From: Pedobacter glucosidilyticus DSM 23534
GTDB lineage: Bacteria > Bacteroidota > Bacteroidia > Sphingobacteriales > Sphingobacteriaceae
Direction: 5' to 3'
Assembly (NCBI RefSeq): GCF_000425145.1
Contig: NZ_KE384312.1
Span: 62,001-126,000 of the forward strand
DNA: 64,000 bases
Shown here: positions 1 through 64,000 of the stretch, piece after piece
Numbering within the stretch: the first letter of the stretch is position 1
Layout of the letters: every line of letters starts with the position of its first letter
Notes under the pieces: generated by a model
Seen by the model: the letters and a program-made list of their open reading frames with translations, nothing else
Told to the model about the DNA's origin: nothing
Databases searched by the model: none
Program-made: the position numbers and the translations under genes

Positions 1-1
1 T

Positions 2-784
2 CATGATAGTAGAAATCCAAGACTTGGAGAAGAAGCAGGTAAAGCTTTTGCCTTAACAGATTTGGTGGATGTTAGAAATAACGTATTCTATAACTGGGGT
101 AATAATAGCATGTATGGCGGCGAAGCCATGAATGTTAACATTGTAAATAATTACTATAAACCCGGACCCGCTACTTCAAAAAACGAGCGCATATTATCTA
201 TAGACAAAAATAAAACTACAGGTACCGAAGTATTTGATATATGGGGTAAATTTTATGTAGATGGTAATTTTGTAGATGGAAGCACAAGAGCAACTAATGA
301 TAACTGGACTTTTGGAGTTTATAATCAATTTCATAACAGTTACGGTACAATTTCAGAAGCAGATAAAGCCAGTATGCGTTTAGCAAGTGCTTTACAAATC
401 AATAATAACGTAACCACTCACTCTGCTTCAACAGCTTATGAGAGAGTTTTAGAATATGCAGGAGCATCATTTAAAAGAGACGCTGTAGATGCCAGAATTG
501 TACTTCATGTTAAGAATAAAACTTTTACTGCACAAGGTTCTAATGGTAGTACCAATGGTATTATAGATACACAAACAGATGTTGGTGCTTGGCCAATACT
601 CAATCAAACTGCTGTTTTAACTGATACCGATGGTGATGGCATGCCTGATGATTGGGAAAAAGCGAAAAAATTAAATCATACCAAAGCCAATGCTAATGGC
701 AGAGATTTAAGTACTGGTTATGATAATATTGAGGTTTACATCAATAGTATTGTTAGCACCATAACAGAAAATCAGATTAAATAA
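2..784 (+). CDS. Pectate lyase PL1, C-terminal part (5' end outside window)
   Basis: This is the C-terminal part of a secreted pectate lyase that cleaves polygalacturonate by beta-elimination. The frame is open from base 2, where the protein reads HDSRNPRLGEEAG, the arginine-rich PL1 segment matching SRSPRFNGARLG in the next gene, so the TTG at 62 is not the true start. Beta-helix turns of the form RNNVFYNWG and IVNNYYKPGP follow, as in the intact neighbour. The C-terminus has a DTDGDGMPDDWE calcium-loop segment typical of Bacteroidota PL1 proteins. The stop TAA directly abuts the ATG of the next PL1 gene, so the two are translationally linked tandem paralogs. Family assignment is firm; exact substrate is inferred from the pectin context. 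Confidence 0.9.
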   Translation, partial: HDSRNPRLGEEAGKAFALTDLVDVRNNVFYNWGNNSMYGGEAMNVNIVNNYYKPGPATSKNERILSIDKNKTTGTEVFDIWGKFYVDGNFVDGSTRATNDNWTFGVYNQFHNSYGTISEADKASMRLASALQINNNVTTHSASTAYERVLEYAGASFKRDAVDARIVLHVKNKTFTAQGSNGSTNGIIDTQTDVGAWPILNQTAVLTDTDGDGMPDDWEKAKKLNHTKANANGRDLSTGYDNIEVYINSIVSTITENQIK

Positions 785-2170
785 ATGGAAAAAATATATA
801 GCCTAATAAGCATCTTTTTTTTATTTACGATGGCTGCTATTGCACAGCCTATAGCTTTTCCTGATGCAGAAGGGTTTGGTAAATATACCACTGGCGGTAG
901 AGGAGGAAAAGTTTATGTAGTAAGCAACTTAGATGATGATGGCGAAGGGAGTTTAAGAGCAGCAGTAACAGCTAAACACCCCAGAATGGTAGTTTTTGCT
1001 ATATCCGGAACTATACATCTAAAATCTCGATTAAATATCAGTAAAAATATAACCATAGCAGGCCAAACCGCACCTGGTGATGGTATTTGTATTGCCGATT
1101 ATCCCGTTAGTTTAGTTGGGGATAATATCATCATCAGATATTTACGCTTTAGATTAGGAGACCGTTACCAAAATAAAGGTAAGGTCCCTGGTTCTGGTAG
1201 CGATGATGCTATGAGTATCTCTAAAAGAAAAAATGTAATAATAGATCATTGTAGTTTTAGTTGGAGTACCGATGAAGTTTTATCAGCCTATGGCGGAGAT
1301 AGCACTACGTTACAATGGAATATTATCTCAGAGCCATTAAACTATTCTTACCATTTTGAAGATGGTGATACCGATTTTGAAAAACATGGTTACGGAGGTA
1401 TTTGGGGTGGTTCAAATTTATCTGCACATCATAATCTTTTTATCCATTGTAACAGCAGATCACCTAGGTTTAACGGTGCTCGTTTAGGTGCAACAGATGA
1501 ATTTGTTGATTTTAGAAATAACGTTATCTACAACTGGGGGCATAATAATATTTACGGAGGCGAGGGAGGTCAATATAATATTGTTAATAATTATTACAAG
1601 TTTGGGCCATCAACCAATAAAAATGTATTATACAGAATTGTTAATCCTTCGGTAGATAAAAATGGTAAACATGGGCAATTTTATGTGGCCGGAAATGTAG
1701 TTTACAAAGCATCAGAAACTACAAAAAATAATCGTAAAGGAGTTCATTTTGATAAAAAAGCTGATAGCTTAAGTAAAGAAAAAGCTATTGTTAAACAGTC
1801 TTTTAAAGTTTTGGATGATGTAAATCAATCCGCAAAGAAAGCTTATAAATTAGTTCTAAAAGGCGTAGGTGCAAGTTATAAAAGAGATACTTTAGATAGC
1901 AGATTGATAAACGATGTTAAGAAACAAAAAGGTAAAATTATCGATGTACAAGGCGGCTTTAAACATGGTACACCGTATGAGCTAAGTAAAATTGCTTGGC
2001 CATTTTTAGCGTCGGGAAATTCAAAAATAGATACAGATAGAGATGGTATGCCTGATGATTGGGAAGTTAGAAATAAACTAAATCCTAAATCGGCTGATGA
2101 CCATCATTTATATACTTTAAATAAAGATTATACCAACTTAGAAGTATATATCAACAGCTTAATAAAGTAA
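785..2170 (+). CDS. Secreted pectate lyase, PL1 family
   Basis: This is a 461-residue pectate lyase with a Sec signal peptide (residues 1-20, cut after AIA). The right-handed beta-helix begins at FPDAEGFG (25-32) and includes IAGQTAPGDG (91-100), a hallmark of Bacteroidota PL1 enzymes. Probable calcium-binding acidic residues lie at 140-141 and 163-164 (STDE). The likely catalytic arginine is in SRSPRFNGAR (R225 or R228). A C-terminal DTDRDGMPDDWE loop lies near residue 416. It should cleave de-esterified homogalacturonan outside the cytoplasm. The gene starts right after the stop of an upstream PL1 and is followed 12 bp later by a CE12 esterase, indicating one operon. There is no T9SS tail, so the protein is probably periplasmic. 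Confidence 0.93.
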   Translation: MEKIYSLISIFFLFTMAAIAQPIAFPDAEGFGKYTTGGRGGKVYVVSNLDDDGEGSLRAAVTAKHPRMVVFAISGTIHLKSRLNISKNITIAGQTAPGDGICIADYPVSLVGDNIIIRYLRFRLGDRYQNKGKVPGSGSDDAMSISKRKNVIIDHCSFSWSTDEVLSAYGGDSTTLQWNIISEPLNYSYHFEDGDTDFEKHGYGGIWGGSNLSAHHNLFIHCNSRSPRFNGARLGATDEFVDFRNNVIYNWGHNNIYGGEGGQYNIVNNYYKFGPSTNKNVLYRIVNPSVDKNGKHGQFYVAGNVVYKASETTKNNRKGVHFDKKADSLSKEKAIVKQSFKVLDDVNQSAKKAYKLVLKGVGASYKRDTLDSRLINDVKKQKGKIIDVQGGFKHGTPYELSKIAWPFLASGNSKIDTDRDGMPDDWEVRNKLNPKSADDHHLYTLNKDYTNLEVYINSLIK

Positions 2171-2182
2171 TTTATACAGCGT

Positions 2183-2938
2183 ATGAAGTTCCTCAAACAG
2201 ATAGGATTTGTTTTTATCATTGCTATTATCTTAGCTTTTAATCAAGCAAAGGATAAAACAACTATTTATTTGATTGGCGATTCTACCATGTCTCAAAAAA
2301 GCAAAAAGGCCTATCCAGAAACTGGCTGGGGAATGCCTTTTACCCATTTTTTTGATTCTACCGTAGTGGTAGAAAATCATGCTCAAAATGGAAGAAGTAC
2401 AAGAACTTTTATAGAAGAGAACAGGTGGCAGCCTATTGTAGAGAAATTAAAAAAAGGAGATTACGTATTTATCCAATTTGGGCATAATGACGAGGTAACA
2501 ACTAAAAAGAGCTATACGACAGAAAAAGATTTTAAGGCCAATCTCTTAAGATTTGTGAAAGAAACCAGATCAAAAAAAGCTATCCCTGTTTTAATTACGC
2601 CGGTTGCCAGAAGAAAATTTAATACTGATGGTAAGATTGTGGATACACATGAAATTTACGCAGCTTTGGTAAAAGAAGTAGCGCAGAAAAATAAAGTTCT
2701 TTTGATAGATTTATCTTCAAGTAGTATGAAACTACTTCAAGATTTTGGAGTAGAAAAATCAGCTTATTTATTTAACCATTTAGCACCTGGCCAAAATCCT
2801 AATTACCCAAATGGTAAAATAGATGACACACATTTTAACGAGTTAGGAGCTCGTTACATGGCGCAGTTGGTATTGGCAGAAATAAAATTGCTAAACTTAG
2901 CTATTAGATCAAAAATCATTAAACCTGAAAAAAAATAG
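2183..2938 (+). CDS. Rhamnogalacturonan acetylesterase, SGNH/CE12
   Basis: This 251-residue exported esterase should remove O-acetyl groups from rhamnogalacturonan or homogalacturonan, exposing the backbone to lyases. It has a hydrophobic signal segment (residues 1-20). All SGNH blocks are visible: GDST with nucleophile Ser34, NGRST with Gly70, FGHND with Asn102, and DDTH near the C-terminus with Asp214 and His217. Length and order match the CE12 (RhgT/YesT-like) family. It lies 12 bp after the PL1 gene and only 2 bp before a paralogous CE12 gene, as expected for a pectin operon. Family call is firm; acetyl-ester specificity comes from knowledge of the family. Confidence 0.93.
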   Translation: MKFLKQIGFVFIIAIILAFNQAKDKTTIYLIGDSTMSQKSKKAYPETGWGMPFTHFFDSTVVVENHAQNGRSTRTFIEENRWQPIVEKLKKGDYVFIQFGHNDEVTTKKSYTTEKDFKANLLRFVKETRSKKAIPVLITPVARRKFNTDGKIVDTHEIYAALVKEVAQKNKVLLIDLSSSSMKLLQDFGVEKSAYLFNHLAPGQNPNYPNGKIDDTHFNELGARYMAQLVLAEIKLLNLAIRSKIIKPEKK

Positions 2939-2940
2939 CC

Positions 2941-3681
2941 ATGATAAGAATCTATATTTTAGCTATTGCTTTCATCCTGAGTTCATTTAAAATTGTTGAA
3001 AATAAGCCTTTAACAATCTGGTTAATTGGAGATTCTACTATGGCAGAAAAACCTACAAATAAATTTCCTGAACATGGCTGGGGGATGCCTTTTGCCAACT
3101 ATTTTAACCATGCTGTACAAGTAAAAAATAAAGCTAAAAACGGTAGAAGTACCAGAACATTTTTGCAAGAAAATCTTTGGCAACCCATTGTAGATTCTTT
3201 ACAAGAAGGAGATTATGTTTTTATACAATTTGGACATAATGATGAAAGTCAGAAACATGCTGATAGATATACTTCTCCGGAAGATTATAGAATTAATCTA
3301 TTAAAGTTTATTAACGAAACAAGGTCTAAAAAAGCAAATCCAATTTTGGTAACTCCTGTTTCTAGAAGATATTTTGATAAAGAAGGAAAAATAAAACAAA
3401 CACATTTACCTTATTCTGAAGTAGTAAGAGCATTAGCAAAAGAGCAGCAAGTTAATATGATTGATTTAGATGAGATGAGTAGAGATTTATATCAGCAATT
3501 TGGTGATGAAGGGTCTAAATTATTATTTCTTGATTTTCCGGCAGGACAACATCCAAACTACCCAGAAGGGGCTAAAGATGGGACGCATTTTAATGACTAT
3601 GGCGCCAGAAGAATTGCAGAATTGGTGCTGCAAGAGATAAAAAAACAGCAAATTGGTTTAACAACATATATTGTAAAATAA
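2941..3681 (+). CDS. Rhamnogalacturonan acetylesterase, SGNH/CE12 (second copy)
   Basis: This is a second CE12-type esterase of 246 residues, a paralog of the preceding gene. SGNH residues are Ser32 in GDST, Gly68 in NGRST, Asn100 in FGHND and Asp213/His216 in KDGTH. A hydrophobic N-terminus (residues 1-16) suggests export. The stop TAA overlaps the ATG of the following pectin methylesterase by one base (TAATG), implying coupled translation. Two consecutive CE12 genes may divide work between acetylation positions or between rhamnogalacturonan and homogalacturonan, but the sequence alone does not show which. Confidence 0.92.
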   Translation: MIRIYILAIAFILSSFKIVENKPLTIWLIGDSTMAEKPTNKFPEHGWGMPFANYFNHAVQVKNKAKNGRSTRTFLQENLWQPIVDSLQEGDYVFIQFGHNDESQKHADRYTSPEDYRINLLKFINETRSKKANPILVTPVSRRYFDKEGKIKQTHLPYSEVVRALAKEQQVNMIDLDEMSRDLYQQFGDEGSKLLFLDFPAGQHPNYPEGAKDGTHFNDYGARRIAELVLQEIKKQQIGLTTYIVK

Positions 3682-4643
3682 TGCGTAATTTTTTAAAGTA
3701 TCTTTTCTTTTCGATGATGTTTATATCTCAAATACATCTAGCTAAAGCTAAAGATTACCATTTTATTGTTGATGCAAAAGGTAAAGGAGATTTTAAAACC
3801 GTACAAGAGGCTATAAACGCAGTTCCTGATTTCAGAAAGCAAACAACCATTATTTATATTAAAAATGGTGTTTACAAAGAAAAATTAATTTTACCGGGCT
3901 CAAAAAAAATGGTAAAATTTATAGGTGAAAGTAAAGAAAAAACGATTTTAACTTTTGATGATTTTGCCGCTAAGCTTAATAAGTTTGGTGAGCCTATAGG
4001 TACATCAGGATCTTCTTCTTTTTATATTTACGGAGATGACTTTAGTGCCGAAAACATCACGTTTCAAAATTCATCTGGTCCGGTTGGGCAAGCAGTAGCT
4101 GTACAAGTTATAGGTGACCGTATACATTTCAAAAATTGCAGATTTCTAGGCTATCAGGATACACTTTATACCTACGGATATGGCAGCAGGCAATACTATG
4201 AAAACTGTTATATAGAGGGTACAACCGATTTTATTTTTGGTGCTGCAACAGCTTTATTTAAATCTTGCGAGATTTACAGTAAAAAAGGAGGTTCGTTTGT
4301 TACAGCAGCATCAACTCCGGATAGTATTAAGTTCGGCTATGTGTTTATAAATTGTAAACTCACCGGCGATGCGCCAGAAAAATCTGTTTATTTAGGTAGG
4401 CCATGGCGTCCTTACGCTAAAACCGTTTTTATTCATTGCGATTTAGGCAAGCATATCAAACCAGAAGGTTGGGATTTTTGGGGAAAAGAAAGTAATAAAC
4501 TTACAGCATTTTATGCCGAGTATCAAAACAAAGGCGAAGGTTTTAAACCAGAGCAGCGTGTGAATTGGTCTTTACAATTGACAGAAAATCAGATAGATAG
4601 TTATAGTGTGAATTTAATTTTACGAGATTGGATGCCTAAATAA
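3681..4643 (+). CDS. Pectin methylesterase, CE8
   Basis: This 320-residue secreted pectinesterase de-methylates homogalacturonan so that calcium-dependent lyases (PL1, PL9) can act. The signal peptide ends near AKA (residue 23). CE8 signatures are complete: the helix opens with VDAKGKGDFKTVQEAIN (30-46), GYQDT carries Asp160 (acid/base), DFIFG carries nucleophile Asp183, and YLGRPW carries Arg240 and Trp242. Length fits a single catalytic domain without a T9SS tail. It is the last gene of the first operon; its start overlaps the preceding CE12 stop and a strong terminator hairpin follows about 45 bp downstream. Confidence 0.95.
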   Translation: MRNFLKYLFFSMMFISQIHLAKAKDYHFIVDAKGKGDFKTVQEAINAVPDFRKQTTIIYIKNGVYKEKLILPGSKKMVKFIGESKEKTILTFDDFAAKLNKFGEPIGTSGSSSFYIYGDDFSAENITFQNSSGPVGQAVAVQVIGDRIHFKNCRFLGYQDTLYTYGYGSRQYYENCYIEGTTDFIFGAATALFKSCEIYSKKGGSFVTAASTPDSIKFGYVFINCKLTGDAPEKSVYLGRPWRPYAKTVFIHCDLGKHIKPEGWDFWGKESNKLTAFYAEYQNKGEGFKPEQRVNWSLQLTENQIDSYSVNLILRDWMPK

Positions 4644-4688
4644 TGTAAGATAAACTTGTTCAAGACAAGTGGTTTTTGAATGTTAGCT

Positions 4689-4724
4689 AAGACGATAGGC
4701 CTGAGAATCTATCGTCTTTTTTTA
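4689..4724 (+). terminator. Rho-independent terminator after CE8 gene
   Basis: A perfect 10-bp stem, AAGACGATAG (4689-4698) pairing with CTATCGTCTT (4709-4718), encloses a 10-base loop and runs into a T tract. It closes the PL1-PL1-CE12-CE12-CE8 operon. Confidence 0.88.
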
Positions 4725-4743
4725 TTTTCTTTTTACTACATCG

Positions 4744-4813
4744 TTCCCGGCAACGATTGCACAGATTTATTTGTCTAAATGCCTGTTTTTCAATAAAAAA
4801 CTTAGTAGAATTG
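4744..4813 (+). promoter_or_regulatory. Promoter with upstream CCGG(C/T)A(A/T)CGATTGCA element, copy 1
   Basis: The element TTCCCGGCAACGATTGCACA (4744-4763) lies 52 bp (counted from its central CG) upstream of a Bacteroidota-type -7 box TAGAATTG (4806-4813). Two other operons in the window have the same element at the same distance. The -33 region is poor, which fits activator-dependent transcription. It serves the T9SS protein starting at 4930. The rest of the 286-bp gap holds a small palindrome GCTCTAAGAGC (4873-4883) and two copies of TAACCAATTAA (4816-4826 and 4899-4909). Confidence 0.6.
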
Positions 4814-4929
4814 AATAACCAATTAAATAAATCTAAACTTAAAATCATTTTAGTAAAGCCAATTTACATGATGCTCTAAGAGCTTAGATTTTTAAGATTA
4901 ACCAATTAATAAATTTTAATTTCTAGATT

Positions 4930-6159
4930 ATGATTAAAAAATTACTTTATTCTTTTGTCGTAGTTGTTTTATTTACGGCTAAGGTTTTCTCTCAATCACC
5001 TGCATCAGCTGTATGGCAGCCAGCTAGTGGCAGTAATATTCCAGGTAATGTAGTTACTACAGGTGATATACAAGCTAATGAGCAAGCGGGCACAATGGAA
5101 GCTTTTACTTATTCTACCTCAGTGACAGCTGTAAATGATGCTACTGGCTGGCAAAGGACAAGGTCATCTGCAACAGCACCAGGATTACCTTTTGGTAATG
5201 TTTATGATCCAAATTTTTATCTAGAATATCGAGTTAAGCCTGCAACAGGCAAGTATCTTAGAGTAACAGATTTAAGTTTATCAGTATTAGGTGGAGGTAC
5301 CGGGAATTGCCGTGTTTTAGTTAAGTATTCAAAAGATGGTACTAACTTCTCAAATATGCCTGTTTCTGGTTCATATTTCTTGGTTGAGGGTACTGCGGTA
5401 TCTTACGCTGCCACAGAAACAGAGCCTGTTGTTCTTATTAATACAGGTGGTACAGCATTGCCAGAAAGTAAGCGTAGATTGTCTTTTACTGGGATCAATA
5501 TCAATTTAGACTTAGATGAAACTTTCTATGTAAGATTATATCCTTATTTAACGGATTTAACTGCCGGGTCTACAAGATATTTAATGAGTAGACAAATGGT
5601 TATTTCAGCATTATCAAGTACTACTACTCTACCTTTAGACTTCCTTTCTTTCTCTGCTAAACCATCAACTTTTGGAAGTGTTGATTTAGATTGGAAAACA
5701 ACCAATGAGGTAAATACCAAAAATTTCGAAGTTCAAAGCAGAACAGCTAACTCGGAATTTAAAACCATAGGTTTTGTGGATAGTAAAAACACTGCTGGAG
5801 TTCATAATTATTCTTTTACAGATAGCAAGCCTCTAGCATCTACTGTGTATTACAGAATAAAGCAAGTAGATAAGGATGGCGAATTTGATTATAGTGATGT
5901 TAAATCGGTTAATCTTAAACAAGATATTTCATTAGCAGTATATCCTAACCCTGTAAGTGATGTATTAAGTGTTAAACACCCAACTTCTGTAAATCGTGTA
6001 ACTATAATCAATTTAGAGGGTAAAAAATTGTTAGAAAAAACAGTTGCTAATGATACTATTTCTACGGATATAAATGTGGCAAGTTTACAAGTTGGTACTT
6101 ATATCGTTGTAGTAGATACTAATGGAGAACAATCTTCGACAAAGTTTATTAAAAAATAG
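4930..6159 (+). CDS. Secreted protein with T9SS sorting domain; shares N-terminal module with the large CE8
   Basis: This 409-residue protein has a Sec signal peptide (cut after VFSQ, near residue 22) and a type A T9SS C-terminal domain (about 330-409, with VYPNPVSD and a final KFIKK), so it is exported across the outer membrane. Residues about 22-230 resemble the N-terminus of the multi-domain CE8 protein encoded from 8053: both have TGWQR, a Y(L/V)EY strand, a LGGGT turn and a ST(T/G)RY segment near the end. A fibronectin-like linker (LDWKTTNEVNTKNFEV) precedes the sorting domain. No catalytic motif is recognisable. I infer a carbohydrate-binding or accessory role in pectin breakdown; its function is not known to me. 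Confidence 0.8.
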   Translation: MIKKLLYSFVVVVLFTAKVFSQSPASAVWQPASGSNIPGNVVTTGDIQANEQAGTMEAFTYSTSVTAVNDATGWQRTRSSATAPGLPFGNVYDPNFYLEYRVKPATGKYLRVTDLSLSVLGGGTGNCRVLVKYSKDGTNFSNMPVSGSYFLVEGTAVSYAATETEPVVLINTGGTALPESKRRLSFTGININLDLDETFYVRLYPYLTDLTAGSTRYLMSRQMVISALSSTTTLPLDFLSFSAKPSTFGSVDLDWKTTNEVNTKNFEVQSRTANSEFKTIGFVDSKNTAGVHNYSFTDSKPLASTVYYRIKQVDKDGEFDYSDVKSVNLKQDISLAVYPNPVSDVLSVKHPTSVNRVTIINLEGKKLLEKTVANDTISTDINVASLQVGTYIVVVDTNGEQSSTKFIKK

Positions 6160-6179
6160 CCTATTACTTCTTAACTAAG

Positions 6180-6214
6180 AAGGCATGTTTCTTATCTGAT
6201 GCATGCCTTTATTT
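6180..6214 (+). terminator. Terminator-like hairpin between T9SS genes
   Basis: AAGGCATG (6180-6187) pairs with CATGCCTT (6202-6209) across a 14-base loop, followed by TATTT. The T tract is weak, so partial attenuation between the two T9SS genes is as likely as full termination. Confidence 0.5.
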
Positions 6215-6233
6215 AGTCCGTTATTTCTTTCAA

Positions 6234-7973
6234 ATGGAAAAGTTTTACTTGTTCATATTGGTTGTTTTTTGCCTGAATGTTAAGGATTTATATGCCGCTC
6301 AATATACGGTTGGTACTGTTACAGAACTTAGAAGTGCTATTTCTGCTGTCCAAGCTGGCGATGTGATTTTATTAAACGGAGGGACTTATACGTTCACGAC
6401 AAGGTTAGAAATTAAAAATAAAAGTGGCAATGTTACACAAAAAATTACGCTTATGGCTAATCCAAGTAGTGTAACCAGACCAAAATTTGATTTCTCTGCC
6501 ATGCCAGAAAATAGTAGTAATGTTGGCGTATTGGTAGAAAATTCAAATTATTGGCACATCAAAGGAATAGATATTTTTAAAGCTGGAGATAACGGCCTAC
6601 AAATAAAGTCGTCAAATAATAATATCATAGAGTTTTGTACTTTTTCAGAATGTGCTGATTCTGGTTTACAGATTGATAATGGTTCGGCATCCAATCTCAT
6701 TCTAAATTGCGATTCTTTCTTTAATGCCGATTCTAGCCTAGAAAATGCAGACGGATTTGCTTGCAAACTAACCGCTGGTACGGGTAATATTTTTAGAGGA
6801 TGCAGGGCATGGCAAAATTTAGATGATGGCTGGGATGGTTACTTGAGAGGGGCAGATAATATCAGTACTACTTATGAAAATTGCTGGGCTTTTGATAATG
6901 GAAAACTAAAATCCGGAGCTGTTAGCGGAGGCGATGGTAACGGTTTTAAAACCGGTGGTAGTGATCTTAAAGATTTAAAGCACAACGCAGTTTTAAAAAA
7001 TTGTTTGGCTGTTGGTAATATTAGTAAAGGCTTTGATCATAACAGTAACAGAGGCGAAGTAACCTTATTTAATTGTGCTGCTACAGGTAATGCTAGTAAT
7101 ATGGGCTTTAGTAATACCAATCCTTTAAGTAAACTTACTATCAAAAATAGTTTAGTATTAGGTAGTACAGGTTCTGTAAATGCTACTGTATTAGATGTTA
7201 CCAATAACAGTTGGAATAGCAGCCCGGCAGTAAGCGTAACAGCGGCAGATTTTGCAAGTGTAGATGCAGCAGATTTAAAATTACCAAGAAAGTCAGATGG
7301 CAGTTTACCTGATATTAATTTCTTTAAACTGCTTGCAAATAGTGATTTAGTAGACAGAGGTATAGACGTGGGTTTAACTTTTTCAGGTTCTGCACCAGAT
7401 ATTGGAGCTTTTGAATATGTTGCACCTCTTCCTTTAGATTTATTGAAGTTTGAAGCACAAAGAATGATTAATCAATCAACTGTGAAATTAACATGGTTAA
7501 CTACGAATGAGGTAAATACAAAAGATTTTGAAGTTCTTAGAAGAGGCGATGATACTCCTTTTGTTAAAATTCATACCCAAACAGCAAAAAATACTTCAGG
7601 TATCCATTATTATGAGTTTATAGATAAAAATCCACCGTTAGGAAAAGCGTACTATCAGCTTAAGCAAAATGATAAAGATGGAAAGTTTACTTTAAGTGAT
7701 GTGGTTTTTGTGGCAGGATTTACATCTGCTAACATCTTTTCAATATATCCGAATCCAGTACAAGAGATAATGAATATAAAAAGTCTTGAGGAGCTAAGAG
7801 GAGTCAAAATTATATTTGAAAATCTGCTTGGGCAAAAAATATTTGAGGATACTTTAAACTTTGTAGTTGGAGAAAACCCAATAAATATTCAATACCTACC
7901 ACAGAGTATTTATACAATGTATGTCGTAAAAAATCATGATGTGCTACTGGTAAAAAAAGTAGTAAAAAAATAA
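6234..7973 (+). CDS. Pectate lyase PL9 with T9SS sorting tail
   Basis: This 579-residue secreted enzyme has a signal peptide (about 1-22), a PL9 beta-helix domain (about 23-395), a short linker and a T9SS type A tail (about 500-579, with IYPNPVQE). PL9 features by comparison with Pel9A are ENADGF with Asp173, LDDGWD with Asp197, Asp198 and Asp201 (calcium site), and GNGFKTGG with Lys239 at the position of the Pel9A catalytic base Lys273. It should cleave polygalacturonate endolytically at the cell surface or outside the cell. A shorter paralog lacking the T9SS tail is encoded from 13580, suggesting one surface and one periplasmic version of the same activity. Confidence 0.92.
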   Translation: MEKFYLFILVVFCLNVKDLYAAQYTVGTVTELRSAISAVQAGDVILLNGGTYTFTTRLEIKNKSGNVTQKITLMANPSSVTRPKFDFSAMPENSSNVGVLVENSNYWHIKGIDIFKAGDNGLQIKSSNNNIIEFCTFSECADSGLQIDNGSASNLILNCDSFFNADSSLENADGFACKLTAGTGNIFRGCRAWQNLDDGWDGYLRGADNISTTYENCWAFDNGKLKSGAVSGGDGNGFKTGGSDLKDLKHNAVLKNCLAVGNISKGFDHNSNRGEVTLFNCAATGNASNMGFSNTNPLSKLTIKNSLVLGSTGSVNATVLDVTNNSWNSSPAVSVTAADFASVDAADLKLPRKSDGSLPDINFFKLLANSDLVDRGIDVGLTFSGSAPDIGAFEYVAPLPLDLLKFEAQRMINQSTVKLTWLTTNEVNTKDFEVLRRGDDTPFVKIHTQTAKNTSGIHYYEFIDKNPPLGKAYYQLKQNDKDGKFTLSDVVFVAGFTSANIFSIYPNPVQEIMNIKSLEELRGVKIIFENLLGQKIFEDTLNFVVGENPINIQYLPQSIYTMYVVKNHDVLLVKKVVKK

Positions 7974-8052
7974 CAATCAAGCTTGATTTCATGACTCGCT
8001 CTATTACTAGCGGACAAGATAATCAGGAGCAAAATCAATTAAACCTAATTTT

Positions 8053-11000
8053 ATGAAAAGAATAATTTACGCAATTTTTCTATCTATTTTAGTAGTTTCT
8101 AGTGCGGCAGCGCAAAGCGTTACTGCTACTTGGTCGCTATTAACCAATACTTCCGGATCAGTTTCAGCGGGAGGATTAACATTAAGTAACCAAAACTTAG
8201 GAAGTGCTATATCTGGTGTTCAATATGGCTCTACTTTTGGAACTGTAACAGGATGGCAAAGGGTTGCCTCAACTGTAACTTTACCTACTAGTTATCAAGC
8301 AAATTCATATGTTGAATATGCAGTTACAGTACCTGCAGGTAAAAAAATCACGATTAGTAATATTAATTTTAGTGCATTAGGAGGTGGAACAAGCGGTGCA
8401 AGAATGGCTGTTTTTTACTCTTTAAATGGTTTTCTAAACTCATCTTCTGCTGGGGCTATAAGTTATAATAATACAAGTTATGCTAATGATACAGGAGCTG
8501 GAGCAGTAAGTTTATTAAATACAAGTACAACCCCTCTTACAGGGCAAGAGGTCGCTAACATAAACACAAATATAGAAGTAGGTCAAAACAAAACGTTTAC
8601 CATAAGAATTTATGTATGGGCAGGTTCAACAGGTAGATATTTTACCTCTAAAGATTTTAAGTTAACAGGAGTTATAGCAGATGACACTACACCTGTTTTA
8701 CCTCGTTATACCGTTAACACAATAGTTAATAATAATGGTGCGGGTACAGTTATTAAAACTCCCAACAGTACTGATTATGAACAAGGTTCTTCTCTTAGTA
8801 TACAAGCAGTAGCCAATTTTGGTTATAGATTTGTAAAATGGATTAATACGGATAACAATGCAGATTTATCTACAGCCAATCCGTATGTATTCACAGTTAA
8901 TGCCTCACAAAATATTACAGCTGTTTTTGAGACTCTCACTACATACAGTTTTACTCTTAATAAAATTGGTTCTAACTGGGGTGAAGTTAATTTATCTCCA
9001 GCCCCAACAAATGGAAGATATGTTGAAGGTACAGAAGTAACCATGACAGTTATTCCTAATCGGGTAACTAGTTTTAGCTATTGGGATGATAATTCTACAG
9101 CATTACAAAAAATTATAACTATTAATTCTGATAAAACTTTTACAGCAACTTTTGATGAAATTCCTTTTATTGTTGGCTGGGATTTTAAAGCAGAGAACCC
9201 TAAAATTAATCGTACTGGAGATTTTTACTCAGAGTCTAGTAATACCGGGTTGATAGCTATATATGAGCCAAATGGTACAGCTGTTAACTGGTTATCAAAT
9301 ACGGGTTCTTTTTCTCCTGCCTATCCTAATCTAAGATTTTGGACAGCTGGCACAAGTTTTAACACAACCAGAAGATATCTCAAAGCTCAATTTGCTACAA
9401 CTGGTTATAAAAATATTCAGGTAAAATCTATGATTACGGCTAATTACCAAGCCTATTCTGTACAAAAACTACAATATTCTTTAGATGATATTAGCTATAC
9501 AGATGTTGCAAGTGTCGATATCACAAGCGTTTACAATACAGCTTGGAAAGACTTAAATGTTACTTTACCTGTTGCAGCAGAAGGACAAGCTAGGGTTTAT
9601 TTAAAATGGATTGCTGATACTTCTAGCCCTATTTTAGGAAATTCAACAGATAATGATGGGACGGCATTTACCAATATTTTTGTTTTTGCAGATAAAGAAA
9701 TTGTAAACGATACAGATGCGCCTTTATTAATATCAACTGTGCCTGTATCATCTTCAAGCACAGCAACCATCAATGGGTCTATAGTACTTACTTTTAATGA
9801 GAAAGTTAAATTAGGTACTGGTAATATTACACTTGGAAGTACTGTATTAACACCGGTTTTTGGGTCTAAAACAGCAACTTTTGCTTACGAAAAACTAAAT
9901 TATAACACTTCATATACTTTTACAGTTCCAGCTGGAGCTTTAACAGATATGTCTGGTAATCCTTATGCTGGCACAAACATTACTTTTACAACAGCTAGCC
10001 GTACACAACCAACAAGAAAATTATTTGATGCCGTTGTTGCAAAAGATGGTTCTGGTGATTATACCTCAGTAATTGATGCTATTGCTGCTGCTCCAACATC
10101 CAGAACTACACCTTGGGTAATTTTCATTAAAAATGGTAAATATACTGGTCATCATGATATCCCAACCAATAAACCTTTTATACACTTAATAGGCCAAAGC
10201 AGAAATGGAGTTATCATCTCTGATAATAGATTATCTGGCGCAAATAACATCGGTGCAACGGTATATCATGTAAGTCAAGGTGCAACCATGGTTGTAAATT
10301 CAAAAGATTGCTATTTCGAGAATATTATTTTTGAAAACAGTTATGGTTTCGAGACGCAAGCAGGGCCACAAGCTTTAGCTTTATATACCACAACAGATAA
10401 GTTTGCAATGAATAATTGCTACTTAAGAAGCTATCAAGATACTTATTTAACTGCCTACAGCAGCATTGCTGATAGACATTACATCAAAAACTCTAGAATA
10501 GAAGGTGCTGTAGATTTTATTTATGGTGGTGGCGATGTGTTTTTTGATAAAGATACTTTAACCATGACGCGAAAAGACGGCGGATATATTGTAGCACCAA
10601 GTCATGGCAATGGTACAGCTTGGGGTTATGTATTTAGTAATTGTGTAATTAATGAATCAGTTGTAACTGGTGCTACATCTTACTTTGGCAGGCCTTGGCA
10701 AAATGCCCCTAAAACAGTTTTTATCAATACCAAACTATTAACCGGCATTTATGCAGCAGGTTGGTATTATAAAATGGGTGCTATTCCGGCTGTGTTTGCA
10801 GACTATAATACGGTTAACGCCCAAGGTAATCCGGTAGATTTAAGTCAGCGTATTTCTAATTACGAGTACGATGTGAAAGATGCAAATGGTAACGTAACCA
10901 GTACAGTAACTGGTGTGGCTAAAAAATCTTTAACTGATACAGAGGCTGCAAGTTATACCTATGAAAATGTGATTCTTAGAAGTGGTGATGTTTGGGATCC

Positions 11001-11781
11001 TAGGTTAATAGCCGAAGCTCCAGATAAGCCTGCAAATTTGCAACGTAGTGGTAATACCCTGTCATGGAATGATGTACCTTATACGCGTTTGTATGTAATT
11101 ACTAGAAATAATAATGTGATAGGATTTTCACTAACCAATAGTTTTACAGATAATACGGCTGTTAGTAATACCAATTATACTTATACAGTGCAGGCAGCAA
11201 GCGAGTATGGCGCTTTAAGTCTAGCTTCTACGCCATATCAAACTTTACCTCTTAAACTTTTAAGCTTTCAAGCACAAGCTGTAAGACAAGGTAAAGAGGT
11301 TGCTTTAAAATGGACTACTACACAAGAAATTAATACCGCAAGTTTTGATATAGAAAGAAGTGTTGATGGACAGGTGTTTAACAAGATTGGTAATATAAAA
11401 GCACAAAATAAGAGTGGTAATTTAAATTATCAATTTACTGATTTCTCACCTCTTAAAGGTGTTAGTTATTACCGCTTAAAACAAATAGATTTAGATGCAA
11501 AGTTTGAATATAGTCCTATAGAAGCGGTTGATATTACAAATAATCAGATTATTATTTACCCTAATCCAGTAAGTTCTGAGTTAGCTATCTCTCATTTAGG
11601 AGCAAAAGCAGTTGGCAAGCTTAGTATCTTTAATAGTTTAGGTAAAGAGGTTTTAAAAATTGATGGACTGAAATCAGAAAATCAAACTAAAGTTGATGTT
11701 TCTACACTTCAATCTGGTGTTTATTTCATCCAACTCTATATCGGTAAAGAAATATTTACAAGTAAATTTATCAAACAATAA
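8053..11781 (+). CDS. Multi-domain pectin methylesterase CE8 with T9SS tail
   Basis: This is a 1242-residue secreted, probably surface-anchored, pectinesterase. Domains in order are: signal peptide (1-20); a module shared with the protein from 4930 (about 21-210); two InlB-type beta repeats ending in TAVFE and TATFD (about 218-370); an uncharacterised beta-sandwich (about 372-548); a Big_5-like domain (about 555-648); CE8 catalytic helix (about 655-985); a fibronectin-like linker (about 990-1065); and a T9SS type A tail (about 1165-1242). CE8 residues are present: SYQDT with Asp796, DFIYG with nucleophile Asp821, and FGRPW with Arg880/Trp882. The many accessory domains suggest binding to insoluble cell-wall pectin. 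It is the terminal gene of its unit; a strong hairpin follows. Confidence 0.92.
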   Translation: MKRIIYAIFLSILVVSSAAAQSVTATWSLLTNTSGSVSAGGLTLSNQNLGSAISGVQYGSTFGTVTGWQRVASTVTLPTSYQANSYVEYAVTVPAGKKITISNINFSALGGGTSGARMAVFYSLNGFLNSSSAGAISYNNTSYANDTGAGAVSLLNTSTTPLTGQEVANINTNIEVGQNKTFTIRIYVWAGSTGRYFTSKDFKLTGVIADDTTPVLPRYTVNTIVNNNGAGTVIKTPNSTDYEQGSSLSIQAVANFGYRFVKWINTDNNADLSTANPYVFTVNASQNITAVFETLTTYSFTLNKIGSNWGEVNLSPAPTNGRYVEGTEVTMTVIPNRVTSFSYWDDNSTALQKIITINSDKTFTATFDEIPFIVGWDFKAENPKINRTGDFYSESSNTGLIAIYEPNGTAVNWLSNTGSFSPAYPNLRFWTAGTSFNTTRRYLKAQFATTGYKNIQVKSMITANYQAYSVQKLQYSLDDISYTDVASVDITSVYNTAWKDLNVTLPVAAEGQARVYLKWIADTSSPILGNSTDNDGTAFTNIFVFADKEIVNDTDAPLLISTVPVSSSSTATINGSIVLTFNEKVKLGTGNITLGSTVLTPVFGSKTATFAYEKLNYNTSYTFTVPAGALTDMSGNPYAGTNITFTTASRTQPTRKLFDAVVAKDGSGDYTSVIDAIAAAPTSRTTPWVIFIKNGKYTGHHDIPTNKPFIHLIGQSRNGVIISDNRLSGANNIGATVYHVSQGATMVVNSKDCYFENIIFENSYGFETQAGPQALALYTTTDKFAMNNCYLRSYQDTYLTAYSSIADRHYIKNSRIEGAVDFIYGGGDVFFDKDTLTMTRKDGGYIVAPSHGNGTAWGYVFSNCVINESVVTGATSYFGRPWQNAPKTVFINTKLLTGIYAAGWYYKMGAIPAVFADYNTVNAQGNPVDLSQRISNYEYDVKDANGNVTSTVTGVAKKSLTDTEAASYTYENVILRSGDVWDPRLIAEAPDKPANLQRSGNTLSWNDVPYTRLYVITRNNNVIGFSLTNSFTDNTAVSNTNYTYTVQAASEYGALSLASTPYQTLPLKLLSFQAQAVRQGKEVALKWTTTQEINTASFDIERSVDGQVFNKIGNIKAQNKSGNLNYQFTDFSPLKGVSYYRLKQIDLDAKFEYSPIEAVDITNNQIIIYPNPVSSELAISHLGAKAVGKLSIFNSLGKEVLKIDGLKSENQTKVDVSTLQSGVYFIQLYIGKEIFTSKFIKQ

Positions 11782-11797
11782 AGAATAAGCTTTAATC

Positions 11798-11832
11798 AAG
11801 GGTTTAGGTTTATGAACTTAAACCCTTTTTTT
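11798..11832 (+). terminator. Rho-independent terminator after multi-domain CE8
   Basis: AAGGGTTTA (11798-11806) pairs perfectly with TAAACCCTT (11819-11827) and runs directly into seven T residues. Confidence 0.9.
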
Positions 11833-11850
11833 CATTTTATGCGTTTAGCA

Positions 11851-11919
11851 TATCCGGTATCGATTGCATAGTTTATCTGGCAGAAGTTCCAACATCTTGA
11901 ATTTTTTTATGTAGAATTG
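11851..11919 (+). promoter_or_regulatory. Promoter with upstream CCGG(C/T)A(A/T)CGATTGCA element, copy 2
   Basis: The element TATCCGGTATCGATTGCATA (11851-11870) sits 51 bp upstream (central CG to box start) of the -7 box TAGAATTG (11912-11919), the same box and nearly the same spacing as copy 1. It leads into the GH43-PL9-CE8 transcription unit beginning at 11946. Confidence 0.6.
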
Positions 11920-11945
11920 CAGAAGAAGCCAATTTTATAATCATC

Positions 11946-13580
11946 ATGAATAAACATTTTCTTAAAAGCTTATTACTATCTGTAGCTTACTTTTCTGTTC
12001 AAACCATTTCTGCTCAGGAATATGTTTCAAAAGTTTGGGTGGCCGATTTAGGCAATGGGAAATATAAAAATCCCGTTTTAAATGCTGATTATTCAGACCC
12101 TGATGCTATCCGCGTAGGCGATGATTTTTATATGATTTCATCAAGCTTTAACCATATACCGGGTTTGCCTTTATTACACTCTAAAGATTTGGTAAACTGG
12201 ACTATCCTTACGCATGTTCTACCAAAGCAAATTCCGGCAGAAACTTTTAAGAAAGTTCAACATGGTAATGGTGTTTGGGCACCAGCTATACGTTTTCATA
12301 AAAACGAGTATTATATTTATTATCCAGACCCAGATTTTGGAATTTATGTAACCAAAGCCAGTAACCCAGCTGGTCCGTGGTCTACACCAGAATTAATTTA
12401 TGAGGGCAAAGGTTTAATAGATCCTTGTCCGCTTTGGGATGAAGATGGTAAAACTTATCTCGTACATGCTTATGCAGGCAGCAGGGCAGGTATTAAAAGC
12501 GTCATAGCCATTGCGCCTATGAACCAAGAAGGTACCAAAGTAACCGGGCAAAGTGTAATTGTTTATGATGGGCATGAGGATGACCCAACCATAGAAGGGC
12601 CTAAGTTTTATAAAAGAAACGGTTATTACTACATATTTGCTCCGGCAGGGGGTGTGCCAACAGGTTGGCAATTAATCTTGAGGTCTAAAAATATTTATGG
12701 CCCTTATGAACGTAAGAATGTTCTAGACCAAGGCAAAAGCCCAATTAATGGTCCACACCAAGGCGCTTGGGTTGATACCCAAACAGGTGAAGATTGGTTT
12801 CTACATTTTCAAGACAAAGAAGCTTATGGCAGGGTAGTACACCTACAACCCATGAAATGGGTAAAAGACTGGCCAGTTATTGGTGAAGATAAAGATGGCG
12901 ATGGAAAAGGCGAACCTGTTTTGGTTTATAAAAAGCCAAATGTTGGTAAAAATTGGCCTGTGCAAACACCAGCCGAGTCTGATGATTTTAATAGCCCAAT
13001 TTTAGGTAAGCAATGGCAATGGCAGGCAAATGCAGATGGTACATGGGCTTTTGCAGGTAACAAGGGTAATTTAAGGTTGTATACCAAACAAATACCTGCA
13101 GAAGCAAAAAGTTTATGGGATGTACCTAACATTTTAGGGCAGAAATTTCCTGCCGATAATTTTCAAGTAACAACAAAAATCACCTTTACCCCAAATGATA
13201 AGTTAGAAAATGAAAAAGTTGGCTTAATCATCCTAGGGCAAGATTACAGCACCCTATTCCTAAAAAGCAAAAAGGATGGTATTTATTTAGGATATGGTTT
13301 ATGTAAAGGAGCTGTAAAAGGTAAAGAAGAAGTGGAAAGCATCATCAGTAAAATAGATACTAAAACGGTGTATTTCAGAGTTCAAGTGAGTAATGGCGGT
13401 ATTTGTAAATGGTTTTACAGTACAGATAATAAGAAGTTTTTACCTATTGCAGAGCCTTTTACTGCATTGCCAGGTAAATGGGTAGGTGCTAAAGTTGGAC
13501 TTTACGCTGTTAGAAACACACAAATTAATGATTCTGGCTATGCCGATGTAGATTGGTTTCATGTAGAGCCTATTAAATAA
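11946..13580 (+). CDS. Glycoside hydrolase GH43, two-domain
   Basis: This 544-residue exported enzyme has a signal peptide (1-24), an N-terminal five-bladed propeller (about 38-335) and a C-terminal beta-sandwich (about 345-544) of the kind that accompanies many beta-xylosidase or arabinofuranosidase members. The acidic triad is visible: Asp51 in YSDPDA (general base), Asp159 in LIDPCP (pKa modulator) and Glu217 in TIEGPK (general acid). In a pectin cluster it probably removes arabinose or xylose from side chains, or galacturonate-linked xylose, but the sequence does not fix the substrate. Its stop overlaps the ATG of the next PL9 gene by one base (TAATG). Confidence 0.9.
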   Translation: MNKHFLKSLLLSVAYFSVQTISAQEYVSKVWVADLGNGKYKNPVLNADYSDPDAIRVGDDFYMISSSFNHIPGLPLLHSKDLVNWTILTHVLPKQIPAETFKKVQHGNGVWAPAIRFHKNEYYIYYPDPDFGIYVTKASNPAGPWSTPELIYEGKGLIDPCPLWDEDGKTYLVHAYAGSRAGIKSVIAIAPMNQEGTKVTGQSVIVYDGHEDDPTIEGPKFYKRNGYYYIFAPAGGVPTGWQLILRSKNIYGPYERKNVLDQGKSPINGPHQGAWVDTQTGEDWFLHFQDKEAYGRVVHLQPMKWVKDWPVIGEDKDGDGKGEPVLVYKKPNVGKNWPVQTPAESDDFNSPILGKQWQWQANADGTWAFAGNKGNLRLYTKQIPAEAKSLWDVPNILGQKFPADNFQVTTKITFTPNDKLENEKVGLIILGQDYSTLFLKSKKDGIYLGYGLCKGAVKGKEEVESIISKIDTKTVYFRVQVSNGGICKWFYSTDNKKFLPIAEPFTALPGKWVGAKVGLYAVRNTQINDSGYADVDWFHVEPIK

Positions 13581-14650
13581 TGAAAAGAATGAGATATTTT
13601 TTAAGTGTAGTTTTACTCTTGTTGAGTATCGCCTTAAAGGCACAAATTAAGGTAAATAATGTTGCAGAAATTTTGGCTGCTGTAAAAGTTGCTAAAGCCG
13701 GAGATATCATTTTGGTAAAAGGAGGCGAGTATAAATTTGATGTTCGTATCAACTTAAATTCCTCTGGTACGGCAGAAAAACCGATTAAATTAATGGCAGC
13801 AGATTTAGCAAATCGGCCGAAATTTGATTTTTCTGCGCAGCTAGAAGCTGATGCAAACCAAGGTATCGCTTTAAGGGGAAGTTATTGGCACCTAAAGGGT
13901 ATTGATATTTATAATGCTGGCGATAATGGCTTAATCATCAATGGTGGAAGTTATAATGTTATCGAGTTTTGTACCTTCTCAGAATGTGCCGATACGGGTT
14001 TACAAATTAGCGGTGGAGCAACTCAAAATCTTATCTTAAACTGCGATTCTTATTTCAATGCTGATGCTAAAGTAGAAAATGCTGATGGTTTTGCATGTAA
14101 ACTTGATGCCGGAACTGGTAATACTTTTAATGGTTGCAGAGCATGGCAAAATTTAGATGATGGTTGGGATGGTTACCTCAAAAAAACAGATAATATCACC
14201 ACAACTTATGAAAATTGCTGGGCTTTCCTAAATGGAATGTTAAAAGATGGTACAGCCGGTAAAGGTGATGGAAATGGCTTTAAATCTGGAGGTAGTGATG
14301 ATAAACTCCTTAAGCATCATGCTGTTTATAAAAATTGTATCGCAGCTGCTAATCTAAAAAAAGGTTTTGACCATAACAGCAATCGTGGCGAGGTAACTTT
14401 ATTAAACTGTTTAGCTTTTGATAATAAGCAAAGCAATATGGGTTTTGGTAGTAAAAATCCATTAGCAAAATTAACGATAAAAAATACTCAGGTTATAGGT
14501 GAGGTGGGCAGCTTAAATGCTGATGTAACGGATATCAGTAATAACAGTTGGCAAAAGCCTACAGCTAAGCAAAAAGTTTTAAATATTCAGGATTTGTTAA
14601 AGCCTCGTCAAGCAGATGGTAGTCTACCTCACATTTCATTTTTTGATTAA
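13580..14650 (+). CDS. Pectate lyase PL9, single-domain
   Basis: This 356-residue PL9 lyase has a signal peptide (1-22) and no T9SS tail, hence is probably periplasmic. Key residues match the longer paralog: ENADGF with Asp169, LDDGWD with Asp193, Asp194 and Asp197 for calcium, and GNGFKSGG with Lys235 as the likely base. It overlaps the GH43 stop by one base and is followed 5 bp later by a CE8 gene, so GH43-PL9-CE8 is one tight operon. It is expected to finish depolymerisation of oligogalacturonides. Confidence 0.92.
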   Translation: MKRMRYFLSVVLLLLSIALKAQIKVNNVAEILAAVKVAKAGDIILVKGGEYKFDVRINLNSSGTAEKPIKLMAADLANRPKFDFSAQLEADANQGIALRGSYWHLKGIDIYNAGDNGLIINGGSYNVIEFCTFSECADTGLQISGGATQNLILNCDSYFNADAKVENADGFACKLDAGTGNTFNGCRAWQNLDDGWDGYLKKTDNITTTYENCWAFLNGMLKDGTAGKGDGNGFKSGGSDDKLLKHHAVYKNCIAAANLKKGFDHNSNRGEVTLLNCLAFDNKQSNMGFGSKNPLAKLTIKNTQVIGEVGSLNADVTDISNNSWQKPTAKQKVLNIQDLLKPRQADGSLPHISFFD

Positions 14651-14655
14651 TTGAT

Positions 14656-15636
14656 ATGAAGTCTGTATTATCTTTTTTTCTATGTTGCTTAAGCATCACC
14701 ATTTTACAAGCGCAGCCTAAAGTTTACCCATCAAAATTTACGGTTGCACAAGATGGTAGCGGAGATTTTAAAACCATCCAAGAGGCAGTAAATGCTGTAA
14801 GAGACCATTCAGAACAGAAAGTCACCATCACCATTAAGCCAGGTATCTACAAAGAGAAATTGGTTATCCCCACATGGAAAAGAAACATCATCCTTTTAGG
14901 AGAAAATAAAGAAAACACCATCATTAGCCATGATGATTATTCTGGCAAACCCTTTCATGGAACTGATATTACCGGAAATCCAAAATTTAGCACTTATACT
15001 TCTTATACCGTTTTAATTGCAGGGAGCGATTGCGAATTACAAAATTTAACTATAGAAAACACTGCGGGACCAGTTGGCCAAGCTGTTGCGTTACACATAG
15101 AAGGCGATAGAACAGCCGTTAAAAATTGCGATATAAAAGGTCATCAAGATACTTTGTATGTAGCTAAAGATGGCGCAAGAAATTATTTTGAAAATTGTAC
15201 CATTAGCGGCACTACCGATTTTATTTTTGGTGCAGCCACAGCATGGTTTCAAAATTGTGCAATCATTAGTATCAAAGATTCTTATATTACGGCGGCTTCC
15301 ACCACCTCTCAAACAAGTTGTGGCTTTATTTTTATGAATTGTAAGTTGCTTGCCGCAGATGATCAAGTCAGAAAAGTTTTCTTAGGCAGACCATGGCGCC
15401 CTCATGCTAAAACGGTATTTATCTCCACTTTTATGGATAAACATATCAGACCAGAAGGTTGGGATAATTGGCGAGACCCTGCTAATGAAAGCACCGTTTT
15501 TTATGCAGAATATGGAAGTAGTGGACCTGGTGCTTTTGTACAGGAACGTGTGAAATGGGCACATCAAATAAAGAAGAAAGATTTAAAAACCTACACCATT
15601 AACCAAGTCTTTAAAGGATGGCAGCCTTTTAAATAA
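14656..15636 (+). CDS. Pectin methylesterase, CE8 (third in window)
   Basis: This 326-residue single-domain pectinesterase has a signal peptide (1-20). The complete CE8 set is present: GHQDT with Asp165, DFIFG with nucleophile Asp188, and FLGRPW with Arg245/Trp247. It closely resembles the 320-residue CE8 from 3681, including the GRPWRP(H/Y)AKTVF segment. Without a T9SS tail it is likely periplasmic and may act on methylated oligogalacturonides released by the surface enzymes. It is encoded directly after a PL9. Confidence 0.94.
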   Translation: MKSVLSFFLCCLSITILQAQPKVYPSKFTVAQDGSGDFKTIQEAVNAVRDHSEQKVTITIKPGIYKEKLVIPTWKRNIILLGENKENTIISHDDYSGKPFHGTDITGNPKFSTYTSYTVLIAGSDCELQNLTIENTAGPVGQAVALHIEGDRTAVKNCDIKGHQDTLYVAKDGARNYFENCTISGTTDFIFGAATAWFQNCAIISIKDSYITAASTTSQTSCGFIFMNCKLLAADDQVRKVFLGRPWRPHAKTVFISTFMDKHIRPEGWDNWRDPANESTVFYAEYGSSGPGAFVQERVKWAHQIKKKDLKTYTINQVFKGWQPFK

Positions 15637-15678
15637 GGATTCTAATGGTTAGTTTTAGAAAAATTATAAACTAACATC

Positions 15679-16500
15679 ATGAAAAAACTACTTTTTACAT
15701 TTTTGTTTTTTGTAGCCTTAAAGGCCGATGCACAGCACAAGCTAACGCAAATTTGGAAATCTGCAGATAGTATTCCGGTACCAGAATCTGTCTTGTATTC
15801 TGCTAAAGAGAAACTTTTATACGTGTCTCAGATAGATGGTGGCGGTAGCGAAAAAGATGGAAAAGGTGCTATTGGTAAGCTAACTTTAGATGGTAAAACC
15901 ATCAATTTAAACTGGGTAACTGGGCTTAACGCACCAAAAGGAATTGGCGTTTATAAAAACACCATGTACGTGGCAGATTTAACTGAAGTAGTGGTGATAG
16001 ATATGAAAGCTGCTAAAATTACCAATCGTATTACAGTACCAGAAACCGAGTTTTTAAACGATGTTACTGTAGATGATAAAGGCGTTGTTTATGTGTCTGA
16101 TACACGTAAAAGAAAGGTTTTTCGTATCGTTAATAACACTCCTGAACTTTATTTAGAAGATGTTAAAAGTGTAAACGGACTAAAAGCTATAGGTACAGAT
16201 TTATACATTTTAGCGGGTCCAGAATTGTGGAAAGCTAATGCTAAAAAAGAGCTTACTAAACTAGCAGAAGGCTTTGAATTAGGTGGCGATGGACTAGAGC
16301 CTGTTAAAGACGGAGAGTTTTTAGTTTCTTGTTGGGGAGGTCTAATTTACTACGTAACTGTAAGCGGTAAAGTAGAAAAATTACTAGATACCAGAGCCGA
16401 AAAAATTAATACTGCTGATATTGGTTACGACCCTGTAAAGCGTATCGTTTATGTTCCAACTTTTCTTAAAAATTCTGTTTTAGCTTTCAAGCTAGACTAA
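15679..16500 (+). CDS. Secreted SMP-30/gluconolactonase-like beta-propeller
   Basis: This 273-residue exported protein has a signal peptide (1-18, cut after ADA) and a six-bladed propeller of the SMP-30/NHL type. Repeating segments such as GIGVYKNTMYVADL, VDDKGVVYVSDT and GYDPVKRIVYVPTF mark individual blades. The family includes sugar lactonases, so opening of a sugar lactone is possible, but metal-binding residues cannot be assigned with confidence. It is the last gene of the GH43-PL9-CE8 unit, 42 bp after the CE8 and followed by a strong terminator. Confidence 0.75.
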   Translation: MKKLLFTFLFFVALKADAQHKLTQIWKSADSIPVPESVLYSAKEKLLYVSQIDGGGSEKDGKGAIGKLTLDGKTINLNWVTGLNAPKGIGVYKNTMYVADLTEVVVIDMKAAKITNRITVPETEFLNDVTVDDKGVVYVSDTRKRKVFRIVNNTPELYLEDVKSVNGLKAIGTDLYILAGPELWKANAKKELTKLAEGFELGGDGLEPVKDGEFLVSCWGGLIYYVTVSGKVEKLLDTRAEKINTADIGYDPVKRIVYVPTFLKNSVLAFKLD

Positions 16501-16514
16501 AATATTTTAAATAT

Positions 16515-16554
16515 TTCTCCTTTAATCTTATCTAAGATTAAAGGAGAATTTTCT
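16515..16554 (+). terminator. Rho-independent terminator after SMP-30-like gene
   Basis: A very long stem has left arm TTCTCCTTTAATCTTA (16515-16530) and right arm TAAGATTAAAGGAGAA (16533-16548). A few inner pairs must open to form the loop. A T-rich tail follows. Confidence 0.92.
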
Positions 16555-16644
16555 TATCAGAAACACAAAAGAAACTCTTCTTCTGATGAGCTTGTCTGCC
16601 CAATGTAAAATATGCTAAAGTACTCGTAATTTTTTACGCAAACC

Positions 16645-16714
16645 TTCCCGGTAACGATTGCACAAATAAATACCCCCAAATACGCATAGGCTTTACTAAA
16701 TTTCGTTAAAATTG
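16645..16714 (+). promoter_or_regulatory. Promoter with upstream CCGG(C/T)A(A/T)CGATTGCA element, copy 3
   Basis: TTCCCGGTAACGATTGCACA (16645-16664) lies 52 bp (central CG to box start) upstream of the -7 box TAAAATTG (16707-16714). It precedes the GH28-GH105-uxaB-uxaA unit. Apart from this element and the terminator to its left, the 329-bp gap between 16501 and 16829 shows nothing further. Confidence 0.6.
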
Positions 16715-16829
16715 TTGTTTAAAGGTCTAAAATCAATTATTGAAGCCTTTAAGATTCTTATAAACCTGATCAAATTTTAAATATTAGTACAATATGGAGC
16801 CAATAATTTTTGGTTATAAAATTAACGAT

Positions 16830-18542
16830 ATGATGATTAAAAGAATTAAAAGAATGATGATTTCGGGCTTAGTATTGTGTACCCTTATTTCATCATCTGT
16901 TGCGCAAGAAAATAGGCAAAAGCAAATAACAGATTCACTAGCTTTCATTAAAACTTTTAATGTTAAAATGCCTATTATAAAAACGCCTGTTTTTAAAAAA
17001 GATACTTTTGATATTGTAAAATATGGCGCTAAGCCTGATGGTGTAACGCTAAACACTAGCAGTATTAACCAAGCTATAGAGGCTTGTAGCAAAAACGGTG
17101 GAGGCATTGTTTTACTCAATGAAGGTGTTTGGCTTACTGGGCCTCTTTACCTGAAAAGCAACGTAAACTTACATTTAAGAAGTGGCGCTCTATTACTTTT
17201 TACTACAGATAAAAGCCAATATAAATTAATAGAAGGTAGCTGGGAGGGTAAACCAGCTGTGGTTAATGAAGCGCCAATATCGGGCTACAATTTAGAAAAT
17301 ATAGCTATTACCGGTGCCGGAATAATAGATGGCAATGGTGATGCTTGGAGATTTGTGAAGAAAAGTAAATTAAACGAATCTCAATGGAAAAATTTGGTTG
17401 CTTCTGGTGGTGTGGTAGATAAAGATGGTAAAAATTGGTTTCCATCCGTAAGTTATCAGAAAGGCTTCAATACTAAAGATGCTACAGTGATAAAGCCCGG
17501 TACCAAACCAGAAGATTATACAGAAATGAAAGATTTCTATCGCCCTAATTTACTGGTTTTAAACAGCTGTAAAAAAGTATTGTTAGAAGGTGTTACTTTT
17601 CAAAACTCACCAGCATGGAATCTTCATCCCTTAATGTGTCAAGATTTAACGGTAAGAAATATCCTGGTAAGAAATCCATGGTATGCACAAAATGGAGATG
17701 GTATTGATGTAGAATCTTGTAAAAATGTTCTTATAGAAGATTCTGTTTTTGACGTTGGCGATGATGGTATTTGCATTAAATCTGGCAGAGATGAAGCGGG
17801 TAGAAAAAGAGGTATGCCAACAGAAGAAGTAATTGTAAGAAATAATGTGGTTTACCATGCTCATGGAGGTTTCGTTATTGGTAGTGAGATGTCTGGTGGG
17901 GCAAGAAACCTATTTGTTTACAACAACTCTTTTATAGGTACTGATATTGGCTTACGATTTAAAACCACTCGTGGTCGTGGTGGGGTGGTGGAAAAAATCT
18001 ACATCGCCAATACCTTTATGAAAAACATCCCGGGCGATGCTATTTTGTTTGATATGTATTATGCCGCAATAGACCCAGTACCTATGGCTGGCGAGCAAAG
18101 AGCAGCACCTAAAGTAGAATTTTTACCCGTTACAGAGGCTACACCACAGTTTAAAGATTTTTACATCAAAAATGTGGTTTGTATAGGTGCAGAGAAAGGT
18201 ATTTTCATGAGGGGGATTCCAGAAATGAATATCCAAAACATCAATTTAGAAGATGTTACCATTAAATCTAAAATTGGTATCGAGTTAATTGAAGCTACTA
18301 ATATCAACCTAAAAAATATCCATTTGGTAAGTGATGTAACTAATCCTTTGATTTTAGTAGAAAATAGCAAACAAATCAACATCAGCGGTTTAAAATCAGA
18401 TACAGAAATCCAAAACTTAATAACCCTATCTGGCGATAGAACCGAGGCTGTTTCTCTTGCAGGCCCATCTGTTACCACAGCAAAAGATAAGGTGAAATTT
18501 AATTTCGGAGCAAAGCCTAAATCGCTAAAAATTAATAAATAA
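16830..18542 (+). CDS. Polygalacturonase-type glycoside hydrolase, GH28
   Basis: This is a 570-residue secreted GH28 enzyme. I place the start at ATG 16830 because the signal peptide MMIKRIKRMMISGLVLCTL begins there; an in-frame ATG at 16794 would add 12 residues of no signal character. GH28 motifs, numbered from 16830, are NGDGID (Asn288, Asp290), VGDDG (Asp311, Asp312), HGGF (His345) and RFK (Arg376, Lys378), so the active site looks complete. A loop of about 60 residues before the catalytic strands is typical of Bacteroidota exo-acting members. It probably releases galacturonate from oligogalacturonides. It is the first gene of the unit ending in uxaA, 3 bp before the GH105 gene. Confidence 0.92.
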   Translation: MMIKRIKRMMISGLVLCTLISSSVAQENRQKQITDSLAFIKTFNVKMPIIKTPVFKKDTFDIVKYGAKPDGVTLNTSSINQAIEACSKNGGGIVLLNEGVWLTGPLYLKSNVNLHLRSGALLLFTTDKSQYKLIEGSWEGKPAVVNEAPISGYNLENIAITGAGIIDGNGDAWRFVKKSKLNESQWKNLVASGGVVDKDGKNWFPSVSYQKGFNTKDATVIKPGTKPEDYTEMKDFYRPNLLVLNSCKKVLLEGVTFQNSPAWNLHPLMCQDLTVRNILVRNPWYAQNGDGIDVESCKNVLIEDSVFDVGDDGICIKSGRDEAGRKRGMPTEEVIVRNNVVYHAHGGFVIGSEMSGGARNLFVYNNSFIGTDIGLRFKTTRGRGGVVEKIYIANTFMKNIPGDAILFDMYYAAIDPVPMAGEQRAAPKVEFLPVTEATPQFKDFYIKNVVCIGAEKGIFMRGIPEMNIQNINLEDVTIKSKIGIELIEATNINLKNIHLVSDVTNPLILVENSKQINISGLKSDTEIQNLITLSGDRTEAVSLAGPSVTTAKDKVKFNFGAKPKSLKINK

Positions 18543-18545
18543 GAA

Positions 18546-20477
18546 ATGATGAAGCGTTTTATAATAGCATTTTTAGCAGGAAGTATGGGTTTAGCTTCTT
18601 GCTCTACCACTCGTCAAATTTCTTATCAGCAGAAGCCACTGGCGCAAGAACTGTCTAAAACAGTGATGCATAAATGGTCTTTTCCTATAGAAAATAATAG
18701 CAGACCATTAAAGTGGACTTATGAAACTGGCGTTTTTTTAGAAGGCATCACCAATGTTTGGAAAAGCACTGCCGATGCTACTTATTTCAACTACGTACAA
18801 CGCTGTATGGATATGTTTGTAGAAGCTGATGGAACCATCAAAACCTATAAACTATTAGATTATAATATTGACAACATCCGTACAGGAAGAGCTTTATTGA
18901 TGCTTTATCGCGTTACAGGAAAAGAGAAGTATTACAAAGCAGCAGCCCAACTAAGAAAACAATTGCAAGAGCACCCTAGAACCAAAGAGGGTAGCTATTG
19001 GCATAAGAAAATATATCCGCACCAAGTTTGGCTAGATGGTTTATACATGGGTATGCCATTTTATGCCGAGTGGGCACAACTTTTTAACGAACCAGAAGCA
19101 TTTAATGATATCGCTAACCAATTTATACATATAGAGAAAGTTGCTCGCGATCCAAAAACTGGGTTAATTTATCATGGTTGGGATGAGTCTAGAGAACAAA
19201 GATGGTCAAATAAAGAAACCGGAAATTCGCCACATTTTTGGGGACGAGCCATGGGTTGGTACGGTATGGCTATGGTTGATGTTTTAGACCATTTTCCAGT
19301 AAATCATCCCAAAAGAGAAGAAATTGTAGCTGTTTTAAATCGCTTTGCAGCAGCTATAGAAGCCTCTCAAGATAAAAAAAGCGGCTTATGGTATCAGGTG
19401 ATGAATATGCCTGATGGTAAAGGAAACTATTTAGAAGCTTCTGCCTCTTGTATGTTTGTTTATACTTTGGCAAAAGGTATTAGACTAGGTGTTTTACCAA
19501 CAAAATACGAAGCCATTGCTCAAAAAGCTTATACAGGTATCCAAAAACAATTTTTAGAGACTGATGCTGAAGGTTTTTTACACCTAAACGGTACTGTAAG
19601 TGTGGCTGGTTTAGGCGGTAAACCTTATCGTGATGGTAGTTATGAGTACTACTTAAGCGAAAAAGTAATTCAGGATGATCCTAAAGGCATGGGCGCTTTC
19701 ATCTTAGCTGCTAATGAAATGCAAACCAGAAATAATCCTCAAGTAGGCAAGGGTAAAACCGTTTTGTTAGATAATTATTTCAATAACGAGTTCCGTAAAA
19801 ATATCATTGGCCAACAAGAAAGTTTCCATTACGTATGGGATGAAATGGATAACAATGGCTTCTCTTTACTAGGGGAGCATATTACTTATACCGGAGCTAA
19901 ACTAGCAACTTTAAAAGCAGCACCAACAGCAGCTAATTTAGCTCAAGCCAACGTCTATATCATTGTAGACCCAGATACTGAGAAAGAAACCACTAATCCT
20001 AATTTTATGGATGCTTCATCAATTCAGGAAATTAAAAATTGGGTTGGCCAAGGTGGAACTTTAGTTTTGATGGCTAATGATGAAAAAAATGCCGAGCTGG
20101 ATAAGTTTAACAAGCTGGCAGAGGTTTTTGGCATTCAGTATAAAAAAGAATTAAAAAACCCGGTAACGGGCAACCAGTATGAAATGGGAGCTATACCTGT
20201 TCCTGCCGGAAATGAAATTTTTAAATCGGCCAAGAAACTATACCTAAAAGAAATTAGTACCCTTCAACTTCAATCCCCTGCAAAGGCAGTTTTAACCCAT
20301 AATAATGATGTGGTTATGGCAACTGCTAAGTATGGTAAGGGTTTGGTATTTGCCGTTGGCGACCCTTGGCTGTACAATGAATATGTAGATGGCAGAAAGC
20401 TTCCTTCGGATTTTGATAATCTTACGGCAGCTAAAGAATTATTCCACTGGTTATTAAAGCTAACATCCTCAAAATAA
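18546..20477 (+). CDS. GH105 unsaturated rhamnogalacturonyl hydrolase fused to a GATase-like domain (lipoprotein)
   Basis: This 643-residue predicted lipoprotein has lipobox GLASC with Cys19. The N-terminal (alpha/alpha)6 domain (about 35-400) is GH105: YNIDNIRTGR carries Asp109 and WLDGLYMG carries Asp164, matching the YteR catalytic pair Asp88/Asp143. The enzyme removes the 4,5-unsaturated uronic acid left by pectate and rhamnogalacturonan lyases. Residues about 412-643 form an extra alpha/beta domain (ANVYIIVDPDTE, GGTLVLMANDEKN, GKGLVFAVGDPWLYN) resembling glutamine-amidotransferase-like or DUF4350-type folds; its role is unknown. The fusion roughly doubles the usual 350-400-residue GH105 length. 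Confidence 0.9.
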   Translation: MMKRFIIAFLAGSMGLASCSTTRQISYQQKPLAQELSKTVMHKWSFPIENNSRPLKWTYETGVFLEGITNVWKSTADATYFNYVQRCMDMFVEADGTIKTYKLLDYNIDNIRTGRALLMLYRVTGKEKYYKAAAQLRKQLQEHPRTKEGSYWHKKIYPHQVWLDGLYMGMPFYAEWAQLFNEPEAFNDIANQFIHIEKVARDPKTGLIYHGWDESREQRWSNKETGNSPHFWGRAMGWYGMAMVDVLDHFPVNHPKREEIVAVLNRFAAAIEASQDKKSGLWYQVMNMPDGKGNYLEASASCMFVYTLAKGIRLGVLPTKYEAIAQKAYTGIQKQFLETDAEGFLHLNGTVSVAGLGGKPYRDGSYEYYLSEKVIQDDPKGMGAFILAANEMQTRNNPQVGKGKTVLLDNYFNNEFRKNIIGQQESFHYVWDEMDNNGFSLLGEHITYTGAKLATLKAAPTAANLAQANVYIIVDPDTEKETTNPNFMDASSIQEIKNWVGQGGTLVLMANDEKNAELDKFNKLAEVFGIQYKKELKNPVTGNQYEMGAIPVPAGNEIFKSAKKLYLKEISTLQLQSPAKAVLTHNNDVVMATAKYGKGLVFAVGDPWLYNEYVDGRKLPSDFDNLTAAKELFHWLLKLTSSK

Positions 20478-20491
20478 ACAATCTCTCAAAA

Positions 20492-22003
20492 ATGCAATTA
20501 TCACAAAGCAATTTAAAAGACATTAACGCTCAAGTGGTAGGTAAACCAAATACAAATATATTTGATTTACCTGCTAAAGTATTACAATTTGGCACCGGCG
20601 TGTTATTACGCGGTTTGCCAGATTATTATATAGATAAGGCCAATAAAGCCGGAATTTTTAATGGTCGAGTTGTAGTCGTAAAATCTACCGATACAGGTTC
20701 TACCAAAGAATTTGATGAGCAAGACGCTTTATACACCGTTTGCGTACGTGGTATAGAAAACGGTAAAAAAATAGAAGAAAACATCATTAATGCCTCTATT
20801 AGTAAAGTTTTGGTGGCAGGTACACAATGGCAAGAAGTATTAGATTTTGCTGCCTCACCACATCTTCAAGTTATCGTATCAAACACTACAGAAGTAGGAA
20901 TTCAATTGGTAGAAGACGATGTTCATGCACATCCCCCAGTATCTTTCCCAGGAAAGTTGTTAGCTGTTTTATTTCATCGTTATAAAATATTTAATGGCGC
21001 AGAAGACAGAGGTTTAGTTATCGTTCCTACGGAGCTTATTCCTGATAATGCCACCAAGTTAAAAGACATCCTTTTAAAGCAAGCTAAGAAAAACCAATTG
21101 CCACAAGATTTCATAAATTGGATGCAAAACAGCAATCAATTTTGTAATTCTTTGGTAGATAGAATTGTACCCGGCAAACCTGATGCTGCTGCTTTAGAAA
21201 ACCTACAACAAGAATTAGGTTACACCGATAATTTACTTACCATGTCTGAAGTTTATAGTCTTTGGGCTATAGAGGGCGACGAAAAAGTAAAGCAAAAGCT
21301 TTCTTTTGCTGAGGCTGATAAAGGTGTAGTCATCACTCCTGATATCAATTTACATCGCGAGCTAAAACTTCGTTTGTTAAACGGTACACATACCCTAAGC
21401 TGCGGGGTAGCGTATTTAGCAGGGTTTGAGACTGTAAAATCAGCTATGGATAATGAGGACATGGAAAATTTCATTGCCGATTTGATGAAAGCTGAAATAG
21501 CCCTAGCCATACCTTATCAAGTTACAACTGACGTTACGGATGATTTTGCTGACAAAGTTTTAGACAGGTTCAGAAACCCACACATCAAACATCAATGGTT
21601 AAGTATCAGTATGAACTATACTTCCAAACTGAAAATGAGGGTAGTACCATTATTGCTAAACCATTACGAGAAATTTACACATGTACCGCAATTAATTGCT
21701 TTTGGTTTTGCAGCATACATTCGTTTTGTTGAAGGTAAGCAGGAAGGCGATAAATTTTATGGAGAGCTTAACGGTACAACATATCATATCAATGATGATA
21801 AAGCCGCCTATGTGAACGATATTTTAATAAAGCATCAAGATAGTAAAGTAGAAGCTGTTTTAGCAGATAATTTTCTTTGGGGAGATTCTTTAGCCGAGCT
21901 TCCGGGCTTTGTAAAAGCAGTTAACAAGTATTACGAAGAAATAAAAAAATCATCTGTAAGTACTTTATTGAAACAATTTAAGAGCAGTAAAGCACAGGCA
22001 TAA
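20492..22003 (+). CDS. uxaB: Tagaturonate reductase (altronate oxidoreductase)
   Basis: This 503-residue cytoplasmic enzyme of the mannitol/altronate dehydrogenase family reduces D-tagaturonate to D-altronate with NADH, the second step of galacturonate catabolism. No signal peptide is present. The nucleotide-binding N-terminus has VLQFGTGVLLRG (about 31-42), and the C-terminal domain contains LLNGTHTLSCG and KHQWLSISMN segments typical of the family. It lies 14 bp after the GH105 gene and 2 bp before uxaA, placing extracellular and cytoplasmic steps of pectin use in one operon. The first enzyme, uronate isomerase UxaC, is not in the window. Confidence 0.95.
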   Translation: MQLSQSNLKDINAQVVGKPNTNIFDLPAKVLQFGTGVLLRGLPDYYIDKANKAGIFNGRVVVVKSTDTGSTKEFDEQDALYTVCVRGIENGKKIEENIINASISKVLVAGTQWQEVLDFAASPHLQVIVSNTTEVGIQLVEDDVHAHPPVSFPGKLLAVLFHRYKIFNGAEDRGLVIVPTELIPDNATKLKDILLKQAKKNQLPQDFINWMQNSNQFCNSLVDRIVPGKPDAAALENLQQELGYTDNLLTMSEVYSLWAIEGDEKVKQKLSFAEADKGVVITPDINLHRELKLRLLNGTHTLSCGVAYLAGFETVKSAMDNEDMENFIADLMKAEIALAIPYQVTTDVTDDFADKVLDRFRNPHIKHQWLSISMNYTSKLKMRVVPLLLNHYEKFTHVPQLIAFGFAAYIRFVEGKQEGDKFYGELNGTTYHINDDKAAYVNDILIKHQDSKVEAVLADNFLWGDSLAELPGFVKAVNKYYEEIKKSSVSTLLKQFKSSKAQA

Positions 22004-22005
22004 CC

Positions 22006-23658
22006 ATGAGACAACGTATTTTAAAAGTTCATCCAAATGATAATGTAATTGTTGCCTTAACTGATATTAAAGCGGGCGAACAATTAAGCTACCAAAATGA
22101 AAATTATACCGTTTTAGACGATGTACAGGCTAAACATAAATTTCTTACTACTGATTTAAAAGCAGGAGAAGAGGTTATCATGTATGGTGTTTTGGTTGGT
22201 AAAGCACAAACAGATTTGAAAAGAGGAAACGTTATAACCACTTCGAATCTTAAGCATGCTGCTTTAGGTTTTGAAACCGGAGAGCGTAAAACAGATTGGG
22301 TTAAACCCGATGTTTCTGCATGGCAAAATCGTACTTTCATGGGTTTCCACCGCGAAGATGGTAGCGTAGGTACAGCAAATTATTGGTTGGTTATCCCGAT
22401 GGTTTTTTGCGAAAACAGAAATATTGATGTGCTACAAGAAACCTTAACCGGAAGCTTAGGTTACAAAAGGAAAAACAACTATCAATCACAAGCAGAGCAA
22501 CTGATAGCTCTTTATAAAAATGGCGCAAAAACAGATGAGCTTTTACAGGCCGAAGTTTTTGTAGAAGAAACTCATCAAAAAGCAGAACGTGTTTTTCCTA
22601 ACGTAGACGGAATTAAATTCTTAAAACACGAAGGCGGTTGTGGTGGTATCAGGCAAGATTCAGAAACTTTATGCGGCCTTTTAGCAGGATACATTACACA
22701 TCCAAATTGTGCTGGCGCAACTGTTTTAAGTTTGGGATGTCAAAACGCTCAGGTATCTATTTTACAAGCAGAAATTGCTAAAAGAGACCCTAATTTTTCT
22801 AAACCTTTATACATTTTAGAACAACAAAAAATTGGAACTGAAGCTGATATGCTTTCATGGGCTATCAAGCAAACTTTAGCAGGTTTAGCTAAAGCCAACG
22901 AGTGTACACGTCAACCAGCACCTATAAGTAAAATTACTATAGGTTTAGAATGCGGTGGTTCTGATGGTTTTTCGGGTATTTCTGCAAATCCGGCTATAGG
23001 CTATACTTCTGATTTGTTAGTTGCTTTGGGTGGTACGGTAATTTTAGCAGAGTTTCCTGAGCTTTGCGGGGTAGAGCAAAATATCAGTGATAGATGCACT
23101 TCTGTAGAACAAGCAGAACGCTTTAACCAATTGATGCGTATTTACGAGAAAAGAGTTGTTGAAGCTGGTTCTGGTTTTGATATGAACCCATCTCCTGGAA
23201 ATATAAAAGATGGTTTAATTACAGATGCTATAAAATCTGCCGGAGCAGCCAAAAAAGGCGGAACTTCTCCGGTTGTAGAGGTTTTGGATTATCCTGAAAA
23301 GGTAACTAAACCCGGTTTAAATTTACTTTGTACACCTGGTAATGATGTAGAAAGCACAACGGCCGAGGTTGGTTCTGGTGCTAATATAGTTTTATTCACT
23401 ACTGGTTTAGGTACTCCAACCGGAAACCCAATTGTGCCAGTTGTAAAATTATCAAGCAATACCACTTTATATAACCGTATGAGCGATATTATCGATATCA
23501 ATACAGGTACTGTTATAGAAGGTGAAGAAACTATTGAAGAAGCCGGAGCAAGAATTTTAGATTATGTTATTGCAGTTGCCAGCGGCGAAATTGAAGTTTG
23601 CGCAGTAAAACACGGTCAGGATGATTTTATTCCTTGGAAACGCGGTGTTTCTTTATAG
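22006..23658 (+). CDS. uxaA: Altronate dehydratase
   Basis: This 550-residue enzyme converts D-altronate to 2-keto-3-deoxy-D-gluconate. It has an N-terminal SAF domain (about 1-95) and a C-terminal altronate/galactarate dehydratase domain (about 110-550). The domain shows HREDGSVGTANYW (115-127), the cysteine-bearing HEGGCGGIRQD (208-218) and LECGGSDGFSG. Length is close to E. coli UxaA (about 495) with small insertions. It is the final gene of the pectin module; a terminator follows. The next enzyme, KDG kinase, is not encoded nearby, although a KDPG/KDPGal-type aldolase lies at 57.5 kb. Confidence 0.95.
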   Translation: MRQRILKVHPNDNVIVALTDIKAGEQLSYQNENYTVLDDVQAKHKFLTTDLKAGEEVIMYGVLVGKAQTDLKRGNVITTSNLKHAALGFETGERKTDWVKPDVSAWQNRTFMGFHREDGSVGTANYWLVIPMVFCENRNIDVLQETLTGSLGYKRKNNYQSQAEQLIALYKNGAKTDELLQAEVFVEETHQKAERVFPNVDGIKFLKHEGGCGGIRQDSETLCGLLAGYITHPNCAGATVLSLGCQNAQVSILQAEIAKRDPNFSKPLYILEQQKIGTEADMLSWAIKQTLAGLAKANECTRQPAPISKITIGLECGGSDGFSGISANPAIGYTSDLLVALGGTVILAEFPELCGVEQNISDRCTSVEQAERFNQLMRIYEKRVVEAGSGFDMNPSPGNIKDGLITDAIKSAGAAKKGGTSPVVEVLDYPEKVTKPGLNLLCTPGNDVESTTAEVGSGANIVLFTTGLGTPTGNPIVPVVKLSSNTTLYNRMSDIIDINTGTVIEGEETIEEAGARILDYVIAVASGEIEVCAVKHGQDDFIPWKRGVSL

Positions 23659-23681
23659 AAATTATAATTAAATAGAGAGGG

Positions 23682-23714
23682 AAGCCGGTTATGCACATGC
23701 ATTCCGGCTTTTTT
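23682..23714 (+). terminator. Rho-independent terminator after uxaA
   Basis: AAGCCGG (23682-23688) pairs with CCGGCTT (23704-23710); an inner ATGCA/TGCAT pairing (23691-23702) extends the stem. Six T residues follow on the + strand. The opposite strand lacks a good T tract, so it mainly stops the uxaA transcript. Confidence 0.88.
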
Positions 23715-23716
23715 GA

Positions 23717-24670
23717 TTATAATTTTGTAGCCCGGTTTAACCTATCATTTATGGTAATGCCTAGGTTAATATCAGGGAATTTCTCTACGATAATGACATC
23801 CAGCTCTTGCTGGTCTAAAATATGCATGGCTTTATAAAGATTCTTAGCAGCTTCTTTCATATCTCCATTTATAGATAATACTTCTTGATGCACAATATCT
23901 TTACCTATTGCTTTATCCTTAAACATCATTACACCAATTCTTTTACCTTCAAATTCTGTAAGTGATTTAGAAATATCCTCGGTTAAATAAGTTCTTGTTT
24001 TAGGGGCATAATGCTTAGAAAGCATGCCAGGTGCTTGTGGGTTAGCATTATTAAGCGTATTGGTTTTAACCCGACCTACTAAAGCCTCTATATCTTCTAT
24101 CGCCAAAGAACCATGACGATACAAAATGGGCTCATCGTTTTCAAACCCAATAATGGTAGATTCTATTCCTTTTTGACAAGGACCGCCGTCTAAAATTACG
24201 GGTAAAGTATCATGAAAATAATTGTAAACATGCTGTGCTGTAGACGGGCTGATACAGCCAAAAGGATTAGCACTTGGCGCTGCTAATGGAAAATCTAATT
24301 CTTTTAATAAAGCGATGGTTAAAGTATGGTCTGGCATCCTAACAGCAACGGTATCTTTACCTGCGGTAACCATATCAGGTACGATAGCTTGTTTTTTTAA
24401 AACCAGTGTTAATGGGCCAGGCCAAAAATTCTGCGCTAGTGTTAATGCTAAAGGAGGTATATCTCTAGCAACTTTGCTTAAAAAATCTATTGAAGGAATA
24501 TGAACAATTAAGGGATTATAATGTGGCCTTTGCTTTAAATCAAATATTTTTTTTACAGCAGTATCACTAAAAGCATTTCCGGCCAAACCGTAAACAGTTT
24601 CGGTAGGGATAGCAATTAAATCATCATTTTCAAGTGCCTCTTTTGCTTTGCTTATGTCTGTTGTTAGCAT
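23717..24670 (-). CDS. tsaC: Threonylcarbamoyl-AMP synthase, Sua5/YrdC family
   Basis: This 317-residue cytoplasmic protein makes threonylcarbamoyl-AMP from threonine, bicarbonate and ATP for the universal t6A37 modification of ANN-decoding tRNAs. The YrdC domain fills about 1-195, with IPTETVYGLAGNA (22-34) and the substrate loop FDLKQRPHYNPL. A C-terminal Sua5 domain (about 215-317) with PGMLSKHYAP marks it as the long Sua5 type. It is a housekeeping gene, unrelated to pectin, facing the pectin operon tail to tail; it marks the boundary between the two catabolic blocks. Confidence 0.95.
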   Translation of the reverse strand: MLTTDISKAKEALENDDLIAIPTETVYGLAGNAFSDTAVKKIFDLKQRPHYNPLIVHIPSIDFLSKVARDIPPLALTLAQNFWPGPLTLVLKKQAIVPDMVTAGKDTVAVRMPDHTLTIALLKELDFPLAAPSANPFGCISPSTAQHVYNYFHDTLPVILDGGPCQKGIESTIIGFENDEPILYRHGSLAIEDIEALVGRVKTNTLNNANPQAPGMLSKHYAPKTRTYLTEDISKSLTEFEGKRIGVMMFKDKAIGKDIVHQEVLSINGDMKEAAKNLYKAMHILDQQELDVIIVEKFPDINLGITINDRLNRATKL

Positions 24671-24751
24671 CTGCTAGCTCAATTAAAACGCAAAAATGAT
24701 GATTTAATATGATTTATCCTTATTTAATTTATGATATAGTGTTAAAACAAT

Positions 24752-25534
24752 TTATGGTTGTCCGCCTTCCCACAATCTTACATTTCTCCATTTGGTTTGC
24801 ATATTGGTAACGCCGTCAAATTCGCCATCTTGCTCTCTACCATACACACCAAATTTCATGTAGTTCATAAATTCTTTACCATCTTTTAAGGTTTCTCCAT
24901 CCTTAAATCTAAATTTTTCTACGCCATCCACATAAACAATTACGGCATCGCCAACATCTTCCTGTAAATGGATAACATTTATCCTTACTTCTTTATTGTT
25001 GATGTTAGTTGCAATTACTTTATTGCCAGATGAAGGCATTTTGGTATCAAACGTAACTTCTAAAGAGCCACCTTTGCGGTTTCCAAAACCTCTGATTTGC
25101 ATTTGTGTAGCACCTTCTGCACTACCAAAAAGCTGAAAAACTGCTTGCTTGTCTAATTGACCATTCATAGTTAAATAACCCTCAAATTGTCTGGAGCCTG
25201 TTCTATAATTATCGTGGATTCTTATCTCAGATCTATTTCCAGGAAATTTAACCAACGTAAAGGTATGTGTATTTAGAGCTGGATTCCAGTGATAATGCGT
25301 GGTAACATCGGCAGATAATGAGGGTAGTTCTTTGCCATCTTTATCTGCAAAAGCAGCAGTTCTAGGCCAGCTAAAAGGAGTATTATCTCCTGATGGTTTC
25401 TTAAAATTTTCTAATTGTATTTTAAATCGCCCTTCTTCTCTTTTGGTAATTTCCGTCCAATTTTTACCAATTTGAGCATAAGCATATAAATAGCCAAAGC
25501 TTAGTGTAACTAAAAATAAAAGTGTTTTTTTCAT
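24752..25534 (-). CDS. Secreted jelly-roll protein resembling PL7-type polysaccharide lyases
   Basis: This 260-residue exported protein has a signal peptide (1-20, cut after AYA) and then QIGKNW. Its strand motifs recall the PL7/PL20 concanavalin-like lyase fold: RSEIRI (101-106), VFQLFG (132-137) and YMKFGVYGR (225-233). In characterised PL7 enzymes a Gln-x-His motif occupies the second position; here it is QLF, so the catalytic His is not evident. A paralog encoded from 48305 shares the QIGKNW start, an R-x-EIR strand, the QFEG strand and a KWRN(V/I) end. It could be a lyase of altered mechanism or a polysaccharide-binding protein. It lies downstream of the AraC gene but is separated from it by a terminator. 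Confidence 0.7.
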   Translation of the reverse strand: MKKTLLFLVTLSFGYLYAYAQIGKNWTEITKREEGRFKIQLENFKKPSGDNTPFSWPRTAAFADKDGKELPSLSADVTTHYHWNPALNTHTFTLVKFPGNRSEIRIHDNYRTGSRQFEGYLTMNGQLDKQAVFQLFGSAEGATQMQIRGFGNRKGGSLEVTFDTKMPSSGNKVIATNINNKEVRINVIHLQEDVGDAVIVYVDGVEKFRFKDGETLKDGKEFMNYMKFGVYGREQDGEFDGVTNMQTKWRNVRLWEGGQP

Positions 25535-25552
25535 AATTGTTGTACGATGAAC

Positions 25553-25574
25553 AAAAAGCCCATAAAGGGCTTTT
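25553..25574 (-). terminator. Rho-independent terminator after AraC-family gene
   Basis: Read on the - strand, AAAAGCCC and GGGCTTTT form an 8-bp stem with a 5-base loop, followed by a T run (the AAAAA at 25553-25557 on the + strand). It lies about 20 bp before the ATG of the jelly-roll gene, so that gene needs read-through or its own promoter. Confidence 0.78.
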
Positions 25575-25613
25575 GTACGTTTTATAAGTTAATAATTTGA
25601 TGTAGGGCACTAC

Positions 25614-26507
25614 TTAGTTTTTTTGCAAAACATTAAAACTGGTTTGGTTAAACTCTTTTTTATAGCTCAATGGACTAAGCCCTGTTATTTGCTTAAAATA
25701 TTTGTGGAAGCTAGCAAAATTGTTAAATCCACTTTCATAACATAGCTCTTTAATGGAAAGATTGTTTTCCATGAGTAATTTACAAGCCTGTCCAACCTTT
25801 ACTTCCAATAAAAACTGCGAATAAGTTTTTCTTGTTCTTGATTTAAAATATCGGCAAAAAGAATTTGGACTGATATGAGCTATTTCTGCTATTTCCTCTA
25901 ATTGTATTTTCTTGCGGAAATTGGCTAGTGTGTACTCATATATTAAAGTCATCCTATCGTTTTCATGCTCTTCAAGCTCATTATGATAACCAATAGAAGA
26001 TAAAGTGCTAATTTGTTGAGATTGAGCTATAGTCAGCAAGGTTTCCATTAAAATCATGATTCTTTCTGGACCTTCAGTATAGAGTAGTTTTTCTAAACAT
26101 TCTGCTACTTTAACTCTGGTTTTACCTTTAATTTGGATACCTCTCTTAGCTTTCTCAAATAAAGTTCTGAAGATTTTATTCTCAGGCAGATTTAAAAAAG
26201 CTTCGCCCCAAAAATTCTCATTAAAATGTACTACTCTTGACTCTGCCGTTAGTTTTGGGCTTTCATGTGAATACAAATCATCATATCTCCAATAATGTGG
26301 TAAATTAGAGCCTACAAGCACTATATCTCCCGGGCCAAACCTTTTAATGCTGTCGCCAATAAACTGAGTTCCTTTACCCGCTCTAAAATGAATAAGTTCT
26401 AATTCTGGATGATAATGCCATCTGTTGTTGATGTTTGGGACTAAGTCTTGCCTCACACTAAAAGAATGTACAGGACCAGAGGTCACTTTTAAAAGTTGTG
26501 GTTTCAT
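25614..26507 (-). CDS. AraC-family transcriptional regulator with cupin sensor domain
   Basis: This 297-residue DNA-binding regulator has an N-terminal cupin domain (about 10-95, with HYHPELELIHF and GPGDIVLVG) that probably senses a sugar. It has a C-terminal AraC domain with two helix-turn-helix motifs (IAEIAHISPNSFCRYFKS and KELCYESGFNNFASFHKYF). I place the start at ATG 26507; the frame extends eight codons further only through a TTG at 26531. It is the only transcription factor in the window and divergent from the oxidoreductase gene at 26945, so it is a candidate regulator of region 3. An inverted repeat overlaps its probable promoter. Confidence 0.93.
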   Translation of the reverse strand: MKPQLLKVTSGPVHSFSVRQDLVPNINNRWHYHPELELIHFRAGKGTQFIGDSIKRFGPGDIVLVGSNLPHYWRYDDLYSHESPKLTAESRVVHFNENFWGEAFLNLPENKIFRTLFEKAKRGIQIKGKTRVKVAECLEKLLYTEGPERIMILMETLLTIAQSQQISTLSSIGYHNELEEHENDRMTLIYEYTLANFRKKIQLEEIAEIAHISPNSFCRYFKSRTRKTYSQFLLEVKVGQACKLLMENNLSIKELCYESGFNNFASFHKYFKQITGLSPLSYKKEFNQTSFNVLQKN

Positions 26508-26944
26508 TGGTTTAATTTTTGGTTGACACAATTATAAGTCAACACAAGGCCGCAAACAATGCCTCTAAAACCTGTTATCAGTTTGCATGTTCTTTAAAGT
26601 TAATTTAAATTTACTTTTTAATAATTACATTAAAATATTATTTATAAAGGTATTTTTTAGTAAAAATTAATTCTTTTTTAGACATAATTTTTCATTTATA
26701 TCATCGTAATCGATTTCGTAAAAACTATATAGTTTTACCCATATTTTTAATCGTTTTCTTTTGCTTCACCACGTTTAATGAAGTTATATTGCCAATAGTA
26801 CTGCATAAATTGCTAATTAGGCATAACCTAATGTTTATATTAAAAGGTAGCTTTGTTATTCATCCTAAATTATATAGAGTTTAAATTTCATCAAAAAGGT
26901 ACAACAGATGTTTTTTCTGCTTGCCTCAAACAGAGAGTTAAGTT
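26508..26944. promoter_or_regulatory. 437-bp divergent regulatory region with several palindromes
   Basis: This region separates the AraC-type gene (-) from the quinoprotein gene (+). It holds GTTGAC-N10-GTCAAC (26522-26543) just upstream of the AraC start; an LacI-like CGTAATCGATTTCG (26705-26718, core AATCGATT); a perfect 16-bp palindrome AAAACTATATAGTTTT (26721-26736); and a possible + strand promoter with TTTTGC (26759-26764) and TATATTG (26785-26791). I see no reading frame of note in it. Confidence 0.55.
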
Positions 26945-28237
26945 ATGAAGCGCCATATATTTTTCATTATCCAGATTACAAGTTTTATAATCTTTTCATC
27001 CTTTAAGAGTGAACATCCCAAACCAGTAAAGTCAAGTAAAGTATTGCCAGATCAGAACAACGCGGGCTTAACATTGCCTAAAGGCTTTGGCGCTTTAGTA
27101 GTAGCAGAGAATTTAGGTAAAGCCAGACATTTAACCGTTACCCCAAAAGGTGATATTTATGTAAAATTAAGCAAGGTTTTAAACGAAAAAACCATTTATC
27201 ATTTAAAAGATAATAATGGCGACGGTAAAATTGATGAGCAAATTGGTTTTGGAGATTATATAGGAACTGGAATTTTTTTGAAGAATGATTATTTGTATGC
27301 CAGTTCAGACGAAGGGATTTTTAGATACAAGCTCAACCAAAATTATGAAGTTATAGCGCCAGATAAGCCAGAAAAACTGGTAACGGGTTTAATCAATCAG
27401 AGGCAGCATAATACCAAATCCATTGTTCTAGATAATGATAACAACATCTATGTAAACATCGGCTCACCATCAAACTCTTGCCAATACCAAAATAGAGCAA
27501 GAGGCTCTATGGGGATTCCAAATTGCCCTATCTTGGATTCTGCCGGTGGAATATGGCAATTTAAAGCCGACAAACTAAATCAATCTTACAAAGAAGGTGT
27601 AAGGTATGCCACGGGTTTACGTAATGTAATGGGTTTAGATTGGAATCCTGAAAACAATACGCTATTTGTGATGCAGCATGGCAGAGATAACTTAAGCAGT
27701 ATTTTTCCTGAACTTTATGATGATAAAGCTAATGCCGAGTTACCTGCTGAATGTATGTTTATGATTAAAAAAGGCGATCATGCTGGGTGGCCTTACAGTT
27801 ATTATGACCCTATCCAAAAAAAGAAAATACTAGCGCCAGAATATGGTGGTGATGGTAAAAAAGAAGCCGATCCTACTTTTATAGATCCTGTAGTGGCTTT
27901 TCCTGCGCATCTTGCTCCTAATGCACTGCTGTTTTATACCGGTAATCAGTTTCCAGAGAGATATAAGCATGGAGCTTTTGTAGCTTTTCACGGCTCTTGG
28001 AACCGAGCTCCTTTAAAGCAAGAAGGTTTTTTTGTGGCTTTTGTACCTTTTAAAAATGGAAAACCTACCGGCGATTGGGAAATTTTTGCCAATGGTTTTG
28101 CCGGAACACCAGAAGTAATGTCCAGCAGTCAGGCAAAATACCGCCCCTGCGGATTGGCACAAGGGCCAGACGGGTCATTATATGTAAGTGAAGACAAAAA
28201 AGGAACAATTTTTAGAATTATATATGACGGTAAATAA
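26945..28237 (+). CDS. Secreted quinoprotein (sorbosone/glucose dehydrogenase-like) beta-propeller
   Basis: This 430-residue exported protein has a signal segment (about 1-22) and the fold of soluble PQQ-dependent sugar dehydrogenase or L-sorbosone dehydrogenase. Supporting segments are LPKGFGALVVAENLGKARHL, YATGLRNVMGLDWNP, FVMQHGRDNL and FHGSWNRAP, and a final GLAQGPDGSLYVSED. Such enzymes oxidise aldoses in the periplasm and pass electrons to a cytochrome c. The next gene encodes a cytochrome c and overlaps this one by 14 bp, which supports electron-transfer coupling. The substrate and the presence of PQQ are inferred; no PQQ biosynthesis genes are visible here. Confidence 0.82.
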   Translation: MKRHIFFIIQITSFIIFSSFKSEHPKPVKSSKVLPDQNNAGLTLPKGFGALVVAENLGKARHLTVTPKGDIYVKLSKVLNEKTIYHLKDNNGDGKIDEQIGFGDYIGTGIFLKNDYLYASSDEGIFRYKLNQNYEVIAPDKPEKLVTGLINQRQHNTKSIVLDNDNNIYVNIGSPSNSCQYQNRARGSMGIPNCPILDSAGGIWQFKADKLNQSYKEGVRYATGLRNVMGLDWNPENNTLFVMQHGRDNLSSIFPELYDDKANAELPAECMFMIKKGDHAGWPYSYYDPIQKKKILAPEYGGDGKKEADPTFIDPVVAFPAHLAPNALLFYTGNQFPERYKHGAFVAFHGSWNRAPLKQEGFFVAFVPFKNGKPTGDWEIFANGFAGTPEVMSSSQAKYRPCGLAQGPDGSLYVSEDKKGTIFRIIYDGK

Positions 28238-28694
28238 GTTAATAGCCAGTGTAATACTGGTTTTGGTAATGTCAGTTTCGGTTTTTGCACAAACTAAGCC
28301 TAAAGCACCAGTTAAGAAGGTAGTAACTAAAGCAGCTCCGGTAGCAGCTGGTATGCAAAACGCTATCAATAACGGAAAGGTAGTTTACACGCAATATTGT
28401 GCGGTTTGCCATCAAGCAGATGGTTTAGGTGTGTCAGGTTTAAACCCACCTTTAAGTAAAACAGTTTATGTTTTAGGAGACCAAACCAGGCTCATAAATA
28501 TTGTACTAAAAGGTTTAAGCGAAGGTGTAGAGATTGATGGAGAAACTTATGCTAATGTAATGCCTGCTATGGCTTTTTTAACCGATCAACAAGTTGCCGA
28601 TGTACTCACTTATGTGAGAAACAGCTTTCAAAATAAAGCAAGTGCCATTACTGCAGCTCAGGTAAAAACTGTTAGAGCAGCTAGTAAAAAATAA
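28224..28694 (+). CDS. Periplasmic c-type cytochrome
   Basis: This 156-residue cytochrome c is exported by a signal peptide (1-23, MTVNKLIASV through VFAQ). I chose ATG 28224 because the signal peptide starts there; an earlier in-frame ATG at 28188 would overlap the preceding gene by 50 bp. The haem motif is CAVCH (59-63), and the distal Met ligand is probably in ANVMPAM (110-116). A lysine/proline-rich linker (about 25-40) precedes the domain. The 14-bp overlap with the quinoprotein gene indicates that it accepts electrons from that enzyme. Confidence 0.93.
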   Translation: MTVNKLIASVILVLVMSVSVFAQTKPKAPVKKVVTKAAPVAAGMQNAINNGKVVYTQYCAVCHQADGLGVSGLNPPLSKTVYVLGDQTRLINIVLKGLSEGVEIDGETYANVMPAMAFLTDQQVADVLTYVRNSFQNKASAITAAQVKTVRAASKK

Positions 28695-28708
28695 TTTAGT
28701 TAAACTAT

Positions 28709-30403
28709 ATGAAAACAGTATTATTTGTTAAAATTCTCCGGAATTACAAGCTATGGTTTGTTTTTACGCTTTTTGTTTTAGCATTAGCTTGTAAAAAGAA
28801 AGAAGTGGCTAAGAAAGAAGAACCTACTCCACCACCAGTGGAAGAGCCTCCGGTAACTCCGCCTCCCACGCCACCGGCTAACAATACTGCTTTAGTGTAT
28901 ACTGATGTTAGTGGTAAACTAGCATATAATACTTTTGCAAACCAGGGCGAAACCGATAAAATTAATACAGTACCAGATTTTTCTAATGCGGGTTACAAAG
29001 GCGGAGGTGTTGCTATTCCTACGGCTCCAGTGGTAAGAACCCTGTCTGCACAACTAGGTGATAATAGAGCCAGAATTCAGCAAGTGATAAATGAAGTTGA
29101 AGCTTTACCAGTGGATGCAAATGGTTTTAGAGGGGCTATTTTGCTAAATGCGGGTACTTATGATGTTGGAGATTCTTTAGTTATAAGAGCCAGTGGGGTT
29201 GTATTAAGAGGCGTTGGACAAGGCGCATCTGGTACAATTTTAAGAGCAACTAAGAGACTGATTGGTAGTACCCTGATAAGGGTACAGGGAAGTGGTTCTA
29301 ATTTGGGTGAAGTAACAAGCTCTAGAAGATTAATTTCTGATAATTATGTTCCCACAGGTGCTAAATCATTTAATTTAGAAAACACCAATGGCTTAACGGT
29401 TGGTAGTAGAGTTTTGGTTACTAGAACCCCTAACCAAGCATGGATAGATTTGTTAGATATGACACAATACGGATGGACACCAAGTAGATATGTGATGTCT
29501 TATGAACGTGTTATAACCGCTATAAGCGGAAATAATATCACCATAAATGCACCCATTGTAGACCCTATACAAAGCCGTTATGGCGGTGGTAGAGTTGGTA
29601 TACATTCCGTTTCTGGTAAAATTCAAAATTCTGGTGTAGAAAATATGCGTTTAGTTTCTGTCTTTGAAAACGATAACGACGAACAACATGCCTGGTACGG
29701 AGTAAAACTTCTTAGAGCAGAAAACTGTTGGGTTAAAGATGTTACAGCACAATTTTTTGGCTATGCTTGTGTATCTATAGAAGAGAGCTCTGTATATAAC
29801 ACTGTTCAAGATTGTGCTATGCTTGATCCTAAATCTCAAACAACAGGAGGGAGAAAATACTCTTTTAACATAGCAGGAACCTCACCTTTTAATCTATTTC
29901 AACGTTGTTTTTCAAGAGGTGGAAGGCACTGTTATGTAACAGGTTCTACAGTACCTGGGCCAAACGTATTCTTAGATTGTGTTGCAGTAGAAACTACATC
30001 AGACATTGGGCCGCACCATAGATGGAGTACAGGATTATTATTTGATAATGTTTTTGGTGGGCAAATCAGGGTACAAAATAGAGGTGCGAGTGGCTCAGGT
30101 CATGGATGGGCAGGTGCTCAAACCATGTTTTGGAATTGCAGGTCAACCCGGGCAGATATCATGGTACAAAGTCCGGCAGCAGCCAGAAATTGGGGTGTTG
30201 GTAATATTGCCCTAACTTTTGCAGGTAATGGCTATTTTGAAAGTAACAATATCCATGTACAGCCTAGAAGTTTGTATCTTACCCAGTTAAAAGATAGGTT
30301 AGGCGATGCCGCTGTAAATAATGTCACCATTCCAGCACAAAGAATGGGCAGTATATCATCTCAGCTACAAACTTGGGCGGGCGAAGGGCCATTTAACCCA
30401 TAA
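28709..30403 (+). CDS. Beta-helix lipoprotein of unknown activity (paralog of the protein from 38089)
   Basis: This 564-residue predicted lipoprotein (LALACKK, Cys28) has a proline/glutamate-rich tether (about 38-57), so it is probably held at a membrane surface. Residues about 110-170 resemble the start of pectate-lyase-type beta-helices (RGAILLNAGTYDVGD, ASGVVLRGVG). The later part has the conserved blocks TGGRKYSFN (379-387), SDIGPHHRW (431-439) and GHGWAG (464-469), all shared with the paralog. The invariant His, Arg, Asp and Trp residues look catalytic, but I cannot match them to a named PL or GH family. The setting between a cytochrome and a GH2 suggests action on a side-chain polymer. 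Confidence 0.72.
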   Translation: MKTVLFVKILRNYKLWFVFTLFVLALACKKKEVAKKEEPTPPPVEEPPVTPPPTPPANNTALVYTDVSGKLAYNTFANQGETDKINTVPDFSNAGYKGGGVAIPTAPVVRTLSAQLGDNRARIQQVINEVEALPVDANGFRGAILLNAGTYDVGDSLVIRASGVVLRGVGQGASGTILRATKRLIGSTLIRVQGSGSNLGEVTSSRRLISDNYVPTGAKSFNLENTNGLTVGSRVLVTRTPNQAWIDLLDMTQYGWTPSRYVMSYERVITAISGNNITINAPIVDPIQSRYGGGRVGIHSVSGKIQNSGVENMRLVSVFENDNDEQHAWYGVKLLRAENCWVKDVTAQFFGYACVSIEESSVYNTVQDCAMLDPKSQTTGGRKYSFNIAGTSPFNLFQRCFSRGGRHCYVTGSTVPGPNVFLDCVAVETTSDIGPHHRWSTGLLFDNVFGGQIRVQNRGASGSGHGWAGAQTMFWNCRSTRADIMVQSPAAARNWGVGNIALTFAGNGYFESNNIHVQPRSLYLTQLKDRLGDAAVNNVTIPAQRMGSISSQLQTWAGEGPFNP

Positions 30404-30440
30404 CTTTTATTAATCATTAATTAAACTAAAATCGTACGCT

Positions 30441-32903
30441 TTGTTAAAGAAAAATATCATTTGGCTAGTTCTTGTAGTTCTAGGTTTACAAAATTCAGTA
30501 ATTGCTCAACAAAAAATAAGATTAAATGATAACTGGGAGTTCCTAAAACAAGATTTAGGAGGTATCTGGGAAGCCGTTAGACCAGTGGGGGCTGGTAATC
30601 CAGAAAGTGTGCCGCTATGGGAAAAAGTAAATTTGCCACATTGTGTTAATGCAGAAGATGCGGTAGACCCTGATATGAATTATTATCAAGGACCATCTTG
30701 GTACAGAACTTTAATAGAGGTGAAAAATCCTTATCAAACAGGAAGAACTTTATTACATTTTGAAGGTGCTGGGCAAAAGACCGATGTTTATATCTATCAA
30801 ACAAAAGTGGGTTCACATGTTGGTGGATATGATGAATTTACCGTTGATATTACCGATGCTGTATCCGCTTTCCAAAAGACCGATGTTTATCAAAAACAGT
30901 TCAAAGGTAAAATACCTTTGTCTATCCGCACAGATAATTCTCGCGATTTAGAGCTTATTCCATCTGATTTATCTGATTTTAACCTTTACGGAGGCATCTA
31001 TCGTTACTTAAATTTGGTTTATAAGCCATCCCTTTCGGTTGATAAAGTTTTCGCTTTAGCCACGGTAGATAAAGAAGGTAAAAATGCTTCCCTAAACATA
31101 AAAGCAAGGTTTTATAACCCTAAAGGTGCTAGCAACGCAGAGGTAGAACTTAAGTTAATATCACCCTCAGGTAAAGTTATCAATACACAAAAAAAGCAAA
31201 TTCAGTTAACGGGTAATGATGTAGAAATTGCTAATATAAAAGTAGCTAAAGCCGAGCTTTGGTCTACGGATAAACCAACACTTTATACCGTTGAATTAAA
31301 TGTTAAAACTGCTGATGGTGTAGATAAACATCAAGAAAAAATAGGATTTAGACATTTTGAATTTGTAGAGAAAGGGCCGTTTTTATTAAACGGAAAGCGT
31401 TTGCTATTGCAAGGTACACACCGTCATGAAGACCATGCCGGAGTTGCAGCCGCCATGACAGATGAAATGATGCGTACCGAAATGAAAATGATGAAAGATA
31501 TGGGTGTCAATTTCATCCGTTTAGGTCATTATCAGCAATCTAGAACCATCTTAAACTTATGTGATAGCCTAGGAATGGTGGTTTGGGAAGAAATTCCTTG
31601 GTGTCGTGGGGGCTTAGGTGGCGATGTTTATAAACAACAAGCTCGTAGAATGCTCACTAACATGATTGAGCAGCATTATAATCATCCATCTATAATCATT
31701 TGGGGTTTAGGTAATGAGAACGATTGGCCTGGAGATTTTCCGGAATTTGATAAAGAGAAAATCAGAGTATTTATGAAAGAGTTGCATGATCTTTCACATG
31801 CTTTAGACCCAACCCGTAAAACAGCCATCAGAAGATGCGATTTCTGTAAAGATATTGTTGATGTTTACTCGCCTTCTATCTGGGCCGGCTGGTATCGCGG
31901 TATTTATACAGAATATAAGCAAGTTTCTGAAGAAGAATTTAAGAAAGTTAAACACTTTTTACATGTAGAGTGGGGTGGCGATGGTCATGCTCGCCGTCAT
32001 TCCGAAAACCCAGATAACGCTTTACGTAAAGTTAAAACTGGCGTTGGCGCCGATGAAAGAGCCGGAGATGCTTCTTTAATTGGTGGTGCTAGTAGAGTTT
32101 CTAAAGATGGTGATTGGAGCGAATCTTACATCGTAAACTTGGTTGATTGGCATTTAAAAGAACAAGAAACCATGCCTTGGCTAACAGGTACTGCACAATG
32201 GCCTTTCAAAGATTTTTCTACCCCGGTAAGGCCCGATAACCCTGTACCTTACATGAACCAAAAAGGAGTTGTAGAAAGAGATTTTACCAAAAAAGAGGTT
32301 TTTTATGTTTACCAGTCTTACTGGACGAAAAAGCCTATGGTACATATTTACGGCCACACTTGGCCAGTACGTTGGGGTGCAGCCGGAGAAGAAAAAATGA
32401 TTAAAGTTTTCTCTAATTGCGATGAAGCAGAATTATTTGTAAACGGTAAAAGCCAAGGGATTAAAAAGCGTAACAGTCAGGATTTTCCAGCGGCAGGTTT
32501 ACGTTGGAATGTAGTGCCAAATGCAGGTAAAAACATAGTAAAAGTAATTGCCAAGAAAGGTAAAACTGTTTTAGAAGACGAGATTACTTTTGAATACGAA
32601 ACCAGACAATGGGGAGCTCCAGCAAAATTAGAAGTAAGCAAAATTGCTGAAGAAAATGGTAAAGCTACTATAGAAGTAAAACTTAAAGATGCTAATGGCG
32701 TAACTTGTTTAGATGCTAGAAACTGGGTACGTTTTTCTTTAGCCGGAGATGGCGAATTGATAGATAATCAAGGAACTTCTACAGGCTCTAGATATGTGCA
32801 GTTCTACAATGGCCGAGCTTTAATAAGTGTTAAAACCAATAGTGGCAAAAATACCATTGCAGTTAAATCAGAAGGTGTACCTTCAGAAATGTTAACTTTA
32901 TAA
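30441..32903 (+). CDS. Glycoside hydrolase GH2, beta-galactosidase-like
   Basis: This is an 820-residue exported GH2 enzyme. It begins at TTG 30441; no in-frame ATG lies near, and the signal peptide [20 protein letters not shown] follows directly. Domains run sugar-binding (about 25-195), immunoglobulin-like (about 197-305), TIM barrel (about 306-600) and C-terminal beta domains including one with [11 protein letters not shown]. The acid/base is Glu426 in GLGNEND and the nucleophile Glu510 in [15 protein letters not shown]2 covers beta-galactosidase, beta-glucuronidase and beta-mannosidase; galactose release fits the galactonate genes downstream but is an inference. It is followed 1 bp later by a GH95 gene. 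Confidence 0.9.
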
Positions 32904-32904
32904 G

Positions 32905-35370
32905 ATGAAGAAATACATCTCCTTATTGCTTTTAATGGCTTTTTCTAAATTAAGTTTTAGTCAAACTGGTTTAGATAAAACCTTAAAACTTTGGTATAAT
33001 AAGCCAGCCGCCAATTGGAATGAAGCTTTACCTATTGGTAATGGACGCTTAGGAGCTATGATTTTTGGCGGTCCTGCTAAAGAGCAATTACAGCTTAATG
33101 AAGAAACGGTTTGGTCTGGTGGCCCTAATAACAATGTAACTGCCGAGTCTGGGAAAGCCATTCCTGCTGTAAGAAAACTCTTAGCAGAAGGTAAAATTGT
33201 AGAAGCGCAGGCTTTGGCCGATGTTGAACTCATGCCTAAAAAAAATAGCGGCATGATGTATCAACCTGTTGGAGATTTATTTTTAGATTTTCCGGGGCAT
33301 GAGCAAGTTCAAGACTATTACCGCGATTTGAATATCGAAAAGGCCGTAGCAACTGTTACCTATAAACTAAAAGGTGTGAGCTATAAAAGAGAGATTTTCT
33401 CTTCGTTTTTAGACCAAGCCATCATTGTTAGGCTAACCGCTAGCGAGGCAGGTAAAATTACTTTCAATGCTTCTTTAACATCTCCTTTAGAGGGAGAGCA
33501 AAAAGTAGCTAATCAAAAACTTATCCTAAGCGGAACATCATCAGACCACGAAGGGGAAAAAGGCCAAGTAAAGTTTGAAACCCAAGTTAAGGTACTTACC
33601 AGCGGGGGTACAGTCCAGCTTGCAGAAAACCAATGGAAAGTTAAAAATGCCAACTCAGCTACTATTTATATCTCTATTGCTACCAATTTTATCAATTATA
33701 AAGATGTATCAGGTAATGCATCCGCGAAAGCGAGTGCTTATTTAAATAAGGCTGTACAGGTAAGTTATCCTCAAGCATTAGCTAAACATATTCAGTTTTA
33801 TCAGCAATATTTTAACCGTGTAAAATTAGATTTAGGCGTTAATGATGCTGTTAAGAAGCCAACTAACTTAAGAATTTATGAATTTGCTAAAAGTAACGAC
33901 CCGCATTTAGCAGCGCTTTATTTCCAGTTTGGTAGGTATTTGTTAATATCAAGTTCGCAACCGGGTACACAGCCAGCTAATTTACAGGGTATCTGGAATG
34001 CTCAGGTTAATCCATCTTGGGATAGTAAATATACCATCAACATCAACACAGAAATGAATTATTGGCCTGCCGAGCTTACCAATTTAACCGAACTGCATGA
34101 GCCATTGTTTAAATTAATTAAGGATATTTCTGTAACAGGAAAAGAAACTGCCCAATTGATGTATGGCGCTAAAGGTTGGGTAGCGCATCATAACACAGAT
34201 ATTTGGAGAATTACAGGTCCGGTTGATAGGCCTTATGCAGGTTTATGGCCTATGGGAGGCACTTGGCTGAGTCAGCATCTTTGGGATAGATATGAGTTTA
34301 CCGGAGACGTTAATTTTTTAAAAGAACATTATCCGATATTAAAAAGTGCTTGCGAATTTTACTTAGATGTTTTGCAAGAAGAGCCTAAAAATAAATGGCT
34401 GGTAGTATCGCCATCAAACTCGCCAGAAAATACACAAGTGGCTAAGCAAAGAGTTTCTATAACAGCAGGCGCAACTATGGATAATCAACTTTTGTTTGAT
34501 TTGTTTAGAAAGACCATAAAGGCAGCTGAAATTTTAGGCGTTGATGCTGATTTTGCTAAACAATTGGCCGCTACACAAGCCCGATTAGCACCTATGCAAA
34601 TTGGTAAACATAGCCAATTACAAGAGTGGATGTGGGATTTAGATCGCCCAGATGATAAACATCGTCATGTATCTCATCTTTACGGTTTGTACCCTAGTAA
34701 TCAAATATCTCCATACAAAACTCCAGAACTATTTGATGCAGCTAGAACTTCTTTATTGTACCGTGGCGACCCGGCAACAGGCTGGTCTATGGGTTGGAAA
34801 GTAAATTTATGGGCTAGGTTTTTAGATGGAAATCATGCTTACAAATTAATAACAGACCAATTACGATTGGTAGATCCAGCTATGCCAATGAGTGTTACCG
34901 GAGGGGGTACTTACCCTAATATGTTTGATGCACATCCACCATTCCAAATAGATGGAAATTTTGGTTGTACGGCAGGTATCGCAGAAATGCTTTTGCAATC
35001 TCATGATGGAGCGATACACATCTTACCTGCTTTGCCTGATAACTGGCCAAGCGGTAGCGTAAAAGGCTTAAAAGCCAGAGGTGGTTTTGAGGTAGATATT
35101 GTTTGGAAAAATAAAAAACTAACCTCTTTAACCGTAAAATCTTCTTTAAACGGTAATTGTAGGTTAAGAATTAATGAAGATTTAATAGCTGTTATCCCGC
35201 AAAGCTTAAAACCTGCTCAAGGCTTAAATGCTAATACTTTTTACGAAGTTCCAGAAGTTAAGAAACCAATAATAGCTGCGGAGGCTAAAATAAATCCGGT
35301 GGGTATAAAAGCATCAAAAGAATTTGATATAGATGCTAAACCGGGTAAAACTTATGCTTTTAATTTTTAA
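32905..35370 (+). CDS. GH95 alpha-L-fucosidase (or alpha-L-galactosidase), copy 1
   Basis: This is an 821-residue exported GH95 enzyme (signal peptide 1-20). Motifs match the AfcA prototype: [12 protein letters not shown] region with Asn379 and Asn381, SPSNSPEN with Glu508 (acid), and [11 protein letters not shown] with Asp683 that activates the Asn base. It should hydrolyse terminal alpha-1,2-linked L-fucose by inversion, as found on xyloglucan, rhamnogalacturonan II and arabinogalactan; some members prefer L-galactose. It starts 1 bp after the GH2 gene and is followed 1 bp later by a second GH95, so these are co-transcribed. Confidence 0.93.
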
Positions 35371-35371
35371 A

Positions 35372-37960
35372 ATGATGATGTTGAAACGTTTTTTGTTGAT
35401 AGCTGCAACAGGCTTAACCGCTCATGTGGTTATTGCTCAAGAGAACTCAAATAAATTGTGGTACCAAAGTCCAGCCCGAGTTTGGGAAGAGGCTTTACCC
35501 TTAGGCAACGCCAAAACCGGAGCAATGGTGTTTGGTAACATTAGCAAAGAGCGTTTACAACTCAATAATAATACTTTATGGTCTGGTTATCCAAACCCGG
35601 GTAATAATCCTAAAGGGGTAGCAGCTTTACCTATGGTAAGGCAAGCTATCGTTACTGAAGATTATGGTAAAGCAACAGATATTTGGAAAAAGAACTTACA
35701 AGGACCTTATTCTGCCCGTTATCTCACCATGGCAGATTTATATCTGGATTTTAACTTTAAAGATTCTACAGCTACCACTTACAGAAGAGAGTTAGATATT
35801 AGCAAAGCCATCCATAAGGTTACTTATAAAGTAGCGGGAGTTACTTATACCAGAGAAACTTTTATTAGCCATCCCGATAAGGTTTTACTCATACGTATTA
35901 CTGCCGATAAGCCCAATGCTATTAGTTTCAATACAGAGTTACATAGCAAACTAAAATATGTTACAAAGGCAAATGCTGCCAACTATTTAGTATTAAAAGG
36001 TAAAGCGCCTAAGCATGTAGCTCATAGAAGCACAGAACCAGAGCAGATTGTTTATGATGAAAAGGAAGGGATGACTTTTGAAGTTCATCTAAAAATTAAA
36101 ACAGAAGGTGGTTCGGTTAAATCATTGCAAAATCAATTACAGGTGAGTAAAGCAAATGCAGTAACCATTTACCTTACCGATGCTACTAGTTATAATGGTT
36201 TTGATAAATCGCCGGGTTTAGAGGGTAAAAATCCAGTTATACAGGCACAAGCAGACATGAATAAAGCTTTTGTAAAGTCTTATGCTGCCATGAAACAGTT
36301 GCATGTAACAGATCATCAAAAACTGTTTAATCGTGTAAGTTTTACTTTAAAAAGCAATCCAGATTTAGATAAATTACCAACTAATATCCGTTTGCAAAGA
36401 CAAGGTATTAGCGGTAACGACCAAGGCTTACAAGCTTTATATTTTCAGTTCGGAAGGTATTTGATGATAGCCGGCTCGAGACCGGGCTCTTTACCTACCA
36501 ATTTGCAAGGTATCTGGAATGATTTAGTACAACCACCTTGGGGTAGTAATTATACAGCTAACATCAATACACAAATGAATTATTGGCCAGCAGAAAATGG
36601 AAATCTTTCTGAATTACACCATCCTTTATTTGATTTTATGGGGAGATTAGCCATCAATGGAAAAGAAACTCTTAAAACTAATTACGGTATTAATGAAGGT
36701 TGGACAGTACATCACAACACAGATATATGGGCTAAAACATCGCCAACAGGCGGGTACGATTGGGACCCTCGAGGTACACCACGTTGGTCTGCCTGGGCAA
36801 TGGGAAGTCCTTGGTTTTGTATGCACTTATATGACCATTATTTGTATACTGGGGATGTTAATTTCTTAAGAAATAAAGCTTATCCTTTAATGAAAGGGGC
36901 AGCACAGTTTTTATTGAATTGGTTACAAGAAGATGCTAACGGACAGTTGGTTACCAATCCATCAACCTCACCGGAGAACGTATTTAAAATTGACGGTAAA
37001 GAGTACGAGATGAGCATGGCTACCACCATGGATATGAGTATTACCAAAGAGTTTTTTGCAGCTTTTTTAAATACATCTAAGGTTTTAAATGTTGATGCTG
37101 CTTTAAGAGTTCGGGTAGAAAATGCTTATCAAAAATTATATCCTTACAAAATAGGCAAACACGGCCAGTTGCAAGAATGGTTTAAAGATTGGGATGATCC
37201 GGAAGATAAACACCGACATATTTCTCATTTATTTGGCTTATTTCCGGGTAACCATATCACCCTACAAAATACACCAGAATTGGCAGCCGCTTCCAAGCAA
37301 TCTCTTATCCACCGTGGTGATATCAGTACTGGTTGGTCTATGGCTTGGAAAATCAATTGGTGGGCAAGGTTACAAGACGGAAATAAAGCTTTGGAGATAT
37401 TAAAAGCCGGTTTAACTGAAATAGATCCGGTACAAAAGAAAGAAAACGGGGCAGGGGCTAATGCTCAGTTGAGTAATTTTCAAACGAGTGGTGGCGGTAC
37501 TTATCCTAATCTTTTTGATGCGCATCCACCTTTTCAGATTGATGGTAATTTTGGGGCAACAGCAGGTGTTATAGAAATGTTAATGCAAAGCCATACCGAT
37601 GCTATAAGTTTACTGCCAGCATTGCCTAAAGAATGGGCAAAAGGTGCTATCAAAGGGATTAAAGCAAGAGGAAATTTTACTGTAGATATCTCTTGGGATA
37701 AAGGTCAGCTAACACAAGCTACTCTAATATCTCATTTAGGAGGCAACTGTCGTTTAACTACCAAAATACCTGTTAAAGTTATTGGGGTAGTTAGTAAAGC
37801 AGCATCGGGTAAAAACCCAAATCCTTTATATTATCATTTTGATGATGTTAAATATGATAAAGTAGCACAAGCTAAACTGCCAGATTTAAATACCAATAAA
37901 GAATTTACCATAGATTTTAATACCCAAAAGGGTATGAAATATATTATTATGCCTTTATAG
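35372..37960 (+). CDS. GH95 alpha-L-fucosidase (or alpha-L-galactosidase), copy 2
   Basis: This is an 862-residue GH95 enzyme. I set the start at ATG 35372 (MMMLKRFLLIAATGLTAHVV), just after the preceding stop; an upstream in-frame ATG at 35333 lies inside the previous gene. The active-site blocks are intact: ANINTQMNYWPAE, NPSTSPEN and [11 protein letters not shown]. Compared with copy 1 it carries Gln instead of Glu after the NINT segment and several longer loops, so it may accept a different aglycone or L-galactose. A signal peptide is present (cut near VIAQ). Confidence 0.92.
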   Translation: MMMLKRFLLIAATGLTAHVVIAQENSNKLWYQSPARVWEEALPLGNAKTGAMVFGNISKERLQLNNNTLWSGYPNPGNNPKGVAALPMVRQAIVTEDYGKATDIWKKNLQGPYSARYLTMADLYLDFNFKDSTATTYRRELDISKAIHKVTYKVAGVTYTRETFISHPDKVLLIRITADKPNAISFNTELHSKLKYVTKANAANYLVLKGKAPKHVAHRSTEPEQIVYDEKEGMTFEVHLKIKTEGGSVKSLQNQLQVSKANAVTIYLTDATSYNGFDKSPGLEGKNPVIQAQADMNKAFVKSYAAMKQLHVTDHQKLFNRVSFTLKSNPDLDKLPTNIRLQRQGISGNDQGLQALYFQFGRYLMIAGSRPGSLPTNLQGIWNDLVQPPWGSNYTANINTQMNYWPAENGNLSELHHPLFDFMGRLAINGKETLKTNYGINEGWTVHHNTDIWAKTSPTGGYDWDPRGTPRWSAWAMGSPWFCMHLYDHYLYTGDVNFLRNKAYPLMKGAAQFLLNWLQEDANGQLVTNPSTSPENVFKIDGKEYEMSMATTMDMSITKEFFAAFLNTSKVLNVDAALRVRVENAYQKLYPYKIGKHGQLQEWFKDWDDPEDKHRHISHLFGLFPGNHITLQNTPELAAASKQSLIHRGDISTGWSMAWKINWWARLQDGNKALEILKAGLTEIDPVQKKENGAGANAQLSNFQTSGGGTYPNLFDAHPPFQIDGNFGATAGVIEMLMQSHTDAISLLPALPKEWAKGAIKGIKARGNFTVDISWDKGQLTQATLISHLGGNCRLTTKIPVKVIGVVSKAASGKNPNPLYYHFDDVKYDKVAQAKLPDLNTNKEFTIDFNTQKGMKYIIMPL

Positions 37961-38049
37961 CAGACTTTTATGTTTGTGTAACAATCTTATAGGATGTTAA
38001 TTCAGCTTATTTTTAAGGTAATTGATGTGATTTTTATACCATAAAAATG

Positions 38050-38069
38050 CTGTTTATTTGGTATAACCA
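38050..38069 (+). promoter_or_regulatory. 20-bp element with palindromic core, copy A
   Basis: CTGTTTATTTGGTATAACCA is matched at 18 of 20 positions by 43084-43103. Its core TGGT-ATA-ACCA stays palindromic in the second copy (TGAT-ATA-ATCA). A hairpin TTTTTAT-ACC-ATAAAAA (38031-38047) lies just upstream. It precedes the beta-helix gene starting at 38089. Confidence 0.4.
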
Positions 38070-38088
38070 TAATAACCAATTTTATTAC

Positions 38089-39606
38089 ATGAAATTATAT
38101 CCTGTAAAGGTCTTGTTGCTGGTAGCAATGACCACCACGCTTCTTTTTGCGTTTTCCAGTGCTACATGGCAGTCTAAGTTTTTAAAAGTTAATGCCGATG
38201 GCAGTATTACCTATTTTCCTGATGAACAAGGTAATACCATTCCAGATTTTAGTCGAGTAGGCTATCATCATGGAGATAAAGCTATTCCTGATGTTAAAGT
38301 TGTAAAAACACTTACAGCACCAACATCTGGCGATAGCGAAAAACTGATACAACAAGCTATTGATGAAGTGGCAAAACTTAAGCCTAATAGTATGGGACAT
38401 CGTGGTGTAATTTTGCTCAAAAAAGGAACTTATAAAATACCCGGCGTTATTAAAATTAATGCAAGTGGTATAGTGTTAAGAGGCGAAAAGGGAACTGTAT
38501 TAGTGGCGTCAGGAAAAGTAAAAAGAAACCTAATTGTGGTTGCTGGTGCTGGTGATGTCAAAGAAGTTAATGGCACAAGGGTAAAAATTGCTGATGATTA
38601 TGTTCCTGTTGGTGCTAAATCTTTTAAAGTGAAATCTGCTAAAGCTTATCAGGTTGGAGATGATATTATTGTATACAGGCCAGCTACAGAAAAATGGATT
38701 GCTGATTTGAAAATGGATAAAATAGTTCCCAAATCAGACACCAGACAGTGGGATACCAAAACTTATAACTTCCCGTTTGAACGTAAAATAACCAAAATAG
38801 AAGGCAATACGATATTTATAGATAATCCTATTGTGATGGCTATGGAAGCGCAATATGGTGGTGGCGAAGTTTATAAATATACTTTTACAGGAAGAATTAA
38901 AGAAGTAGGTATAGAAAACCTACAGATAGAGTCAGAGTATGCCAATGATACCGATGAAGAGCATGGCTGGATAGCCTTACAATTTAATAAAGTTGAGAAT
39001 GCTTGGGCTAGAAACATCGTTTCTAAATATTTTGGATACTCTTGCGTGAGCTTAGAAAGAGGGGCCAAGAAAGTTACTGTAATTGATTCTAAATGCTTAG
39101 ATGGGAAATCGCAAATAACTGGTGGAAGACGTTATTCTTTTAATAATGTAGGGCAGCAAAACCTCTTCATGAATTTGGAAACCACCGAAGGTAGGCATGA
39201 TTATGTGACAGCAGCACAAGTTTTAGGGCCAAATGTATTTTACAATTGCAAAGCATCTAAAACCCATTCTGATATTGGTCCGCACCACCGTTGGACAATG
39301 GGTACTCTTTACGATAACGTTGTAACAGACGGGCAAATAAATGTTCAAGACAGAGGTAACTCGGGTACAGGACATGGTTGGGCAGGTGTAAACCAAGTGT
39401 TTTGGAATTGCCGAGCGAAAGAAATAACCTTACAAAACCCTTATGTAAGTGGTAAAAACTATGCTATTGGTGTCATAGCAGAAAAAAGAATCAATACCAA
39501 ACTTGGCGACCGTCCGGATGGTGAGTGGGAAGGACAAAATAAAGAAGGCTTGCAGCCAAGCTCTTTGTACATAGCGCAATTAAATGCTCGTAAAAATTTA
39601 AAGTAA
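38089..39606 (+). CDS. Secreted beta-helix protein of unknown activity (paralog of the protein from 28709)
   Basis: This is a 505-residue exported protein. The start at ATG 38089 gives a signal peptide (MKLYPVKVLLLVAMTTTLLF); an in-frame ATG at 38047 would add 14 residues without signal character. It shares with its paralog a pectate-lyase-like opening (HRGVILLKKGTYKIPG), the VPVGAKSFK segment, TGGRRYSFN, EGRHDYVTAAQVLGPNVFYNC, SDIGPHHRW (394-402), VQDRGNSGTGHGWAG and FWNCRA. Unlike the paralog it has no lipobox or proline tether, so it is probably soluble in the periplasm. Conservation of the His/Arg/Asp blocks suggests both are enzymes of one uncharacterised type. Confidence 0.72.
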   Translation: MKLYPVKVLLLVAMTTTLLFAFSSATWQSKFLKVNADGSITYFPDEQGNTIPDFSRVGYHHGDKAIPDVKVVKTLTAPTSGDSEKLIQQAIDEVAKLKPNSMGHRGVILLKKGTYKIPGVIKINASGIVLRGEKGTVLVASGKVKRNLIVVAGAGDVKEVNGTRVKIADDYVPVGAKSFKVKSAKAYQVGDDIIVYRPATEKWIADLKMDKIVPKSDTRQWDTKTYNFPFERKITKIEGNTIFIDNPIVMAMEAQYGGGEVYKYTFTGRIKEVGIENLQIESEYANDTDEEHGWIALQFNKVENAWARNIVSKYFGYSCVSLERGAKKVTVIDSKCLDGKSQITGGRRYSFNNVGQQNLFMNLETTEGRHDYVTAAQVLGPNVFYNCKASKTHSDIGPHHRWTMGTLYDNVVTDGQINVQDRGNSGTGHGWAGVNQVFWNCRAKEITLQNPYVSGKNYAIGVIAEKRINTKLGDRPDGEWEGQNKEGLQPSSLYIAQLNARKNLK

Positions 39607-39615
39607 TATTTCATC

Positions 39616-41769
39616 ATGAAGAAAATAAGTTTATTAGCTATCTGCCTTTGTTTTATTGTTATACAAGCATTTTCGCAAGCTATACAATGGACAGAAGTTT
39701 ACCCTGGTGTATGGAAAGGTGTAGCCGGAAAGCCAGAAAATTTTGATTTATTAAAGGCATCAGGCGCAAAGCCAAATTCAACAGCTTTAGCTAAGGTAGG
39801 AAGTGCAACTTTTCCGCTTCAACAAGCTGATATTAAATTTGAATTACAAGACGGAAAAACTTTTTTAAGTTTCCCTCTCGAGTTAGAAGAACAGCTTTAT
39901 GGTTTTGGTTTAAATTTTCAAACCGTACATCAAAGAGCTAAGGTTTTAGAATTGCATGTAGACCACTATGGCGGTAAAGATAACGGACGTACACACGCTC
40001 CGGTACCTTTTTATATGTCTTCCAAGGGCTATGGTGTTTTCATCAACTCGGCCAGATATATTAAAGTATGGGCAGGCACAAGTTTAAGAAAAGATAGCCC
40101 TATTTTCCCAGCAGAACCTGTAGATAGAACAGCTGGTAAAAACTGGCAATCAAGAAATACGTCTGATGCTGTTGAGATTTTAGTACCAGCCGAAGGAGTA
40201 GAATTTTATGTTTTTGCAGGTCCAAAACCGTTGCAAGTGATGCAACGCTACAACTTATTTAATGGTGGAGGTTATTTACCACCAAGATGGGGTTTAGGCT
40301 TTACACAACGGGTTAAAACAAGGTTTACTGATAAAGAGGTAAAAGAAGAAGTTCAAGCCTTTCAGGATAAAGGTTATCCATTAGATTTTGTTGGCTTAGA
40401 GCCAGGTTGGCAAAGTTGGGCTTATCCAGGAAGTTTTACTTGGGATAAAGGCAGATATCCAAACCCGCAGGCTTTTGTAAAAGAAATGCTTAATAAAGGC
40501 ATCAGGTTAAACCTATGGATAAATCCTTATGTATCGCCAAAAGCTAGTTTTTATAAAGAAATTAGACCACTAACAGGTTCACACACGGTTTGGCGTGGTG
40601 CAGTTCCTGATTTTAATTTGCCAGAAGCCAGAAAAATATTCTTTAACCAGCTTAAACAAGACCAAATAGATATTGGCGTAAGCGGATACAAGATAGATGA
40701 GGTTGATGGTTATGATTATCATTTATGGCCAGATATAGCAAAGTTTCCTTCCGGAGTTTCTGCCGAGCAAATGAGACAAACTTATGGTTTAATGGTTCAA
40801 CGCTACACTTCAGATTTGTTTAAAGAGCGCAACCAAAGAACATTTGGTTTAGTAAGAGCATCAAACGGAGGGGGTACTTCTTTCCCTTATGTTATCTATA
40901 ACGATTATTACAACCACGAAGACTTTATTACCGCTTTAATTAATAGTGGTTTCTCTGGCGTATTGTGGACACCAGAAGTTAGGGCATCAAAAACTGGCGA
41001 AGAGTGGTTAAGAAGATTTCAATCTAATGTATTTTCTCCAATGGCGATGATTAACGCTTGGTCTTCCGGAACAAAACCTTGGACTTACCCAGACGTTGCC
41101 GAACAAGTTAAAGAATTCTCATTACTGAGGATGAAAATGATGCCTTACTGGTATACTACTTTTGCTAAATATCATTTTGAAGGAATCCCTCCTTTTAGAG
41201 CGATGAATTTAGAAGAAGGTTTCCAGCAAGAAGTGAAAAGGGAAGTTGCTGCGGCAAATGTTAATTTGGAAGAAAACCCTTATGCAGAAGCTACTTCTAA
41301 AGAAATTAAAGACCAATACATGGCTGGCGATTATTTATTAGTAGCCCCAATGTTTACTGGCCAAACATCAAGAAAAGTAGTGTTACCAAAAGGTAAATGG
41401 TATGATTTCTATACCGGAGATTTTGTTGGTGATGGTAAAGTAATTACCGTTACACCAGGTTTAGATAAGATACCTGTTTTTGTTAAAGATGGTGGTATTA
41501 TACCAATGATGCCTGCCAAATTACATGCTCCAAAATTAAACGAGAAAGTTGATTTAGAGGTTAGATTTTATGGTGATAAACCAGCCTCTTTTATGCTTTA
41601 TGATGATGATGGCGAAACCTTTAATTACGAAAAAGGCGCTTACAGCTGGAGAGAAATTAAAATTGAAAAGCTAAAAAACGGAACGTTTAAAGGTTCAATA
41701 TCAGCCCCAGAAAAAGGTAAACCTAATACCATTGGTAAAGTAAGTTTTACCTACATGACAAAGAAATAA
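39616..41769 (+). CDS. GH31 alpha-glycosidase (alpha-galactosidase candidate)
   Basis: This is a 717-residue exported GH31 enzyme (signal peptide 1-20). The barrel is recognisable by LPPRWGLGFTQR (221-232), the DFVGLEPGWQ strand and the nucleophile segment GYKIDEVDG with Asp361. The usual GH31 acid/base segment with RSTFPG and GHWTGDN is replaced by VRASNGGGTSFPYVIYNDYYNHEDF and VLWTPEVR. This is unlike typical alpha-glucosidases or xylosidases. GH31 is known to include alpha-galactosidases from Pedobacter (PsGal31A), so alpha-galactose release is my preferred reading. The acid/base residue cannot be assigned from sequence alone. Confidence 0.85.
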   Translation: MKKISLLAICLCFIVIQAFSQAIQWTEVYPGVWKGVAGKPENFDLLKASGAKPNSTALAKVGSATFPLQQADIKFELQDGKTFLSFPLELEEQLYGFGLNFQTVHQRAKVLELHVDHYGGKDNGRTHAPVPFYMSSKGYGVFINSARYIKVWAGTSLRKDSPIFPAEPVDRTAGKNWQSRNTSDAVEILVPAEGVEFYVFAGPKPLQVMQRYNLFNGGGYLPPRWGLGFTQRVKTRFTDKEVKEEVQAFQDKGYPLDFVGLEPGWQSWAYPGSFTWDKGRYPNPQAFVKEMLNKGIRLNLWINPYVSPKASFYKEIRPLTGSHTVWRGAVPDFNLPEARKIFFNQLKQDQIDIGVSGYKIDEVDGYDYHLWPDIAKFPSGVSAEQMRQTYGLMVQRYTSDLFKERNQRTFGLVRASNGGGTSFPYVIYNDYYNHEDFITALINSGFSGVLWTPEVRASKTGEEWLRRFQSNVFSPMAMINAWSSGTKPWTYPDVAEQVKEFSLLRMKMMPYWYTTFAKYHFEGIPPFRAMNLEEGFQQEVKREVAAANVNLEENPYAEATSKEIKDQYMAGDYLLVAPMFTGQTSRKVVLPKGKWYDFYTGDFVGDGKVITVTPGLDKIPVFVKDGGIIPMMPAKLHAPKLNEKVDLEVRFYGDKPASFMLYDDDGETFNYEKGAYSWREIKIEKLKNGTFKGSISAPEKGKPNTIGKVSFTYMTKK

Positions 41770-41793
41770 TAAAAGCCCCAAATTGAATATAAA

Positions 41794-42981
41794 ATGAAAT
41801 ATTTTAAACTTATTCTTACGTTAGCCTTATTTAGTAATGCTGCTTTTGCACAAAAAGTAAACATTAAAAAGGCTTTTAAACATGCAGAAAAGCAGACAGC
41901 CGTCATGCTTACAGAAGTAGAAAAGGCTAAAGCTAAAACAACCAATAAGAAGTTAGTATCGCCGCGTACCATAGAAAATGGAGAGTTAAAATTAGTAGCT
42001 TCTAGAGATTGGACTAGCGGTTTCTTCCCTGGTGTATTGTGGTTTTTGCATGAGAATAATAAGAAAAACAATACTTGGTTTACAGAAGCTAAAAAGTTTA
42101 CTGCAGATATTGAGGAAGAAAAAACAAACGGAACAACCCACGATATGGGTTTTAAAGTTTATTGCAGCTTTGGCACAGGTTATAGGTTAACAAATGATCC
42201 TCATTATAAAGATGTGATTATACAGTCTGCTAAAACTTTAATGATCAGGTTTAACCCTAAAACCGGAGTTATTTTATCTTGGGATCATAGTAGAGATAAA
42301 TGGGTAAACCCCGTAATTATTGATAACATGATGAACCTAGAATTGCTTTTTGCAGCTACCAAATTAACTGGCGATTCTTCTTTTTATAAAGTTGCGGTAA
42401 CCCATGCCAATACCACTATGAAAAATCATTTTAGACCAGATTACAGCTCGTACCACGTAATAGATTATGACCCAAATACAGGTGCGGTGCTTAAAAAAAA
42501 TACGCATCAAGGATATTTTCATGAATCAGCATGGTCTAGAGGACAAGCTTGGGCATTATATGGCTATACTTTATGTTACAGAGAAACTAAAAACCCTGCT
42601 TATTTAGCTCAGGCAGAAAACATTGCTAAGTTTTACCTTAATCATAAAAACTTACCAGAAGATTTAGTGCCTTATTGTGATTTTGATTCTAAAAAAATAC
42701 CTAACGAGGCTCGTGATGCATCCGCAGCAGCTATTGTAGCATCAAGCTTGTACGAGTTAAGTACCTATACACTCGATAAGAAGTCGTATTATCAACAAAA
42801 AGCAGATAAAATGCTACACAGTTTAAGTACAAAATATATCGCTCCGGTTGGCGAAGCTAAAGGTTTCATCCTGTTGCACAGTACAGGTTCTGCGCCTTCT
42901 AACAGCGAGGTTGATGTGCCATTAAACTATGCAGATTACTATTATTTAGAAGCTTTATTAAGAAAAAGACAGTTAAAATAA
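41794..42981 (+). CDS. GH88 unsaturated glucuronyl hydrolase
   Basis: This 395-residue exported enzyme (signal peptide 1-20) of the (alpha/alpha)6 UGL family releases 4-deoxy-unsaturated uronic acid from lyase products by hydrating the double bond. The two catalytic aspartates are seen as Asp117 in THDMGF and Asp177 in IIDNMMNL. WTSGFFPGVLW, SWSRGQAW-type and DASAAAI segments complete the family pattern. Its presence means lyase-generated termini are expected in this block, although no classical lyase is encoded between 26.9 and 43 kb, which makes the beta-helix and jelly-roll proteins candidates for the lyase role. Confidence 0.92.
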   Translation: MKYFKLILTLALFSNAAFAQKVNIKKAFKHAEKQTAVMLTEVEKAKAKTTNKKLVSPRTIENGELKLVASRDWTSGFFPGVLWFLHENNKKNNTWFTEAKKFTADIEEEKTNGTTHDMGFKVYCSFGTGYRLTNDPHYKDVIIQSAKTLMIRFNPKTGVILSWDHSRDKWVNPVIIDNMMNLELLFAATKLTGDSSFYKVAVTHANTTMKNHFRPDYSSYHVIDYDPNTGAVLKKNTHQGYFHESAWSRGQAWALYGYTLCYRETKNPAYLAQAENIAKFYLNHKNLPEDLVPYCDFDSKKIPNEARDASAAAIVASSLYELSTYTLDKKSYYQQKADKMLHSLSTKYIAPVGEAKGFILLHSTGSAPSNSEVDVPLNYADYYYLEALLRKRQLK

Positions 42982-43083
42982 GTTAGTCATTTACCTATGA
43001 AAAACATTGTTTTTTAACTTCAAAAATCTGCCAAAATAACTTACTTATTAGCTAATTGCTCCTACCATTTTAAGCTAAAATTA

Positions 43084-43103
43084 CTGTTTATTTGATATAA
43101 TCA
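43084..43103 (+). promoter_or_regulatory. 20-bp element with palindromic core, copy B
   Basis: CTGTTTATTTGATATAATCA differs from copy A at two positions, a G-to-A and a C-to-T change on opposite sides of the core that preserve the palindrome. It lies 75 bp before the GH29 gene starting at 43178. Confidence 0.4.
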
Positions 43104-43119
43104 ATTATACAACTAACAT

Positions 43120-43152
43120 AAGTATGCCACCTTAAAGGTTATGCGCATACTT
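43120..43152 (+). promoter_or_regulatory. Nested inverted repeat in the leader of the GH29 unit
   Basis: AAGTATGC (43120-43127) pairs with GCATACTT (43145-43152). Inside it ACCTT-A-AAGGT forms a second arm, and ATGCGCAT (43141-43148) is itself palindromic. No T tract follows, so it is more likely an operator or an RNA leader structure than a terminator. Confidence 0.5.
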
Positions 43153-43177
43153 TAAATGCGTAGCTCTTTAAATCATC

Positions 43178-44728
43178 ATGGTTGATATTCAAAAAACAGT
43201 TAATAAAACTCTTTGGTGTCTTGTTTCAGGATGCTTCTTAAGTGTAAATAGTTTAATAGCTCAGCCAAAATTTGAATCTAGTTGGTCATCACTGGCTAAG
43301 AATTATAAAACACCAGATTGGTTTAGAGATGCCAAGTTTGGCATTTTTATGCATTGGGGAATTATGGCAGCCATTGATGAAAACAGAGATTACGGAGGCT
43401 CTCATTACGGCAGGTATATGTATGGGCAAGGAGAATACCCACCAGAACATGAACGCAGTAAACAAGCAGAGAAATTGTTAGCATGGCATACCAAGCGCTA
43501 TGGTAACCCAAATAAGTTTGGCTACAAAGATTTCATCCCCATGTTTAAAGCAGAGCGATGGAATCCAGATTCTCTAGTAGCTTTCTATAAAGCCTGTGGC
43601 GCAAAATATATAGTGCCAGTAGCAGTACATCATGATAATTTTGATATGTACGATTCTCAACATCGTTGGAATGCTGTAGATATGGGACCAAAAAAAGATA
43701 TCATACAAGGATGGAAAGAAGCTGCTGAACGTCAAGGTGTAAGATTCGGGGTATCAACGCATCTTGATAGAGTGGCTTCTTTCTTTCAAACCTCAAGAAA
43801 ATTTGACGGTAAAAATCCTAAATATGCCGACTTCTACAATAGCAACTACAGTTTAGATTATATGAATGATGAGGCTTGGATGAAAGTGTGGTATAGTAGA
43901 ACATTAGAACTCGTAGATAAGTATAAACCCGATTTACTTTATTTTGATGGCTCTTTGCCCGGTACTAACAAAGGCATGACTTATGGCTTAGATTTAGCTT
44001 CGCACTTTTATAACAGTAATATCCAAAAGCATAATGGTAAACTAGAAGCCGTTATGAATTTAAAACATGGGCCAGATAAAAGAGCTTTTGTTTGGGATAT
44101 AGAACGTGGGCAATCTGATGCTTTGCAGCGTTTACCGTGGCAAACAGATACTGACTTATCAGGAGGTTGGTTTTACCGTAAAACCGAGCCGCAATTTACC
44201 ATTGATGTTTTAGTAGGTAACTTTATTGATATTGTAAGTAAAAATGGTAACCTACTATTAAATGTAGGCTTAAAAAGCGATGGTACCTTGCCAGAAAATC
44301 AAGCTCATATCTTAAAACAATTGGGTGCGTGGCTTAACATTAATGGTGAAGGCATTTACGCAAGTCGCCCTTGGTTAGTTTATGGCGAAGGCCCTACCAA
44401 AGTAACTTCTGGGGCTTTTCAGGAACAAAGAAAACCTTATACAGAGCAAGATATACGCTTTACAACCAAAGACGGTTATATATATGCTTTTGTACTTAAA
44501 ATTCCGGAAAAAGAAATCAATATAAAGTCTTTAGCCTCAAGCCTTACATTGGTAAATAAAATAGAAGATGTTCAATTACTTGGCACTACAGAAAAGCTAA
44601 CATGGAAACAAACTTCTGATGCACTTAACATCCAATTACCAAAAAATTTAAATGCCAACTATGCGCTTGCTTTCAAAATTAAAGCAGATGATAAGAGCAA
44701 ACAAACCTGGGAACTAATTTTAGAATAA
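43178..44728 (+). CDS. GH29 alpha-L-fucosidase
   Basis: This is a 516-residue retaining fucosidase. The N-terminus (about 1-29) is a signal peptide cut near SLIAQ. The GH29 barrel shows FGIFMHWG (54-61), HHDNFDMYDS (151-160) and the nucleophile Asp257 in LLYFDGSLP. A C-terminal beta-sandwich (about 395-516) follows, normal for the family. It is the first gene after a 196-bp gap holding the palindromic element and nested hairpin, and it appears to open a new unit that continues with GH28. Natural substrates are probably fucosylated pectin or xyloglucan side chains. Confidence 0.92.
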   Translation: MVDIQKTVNKTLWCLVSGCFLSVNSLIAQPKFESSWSSLAKNYKTPDWFRDAKFGIFMHWGIMAAIDENRDYGGSHYGRYMYGQGEYPPEHERSKQAEKLLAWHTKRYGNPNKFGYKDFIPMFKAERWNPDSLVAFYKACGAKYIVPVAVHHDNFDMYDSQHRWNAVDMGPKKDIIQGWKEAAERQGVRFGVSTHLDRVASFFQTSRKFDGKNPKYADFYNSNYSLDYMNDEAWMKVWYSRTLELVDKYKPDLLYFDGSLPGTNKGMTYGLDLASHFYNSNIQKHNGKLEAVMNLKHGPDKRAFVWDIERGQSDALQRLPWQTDTDLSGGWFYRKTEPQFTIDVLVGNFIDIVSKNGNLLLNVGLKSDGTLPENQAHILKQLGAWLNINGEGIYASRPWLVYGEGPTKVTSGAFQEQRKPYTEQDIRFTTKDGYIYAFVLKIPEKEINIKSLASSLTLVNKIEDVQLLGTTEKLTWKQTSDALNIQLPKNLNANYALAFKIKADDKSKQTWELILE

Positions 44729-44735
44729 TATAAAC

Positions 44736-46292
44736 ATGTTAAAAAGCATTATTAAAGTATTAAGCGTAGCGTTTTTACTACTTACAATAAACCAAACAGC
44801 TATAAAAGCTTCAGAAATAGTTGTTATTGATGTTACCAAGCATGGTGTAGTTGCCGATACCAATGTGGTTAGTACTAAGGCTATCCAAAAGTTAATTGAT
44901 GATTATAGTAAAAAAGGGGGAGCTGTTTTATATTTTCCTGCAGGAAAATATGTTTCAGGTACAATTTTATTAAAAGATAATATTACCATTTCTTTATCAG
45001 AAAAGACAGAGTTATTAGGTAGTAAAAACATTGCAGATTACCAAATGGTAGATGCTTTTAGAACCGGTAATGGGGCTTTGATGGGCTACTGTTTTATAGG
45101 TGCAGTTGATGCTAAAAATGTAGGCATTATTGGTGGCGGAACCATCAATGGTAAAGGTAAAGATGTTTTAGCATCGGGTGGAAGAGGAAGAAGACCTTTT
45201 CTGGTAAGATTTGTAAGAAGCACAGGTATTGTGGTTAAGGATGTAAAATTGATCAACTCTACCGCGTGGACTACTCACTTTTTTGCTTGTAAAGGTATAG
45301 ACATTTCAGGTGTTACCATTAAAAGTCGTGGCTTAGGTAATAATGATGGTTTTGATATTGATTGCTCGCAAGATGTAAAAATTTTCAATTGCGATATTGA
45401 TACTGGTGATGATGGCCTTTGTTTTAAAACTACCTGGAGCCAAATGGCTTGTAAAAACATAGAAGTTAAAGGCTTAAGGATAACCAGCAACCACGGCGGT
45501 ATAAAGTTTGGTACCGAGTCTATGGCACCTTTCGAAAACATCAAAATATCTGATGTTTATATTTATGATACTAGAAATGGAGGCATTAAAATTAATAGTG
45601 TTGATGGCGCACAAATACGTAATGTAGAAATTTCTAACATCACCATGAATAATGTGCGTACGCCAATGCTCATTAGATTAGGTTCTCGTCTCAACGTTTT
45701 TAGAAAAGATAGTGATACCCAACAAAAAACCGGAGTAATAGAAAATGTAACCATCAGAAATGTAAGTGCCAAAGCGGCAAACCCAGCTCAAATAGATCCA
45801 CCAAGTGGCATTTTAATTACTGGCGTACCGGGTCATGATATTAAAAATCTAACATTAGAAAATATAGACATCAGAATAGCAGGAGGTGGTAATGCTAAAC
45901 ATGCTAGGCAAGTGGTACCAGAAGCAGAAACAGCCTATCCAGAAATCAGCACTTTTAAGCCAACTATTCCGGCTTATGGTATTTGGGCCAGACATGTATC
46001 GGGTTTAACCCTAAAAAATATAAGTTTTACGGTTGATAGTACCGATTTAAGACCAGCTTTTATTATTGAAGATGGTAAAAACGTAAATATTTCTAACAGT
46101 CAAGTACCAACTTTTGAAGGTGCAGAAGCAGTAATTAGGTTAGAAAATGTACAAGCTGCAAATATCACTCAGGTAAGTACTACTGGTAAAGCAAAAGCAT
46201 TGGTAAGGGTAGAAGGTAAAAGTGGGGATGTTAAGGCCTCAAAAAACAAATTCGATAAGATAGTTAAAGAAATAGAAATCATTAAACCTTAA
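44736..46292 (+). CDS. GH28 polygalacturonase-like enzyme with altered active-site motif
   Basis: This is a 518-residue exported GH28 protein (signal peptide 1-25). The beta-helix begins VTKHGVVADTNVVSTKAIQ. Active-site motifs are NNDGFD (Asn203, Asp204), TGDDG (Asp225, Asp226) and NHGGIKFG (His253). The final motif, normally Arg-x-Lys, reads GGIKIN here (Lys285 kept, Arg replaced). This, together with the unusual context of fucosidases, suggests a substrate other than plain polygalacturonate, for example a rhamnogalacturonan or a modified uronic acid linkage. It is encoded 7 bp after the GH29 gene. Confidence 0.87.
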   Translation: MLKSIIKVLSVAFLLLTINQTAIKASEIVVIDVTKHGVVADTNVVSTKAIQKLIDDYSKKGGAVLYFPAGKYVSGTILLKDNITISLSEKTELLGSKNIADYQMVDAFRTGNGALMGYCFIGAVDAKNVGIIGGGTINGKGKDVLASGGRGRRPFLVRFVRSTGIVVKDVKLINSTAWTTHFFACKGIDISGVTIKSRGLGNNDGFDIDCSQDVKIFNCDIDTGDDGLCFKTTWSQMACKNIEVKGLRITSNHGGIKFGTESMAPFENIKISDVYIYDTRNGGIKINSVDGAQIRNVEISNITMNNVRTPMLIRLGSRLNVFRKDSDTQQKTGVIENVTIRNVSAKAANPAQIDPPSGILITGVPGHDIKNLTLENIDIRIAGGGNAKHARQVVPEAETAYPEISTFKPTIPAYGIWARHVSGLTLKNISFTVDSTDLRPAFIIEDGKNVNISNSQVPTFEGAEAVIRLENVQAANITQVSTTGKAKALVRVEGKSGDVKASKNKFDKIVKEIEIIKP

Positions 46293-46304
46293 TCATAACA
46301 TAAC

Positions 46305-47303
46305 ATGAAGTTTTCCTTAAAAGTATTTATCATTTTATTACTTGTAACTTCAAGTAAAGCTACCGTAGCACAAGAACAAGCTTTTGAGAGCATCAAGAAT
46401 TTTATAAAGCCAGCAAAAAAAGATGGAGGCTTAAAGCTAAGTCAGTATTTTTTATGGTGCCCATCGGTTATTAAAGTTGGGAATACTTACCACATGTTTG
46501 CTTCGGCATGGCCTGCAGAAGGTGGTATGGCAAGCTGGACAGCAAAGTCTTTATGTATCAGGGCAACCTCAAAAAATCTTTTAGGCCCTTATGAATTTGC
46601 CGAAGTTGTTTTAGAAAAAAGAGAAGGTAAATGGGATAATGATAGGGTACATAATCCTAAAATAGTGAAGGTTGGGAATAAATATGTATTGTATTACATT
46701 TCTTCGGCTAACGAAACAGGTTATGCAGAGGCTGATGCTATTACAGGTCCATGGACGAGGTCTGAAAAGATGATGAGTTTTAGCAATCCGGCTCCCTTAG
46801 TAAAACCCGATGGTAGTGTATATGTATTTGGTAGATTATCTGTTAAAATTGGTGATAAACAAGTGCGTACAGCCAGAGCCGCAGAAGCAGCAAGCTATAA
46901 AGGGCCATATCAAAACTTAGCTCCTGAAAAAGAAAATCTTTTCCCTAACAATTACGAATTAGAAGACCCAACCATTTGGTGGGCAAACAATCAATACAAT
47001 GTTATCTGTACAGATTTTGCAGGTGTAGCTACTGGAAGAAATAAAGTTGGTGTTCAGTATTATTCTAAAGATGGTATCAATTATCAGTTATTAACCAAAG
47101 AACCTATCAGTACCAACGAGATTACTTACGATGATGGTAGTAAAGAAAAATTTAAAAGGGTAGAAAGACCTTTTGCTTATGTAGAAAATGGTGTAGTAAA
47201 AGCTTACTTTTTAGGTTGCATGACACCTGATGATAAAGGCGTAATTGTAGCCCATCCTGTTGATGACTATGTGCCTGGAAAATCATCGTCTAAGAAAAAA
47301 TAA
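46305..47303 (+). CDS. Secreted five-bladed propeller, GH43-like
   Basis: This is a 332-residue exported protein (signal peptide 1-22) with a five-bladed beta-propeller like GH43 or GH117. Supporting segments are FLWCPSVIKVGNTYHMFASAWP (blade 1), VHNPKIVKVGNKYVLYYIS (blade 2), SNPAPLVKPDGSVYVFG (blade 3) and YELEDPTIWWANNQYNVICTD (blade 4). Acidic residues sit at expected blade starts, but the canonical first Asp (SDPD) of GH43 is replaced by CPS, so a classical arabinofuranosidase or xylosidase is unlikely. A lysine-rich C-terminus is present. It lies 12 bp after the GH28 gene and in the same unit. Confidence 0.75.
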   Translation: MKFSLKVFIILLLVTSSKATVAQEQAFESIKNFIKPAKKDGGLKLSQYFLWCPSVIKVGNTYHMFASAWPAEGGMASWTAKSLCIRATSKNLLGPYEFAEVVLEKREGKWDNDRVHNPKIVKVGNKYVLYYISSANETGYAEADAITGPWTRSEKMMSFSNPAPLVKPDGSVYVFGRLSVKIGDKQVRTARAAEAASYKGPYQNLAPEKENLFPNNYELEDPTIWWANNQYNVICTDFAGVATGRNKVGVQYYSKDGINYQLLTKEPISTNEITYDDGSKEKFKRVERPFAYVENGVVKAYFLGCMTPDDKGVIVAHPVDDYVPGKSSSKKK

Positions 47304-47313
47304 TAGAAAGGTT

Positions 47314-48300
47314 ATGAAGATTAAAGCAGCGCTTTTTTTCTTATGCTTGAGTATAGCAAAAGCTTATACGCAAGAGCTCATTACCGAGCCAACAACTCCG
47401 GCTGTTTTACCCGGTAAAGGACTTAAACAATATGATTTCTTGTATGCCGGCGAGCAAAAGCATAGAAATATGTATATCGTTAAGAACGGTAAAATTGCTT
47501 GGTCTTACATAGATACTTTGGGCAAGGGAGAAATAAGCGATGCTGTTTTAATGTCTAACGGAAACATTGTTTTTGCACATCAACATGGTTTAGCAGTGAT
47601 AGATAAAAACAAGAATTTCTTATGGAAACTTAATTGCCCTAAAGGGACAGAGATACACACCGCACAGCCCATCGGAAAAGAACATGTCATATTTATTGAA
47701 AACTCCAATCAGCCTAAAGTAAGGGTGGTAAATATCCGTACTGGGGATTTTGTAAAGGAATTTGCTATTCCTGTAAAAGATACATCTAGAGCGCACATCC
47801 AGTTTAGACATGCCCGTTTAACTAAAAGAGGAACTTATCTAGTTGCACACATGGATTTAAGTAAAATCATAGAATATGACAGCAATGGTAAGCAACTTTT
47901 AAATCTTGATTTCCCAACACCTTGGTCTGTAGAAGAGCTCGCTAATGGTAATTTATTAGCAGTTTGTAATAAGAATTTCATCAGAGAGATAACCAGAGAA
48001 GGTAAAACGGTTTGGGAATTAAAACCCGAAGATTTAACTGGTTACAGAATTTTTGGGATGCAGATGGCCTATCGTCTGCCTAATGGAAATACTTTAATTA
48101 ACAATTGGTTTAACCAATGGAAGAAGTATAAAATAGAGCCTCAAAATTTACCTGCTCAATTTCTAGAAGTTACACCAGATAAGAAAGTGGTTTGGGCTTT
48201 AAAAGAATGGCTTTCACCTGTGAATTTAGGTCCATCAACCATTATTCAATTTTTAAACGATGATAAAGCTGAGGATGTTAGGTTCGGTAATATTAAATAA
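47314..48300 (+). CDS. Secreted PQQ-like beta-propeller protein of unknown role
   Basis: This is a 328-residue exported protein. The start at ATG 47314 (MKIKAALFFLCLSIAKAYTQ) gives a clean signal peptide and lies 10 bp after the previous stop; an earlier in-frame ATG at 47260 is inside the previous gene. Repeating blades of the form NGKIAWSYIDTLGKGEISDAV, LMSNGNIVFAHQHG, ANGNLLAVCNKN and PNGNTLINNW suggest a seven- or eight-bladed propeller like PQQ-repeat or arylsulfotransferase-type domains. No catalytic residues can be named. It may bind sugar or serve as a scaffold. Confidence 0.68.
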   Translation: MKIKAALFFLCLSIAKAYTQELITEPTTPAVLPGKGLKQYDFLYAGEQKHRNMYIVKNGKIAWSYIDTLGKGEISDAVLMSNGNIVFAHQHGLAVIDKNKNFLWKLNCPKGTEIHTAQPIGKEHVIFIENSNQPKVRVVNIRTGDFVKEFAIPVKDTSRAHIQFRHARLTKRGTYLVAHMDLSKIIEYDSNGKQLLNLDFPTPWSVEELANGNLLAVCNKNFIREITREGKTVWELKPEDLTGYRIFGMQMAYRLPNGNTLINNWFNQWKKYKIEPQNLPAQFLEVTPDKKVVWALKEWLSPVNLGPSTIIQFLNDDKAEDVRFGNIK

Positions 48301-48304
48301 GCAA

Positions 48305-48946
48305 ATGATGAGAATTTTAAGCCTTATGGTCATTTTTATTTGTTTTGGTTTTCTATCTCAGGCAACAGCCCAAATAGGGAAAAATTGGCTGCCTTATTAT
48401 CCAGAAACCAAATTACAACAAGAAAATAGTACTCAACATTCAAGTTATACCAATGAAAATGGGGTAGAAAGTTTTAAGCTGTGGCTAAATCCAGCCACAG
48501 ATGCAAACGGGAAAGCAGTTAGGCAACGTTGTGAGATTAGGGTGATGGATGATTATACCGCCGGACAAACACAATTTGAAGGCGAATTTTTTATAACTAA
48601 AGCCGGCGGACCAGAGCGTAACGATGATGTTTGTATCATGCAGGTTTGGTTAAGTCATATCGTTTCTGTGAGTGATTTAGATAATGGCTCTGTACACTAC
48701 AAAGGCAAACAAGTAATCCATAACTTAAAGAATAAATGGGTAAAGCTAAATGTTATCCATAACACCAATACCAAAACAGTTGATGTTTACTTTGATGGTA
48801 AATTAACTTACACCGCTGAGGCTAAAGACTCTAACCCTTATTATCATAAATACGGTTTGTATAACGAGGCTGATGCCAACCCTGAAATCAAGTGGAGAAA
48901 TATTAAATATTTCAAGACAGAAGACACTGTGATAAACTCCAAATAA
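48305..48946 (+). CDS. Secreted jelly-roll protein, paralog of the one from 24752
   Basis: This is a 213-residue exported protein. ATG 48305 is preferred because the signal peptide MMRILSLMVIFICFGFLSQ begins there; an upstream in-frame ATG at 48260 lies inside the previous gene. It shares the QIGKNW start, RCEIRV (75-80), QFEG (90-93), IMQVW (111-115), YHKYGLYN (180-187) and KWRNI (197-201) with its paralog, in the pattern of PL7/PL20-type lyases. The His that normally follows the Gln of the second motif is absent (QVW), although His118 is close by. Lyase or binding protein are both possible. Confidence 0.68.
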   Translation: MMRILSLMVIFICFGFLSQATAQIGKNWLPYYPETKLQQENSTQHSSYTNENGVESFKLWLNPATDANGKAVRQRCEIRVMDDYTAGQTQFEGEFFITKAGGPERNDDVCIMQVWLSHIVSVSDLDNGSVHYKGKQVIHNLKNKWVKLNVIHNTNTKTVDVYFDGKLTYTAEAKDSNPYYHKYGLYNEADANPEIKWRNIKYFKTEDTVINSK

Positions 48947-48967
48947 ATTCATCAAAAGGAAAATTTA

Positions 48968-50596
48968 ATGAAACGACGTAATTTTTTAAGAAACAGTTTA
49001 GGCTTAACCGCTGGCGCATTATTATCAACTAAAATAGCCAAAGGTTTAAGCTTTTTAGCGCAAGAAGAACAGCCTTTTTATGCTTCATTAAGTGGTAAGT
49101 TTTCAAGATATTCTCACCGTTTACCAAAAACCGATCAAAACTATAAAAGGTCAAAAAATTATATAGAAGACGATCCTATTCCAGAATATTCTTGGGCATC
49201 TGATGAAGCTTATGAAGCATTTCAGGATATGAAATATGGAGTTAGAATACACTGGGGTTTATATTCTATCTTAGAAATGGGTGGCGAGTCGTGGCCGTTT
49301 TTAGGTAACAGAGAGCCTGCTTTTGATTTCCAAAAGAGACAAGAATATCAGGAACTCTACAAAACATGGAACCCTAAAGGTTTTGATGCTAACGAGTGGA
49401 TGGAGTTTTTCAAAGAAAGCGGTATGAAAATGTTCGCTTTTACCACCAAACATCACGAAGGTTTTTCTATGTACGATACTAAAACCAGAGTTAAACGTCG
49501 TCCTAATTGGACTGCCCCAGGTGGCCCTAAAATAGAAGAGTGTGATACTACTTACAGTATCATGGACACACCTTTTAAAAGAGATGTTGTAAAAGAACTG
49601 TGTGATGCTGCCCGTAAACATGATATCAAAATAGATTTATACTATTCACATTCTGATTGGTACGATGCAGATTTTAGACCTTATGGTTATCATCCACTAC
49701 AAATCCCAGCTAGCGAAGAGTGGTGCAAAGCCAAGGCAGATGACGAAGAATTTACCGAATTTGAAAGATCTAAGCAAAGGCAAAAAGCATTTTTAACCAT
49801 TGTACCTAACCCTACTCCGGAAGAAGAAGCCGCTATGATTGCCAGACACCGGGCTCAATTAACAGAGCTGCTTTCCAATTATGGTAAAGTAGACATGGTT
49901 TGTCTGGATATTTGGCTTGGTCCAAGAGTGTGGCCTCAACTCAGACAAACCCTGTTAGAGCTTAGAAAAATACAACCTAATGTGATGTTTAGAGCCCGCG
50001 GTATAGGTAATTATGGGGATTATTACACGCCAGAAGGTTTTGTGCCAGGCAATAAAGAAAATTCAGATTCGCCATGGTTTGTTATTTATCCTTTAGCAGG
50101 TTCTTTCTCCTATGATCCATCATCAAAGAAATATAAAGGTGCCAAATGGGTGGTGAAAAATCTTATAGATTCTGCTTCTAAAGGTGGAAACTTTATGGTA
50201 GGTATTGGGCCTGATGGAAATGGGAAATTCTCACCAACGGCTATCAAACAACTGAAAGAAGTAGGTGCATGGTTAAAGAAAAACGGCGATGGAATTTATG
50301 CTACCAGAGCCAGAGATGGCGAGCACTGGAAAGAAGGAGACAACATCAGGTTTACCCGTTCTAAAGACCAAAAAACCATTTATGTACATTGTTTAGATTG
50401 GCCTGGTGATCAACTGGTTTTAAAAACCGTACAGCCTAAGGCGGGGTCAAAAATTACTTGTTTAGGTAACCAAAAAGCGGTCGACTGGAATTATAATACT
50501 TCAACCAAGGAATTAACCCTTCAGACATCAGCAAAAGTAAGAGCAGGTATTCCTAAAAAAGAGCAAATAGCTTACAGTTTTGCTGTACAAGTTTAA
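48968..50596 (+). CDS. GH29-type alpha-L-fucosidase with Tat-like signal
   Basis: This 542-residue protein begins MKRRNFLRNSLGLTAGALLS, a twin-arginine signal, unlike its Sec-exported neighbours. The GH29 barrel shows YGVRIHWGLYS (90-100), TKHHEGFSMYD (160-170) and the probable nucleophile Asp314 in MVCLDIWLGP, where most GH29 enzymes have WFDG. A C-terminal sandwich (about 445-542) follows. It is a close paralog of the next gene, suggesting tandem duplication. The altered nucleophile context suggests a subfamily with its own substrate, perhaps a branched or acetylated fucoside; this is inferred. Confidence 0.88.
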   Translation: MKRRNFLRNSLGLTAGALLSTKIAKGLSFLAQEEQPFYASLSGKFSRYSHRLPKTDQNYKRSKNYIEDDPIPEYSWASDEAYEAFQDMKYGVRIHWGLYSILEMGGESWPFLGNREPAFDFQKRQEYQELYKTWNPKGFDANEWMEFFKESGMKMFAFTTKHHEGFSMYDTKTRVKRRPNWTAPGGPKIEECDTTYSIMDTPFKRDVVKELCDAARKHDIKIDLYYSHSDWYDADFRPYGYHPLQIPASEEWCKAKADDEEFTEFERSKQRQKAFLTIVPNPTPEEEAAMIARHRAQLTELLSNYGKVDMVCLDIWLGPRVWPQLRQTLLELRKIQPNVMFRARGIGNYGDYYTPEGFVPGNKENSDSPWFVIYPLAGSFSYDPSSKKYKGAKWVVKNLIDSASKGGNFMVGIGPDGNGKFSPTAIKQLKEVGAWLKKNGDGIYATRARDGEHWKEGDNIRFTRSKDQKTIYVHCLDWPGDQLVLKTVQPKAGSKITCLGNQKAVDWNYNTSTKELTLQTSAKVRAGIPKKEQIAYSFAVQV

Positions 50597-50599
50597 TTT

Positions 50600-52156
50600 A
50601 TGATGATGAGAAATAGCGTTATAAAAATATTTGTCGTAGCATTTACGCTTCCTTTTGTTATTCAGGCACAAACCAGAAGTGTTGAAGAAAATGCTAAACA
50701 TTATTTGCCTAAGACAGATAGGCAATATAATTATACCAGTGGTTATATAGAAGAAAACCCAGTCGAAGAATATACTTGGGCGTCAAAAGAAGCTTATGAG
50801 GCTTTTAATGACATGAAATTTGGCGTACGTATCCATTGGGGTTTATATTCTGTTATCAAACAAGAGAAAGAATCTTGGCCATTATTAAAACTTCCTAACG
50901 AGCAAAAGCAAGCTTATTTCGATATGTATAAAACTTGGAATCCTACAGGTTTTAATGCAGATAACTGGATGGAATTATTTAAAGAAAGCGGCATGAAAAT
51001 GTTTGCTTTCACTACCAAACATCACGAAGGTTTTTCTTTGTTTGATACCAAAACCAGAGTTAAAAAGAGGGTAAATTATACCGCTCCGGGTGGTCCGGTT
51101 ATAGAAGATTGCGATGTTGCTTATAGCATAATGGAAGGTCCTTTTAAACGAGATATTGTTAAAGAACTAACCGATGCTGCCCGTAAAAGAGATATCAAAA
51201 TAGATTTATATTACTCTAATCCAGATTGGTACGATGCTGATTTTCGTCCCTACGTTTGGCATCCTTTGCAAACGCCATCTTCTGCAACCTTAGCGGTAAG
51301 AGGTAAAGATTATAAACCAGAAGGAGCTATAGAATCTCATTATGGTAAAAATGGGCCTATCATGGCACCAGACCCTACACCAAAAGAAGTTGAGAGAGCC
51401 ATGTTGCGCCACCGCGAGCAGTTGAAAGAGCTATTAACCAATTACGGCAAAATAGATATGATTTGCTTGGATATGTGGTTTGGTCCGGCGGTATGGCATT
51501 ACCTCAGAGAAACCATGATAGAACTGCGTAAAATCCAGCCCGATGTGATGTTTAGAGCCCGTGGTATAGGTAATTACGGAGATTATTATACACCAGAAGG
51601 TTTTGTGCCTGGTGCAAAAGAAAATACACAAGTGCCTTGGTTTGTGATATATCCTTTGGGTCGTACTTTTTCTTATGAAGCTGAGGCTGATAAGCATAAA
51701 GGAGCCAAATGGGTAGTGCAAAATATTGTAGACTGTGCTGCAAAGGGTGGTAATTTTATGGTTGGGGTTGGCCCCGATGGTGATGGTAAATTTCATCCAA
51801 CAGCAGAAGCACAATTAAAGCAAACAGGTAAATGGCTAAAAACAAACGGAGAAGCTATTTACGGAACCAGAGCCCGTGAAGGCGAGCACTGGAAAGAAGG
51901 TGATAGTATCAGATTTACCCGTTCTAAAGATAGTAAAACGCTATATGCTCATAGTTTTAAGTGGCCTAATAAAGTCTTTAATCTAAAAACTGTACAGCCA
52001 GTAAAAGGCTCTAAAATCTATTTAATTGGGTCTAATCAACCTTTAAAATGGAAATATTCTACTAAGAAAGGTCTAGCTATTCAAGTTCCTGATGAGTTAA
52101 AAAATGCTATTCCTACAGAAGAGCAATTGGTTTATACATTTAAAATAGCACAGTAG
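50600..52156 (+). CDS. GH29-type alpha-L-fucosidase, tandem paralog
   Basis: This is a 518-residue paralog of the preceding protein, with a Sec-type signal peptide (about 1-24, ending IQAQ) rather than a twin-arginine signal. Matching motifs are FGVRIHWGLYS (74-84), TKHHEGFSLFD (139-149) and Asp291 in MICLDMWFGP. The two proteins diverge most around residues 225-265, near the substrate cleft, where this copy has a shorter insertion. The gene begins 3 bp after the previous stop and ends 4 bp before the mutarotase gene, placing fucose release and fucose handling in one operon. Confidence 0.88.
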   Translation: MMMRNSVIKIFVVAFTLPFVIQAQTRSVEENAKHYLPKTDRQYNYTSGYIEENPVEEYTWASKEAYEAFNDMKFGVRIHWGLYSVIKQEKESWPLLKLPNEQKQAYFDMYKTWNPTGFNADNWMELFKESGMKMFAFTTKHHEGFSLFDTKTRVKKRVNYTAPGGPVIEDCDVAYSIMEGPFKRDIVKELTDAARKRDIKIDLYYSNPDWYDADFRPYVWHPLQTPSSATLAVRGKDYKPEGAIESHYGKNGPIMAPDPTPKEVERAMLRHREQLKELLTNYGKIDMICLDMWFGPAVWHYLRETMIELRKIQPDVMFRARGIGNYGDYYTPEGFVPGAKENTQVPWFVIYPLGRTFSYEAEADKHKGAKWVVQNIVDCAAKGGNFMVGVGPDGDGKFHPTAEAQLKQTGKWLKTNGEAIYGTRAREGEHWKEGDSIRFTRSKDSKTLYAHSFKWPNKVFNLKTVQPVKGSKIYLIGSNQPLKWKYSTKKGLAIQVPDELKNAIPTEEQLVYTFKIAQ

Positions 52157-52160
52157 AAGT

Positions 52161-52502
52161 ATGAAAAGATATTGTTTAGCGCTAGACTTAGTAGATGATG
52201 AGAAGCTTATGGCAGAGTATGAACATTGGCATAAAGCAGAAAACGGTTGGCCCGAGATCAAAAAAAGCATCTTGGATGCACACATAATCGCCATAGAGAT
52301 TTACAGAACAGGCAATAGGCTCTTCATGATTATGGAAACCAAAGATGATTTTAGTTTTGATGCAAAGGCTAAAGCCGATGCAGAAAATCCTAAAGTACAA
52401 GAATGGGAAAAATTGATGTGGAAATTTCAACAACCACTAGCTTGGGCAAAAGAAGGCGAGAAGTGGGTACTCATGAATAAAATATTTGAATTAAAAGCTT
52501 AA
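52161..52502 (+). CDS. Sugar mutarotase, DUF718/RhaM family (probably acting on L-fucose)
   Basis: This 113-residue cytoplasmic protein has the ferredoxin-like fold of L-rhamnose mutarotase, interconverting anomers of a 6-deoxy-hexose. Tyr20 and His24 (AEYEHWH) match the Tyr18/His22 pair of E. coli RhaM. The family name refers to rhamnose, but no rhamnose genes are present; the flanking GH29 and SDR genes make L-fucose the likely ligand here. That substrate is inferred from context. Spacing is 4 bp after the GH29 gene and 16 bp before the SDR gene. Confidence 0.87.
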   Translation: MKRYCLALDLVDDEKLMAEYEHWHKAENGWPEIKKSILDAHIIAIEIYRTGNRLFMIMETKDDFSFDAKAKADAENPKVQEWEKLMWKFQQPLAWAKEGEKWVLMNKIFELKA

Positions 52503-52518
52503 TTATAAAACATATACA

Positions 52519-53262
52519 ATGGAATTAACAAATAAAGTAGCCCTTATTACGGGTGGTACACAAGGTATTGGCGCAGAAACTGCATTGAAACTTGCTCGTG
52601 AAGGGGCGCATATCAGTTTAGTAGCCAGAAATACCGATGATCAATCTTTAATAGATGAAATTAAAAGTTTAGGCAGAAACTGTGTATTGCTCAAAGGCGA
52701 TATGAGTAAGCCCGAAGATTGCGAACGCGTAATAGCAGAAACCATTGCAGCTTTAGGCGATATAGATGTTTTGGTACATTCTGCTGGTGGCGCAGCCCCA
52801 GGTAGTTTACTAAATGGTGCTAAAGATGTATGGTACAGCGCTTTTGATATTCATATACATGCCGTTTTTCATTTATGTATGGCAGCAGTGCCTTCTATGA
52901 AAAGAAAAGGTTCTGGTGGTATCATTCTCATTTCCTCAGCAGCAGGTTTAAGAGGTGTTAAAGGAGCTTTGGCTTATGCCGTGGTTAAAGGTGCTTTACC
53001 GCAGTTTACAAGAGCTTTAGCTTACGAACTATCCGAGTTTGATATTAAAGTTAACTGTGTTTCGCCAGGTGTTATTCGTACGCGTTTCCAAGATTTCTTA
53101 AAACCAGAACAAGTAAAAAATAATATAGAAAACCGTATCCCATTAAAAAGAGAAGGTAAACCAGAAGATGTAGCAGATGCTGTGGCTATGTTACTTAAAA
53201 ACGATTTTATAACTGGTGAAAATGTGGTTATAGATGGTGGTATGAGCATGCGTATTTGCTAA
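52519..53262 (+). CDS. Short-chain dehydrogenase, candidate galactose or L-fucose 1-dehydrogenase
   Basis: This is a 247-residue cytoplasmic SDR. The Rossmann nucleotide motif is TGGTQGIG (11-18), the catalytic Ser is in ILISSAAG (139/140) and the Tyr-Lys pair is Y153/K157 (YAVVK). Its C-terminus GENVVIDGGMSM is typical of the FabG-like group. Alone it could be a 3-oxoacyl reductase, but it lies between a 6-deoxysugar mutarotase and a GH95, a few genes before dgoA, dgoD and dgoK. I therefore infer oxidation of L-fucose or D-galactose to the lactone. Confidence 0.8.
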   Translation: MELTNKVALITGGTQGIGAETALKLAREGAHISLVARNTDDQSLIDEIKSLGRNCVLLKGDMSKPEDCERVIAETIAALGDIDVLVHSAGGAAPGSLLNGAKDVWYSAFDIHIHAVFHLCMAAVPSMKRKGSGGIILISSAAGLRGVKGALAYAVVKGALPQFTRALAYELSEFDIKVNCVSPGVIRTRFQDFLKPEQVKNNIENRIPLKREGKPEDVADAVAMLLKNDFITGENVVIDGGMSMRIC

Positions 53263-53280
53263 ATCTAAAAAGGCTTTCTG

Positions 53281-55707
53281 ATGAAAAAATACTTTCTTTT
53301 TATTCTTCTTTACAGTTGTTCCATATCCCTTATAGCGCAAAACGCCAAGCAAGTAAACAGCCCTGAGATGAGCTGGTGGTATAATCAGCCAGCAAAAAAG
53401 TATTGGGAAGGTTTACCTATAGCAACAGGCAGATTTGCGGCTATGATTGGTGGCAGTATCAACCAAGAAGTTATTCCTTTTAACGATGAAACTTTATGGT
53501 CTGGTGGGCCTTACAATCCTAATAATCCACAAGGGCCACAAGTATTGGAAGACATCAGAAAGAAAATCCTCATTGAAAAAGATTATACTGCGGCAAGTAA
53601 GGCTTCATCTAGGTTAGGTAGCATCCCGTTAAGGGTACAACACTACCAACCTATGGGTATTCTTCATTTGGGTTTTAATCATGATGAAGCAAAAGCACAA
53701 AACTATCAGCGTAAGCTAAGTATGGATAGCGCTACAGTTACCATTACCTACCAGCTAAACGGTATAAACTACAAAAGAGAAATTTTTGCCAGTTACCCAG
53801 ACCAAGTGGTGGTGATGCGTATTACTGCGAGTAAACCTCAAAGCATCAACCTAAAGGCTTCTTTAAGTAGTTTACAATCATCGGCAGTAACTCAGTTGTT
53901 AAACGGCGATATCGTGATGAACGGTACAACCACAGAGCTTAACCGAGAAGAGTATGCTAAAAAGATTTTACCCGCCGCTATCAAATGGCAATCGCGTTTA
54001 AAAGTAAATGCAGAAGGTGGTAAAACTAATTTTATAAAAAAGGAAGGACAAACGGGCGATGAAATTCATATCACCAATGCCAATACAGTGGTTTTAATAC
54101 TTGCTGGGGCTACCAATTGGGTAAATTATAATGATGTTAGCGCTAACGAGAAACAAAGATGTAATGATTACATCGCTAAAGCAGCGAAATTTAAGTATAC
54201 GGAGCTTAAAAATCGTCATCTGAAAGATTATATGCCGCTTTTTGCAAGTTGTAAAATTGATTTAGGCGGACATGAAAAAGCTAAGATGAATACTACTGAT
54301 AGGATTTTAGCTTTACGTAAAGGGGCTCATGATCCCTTATATATTTCGCAGTATTTCCAATATGGTAGATACCTGATGTTGGCCGGAGCTAGAGAAAATA
54401 CCTTAGCTTTTAATAATCATAATATTTGGTTAGACAACATGGAGGGGCGTTGGCAAGGGCGTTGGACATTAAACATCAATATACAAGAATGTTATTGGCC
54501 TGTAGAAAGTACAAACTTGGCTGGTTTAAACGAGTCTTTATTAACCTTTACAGAGATGTTAGCGCAAGCCGGAGCCAGAACAGCCAAAGAATTATATGGA
54601 TGTAGAGGCTGGGTTGCACATCATGGTACAGATATTTGGTTTAATACGGCACCAACAGATCCAAATCCAAAAGCATCTGTTTGGCCAATGGGCGGTGCTT
54701 GGATTATGCAACAATTATTCGATCATTACAACTACGAGCCTGATGCTGCTTATCTTAAAAGAATATATCCTTTAATGAAAGGTTCGGCAGAGTTCATTTT
54801 AGATTTTCTGGTTAAAGATCCAGAAACTGGTTATTTGGTTACTTGCCCGTCTACCTCGCCAGAGAATAATTTCTTTACCGCTAAAGGAGAAGAAGCTTCT
54901 GTTTCTGCAGGTTCTTCTATGGATAATCAAATCATAAGAAACCTGTTTAGAAATTGTATAACAGCTATAAAAGTTTTAGGTGAAGATGCTGCTTTTGCTA
55001 AAAAATTAGAAGATACCATGAAACAATTGCCACCACATCAAATTGGGCAATTTGGTCAGTTGCAAGAGTGGCTACATGATTTTAAAGAAATGCAAGTAGG
55101 TCACAGGCATATTTCGCATCTTTTTGCTTCATATCCTGATGATGATATCACCCTAAGGAAAACACCAGAACTGGCTAAAGCTGTAAAAGTTGTTTTAGAT
55201 AGAAGAGGTAATATCAACAAGGGATGGTCTGGTGCTTGGAAAATTAATCAACAAGCCCGTTTTGAACAGCCTGAAGAAGCATATCAGATTTTAAAATCTA
55301 TGCTTACCGATATCAGCATCCACCCACGAGCAGAGGATAGTGATATCACACCTTCTTTTGAAGGAAACCAAGGTATACAAGGTATTACTGCTGGTGTAGT
55401 AGAAATGCTGATGCAAAGTCACTCTAACGAATTATACTTGCTGCCAGCTGTGCCAAAAGATTTAAAAGATGGCAATATCAAGGGCTTAAGAGCCAGAGGA
55501 GGCTATGGTGTTAATATCAGTTGGACAAACCGCGAATTAAAAGAGGCCACAATTACCTCAAAATTTACTCAAACCTGCAATTTAAGAAGCAAAACACCAG
55601 TGAAAATCCTGCTGAATAAACAGGTAATTAAGCTTACAAAAACAGCGGAAAATTTATATACTTTTAACGTAGAAGCAGGTAAGACTTATACCGTTTTACC
55701 CAACTAA
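53281..55707 (+). CDS. Divergent GH95 protein lacking the usual catalytic Asp, copy 3
   Basis: This 808-residue exported protein (signal peptide 1-20) of the GH95 fold keeps the Asn pair (NIN, Asn398/Asn400) and Glu528 in CPSTSPEN. It departs from family consensus elsewhere. The [11 protein letters not shown] block, which holds the Asp that activates the base, is replaced by PSFEGNQGIQG (691-701), placing Gln where Asp is expected. The PANLQGIWN segment becomes AFNNHNIWLDN. It may use a nearby Glu694, act on another sugar, or be inactive. It is encoded between the SDR and the transporter gene. Confidence 0.88.
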   Translation: MKKYFLFILLYSCSISLIAQNAKQVNSPEMSWWYNQPAKKYWEGLPIATGRFAAMIGGSINQEVIPFNDETLWSGGPYNPNNPQGPQVLEDIRKKILIEKDYTAASKASSRLGSIPLRVQHYQPMGILHLGFNHDEAKAQNYQRKLSMDSATVTITYQLNGINYKREIFASYPDQVVVMRITASKPQSINLKASLSSLQSSAVTQLLNGDIVMNGTTTELNREEYAKKILPAAIKWQSRLKVNAEGGKTNFIKKEGQTGDEIHITNANTVVLILAGATNWVNYNDVSANEKQRCNDYIAKAAKFKYTELKNRHLKDYMPLFASCKIDLGGHEKAKMNTTDRILALRKGAHDPLYISQYFQYGRYLMLAGARENTLAFNNHNIWLDNMEGRWQGRWTLNINIQECYWPVESTNLAGLNESLLTFTEMLAQAGARTAKELYGCRGWVAHHGTDIWFNTAPTDPNPKASVWPMGGAWIMQQLFDHYNYEPDAAYLKRIYPLMKGSAEFILDFLVKDPETGYLVTCPSTSPENNFFTAKGEEASVSAGSSMDNQIIRNLFRNCITAIKVLGEDAAFAKKLEDTMKQLPPHQIGQFGQLQEWLHDFKEMQVGHRHISHLFASYPDDDITLRKTPELAKAVKVVLDRRGNINKGWSGAWKINQQARFEQPEEAYQILKSMLTDISIHPRAEDSDITPSFEGNQGIQGITAGVVEMLMQSHSNELYLLPAVPKDLKDGNIKGLRARGGYGVNISWTNRELKEATITSKFTQTCNLRSKTPVKILLNKQVIKLTKTAENLYTFNVEAGKTYTVLPN

Positions 55708-55716
55708 CCTAAACTA

Positions 55717-57012
55717 ATGACAGATACTACTTTTAAGCCATCTAAAATGCGCTGGGTCATGATAGGCTTTGCGTTTTTAGCAACCGTTTTAAATTATATA
55801 GACCGTTTGGCTTTTAATTATTTAAGTGCCGAGGGAGCCTTAAGGGAAATCATTCCAGATGATGCTTTTGGATATATTACCACTGCATTTTTTGTGGCTT
55901 ATATGGTTTCTAACGGTTTTTCTGGCTTTGCTATAGACAAGTTGGGAACTAAATTAGGTTATGCTATCTGCATGGCCTTTTGGACTACCTCCGCTATGTT
56001 ACACGCATTAGCAAGGTTACCTTGGCATTTTGGTTTAGCTCGTTTCTTTTTGGGCATAGGCGAAGCAGGTAACTGGCCAGCGGCTATTAAATTAACCAGC
56101 GAGTGGTTCCCACAAAGCGAGCGTTCTACCGCATCGGGTATTTTTAATAGTGGTTCTGCTATAGGTGCTGTAGTTGCACCACCATTAATTGCCTTTTTAG
56201 GTACTGTATATGGCTGGAAAGCAACATTTATCATCGTAGGTTCTTTAGGCTATATATGGCTTATTGCATTTTGGTTTACTTATTATACCCCCAAACAAGC
56301 TCTAGAAGAAACCAAATTAAGAACCATCCCCGCTAAAAAACTCATCAAAAACAAATTTGTATTGGGTTTTACTTTATCTAAAGTACTGATGGATCCTGTG
56401 TGGTATTTCATAACCTTTTGGATTGGGCGGTATTTGGTTGATGTACACGGTTGGGATTTAGCCATGATTGGCTGGTTTGCCATGATACCCTTTATCTCTG
56501 CCGATTTTGGTAATATTTTAGGAGGCTTATTTACTCAAACCTTAATTAAAAGAGGCATGCCAGTACCTAGAGCCAGAAAATTAGCCGTTACCATCTTCGG
56601 TTTGATGACGGCTGGCTCATTAATATTAGGTCCGTTGATTATCACCTCGCCAGCAATTGCAATAGCTGTTTTAGCAGTAGCGGGTTTTGGCTACTCTTCT
56701 TACACCGCTAACTCTATGGCTTTCCCTGCTGATGTTGTTCCAAAAAATGCAACAGCTTCTGTTTGGGGTTTGGCAAGTGTTGGTTCTGGTTTAGGAGGCG
56801 CTATTTTTCAATCTATATCTGGTGTAACGGTTAAGAATTTTTCTGATGCATACGGCTACTCATCGGCATACAATACGGTTTTCATAGGTTATGGCGTATT
56901 AGCACTTTTAGGCTTATGTGTAGTGTTATTTGTTATAGGGCCTTTGGTAAGAGACGAAGAATTACATGCTTATGTAAATCAGGATAATCTTCAAGAAAAT
57001 CAATCAAATTAA
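55717..57012 (+). CDS. MFS transporter, hexuronate/galactonate (ExuT/DgoT) type
   Basis: This 431-residue inner-membrane protein has about 12 predicted membrane segments and belongs to the anion:cation symporter subgroup that imports hexuronates, glucarate or galactonate. N-terminal NYIDRLAFNYL (26-36) and the motif-A-like DKLGTKLGYAI (73-83) are characteristic, as is the FFLGIGEAGNWPAAIK segment (109-124). Its position just before fucU, dgoA, dgoD and dgoK suggests galactonate or galactose-derived acid import, but galacturonate (made by region 1) is an equally reasonable substrate. Confidence 0.9.
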   Translation: MTDTTFKPSKMRWVMIGFAFLATVLNYIDRLAFNYLSAEGALREIIPDDAFGYITTAFFVAYMVSNGFSGFAIDKLGTKLGYAICMAFWTTSAMLHALARLPWHFGLARFFLGIGEAGNWPAAIKLTSEWFPQSERSTASGIFNSGSAIGAVVAPPLIAFLGTVYGWKATFIIVGSLGYIWLIAFWFTYYTPKQALEETKLRTIPAKKLIKNKFVLGFTLSKVLMDPVWYFITFWIGRYLVDVHGWDLAMIGWFAMIPFISADFGNILGGLFTQTLIKRGMPVPRARKLAVTIFGLMTAGSLILGPLIITSPAIAIAVLAVAGFGYSSYTANSMAFPADVVPKNATASVWGLASVGSGLGGAIFQSISGVTVKNFSDAYGYSSAYNTVFIGYGVLALLGLCVVLFVIGPLVRDEELHAYVNQDNLQENQSN

Positions 57013-57019
57013 ATTTGCC

Positions 57020-57442
57020 ATGTTAAAAACACAACTACTACACCCCGAGATATTAATGGAATTAGGCCGAAATGGACATGGCGCTAAAATTTTAATTTCT
57101 GATGGTAACTTTCCAGTAAATACCTGTACGCCACAAACAGCAAAAAAGGTTTACTTAAATCTTACTCCCGGAGTTTTAAATGTTATTGATGTATTAAAAG
57201 TAATCAAAAACTTCATACCGGTAGAAAAAGCTTACATCATGCAACCACCAGATGAAACACCACAACCTATCCATCATGAATTTAAACAAATTCTTGATGA
57301 GGATACGCCATTTGAAGTGCTTAAAAGGTACGAGTTTTATGATATTGCCAAAACGCCTGATGTTTGTTTAGCTATTGCTACTGCAGAGGTTAGAAGATTT
57401 GCCAATATCATTTTAGAAATAGGAGTTATTAGGCCTGAATAA
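57020..57442 (+). CDS. fucU: RbsD/FucU-family sugar mutarotase
   Basis: This 140-residue cytoplasmic protein of the FucU/RbsD family interconverts anomers of L-fucose (FucU) or furanose/pyranose forms of ribose (RbsD). GRNGHGAKILISDGNFP (16-32) contains the conserved His/Asp pair and the C-terminal FANIILEIGVI ends like FucU. The 140-residue length fits FucU rather than the usual RbsD. It is the second mutarotase of the unit (see the DUF718 protein). It lies 7 bp after the transporter gene and 9 bp before dgoA. Confidence 0.87.
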   Translation: MLKTQLLHPEILMELGRNGHGAKILISDGNFPVNTCTPQTAKKVYLNLTPGVLNVIDVLKVIKNFIPVEKAYIMQPPDETPQPIHHEFKQILDEDTPFEVLKRYEFYDIAKTPDVCLAIATAEVRRFANIILEIGVIRPE

Positions 57443-57451
57443 ATCAACAAC

Positions 57452-58075
57452 ATGCAAACATTACATCATATATATCAACATAAAATAGTAGCCATTATCA
57501 GAGGCGTTTCCGCCGATAAAGCTAAGGATGTGGCTTTTGCTTTAGCAGATGGAGGTGTGAAAATTTTAGAAATCACCCTAAACTCACCAAAAGCCTTACA
57601 AGTTATAGAACAACTGGCAGATAGTATTGGAGACCAAGTTTTAATAGGCGCAGGTACTGTATTAGATCCTGAATCTGCTAGAGCAGCAATTTACGCTGGG
57701 GCAAAATTTATTTTATCGCCAACGGTAAATATCGATACCATACACATGACCAGAAGACATGGTGCGGTAAGTATTCCTGGGGCATACACACCTACAGAAA
57801 TTCTAAATGCTTATGCCTGGGGCGGCGATATTGTGAAAGTTTTTCCAGCAAGCGCAGGTGTAGCCTATATCAAAGATGTAAAAGGGCCTTTGCCACAAAT
57901 TCCTATTATGCCAACTGGAGGTGTAGGTTTAGATAATATCAAAGAGTTTAAGAAAATTGGTGCTGTGGCTTATGGTATTGGCAGTTCTTTGGTTGATGCT
58001 AAGCAAACCATCAATGATGAATATTTAAAACAATTGAGCTTAAAAGCGAAGCAGTTTATAGATGCTGTTCAATAA
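57452..58075 (+). CDS. dgoA: 2-Keto-3-deoxy-6-phosphogalactonate/gluconate aldolase
   Basis: This 207-residue class I aldolase of the KDPG/KDPGal family cleaves the phosphorylated keto-deoxy acid to pyruvate and glyceraldehyde-3-phosphate. Arg17 (IIRGV), Glu40 (ILEITLNSP) and Schiff-base Lys129 (IVKVFPAS) are present, as is the phosphate loop PTGGV (154-158). Length matches E. coli DgoA (205). Synteny with dgoD and dgoK favours the galactonate role, but such aldolases often also process KDPG, so it could serve the galacturonate pathway of region 1. Confidence 0.9.
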
Positions 58076-58089
58076 TATCCATATTTAAA

Positions 58090-59238
58090 ATGAAAATTAC
58101 AGGTTACGAATTATATCAGGTTCCACCAAGATGGTTATTTCTTAAAATAGAAACCAGTGAAGGTATTGTAGGTTGGGGCGAGCCCGTTGTGGAAGGTAAA
58201 GCAGCTACAGTTAAAGCCGCTGTTATAGAATTAATGGAAGGCCTAATCGGTAAGGATCCTCAAAATATAGAAGACCATTGGAATATGATGTACCGGGCAG
58301 GTTTTTATCGTGGTGGCCCTATTTTAATGAGTGCCATTGCTGGTATAGACCAAGCACTTTGGGATATAAAAGGTAAATTCTATAATGCACCAATTTATCA
58401 ACTATTAGGTGGTAAAGCTCGTGATACCATGAAGGTTTACTCATGGATTGGTGGCGACCGCCCGGCTGAAGTAGGCACTGCCGCCAAAGAAATGATAGAC
58501 AAAGGCTTCAAAGCAGTAAAAATGAATGCTACCGAAGAGCTTCAAATTATAGATACTTATGATAAAATAGATGCCGCTATAGCTCGTATTGCCGCTGTTA
58601 GGGAAGCTGTTGGTCCGGCGGTTGGTATAGGTATAGATTTTCATGGTAGGGTACACAAACCTATGGCTAAAATTTTAGCCAAAGAGCTAGAGGCTTACAG
58701 GCCGATGTTTATTGAAGAACCTGTTTTACCAGAAAATAACGAAGCATTAAGAGAAATTGTTAACCTAACCTCTATTCCTATCGCAACTGGAGAGCGTATG
58801 TTTTCTAGATGGCAGTTTAAAGATTTATTAATAGGTGGTTATGCAGATATCATTCAGCCCGATTTATCCCACGCAGGTGGTATAACAGAGTGTAAGAAAA
58901 TATTCTCTATGGCTGAGGCTTTTGATGTTGCCGTTGCGCCACATTGCCCATTAGGGCCTATTGCTTTAGCAGCCTGTTTACAAGTAGATGCCACCAGCTA
59001 CAATGCTTTTATTCAAGAGCAAAGTTTGGGTATCCATTATAATCAGGGTAGTGATATTTTAGATTATATCGTTGATAAAAATGTGTTTAAATACGAGGAT
59101 GGTTATGTTAAAATACCAGACGGACCAGGCCTCGGGATAGAAATAAATGAAGACCACGTAAAAGCTATGGCTAAAATTGGGCACAACTGGAAAAATCCGG
59201 TTTGGCGCCATCAGGACGGCAGTATAGCAGAGTGGTAA
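58090..59238 (+). CDS. dgoD: D-galactonate dehydratase
   Basis: This 382-residue enolase-superfamily enzyme converts D-galactonate to 2-keto-3-deoxy-D-galactonate. Length and residue numbering coincide with E. coli DgoD: Asp183 and His185 in IDFHGR, Glu209 in IEEPV, Glu235 in GERMFSR and His285 in APHCPLGP. The [19 protein letters not shown] segment (67-85) is nearly identical to what I recall of the E. coli protein, making L-fuconate or other acid-sugar dehydratase roles less likely. It is encoded 14 bp after dgoA. Confidence 0.95.
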
Positions 59239-59368
59239 TCATTAAAAGATAAAAAGAAGGAGTCATAAGCGTTCATTGTTTGAAGGGTGTATTCATTGGT
59301 TTGGTTTAATAAATCTTCTTTCAGAAAGATGTGCATTTTTGATTTCCTTCTTTTCTTAATTCTCCTAC

Positions 59369-60331
59369 ATGAATAATTTGTTTTTAAGTTGCGACTGGGG
59401 TACATCATCTTTCAGACTACGTTTGGTAGATGCTTACGGTTTAAAGGTTTTAGCAGAAGTAAGCAATGCCGAAGGTAATGCTAGCTTATTCCAGAAATGG
59501 AAAGCCGCTGGAGCTGATACTGATAGAAGAACAGACTTTTATCTATCCTTTTTAGAGGAAAATATAGATAAAATAAGTTCAGAATTTGGTAAAAGCTTAG
59601 ATGGCCGTCCTATCATCATCTCTGGTATGGCATCTTCTACAGTAGGCATGCAGGAGGTACCTTATAAAGAGCTTCCATTCTCTTTAAACGGTGCCGATTT
59701 AAAAACTGTTCATTTTTCTGCTACCTCAAATTTTCCGCATCCCTTTACCCTAGTTTCAGGTGTTTGCTCTACAGATGATGTAATCAGAGGCGAAGAAATA
59801 CAACTAGTAGGTTGCCAGCCCGATAAGAGAATTAAAGAACAGGTTTTTATTATTCCGGGTACACATTCTAAACACGTTTTTACTGTTGATGATAAAGCTG
59901 TAGGCTTCTGTACTTACATGACGGGCGAACTTTTTAGCTTATTAAGCACCCAAAGTATTTTAGCAACAACAGTAGAAAAGCAAGGTGTTTTAGCAGATGA
60001 AGACAATGCCAAAAGCTTTAAACAAGGTGTTTTAGATAGTTTTAAAGCCAATTTACTGCATGCCATGTTTTGGGTAAGAACCAACCAACTGTTTAATAAG
60101 TTTAGTAAAGAGAGCAATTACTATTATTTAAGTGGCTTGTTAATTGGTGCAGAATTAAAAGAATTAAAAGGAACGGATAAAGCTATAACCTTATTGGCTT
60201 CCGGTATTTTAAGCGAGAGTTATTTATGTGCTTTGGAAGCCCTTGATTTGACCAAGCAAGTATCACAAAAAAGTATAGATGAAGCTATCATAAATGGGCA
60301 CTACCAGCTATATATGCTCCATTATCAATAG
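59369..60331 (+). CDS. dgoK: 2-Keto-3-deoxygalactonate kinase
   Basis: This 320-residue kinase of the ASKHA-related DgoK family phosphorylates 2-keto-3-deoxygalactonate at position 6. The N-terminal LSCDWGTSSFRLRLVDA (6-22) is the phosphate-binding motif, GEEIQLVGC and FIIPGTHSKHVF lie in the middle, and LSGLLIGAELKEL near the C-terminus is family-typical. It completes dgoA-dgoD-dgoK. A 130-bp gap with a long-range inverted repeat separates it from dgoD. Confidence 0.92.
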   Translation: MNNLFLSCDWGTSSFRLRLVDAYGLKVLAEVSNAEGNASLFQKWKAAGADTDRRTDFYLSFLEENIDKISSEFGKSLDGRPIIISGMASSTVGMQEVPYKELPFSLNGADLKTVHFSATSNFPHPFTLVSGVCSTDDVIRGEEIQLVGCQPDKRIKEQVFIIPGTHSKHVFTVDDKAVGFCTYMTGELFSLLSTQSILATTVEKQGVLADEDNAKSFKQGVLDSFKANLLHAMFWVRTNQLFNKFSKESNYYYLSGLLIGAELKELKGTDKAITLLASGILSESYLCALEALDLTKQVSQKSIDEAIINGHYQLYMLHYQ

Positions 60332-60364
60332 AAAATACTTACTTTCATCGGCAAAATAAGATGA

Positions 60365-61366
60365 ATGATATTTAAAGCTCGCTACTGTTTGGTTTTAATA
60401 GGTCTCATTTGTTCCTCCTTTATGCCCAGCCAAAGGGTGGTGGAAACTTACGAAATCAAAGGCTATACCCAAGGTACAACCTATAGCATAAAGTATTACG
60501 CATCTAAAGCTTTAATTGCTGAAGCAGAAATTGAAGCTATTTTAGCCGAATTAAATCAATCTTTATCGGTTTATCATGATACATCACTCATCAGCCAGTT
60601 TAACCAAAGCAAAAGAGGCGTAGTATTAGATAAGCATTTGAAAAAAGTGGTAAACGAAGCTCAGAAAGTAGCTAAAGCCTCTAACGGAGCCTTTGACATC
60701 ACCGTTTTTCCTTTAGTAGAGGCATGGGGTTTTTTAGGGAAACCCAAACAGTCTTTACCAGATAGCCTAACAGTAAAAAAAATACTAAAAAATGTAGGGT
60801 ATCAGCAATTAATCCTTAAAAAGGATAGCCTAATCAAAAGTAATCCTGCTGTAAAAATAGATGTAAACGGTATAGCACAAGGCTATTCGGTAGATATTCT
60901 TGCCGATTTTTTAGAGCAAAGAGGTATCAAAAGATATATTGTAGAAATAGGTGGCGAATTAAGAATGAAAGGAAAAAAGCCTGATGGTTCTTATCCTAAA
61001 ATTGGTATAGAAGCCCCCAATCTACAGGAAACAGCCTTTCAAAAAATCATCATCCCTAAAAAAGGAGCTATCACCACATCCGGAAGCTACCGTAAATTTG
61101 TAGAGACCAAAGGTTTAAAGCAAACACACTTGATTGATACCAAAACTGGTTATTCTATCAAAAGTAAAAATATCAGTGTGACGGTTTATGCTAAAACCGC
61201 TATGCTGGCAGATGCTTATGATAATGTTTTAATGGGTATGGATGTAGCAGAAGCTCTTCACTTTTTAAAAAAACATCCAGAGTTGGAGGCCTTTTTTATT
61301 TACCAACAGCAAGGTCTGCTAAAAGATACCGCTACAACTGGATTTTACAAGCTCCTAGCGCCTTAA
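60365..61366 (+). CDS. apbE: FAD:protein FMN transferase
   Basis: This 333-residue exported flavin transferase covalently attaches FMN to Thr/Ser of target proteins such as Na+-NQR or flavin-based extracellular reductases. Motifs are DVNGIAQGY (166-174), TTSGSYRKF (237-245) and HLIDTKTGY (255-263), with an N-terminal hydrophobic signal; Cys16 is not in a canonical lipobox. No FMN-acceptor partner is obvious in the window. It lies 33 bp after dgoK and may be co-transcribed, though its link to sugar use is unclear. Confidence 0.92.
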   Translation: MIFKARYCLVLIGLICSSFMPSQRVVETYEIKGYTQGTTYSIKYYASKALIAEAEIEAILAELNQSLSVYHDTSLISQFNQSKRGVVLDKHLKKVVNEAQKVAKASNGAFDITVFPLVEAWGFLGKPKQSLPDSLTVKKILKNVGYQQLILKKDSLIKSNPAVKIDVNGIAQGYSVDILADFLEQRGIKRYIVEIGGELRMKGKKPDGSYPKIGIEAPNLQETAFQKIIIPKKGAITTSGSYRKFVETKGLKQTHLIDTKTGYSIKSKNISVTVYAKTAMLADAYDNVLMGMDVAEALHFLKKHPELEAFFIYQQQGLLKDTATTGFYKLLAP

Positions 61367-61768
61367 TTGACTATAAGTTATGTTGTTTTCTTTAGCCAAG
61401 AAAGCGTGTGTATCATGATGTCTAAATCTATAGCTAACAGGGTACTAACAGGGTGCTAACAGGGTCATAACAGGGTTGTTATAAGGTTAGTTACCCTGTT
61501 ATATTCCTATAAATACCCTGTTATTTACTTATTAATTCCTAATAAATACCCGATATGGCTCTTTCTTGGACTTTTATAGAAGATGCTACTTAACAGTTTT
61601 CTAAATAAATGGGCTGTAGGTCTAGGTAATGAGATGGATGAAGGGGTGTTTCCTATTCAAAATCGGGTGTAATTTATATCAATCTATTTAACTCATACTA
61701 ACAAATCGAATTAGTATTTATAGGTTTACATAACCAATTAAACCAATTGTAAACTAATTAATTTTCGT
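61367..61768. promoter_or_regulatory. 402-bp intergenic region upstream of susC-like gene
   Basis: This gap contains the phased TAACAGGGT array (listed separately), an inverted repeat ATACTAA-N9-TTAGTAT (61695-61717), a -7-like box TAGGTTTA (61721-61728) and the leader motif TAACCAATTAA (61731-61741) before the susC start. The inverted repeat sits about where the -33 element should be, as an operator would. I see no gene in it. Confidence 0.55.
61435..61523. repeat. Phased direct/inverted repeat array, unit TAACAGGGT
   Basis: Four exact copies of TAACAGGGT start at 61435, 61446, 61457 and 61468 (11-bp period), with a degenerate fifth at 61479. Two inverted copies, ACCCTGTTA, occupy 61493-61501 and 61515-61523, 22 bp apart. 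The arms 61446-61476 and 61493-61523 pair in register at 24 of 31 positions about one centre. Confidence 0.92.
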
Positions 61769-64000
61769 ATGAAGTTTTATACCCTTTTATTATTGATGTT
61801 AATTTCATCGAGTGTCTTAGTGGCACAAAATGTCATTAGCGGAAAAGTTGTTTCTGATGATGACAAAGAACCTTTGCCTGGTGTAGCTGTTAAAGTTTAT
61901 AATACAGATAGGAGTACAGTAACCCAATTAGATGGATCTTTTAAAATTAATGCTCAGCCGACTGATATTCTTGTTTTTTCTTTTGTGGGTTTTGAAAGTA
62001 GGAATATCACAGTAGGAAATCAAAAAGTCATTAATGTAAGTTTAAAATTATCTACAACCTTATTAGATGAAATTGCTGTAGTAGGTTACGGTACTCAAAA
62101 GAAAATTAATTTAACTGGTTCTGTTCAAACTTTAAGGTTGGATAGCGCTGTTAATGTCCCTGTTACCAATACTGCCCAATTAATGTATGGGAAGTTTTCT
62201 GGTGTGCAACTAACCCAAGGTAGTGGTTTGGCTGGTGAAGATGGTTCAAATATCAATATTAGAGGATTAGGAACTTTTGGAAACTCAGCACCCTTAGTGG
62301 TGATTGATGGTATGCAGTTTGAAGGATTGGCTGAATTTAACCGATTAGCCCCATCAGACATCGAGTCTATAACTGTTTTAAAAGACGCTTCTGCTGGTGC
62401 CATTTATGGTGCTAGAGGCGCAAATGGTGTAATAGTAATTACTACTAAGCAAGGCGATGGAAACACATTTAAATTGGAATATAATAATTTTGTAGGTTTA
62501 CAAGAAGCTACCGTTGTTCCTGAGTTTTTAGATTCTTACAACTACGCAATTTTAAATAACGAGAAATTTAAAAATTTAGCAAACGGTGGAACATTTGCAC
62601 CAAGATACACTGATGAGCAAGTTCAGTTAATTTTAACAGGATCTGATCCATTTAGATTTGCAAACACCAATTGGGCAAAATCATCACTTCAACAAGCTCT
62701 TTTACAAAACCATTTTATAGCAATCTCAGGAGGAAAGGGCGATACCAGATACAGAATGTCTTTAGGCTATTTAACTCAAGATGCGATTGTTAAAGGTGAT
62801 TTCGAAACTGACAGGTATAATTTTAGATTGAATGTAAATTCGAAGTTAAGAAAGTGGCTAGATATGGGGAATAATTTAGCTGCAAATTATCGTCAGATAA
62901 ATGGTCCTACTGGTGGATTGGGGGCCGTAAATGGTATAATTTCTTCTTTTGCCCGTAATGCGCCAACTATCCCTTTGATAGCTGAAAATGGAAGACCAGG
63001 ATTTCAGGATGGAGCAAGAGGAAATCAAAATGCATCATTCCCAGTAGAATTTAACTTCGTAAGATCTGGTGTTGTTGGTGATTACCGTTTAGACGATTAT
63101 GACTTTAACAATAGATCGTTTCTTAGAGCCACAATCGTGAAAAATTTAACTATAGAAACTGCCGTTACCTTAAATTTAAATTTTACAAATACTTCTGATT
63201 TTAATCCTACCAATACTGACCAAGATGACTTTGTAGTATCAACTCAATTAAACAGATTGTTAAACATTAGCTCTTTCAATTATGGTATTTTGAGCGATAA
63301 CTTATTACGTTATAATTTTAAAATTAATAAAAAGCACAACTTCAATACATTAATTGGGTACTCAACAGTTTATCGTAAAAATGATGGTTTCAGAGCTTCA
63401 TTATCTGGTTTTCCTTCAAATGCTATTCAAGAGTTCGAAGGTGGTGGTACAGCAAATCCGATAGCTGAAGGTGGTGGCGCAAATGAAAATGCTATACAAT
63501 CTATTTTTGGTCGTATTAATTATAACTTTAAAGAGAAGTATCTATTTGAATTTAACCTAAGACGAGATGGTTCTTCAAGGTTTGCTCCAGTTAACAGGTA
63601 TGCCAATTTCCCTTCTCTATCAGCAGGGTGGAATATTTTTAAAGAGGAGTTTATGTCTGGCTTAATTAAAAACGATGTTTTATCAAGCTTAAAGTTGAGA
63701 GGAAGCTGGGGTAGAACGGGGAATAATGGTATTGGAAACTATTTATTCGCTCAAACTTATAATGCAGGTTTAGATTATATTTTAGGTAATAATAATAACG
63801 TAGGAACAGTTGTTTCAGGGATAGCATTAACAAGGCTAGCCAATCCAACTATTAGATGGGAGACTACTGAACAATACGATATTGGTTTGGATGCAGCATT
63901 CTTTAAAAATAAATTGACTTTGGAGGCCGATTATTTTAATAGAAAAAGTTTTGATGTTTTATATACTAATTTCCCAGTTCCAGCAACCTTAGGGGTATCT
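61769..64000 (+). CDS. SusC/RagA-family TonB-dependent outer-membrane transporter (3' end outside window)
   Basis: This open frame of 744 codons runs to the window edge without a stop. It encodes the N-terminal part of a SusC-type transporter: signal peptide (1-20, ending VLVAQ), a carboxypeptidase-regulatory-like domain (about 21-100, with ISGKVV and LPGVAVKV), a TonB-linked segment (LDEIAVVGYGTQKK), the plug domain (about 112-230, with NIRGLGTFG, PLVVIDG and the signature SITVLKDASAGAIYGARGANG split here at residues 200-220), then barrel strands. A susD gene is expected just downstream. It is probably the first gene of a further polysaccharide utilisation locus; its substrate is unknown. 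Confidence 0.95.
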   Translation, partial: MKFYTLLLLMLISSSVLVAQNVISGKVVSDDDKEPLPGVAVKVYNTDRSTVTQLDGSFKINAQPTDILVFSFVGFESRNITVGNQKVINVSLKLSTTLLDEIAVVGYGTQKKINLTGSVQTLRLDSAVNVPVTNTAQLMYGKFSGVQLTQGSGLAGEDGSNINIRGLGTFGNSAPLVVIDGMQFEGLAEFNRLAPSDIESITVLKDASAGAIYGARGANGVIVITTKQGDGNTFKLEYNNFVGLQEATVVPEFLDSYNYAILNNEKFKNLANGGTFAPRYTDEQVQLILTGSDPFRFANTNWAKSSLQQALLQNHFIAISGGKGDTRYRMSLGYLTQDAIVKGDFETDRYNFRLNVNSKLRKWLDMGNNLAANYRQINGPTGGLGAVNGIISSFARNAPTIPLIAENGRPGFQDGARGNQNASFPVEFNFVRSGVVGDYRLDDYDFNNRSFLRATIVKNLTIETAVTLNLNFTNTSDFNPTNTDQDDFVVSTQLNRLLNISSFNYGILSDNLLRYNFKINKKHNFNTLIGYSTVYRKNDGFRASLSGFPSNAIQEFEGGGTANPIAEGGGANENAIQSIFGRINYNFKEKYLFEFNLRRDGSSRFAPVNRYANFPSLSAGWNIFKEEFMSGLIKNDVLSSLKLRGSWGRTGNNGIGNYLFAQTYNAGLDYILGNNNNVGTVVSGIALTRLANPTIRWETTEQYDIGLDAAFFKNKLTLEADYFNRKSFDVLYTNFPVPATLGVS

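Follow-up and report, generated by a model that had tools for sequence, protein, structure and literature searches.

The window analysed here is a stretch of 64,000 nt (C3:62001-126000) of the 4.02-Mb genome assembly of Pedobacter glucosidilyticus DSM 23534. Three groups of pectin genes, each predicted to form a single transcription unit, follow one another on its plus strand, and an operator-like element and a -7 box lie upstream of each. Two further copies of the element, one of them next to the gene of a LacI-family regulator (P0001), are found outside the window. Positions in the following list refer to the window unless a contig is named.

4689-4718, plus strand: terminator-like hairpin closing the upstream unit
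4744-4763, plus strand: operator 1, TTCCCGGCAACGATTGCACA, central CG at 4754, exact core match
4806-4813, plus strand: -7 box of operator 1, TAGAATTG, 52 bp from the CG, with the same offset in relatives
4930-11781, plus strand: predicted unit 1, encoding a T9SS-sorted protein, a Pel9A-like beta-helix protein and a 1242-aa pectinesterase
11798-11827, plus strand: terminator-like hairpin after unit 1
11851-11870, plus strand: operator 2, TATCCGGTATCGATTGCATA, central CG at 11861, exact core match
11912-11919, plus strand: -7 box of operator 2, TAGAATTG, 51 bp from the CG
11946-16500, plus strand: predicted unit 2, encoding GH43, a Pel9A-like lyase, a pectinesterase and an ORF with an arylesterase-family match
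16515-16548, plus strand: terminator-like hairpin after unit 2
16645-16664, plus strand: operator 3, TTCCCGGTAACGATTGCACA, central CG at 16655, exact core match
16707-16714, plus strand: -7 box of operator 3, TAAAATTG, 52 bp from the CG
16794-23658, plus strand: predicted unit 3, encoding GH28, a GH88-family hydrolase, a mannitol-dehydrogenase-family protein (UxaB-like) and an altronate dehydratase family protein (UxaA-like)
25614-26531, minus strand: AraC-family regulator
C3:51590-52603, minus strand: P0001, LacI-family protein of 337 aa, 9.4 kb before the window
C3:52707: fourth site, exact core match, 9.3 kb upstream of the window, with box TACCATTG at 52 bp
C4:119686: fifth site, exact core match, before a Gfo/Idh/MocA oxidoreductase gene, with box TAAATTCA at 52 bp

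The UxaA and UxaB names in unit 3 are a reading from protein families and context. The hairpins directly upstream of the three elements are the three top-listed of nine in a 12.5-kb stretch, a total that is not in excess of the shuffle mean (7.4). Since a hairpin directly precedes each element, a separate transcription unit seems to begin at each of them.

The positions and strands originally predicted for the three elements were confirmed by reading the 20-mers. The motif is indeed centred on CG; its consensus as first typed was one base short, two of the three sites showing one mismatch to it, and the corrected form is TWYCCGGYAWCGATTGCAYA. Three matches to the element at up to three mismatches are present in the window; 100 shuffles had 0.10 on average and never more than 2. 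The distances of 52, 51 and 52 bp from CG to box also proved correct (4754 to 4806, 11861 to 11912 and 16655 to 16707). The sequence between operator and box varies among the three sites, and both ends are kept. Operator 1 is kept with the same box in two other genomes (G004 and G007), operator 2 is kept in the same two genomes, and operator 3 in these two and in G001.

We then searched the whole genome with the 15-base core CCGGYAWCGATTGCR, obtaining 5 exact, 0 one-mismatch and 22 two-mismatch matches. The core with its letters reversed gave 18 matches at up to two mismatches and 0 at up to one, and the 22 two-mismatch matches were therefore rejected as background. The core is thus specific, and all five exact matches have a box at 51-52 bp. 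Because the fourth and fifth sites lay outside the view on which the original prediction was based, their common distance of 52 bp is an out-of-sample test of the spacing. The box of the fifth site is a poor match to the box pattern. The fourth site is located between the divergent P0001 gene and a SusC-SusD-DUF4957/DUF5123 locus running towards the window. Behind P0001 are found uxaC, a PfkB kinase, a KDPG/KHG aldolase and an MFS transporter; no element is present in the leader of this uxaC-kdgK-kdgA-transporter operon in the genome studied, as read base by base. The motif joins the three units into one pectin/galacturonate regulon, as had been proposed, and this regulon extends beyond the window.

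P0001 carries an N-terminal LacI-type helix-turn-helix (PF00356, E 4.1e-11, 42.9 bits, cut-off 27) and a periplasmic-binding-protein-like ligand domain (PF13377 and PF00532, both above cut-off). None of the named NCBIfam LacI equivalogs (19 families listed for P0001) reached its cut-off, the best being RbsR with 174.8 bits versus a cut-off of 382, and the best PDB sequence matches are CcpA chains. Eight LacI-family genes are present in the genome, of which one, P0001, adjoins a copy of the element. The recognition-helix pattern was found in four of the eight, and in the other three proteins with this pattern the helix is similar to that of P0001. Nine of the 18 genus genomes, including the one studied, encode a close relative of P0001 (72-100% identity), and in eight of these nine the core is found at up to one mismatch in the 4-kb locus around the homologue. 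The exception, G008, has core sites elsewhere on the chromosome and not in the regulator locus. Thirteen P0001 orthologue loci are named, two of them close; the nearest named ones by regulator are those of a Pedobacter glucosidilyticus MAG (100%) and of Pedobacter puniceum (92%).

We extended the analysis outside the genus with 40 upstream regions of P0001 homologues from 39 genomes, hand-picked for genus diversity from the homologue matches listed; three of the 40 were known beforehand to hold operator plus box beside the gene. The recognition helix S(T/P/A/I)ST(V/I)SRAL is present in all 40 homologues. Pointing away from the lacI gene, the element was found within 600 bp in 33 regions at up to two mismatches, in 27 at up to one and exactly in 13, and it was absent from the other seven. 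Pointing towards lacI, the corresponding numbers were 11, 8 and 5, and the reversed letters gave 0/40 at every mismatch level. A likeness to CG-centred operators of the LacI/GalR type had been suggested earlier; the LacI-family gene adjoining the fourth copy and the pairing in 33 of 40 regions support it. Single sites are CG-centred and asymmetric, with a conserved CGATTGCR half and a divergent CCGGYAW half. The operator is doubled in 23 of the 33 lacI-side regions by another CG exactly 12 bp further upstream, and near-palindromes of 26 bp were found in ten lacI-side regions, two of them perfect (G044 and G086). In the genome studied, the susC-side site CGGCATCGATGCCGGCATCGATTGCG is doubled, and so is the first window site, which has the second CG; the other three sites, two of them in the window, are without it.

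For the analysis of spacing, sites were chosen on the operator alone, and the box pattern TANN(A/T/C)TTG was sought at offsets of 15-130. Outside the genus, 15 boxes were found at 52 bp, 7 at 53, 2 at 50 and 3 elsewhere in this range. A box at 50-53 bp is therefore present at 24 of 33 sites, where 1000 shuffles of the downstream DNA gave 0.22 on average and at most 3, and a pattern-matching box at this distance is missing in the nine other regions. Together with the two sites outside the window, this makes the predicted fixed distance a predictive one. Among 64 strand-specific sites (of 73) in the genus, which are not independent because the leaders are related, 28 boxes lie at 52 bp, three at 51, one at 53 and seven elsewhere. 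The nine genus genomes with a close homologue account for a box at 50-53 bp in 31 of 55 sites, versus 1 of 9 in the other genomes of the genus; the 24 sites of the former group that have none include chance and coding matches. Core matches within coding sequence (G009, G014, G016 and G017, in a protein starting MGADLFGSY) were rejected as regulon members, being judged a coding coincidence, and are still counted among the 64 and 55 sites.

The -7 boxes keep the TA and the TTG of TAnnTTTG. Their fifth base is A in the three window boxes, and A or C, never T, in all 24 aligned family boxes, the pattern having allowed A, C and T. The search for a -33 element used a TTG spacing range of 17-23 bp. 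Of the 54 promoters, 8 have a TTG at this distance before the box (shuffle mean 9.4) and 4 have TTTG (shuffle mean 4.1); no -33 element is thus seen in the -33 regions, first described as weak. A scan for sigma-70 promoters gave 43 matches versus a shuffle mean of 46 and is uninformative in this case. The ten bases behind the operator have a raw A/T content of 82%, and beyond A/T-rich stretches no second conserved motif was seen between operator and box in the homologue regions. Taken together, the missing -33 element, the odd box and the A/T tract would suit a promoter that needs help, possibly with a site for the alpha subunit. The housekeeping -7 box of Bacteroidota, TAnnTTTG, is placed at -12 to -5 in the accessible text of PMC9723704. 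With the box at this position the operator centre is computed to lie near -64, in agreement, as far as position goes, with the activator-type location about 60-65 bp upstream of the start that had been proposed.

An exact operator-plus-box pattern was found in 34 of 399 genomes of the family, with 58 matches (27 in the genus and 31 outside), and its reversed control gave 0 in the same genomes. Variants such as CGGGAACG escape this strict pattern. A P0001 homologue at E<=1e-95 is present in 261 of the 399 genomes and in 32 of the 34 with operator plus box, the exceptions being G016 and G097. Operator plus box thus accompanies a homologue in 32 of 261 genomes and occurs in 2 of the 138 that have none, with a Fisher p of 1e-4 that is rough because the genomes are related. 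A looser pattern applied to 395 genomes of the class matched the genome studied and four genomes of one other family (f36), with eight matches there and 0 in the control. All four have a P0001 homologue of 57-63% identity (E<=1e-60); the sample includes four other f36 genomes, of which three have no homologue above 44% and the fourth has one of 59% and no pattern match. No P0001 homologue above 46% (E<=1e-60) was found in 12 hand-picked genomes of other families. In a set of 98 genomes made up of one f36 genome and its relatives, matches were found in 13, which all belong to the genus of that genome, and the control gave 0.

For 28 of the 39 matches outside the genus, namely those with a locus given, we annotated the nearest ORF downstream that starts with ATG and has 100 aa or more. 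Thirteen of the 28 genes are pectin or galacturonate enzymes and eight are SusC-like receptors. The ORFs are distributed as follows.

SusC-like receptors: 8
GH28: 4
UxaB-type dehydrogenase: 3
Gfo/Idh: 3
Pectate-lyase-like, named from their sequence, with no Pfam match above cut-off: 3
ECF-type sigma factor: 2
Pel9A-like: 1
Pectinesterase: 1
Short-chain dehydrogenase: 1
GH2: 1
Sde182-like: 1

In the genus, the element also occurs before a KDPG-aldolase-like gene and a KduD-like dehydrogenase gene, both names being given from sequence alone. Some genomes without a close homologue still have the element, G002 and G015 before a KDPG-aldolase-like gene and G016 with a box at 52 bp, and paralogous LacI proteins may therefore read it too.

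The sites and the regulon are well supported by sequence; the binding of P0001, its activating role and its effector are proposed from the same material. Our preferred reading, to which we give a probability of about 0.68, is that the elements are operators of P0001, which would activate from about -64, and not of the AraC-family regulator of the window. A P0001 dimer would bind with the CG at its centre and the conserved CGATTGCR half towards the promoter. Bound about 64 bp before the start and five helical turns from the -7 box, it would recruit RNA polymerase to promoters that have a -7 box and no -33 element, probably through the C-terminal domain of the alpha subunit on the A/T tract between operator and box. 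What the regulon contains leads us to guess that the signal is an intermediate in galacturonate breakdown. Uptake by SusC/SusD, the extracellular depolymerases and the UxaB-UxaA steps would then be switched on together.

The chief rival reading, possible if rather unlikely, is that P0001 binds the same operators as a repressor, which at -64 would block an activator or the alpha-subunit contact until released by a uronate intermediate. Most characterised LacI-family regulators are repressors, which counts against an activator; repression is the common mode of the family, and the divergent, probably autoregulatory location of P0001 fits it. An upstream CcpA site that blocks an activator is moreover described for lev in the available part of PMC3463425. 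However, the rigid 52-bp spacing to the box, kept to 1-2 bp across genera, would not be expected of a repressor, no second conserved motif apart from A/T-rich stretches shows between operator and box, and the promoters are without a -33 element.

We consider it very doubtful that the main reader is another protein, either the AraC-family regulator or a paralogous LacI protein. The AraC gene does lie inside the window, the genome has seven further LacI-family genes, three of them with a P0001-like recognition helix, and some relatives have the element without a close homologue. Nevertheless, outside the genus the element adjoins P0001 homologues in most of the regions sampled (33/40), and a CG-centred near-palindrome fits the LacI-family operators presented in the accessible part of PMC4052901. 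AraC is the less likely binder, with no core copy at up to two mismatches near its gene and a LacI-family gene beside the fourth site. The original prediction had left the binder open and named the AraC regulator; the evidence points to P0001, a LacI-family protein whose gene lies outside the window. Coincidence, or functionless duplicated leaders of common descent, can practically be dismissed: the leaders of close relatives are similar by descent, but the window sites differ between operator and box with both ends kept, and the control counts, 0 matches against conservation over many genera, contradict it.

Activation by P0001 would resemble class I activators such as CRP, which act at -61.5. 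Both have a site at a fixed upstream distance, about 60-64 bp before the start and without overlap with the promoter boxes; CRP belongs to another protein family, and the promoters here are Bacteroidota promoters without a -35 element. Within the LacI/GalR family, CcpA of Bacillus subtilis offers a precedent for the proposed mode, activating from cre boxes upstream of -35 in a helix-face-dependent manner, but it is global, works with HPr-Ser-P, represses most of its targets and uses several cre positions (accessible text of PMC3463425). Overlapping LacI-family sites about 13 bp apart in one control region are described for GntR of E. coli (PMC4052901, in part), compared with the second CG exactly 12 bp upstream in the 23 doubled regions. 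In Bacteroides, Ravcheev and colleagues predicted the LacI-family regulators KdgR, UxaR and UxuR for uronates (PMC3878776 and PMC4052901, available parts), and the KdgR regulon is said to take in some proteins that are periplasmic or extracellular (PMC3878776, available part). KdgR (BT0487) and UxaR (BT0824), predicted by comparative genomics, are among the closest in kind, with the same protein family, the same phylum and galacturonate/glucuronate genes. In the accessible text of PMC3878776 and PMC4052901 neither a fixed box distance nor an activator role is stated for them. The LacI genome set of Ravcheev and colleagues includes one Bacteroides group (PMC4052901), and no treatment of the family studied here was found in the available parts of PMC3878776 and PMC4052901. 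No description of the element was found in the accessible text of PMC12125979, PMC10766802, PMC5306329, PMC9723704, PMC4052901, PMC3878776, PMC3463425 and PMC12632263, a scope outside which most subscription literature lies.

Bacteroidota are major degraders of plant pectin. Well-known regulators of their polysaccharide loci are hybrid two-component systems and ECF sigma factors. We think it reasonably probable that, in the family studied and in a second family of the class, a LacI-family protein serves as a dedicated, locus-crossing activator of pectin use, acting through a directional operator that takes the place of the -33 element and keeps a distance of five helical turns to an imperfect -7 box, TAnn(A/C)TTG. 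If so, Bacteroidota would have a fixed promoter grammar for activation of the LacI type. The grammar (operator, 52 bp, TAnn(A/C)TTG) is compact and predictive, and reads out a pectin regulon in unstudied relatives. It also offers a clean system for studying how activators work on promoters without a -33 element, and for asking if pure activation is within the reach of a LacI-type protein.

The operator is present before a lone Gfo/Idh/MocA oxidoreductase gene that lies far from the pectin locus, and it has been kept there in four other genomes of the genus (G001, G003, G004 and G007):

C4:119670-119688 of the own genome (L008:9671-9689), minus strand, operator before the oxidoreductase gene

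No copy of the element was found in the own genome at the uxaC-kdgK-kdgA-transporter operon (L006:6086-10751), which adjoins the LacI-family gene P0001. Exact core matches also occur in four genomes (loci L160, L167, L169 and L170) within one conserved coding sequence, whose protein begins MGADLFGSY; these were judged a coding coincidence.

The consensus T is missing from the fifth position of the -7 box: the three window boxes (4806-4813, 11912-11919 and 16707-16714) and the 24 boxes aligned upstream of P0001 homologues outside the genus all carry A or C there.

The window also holds a pectate lyase-like reading frame, for which Pfam gave no match and which scored 128.9 bits against the PelZ model, below the NCBIfam cut-off of 840:

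785-2170, ORF of 461 aa, PelZ-like

Six genomes of the genus (loci L134, L143, L166, L173, L119 and L122) carry a variant element, TCGGTAWCGATTGCG, upstream of a KDPG-aldolase-like gene; two of these genomes, G002 and G015, lack the close P0001 homologue. The variant may be read by a paralogous LacI protein.

In two distant relatives, operator and box precede sigma-factor genes:

L175:1744-2349, ECF-type sigma-70 gene
L252:1816-2418, ECF-type sigma-70 gene

This arrangement hints at a LacI-to-sigma-factor cascade in both.
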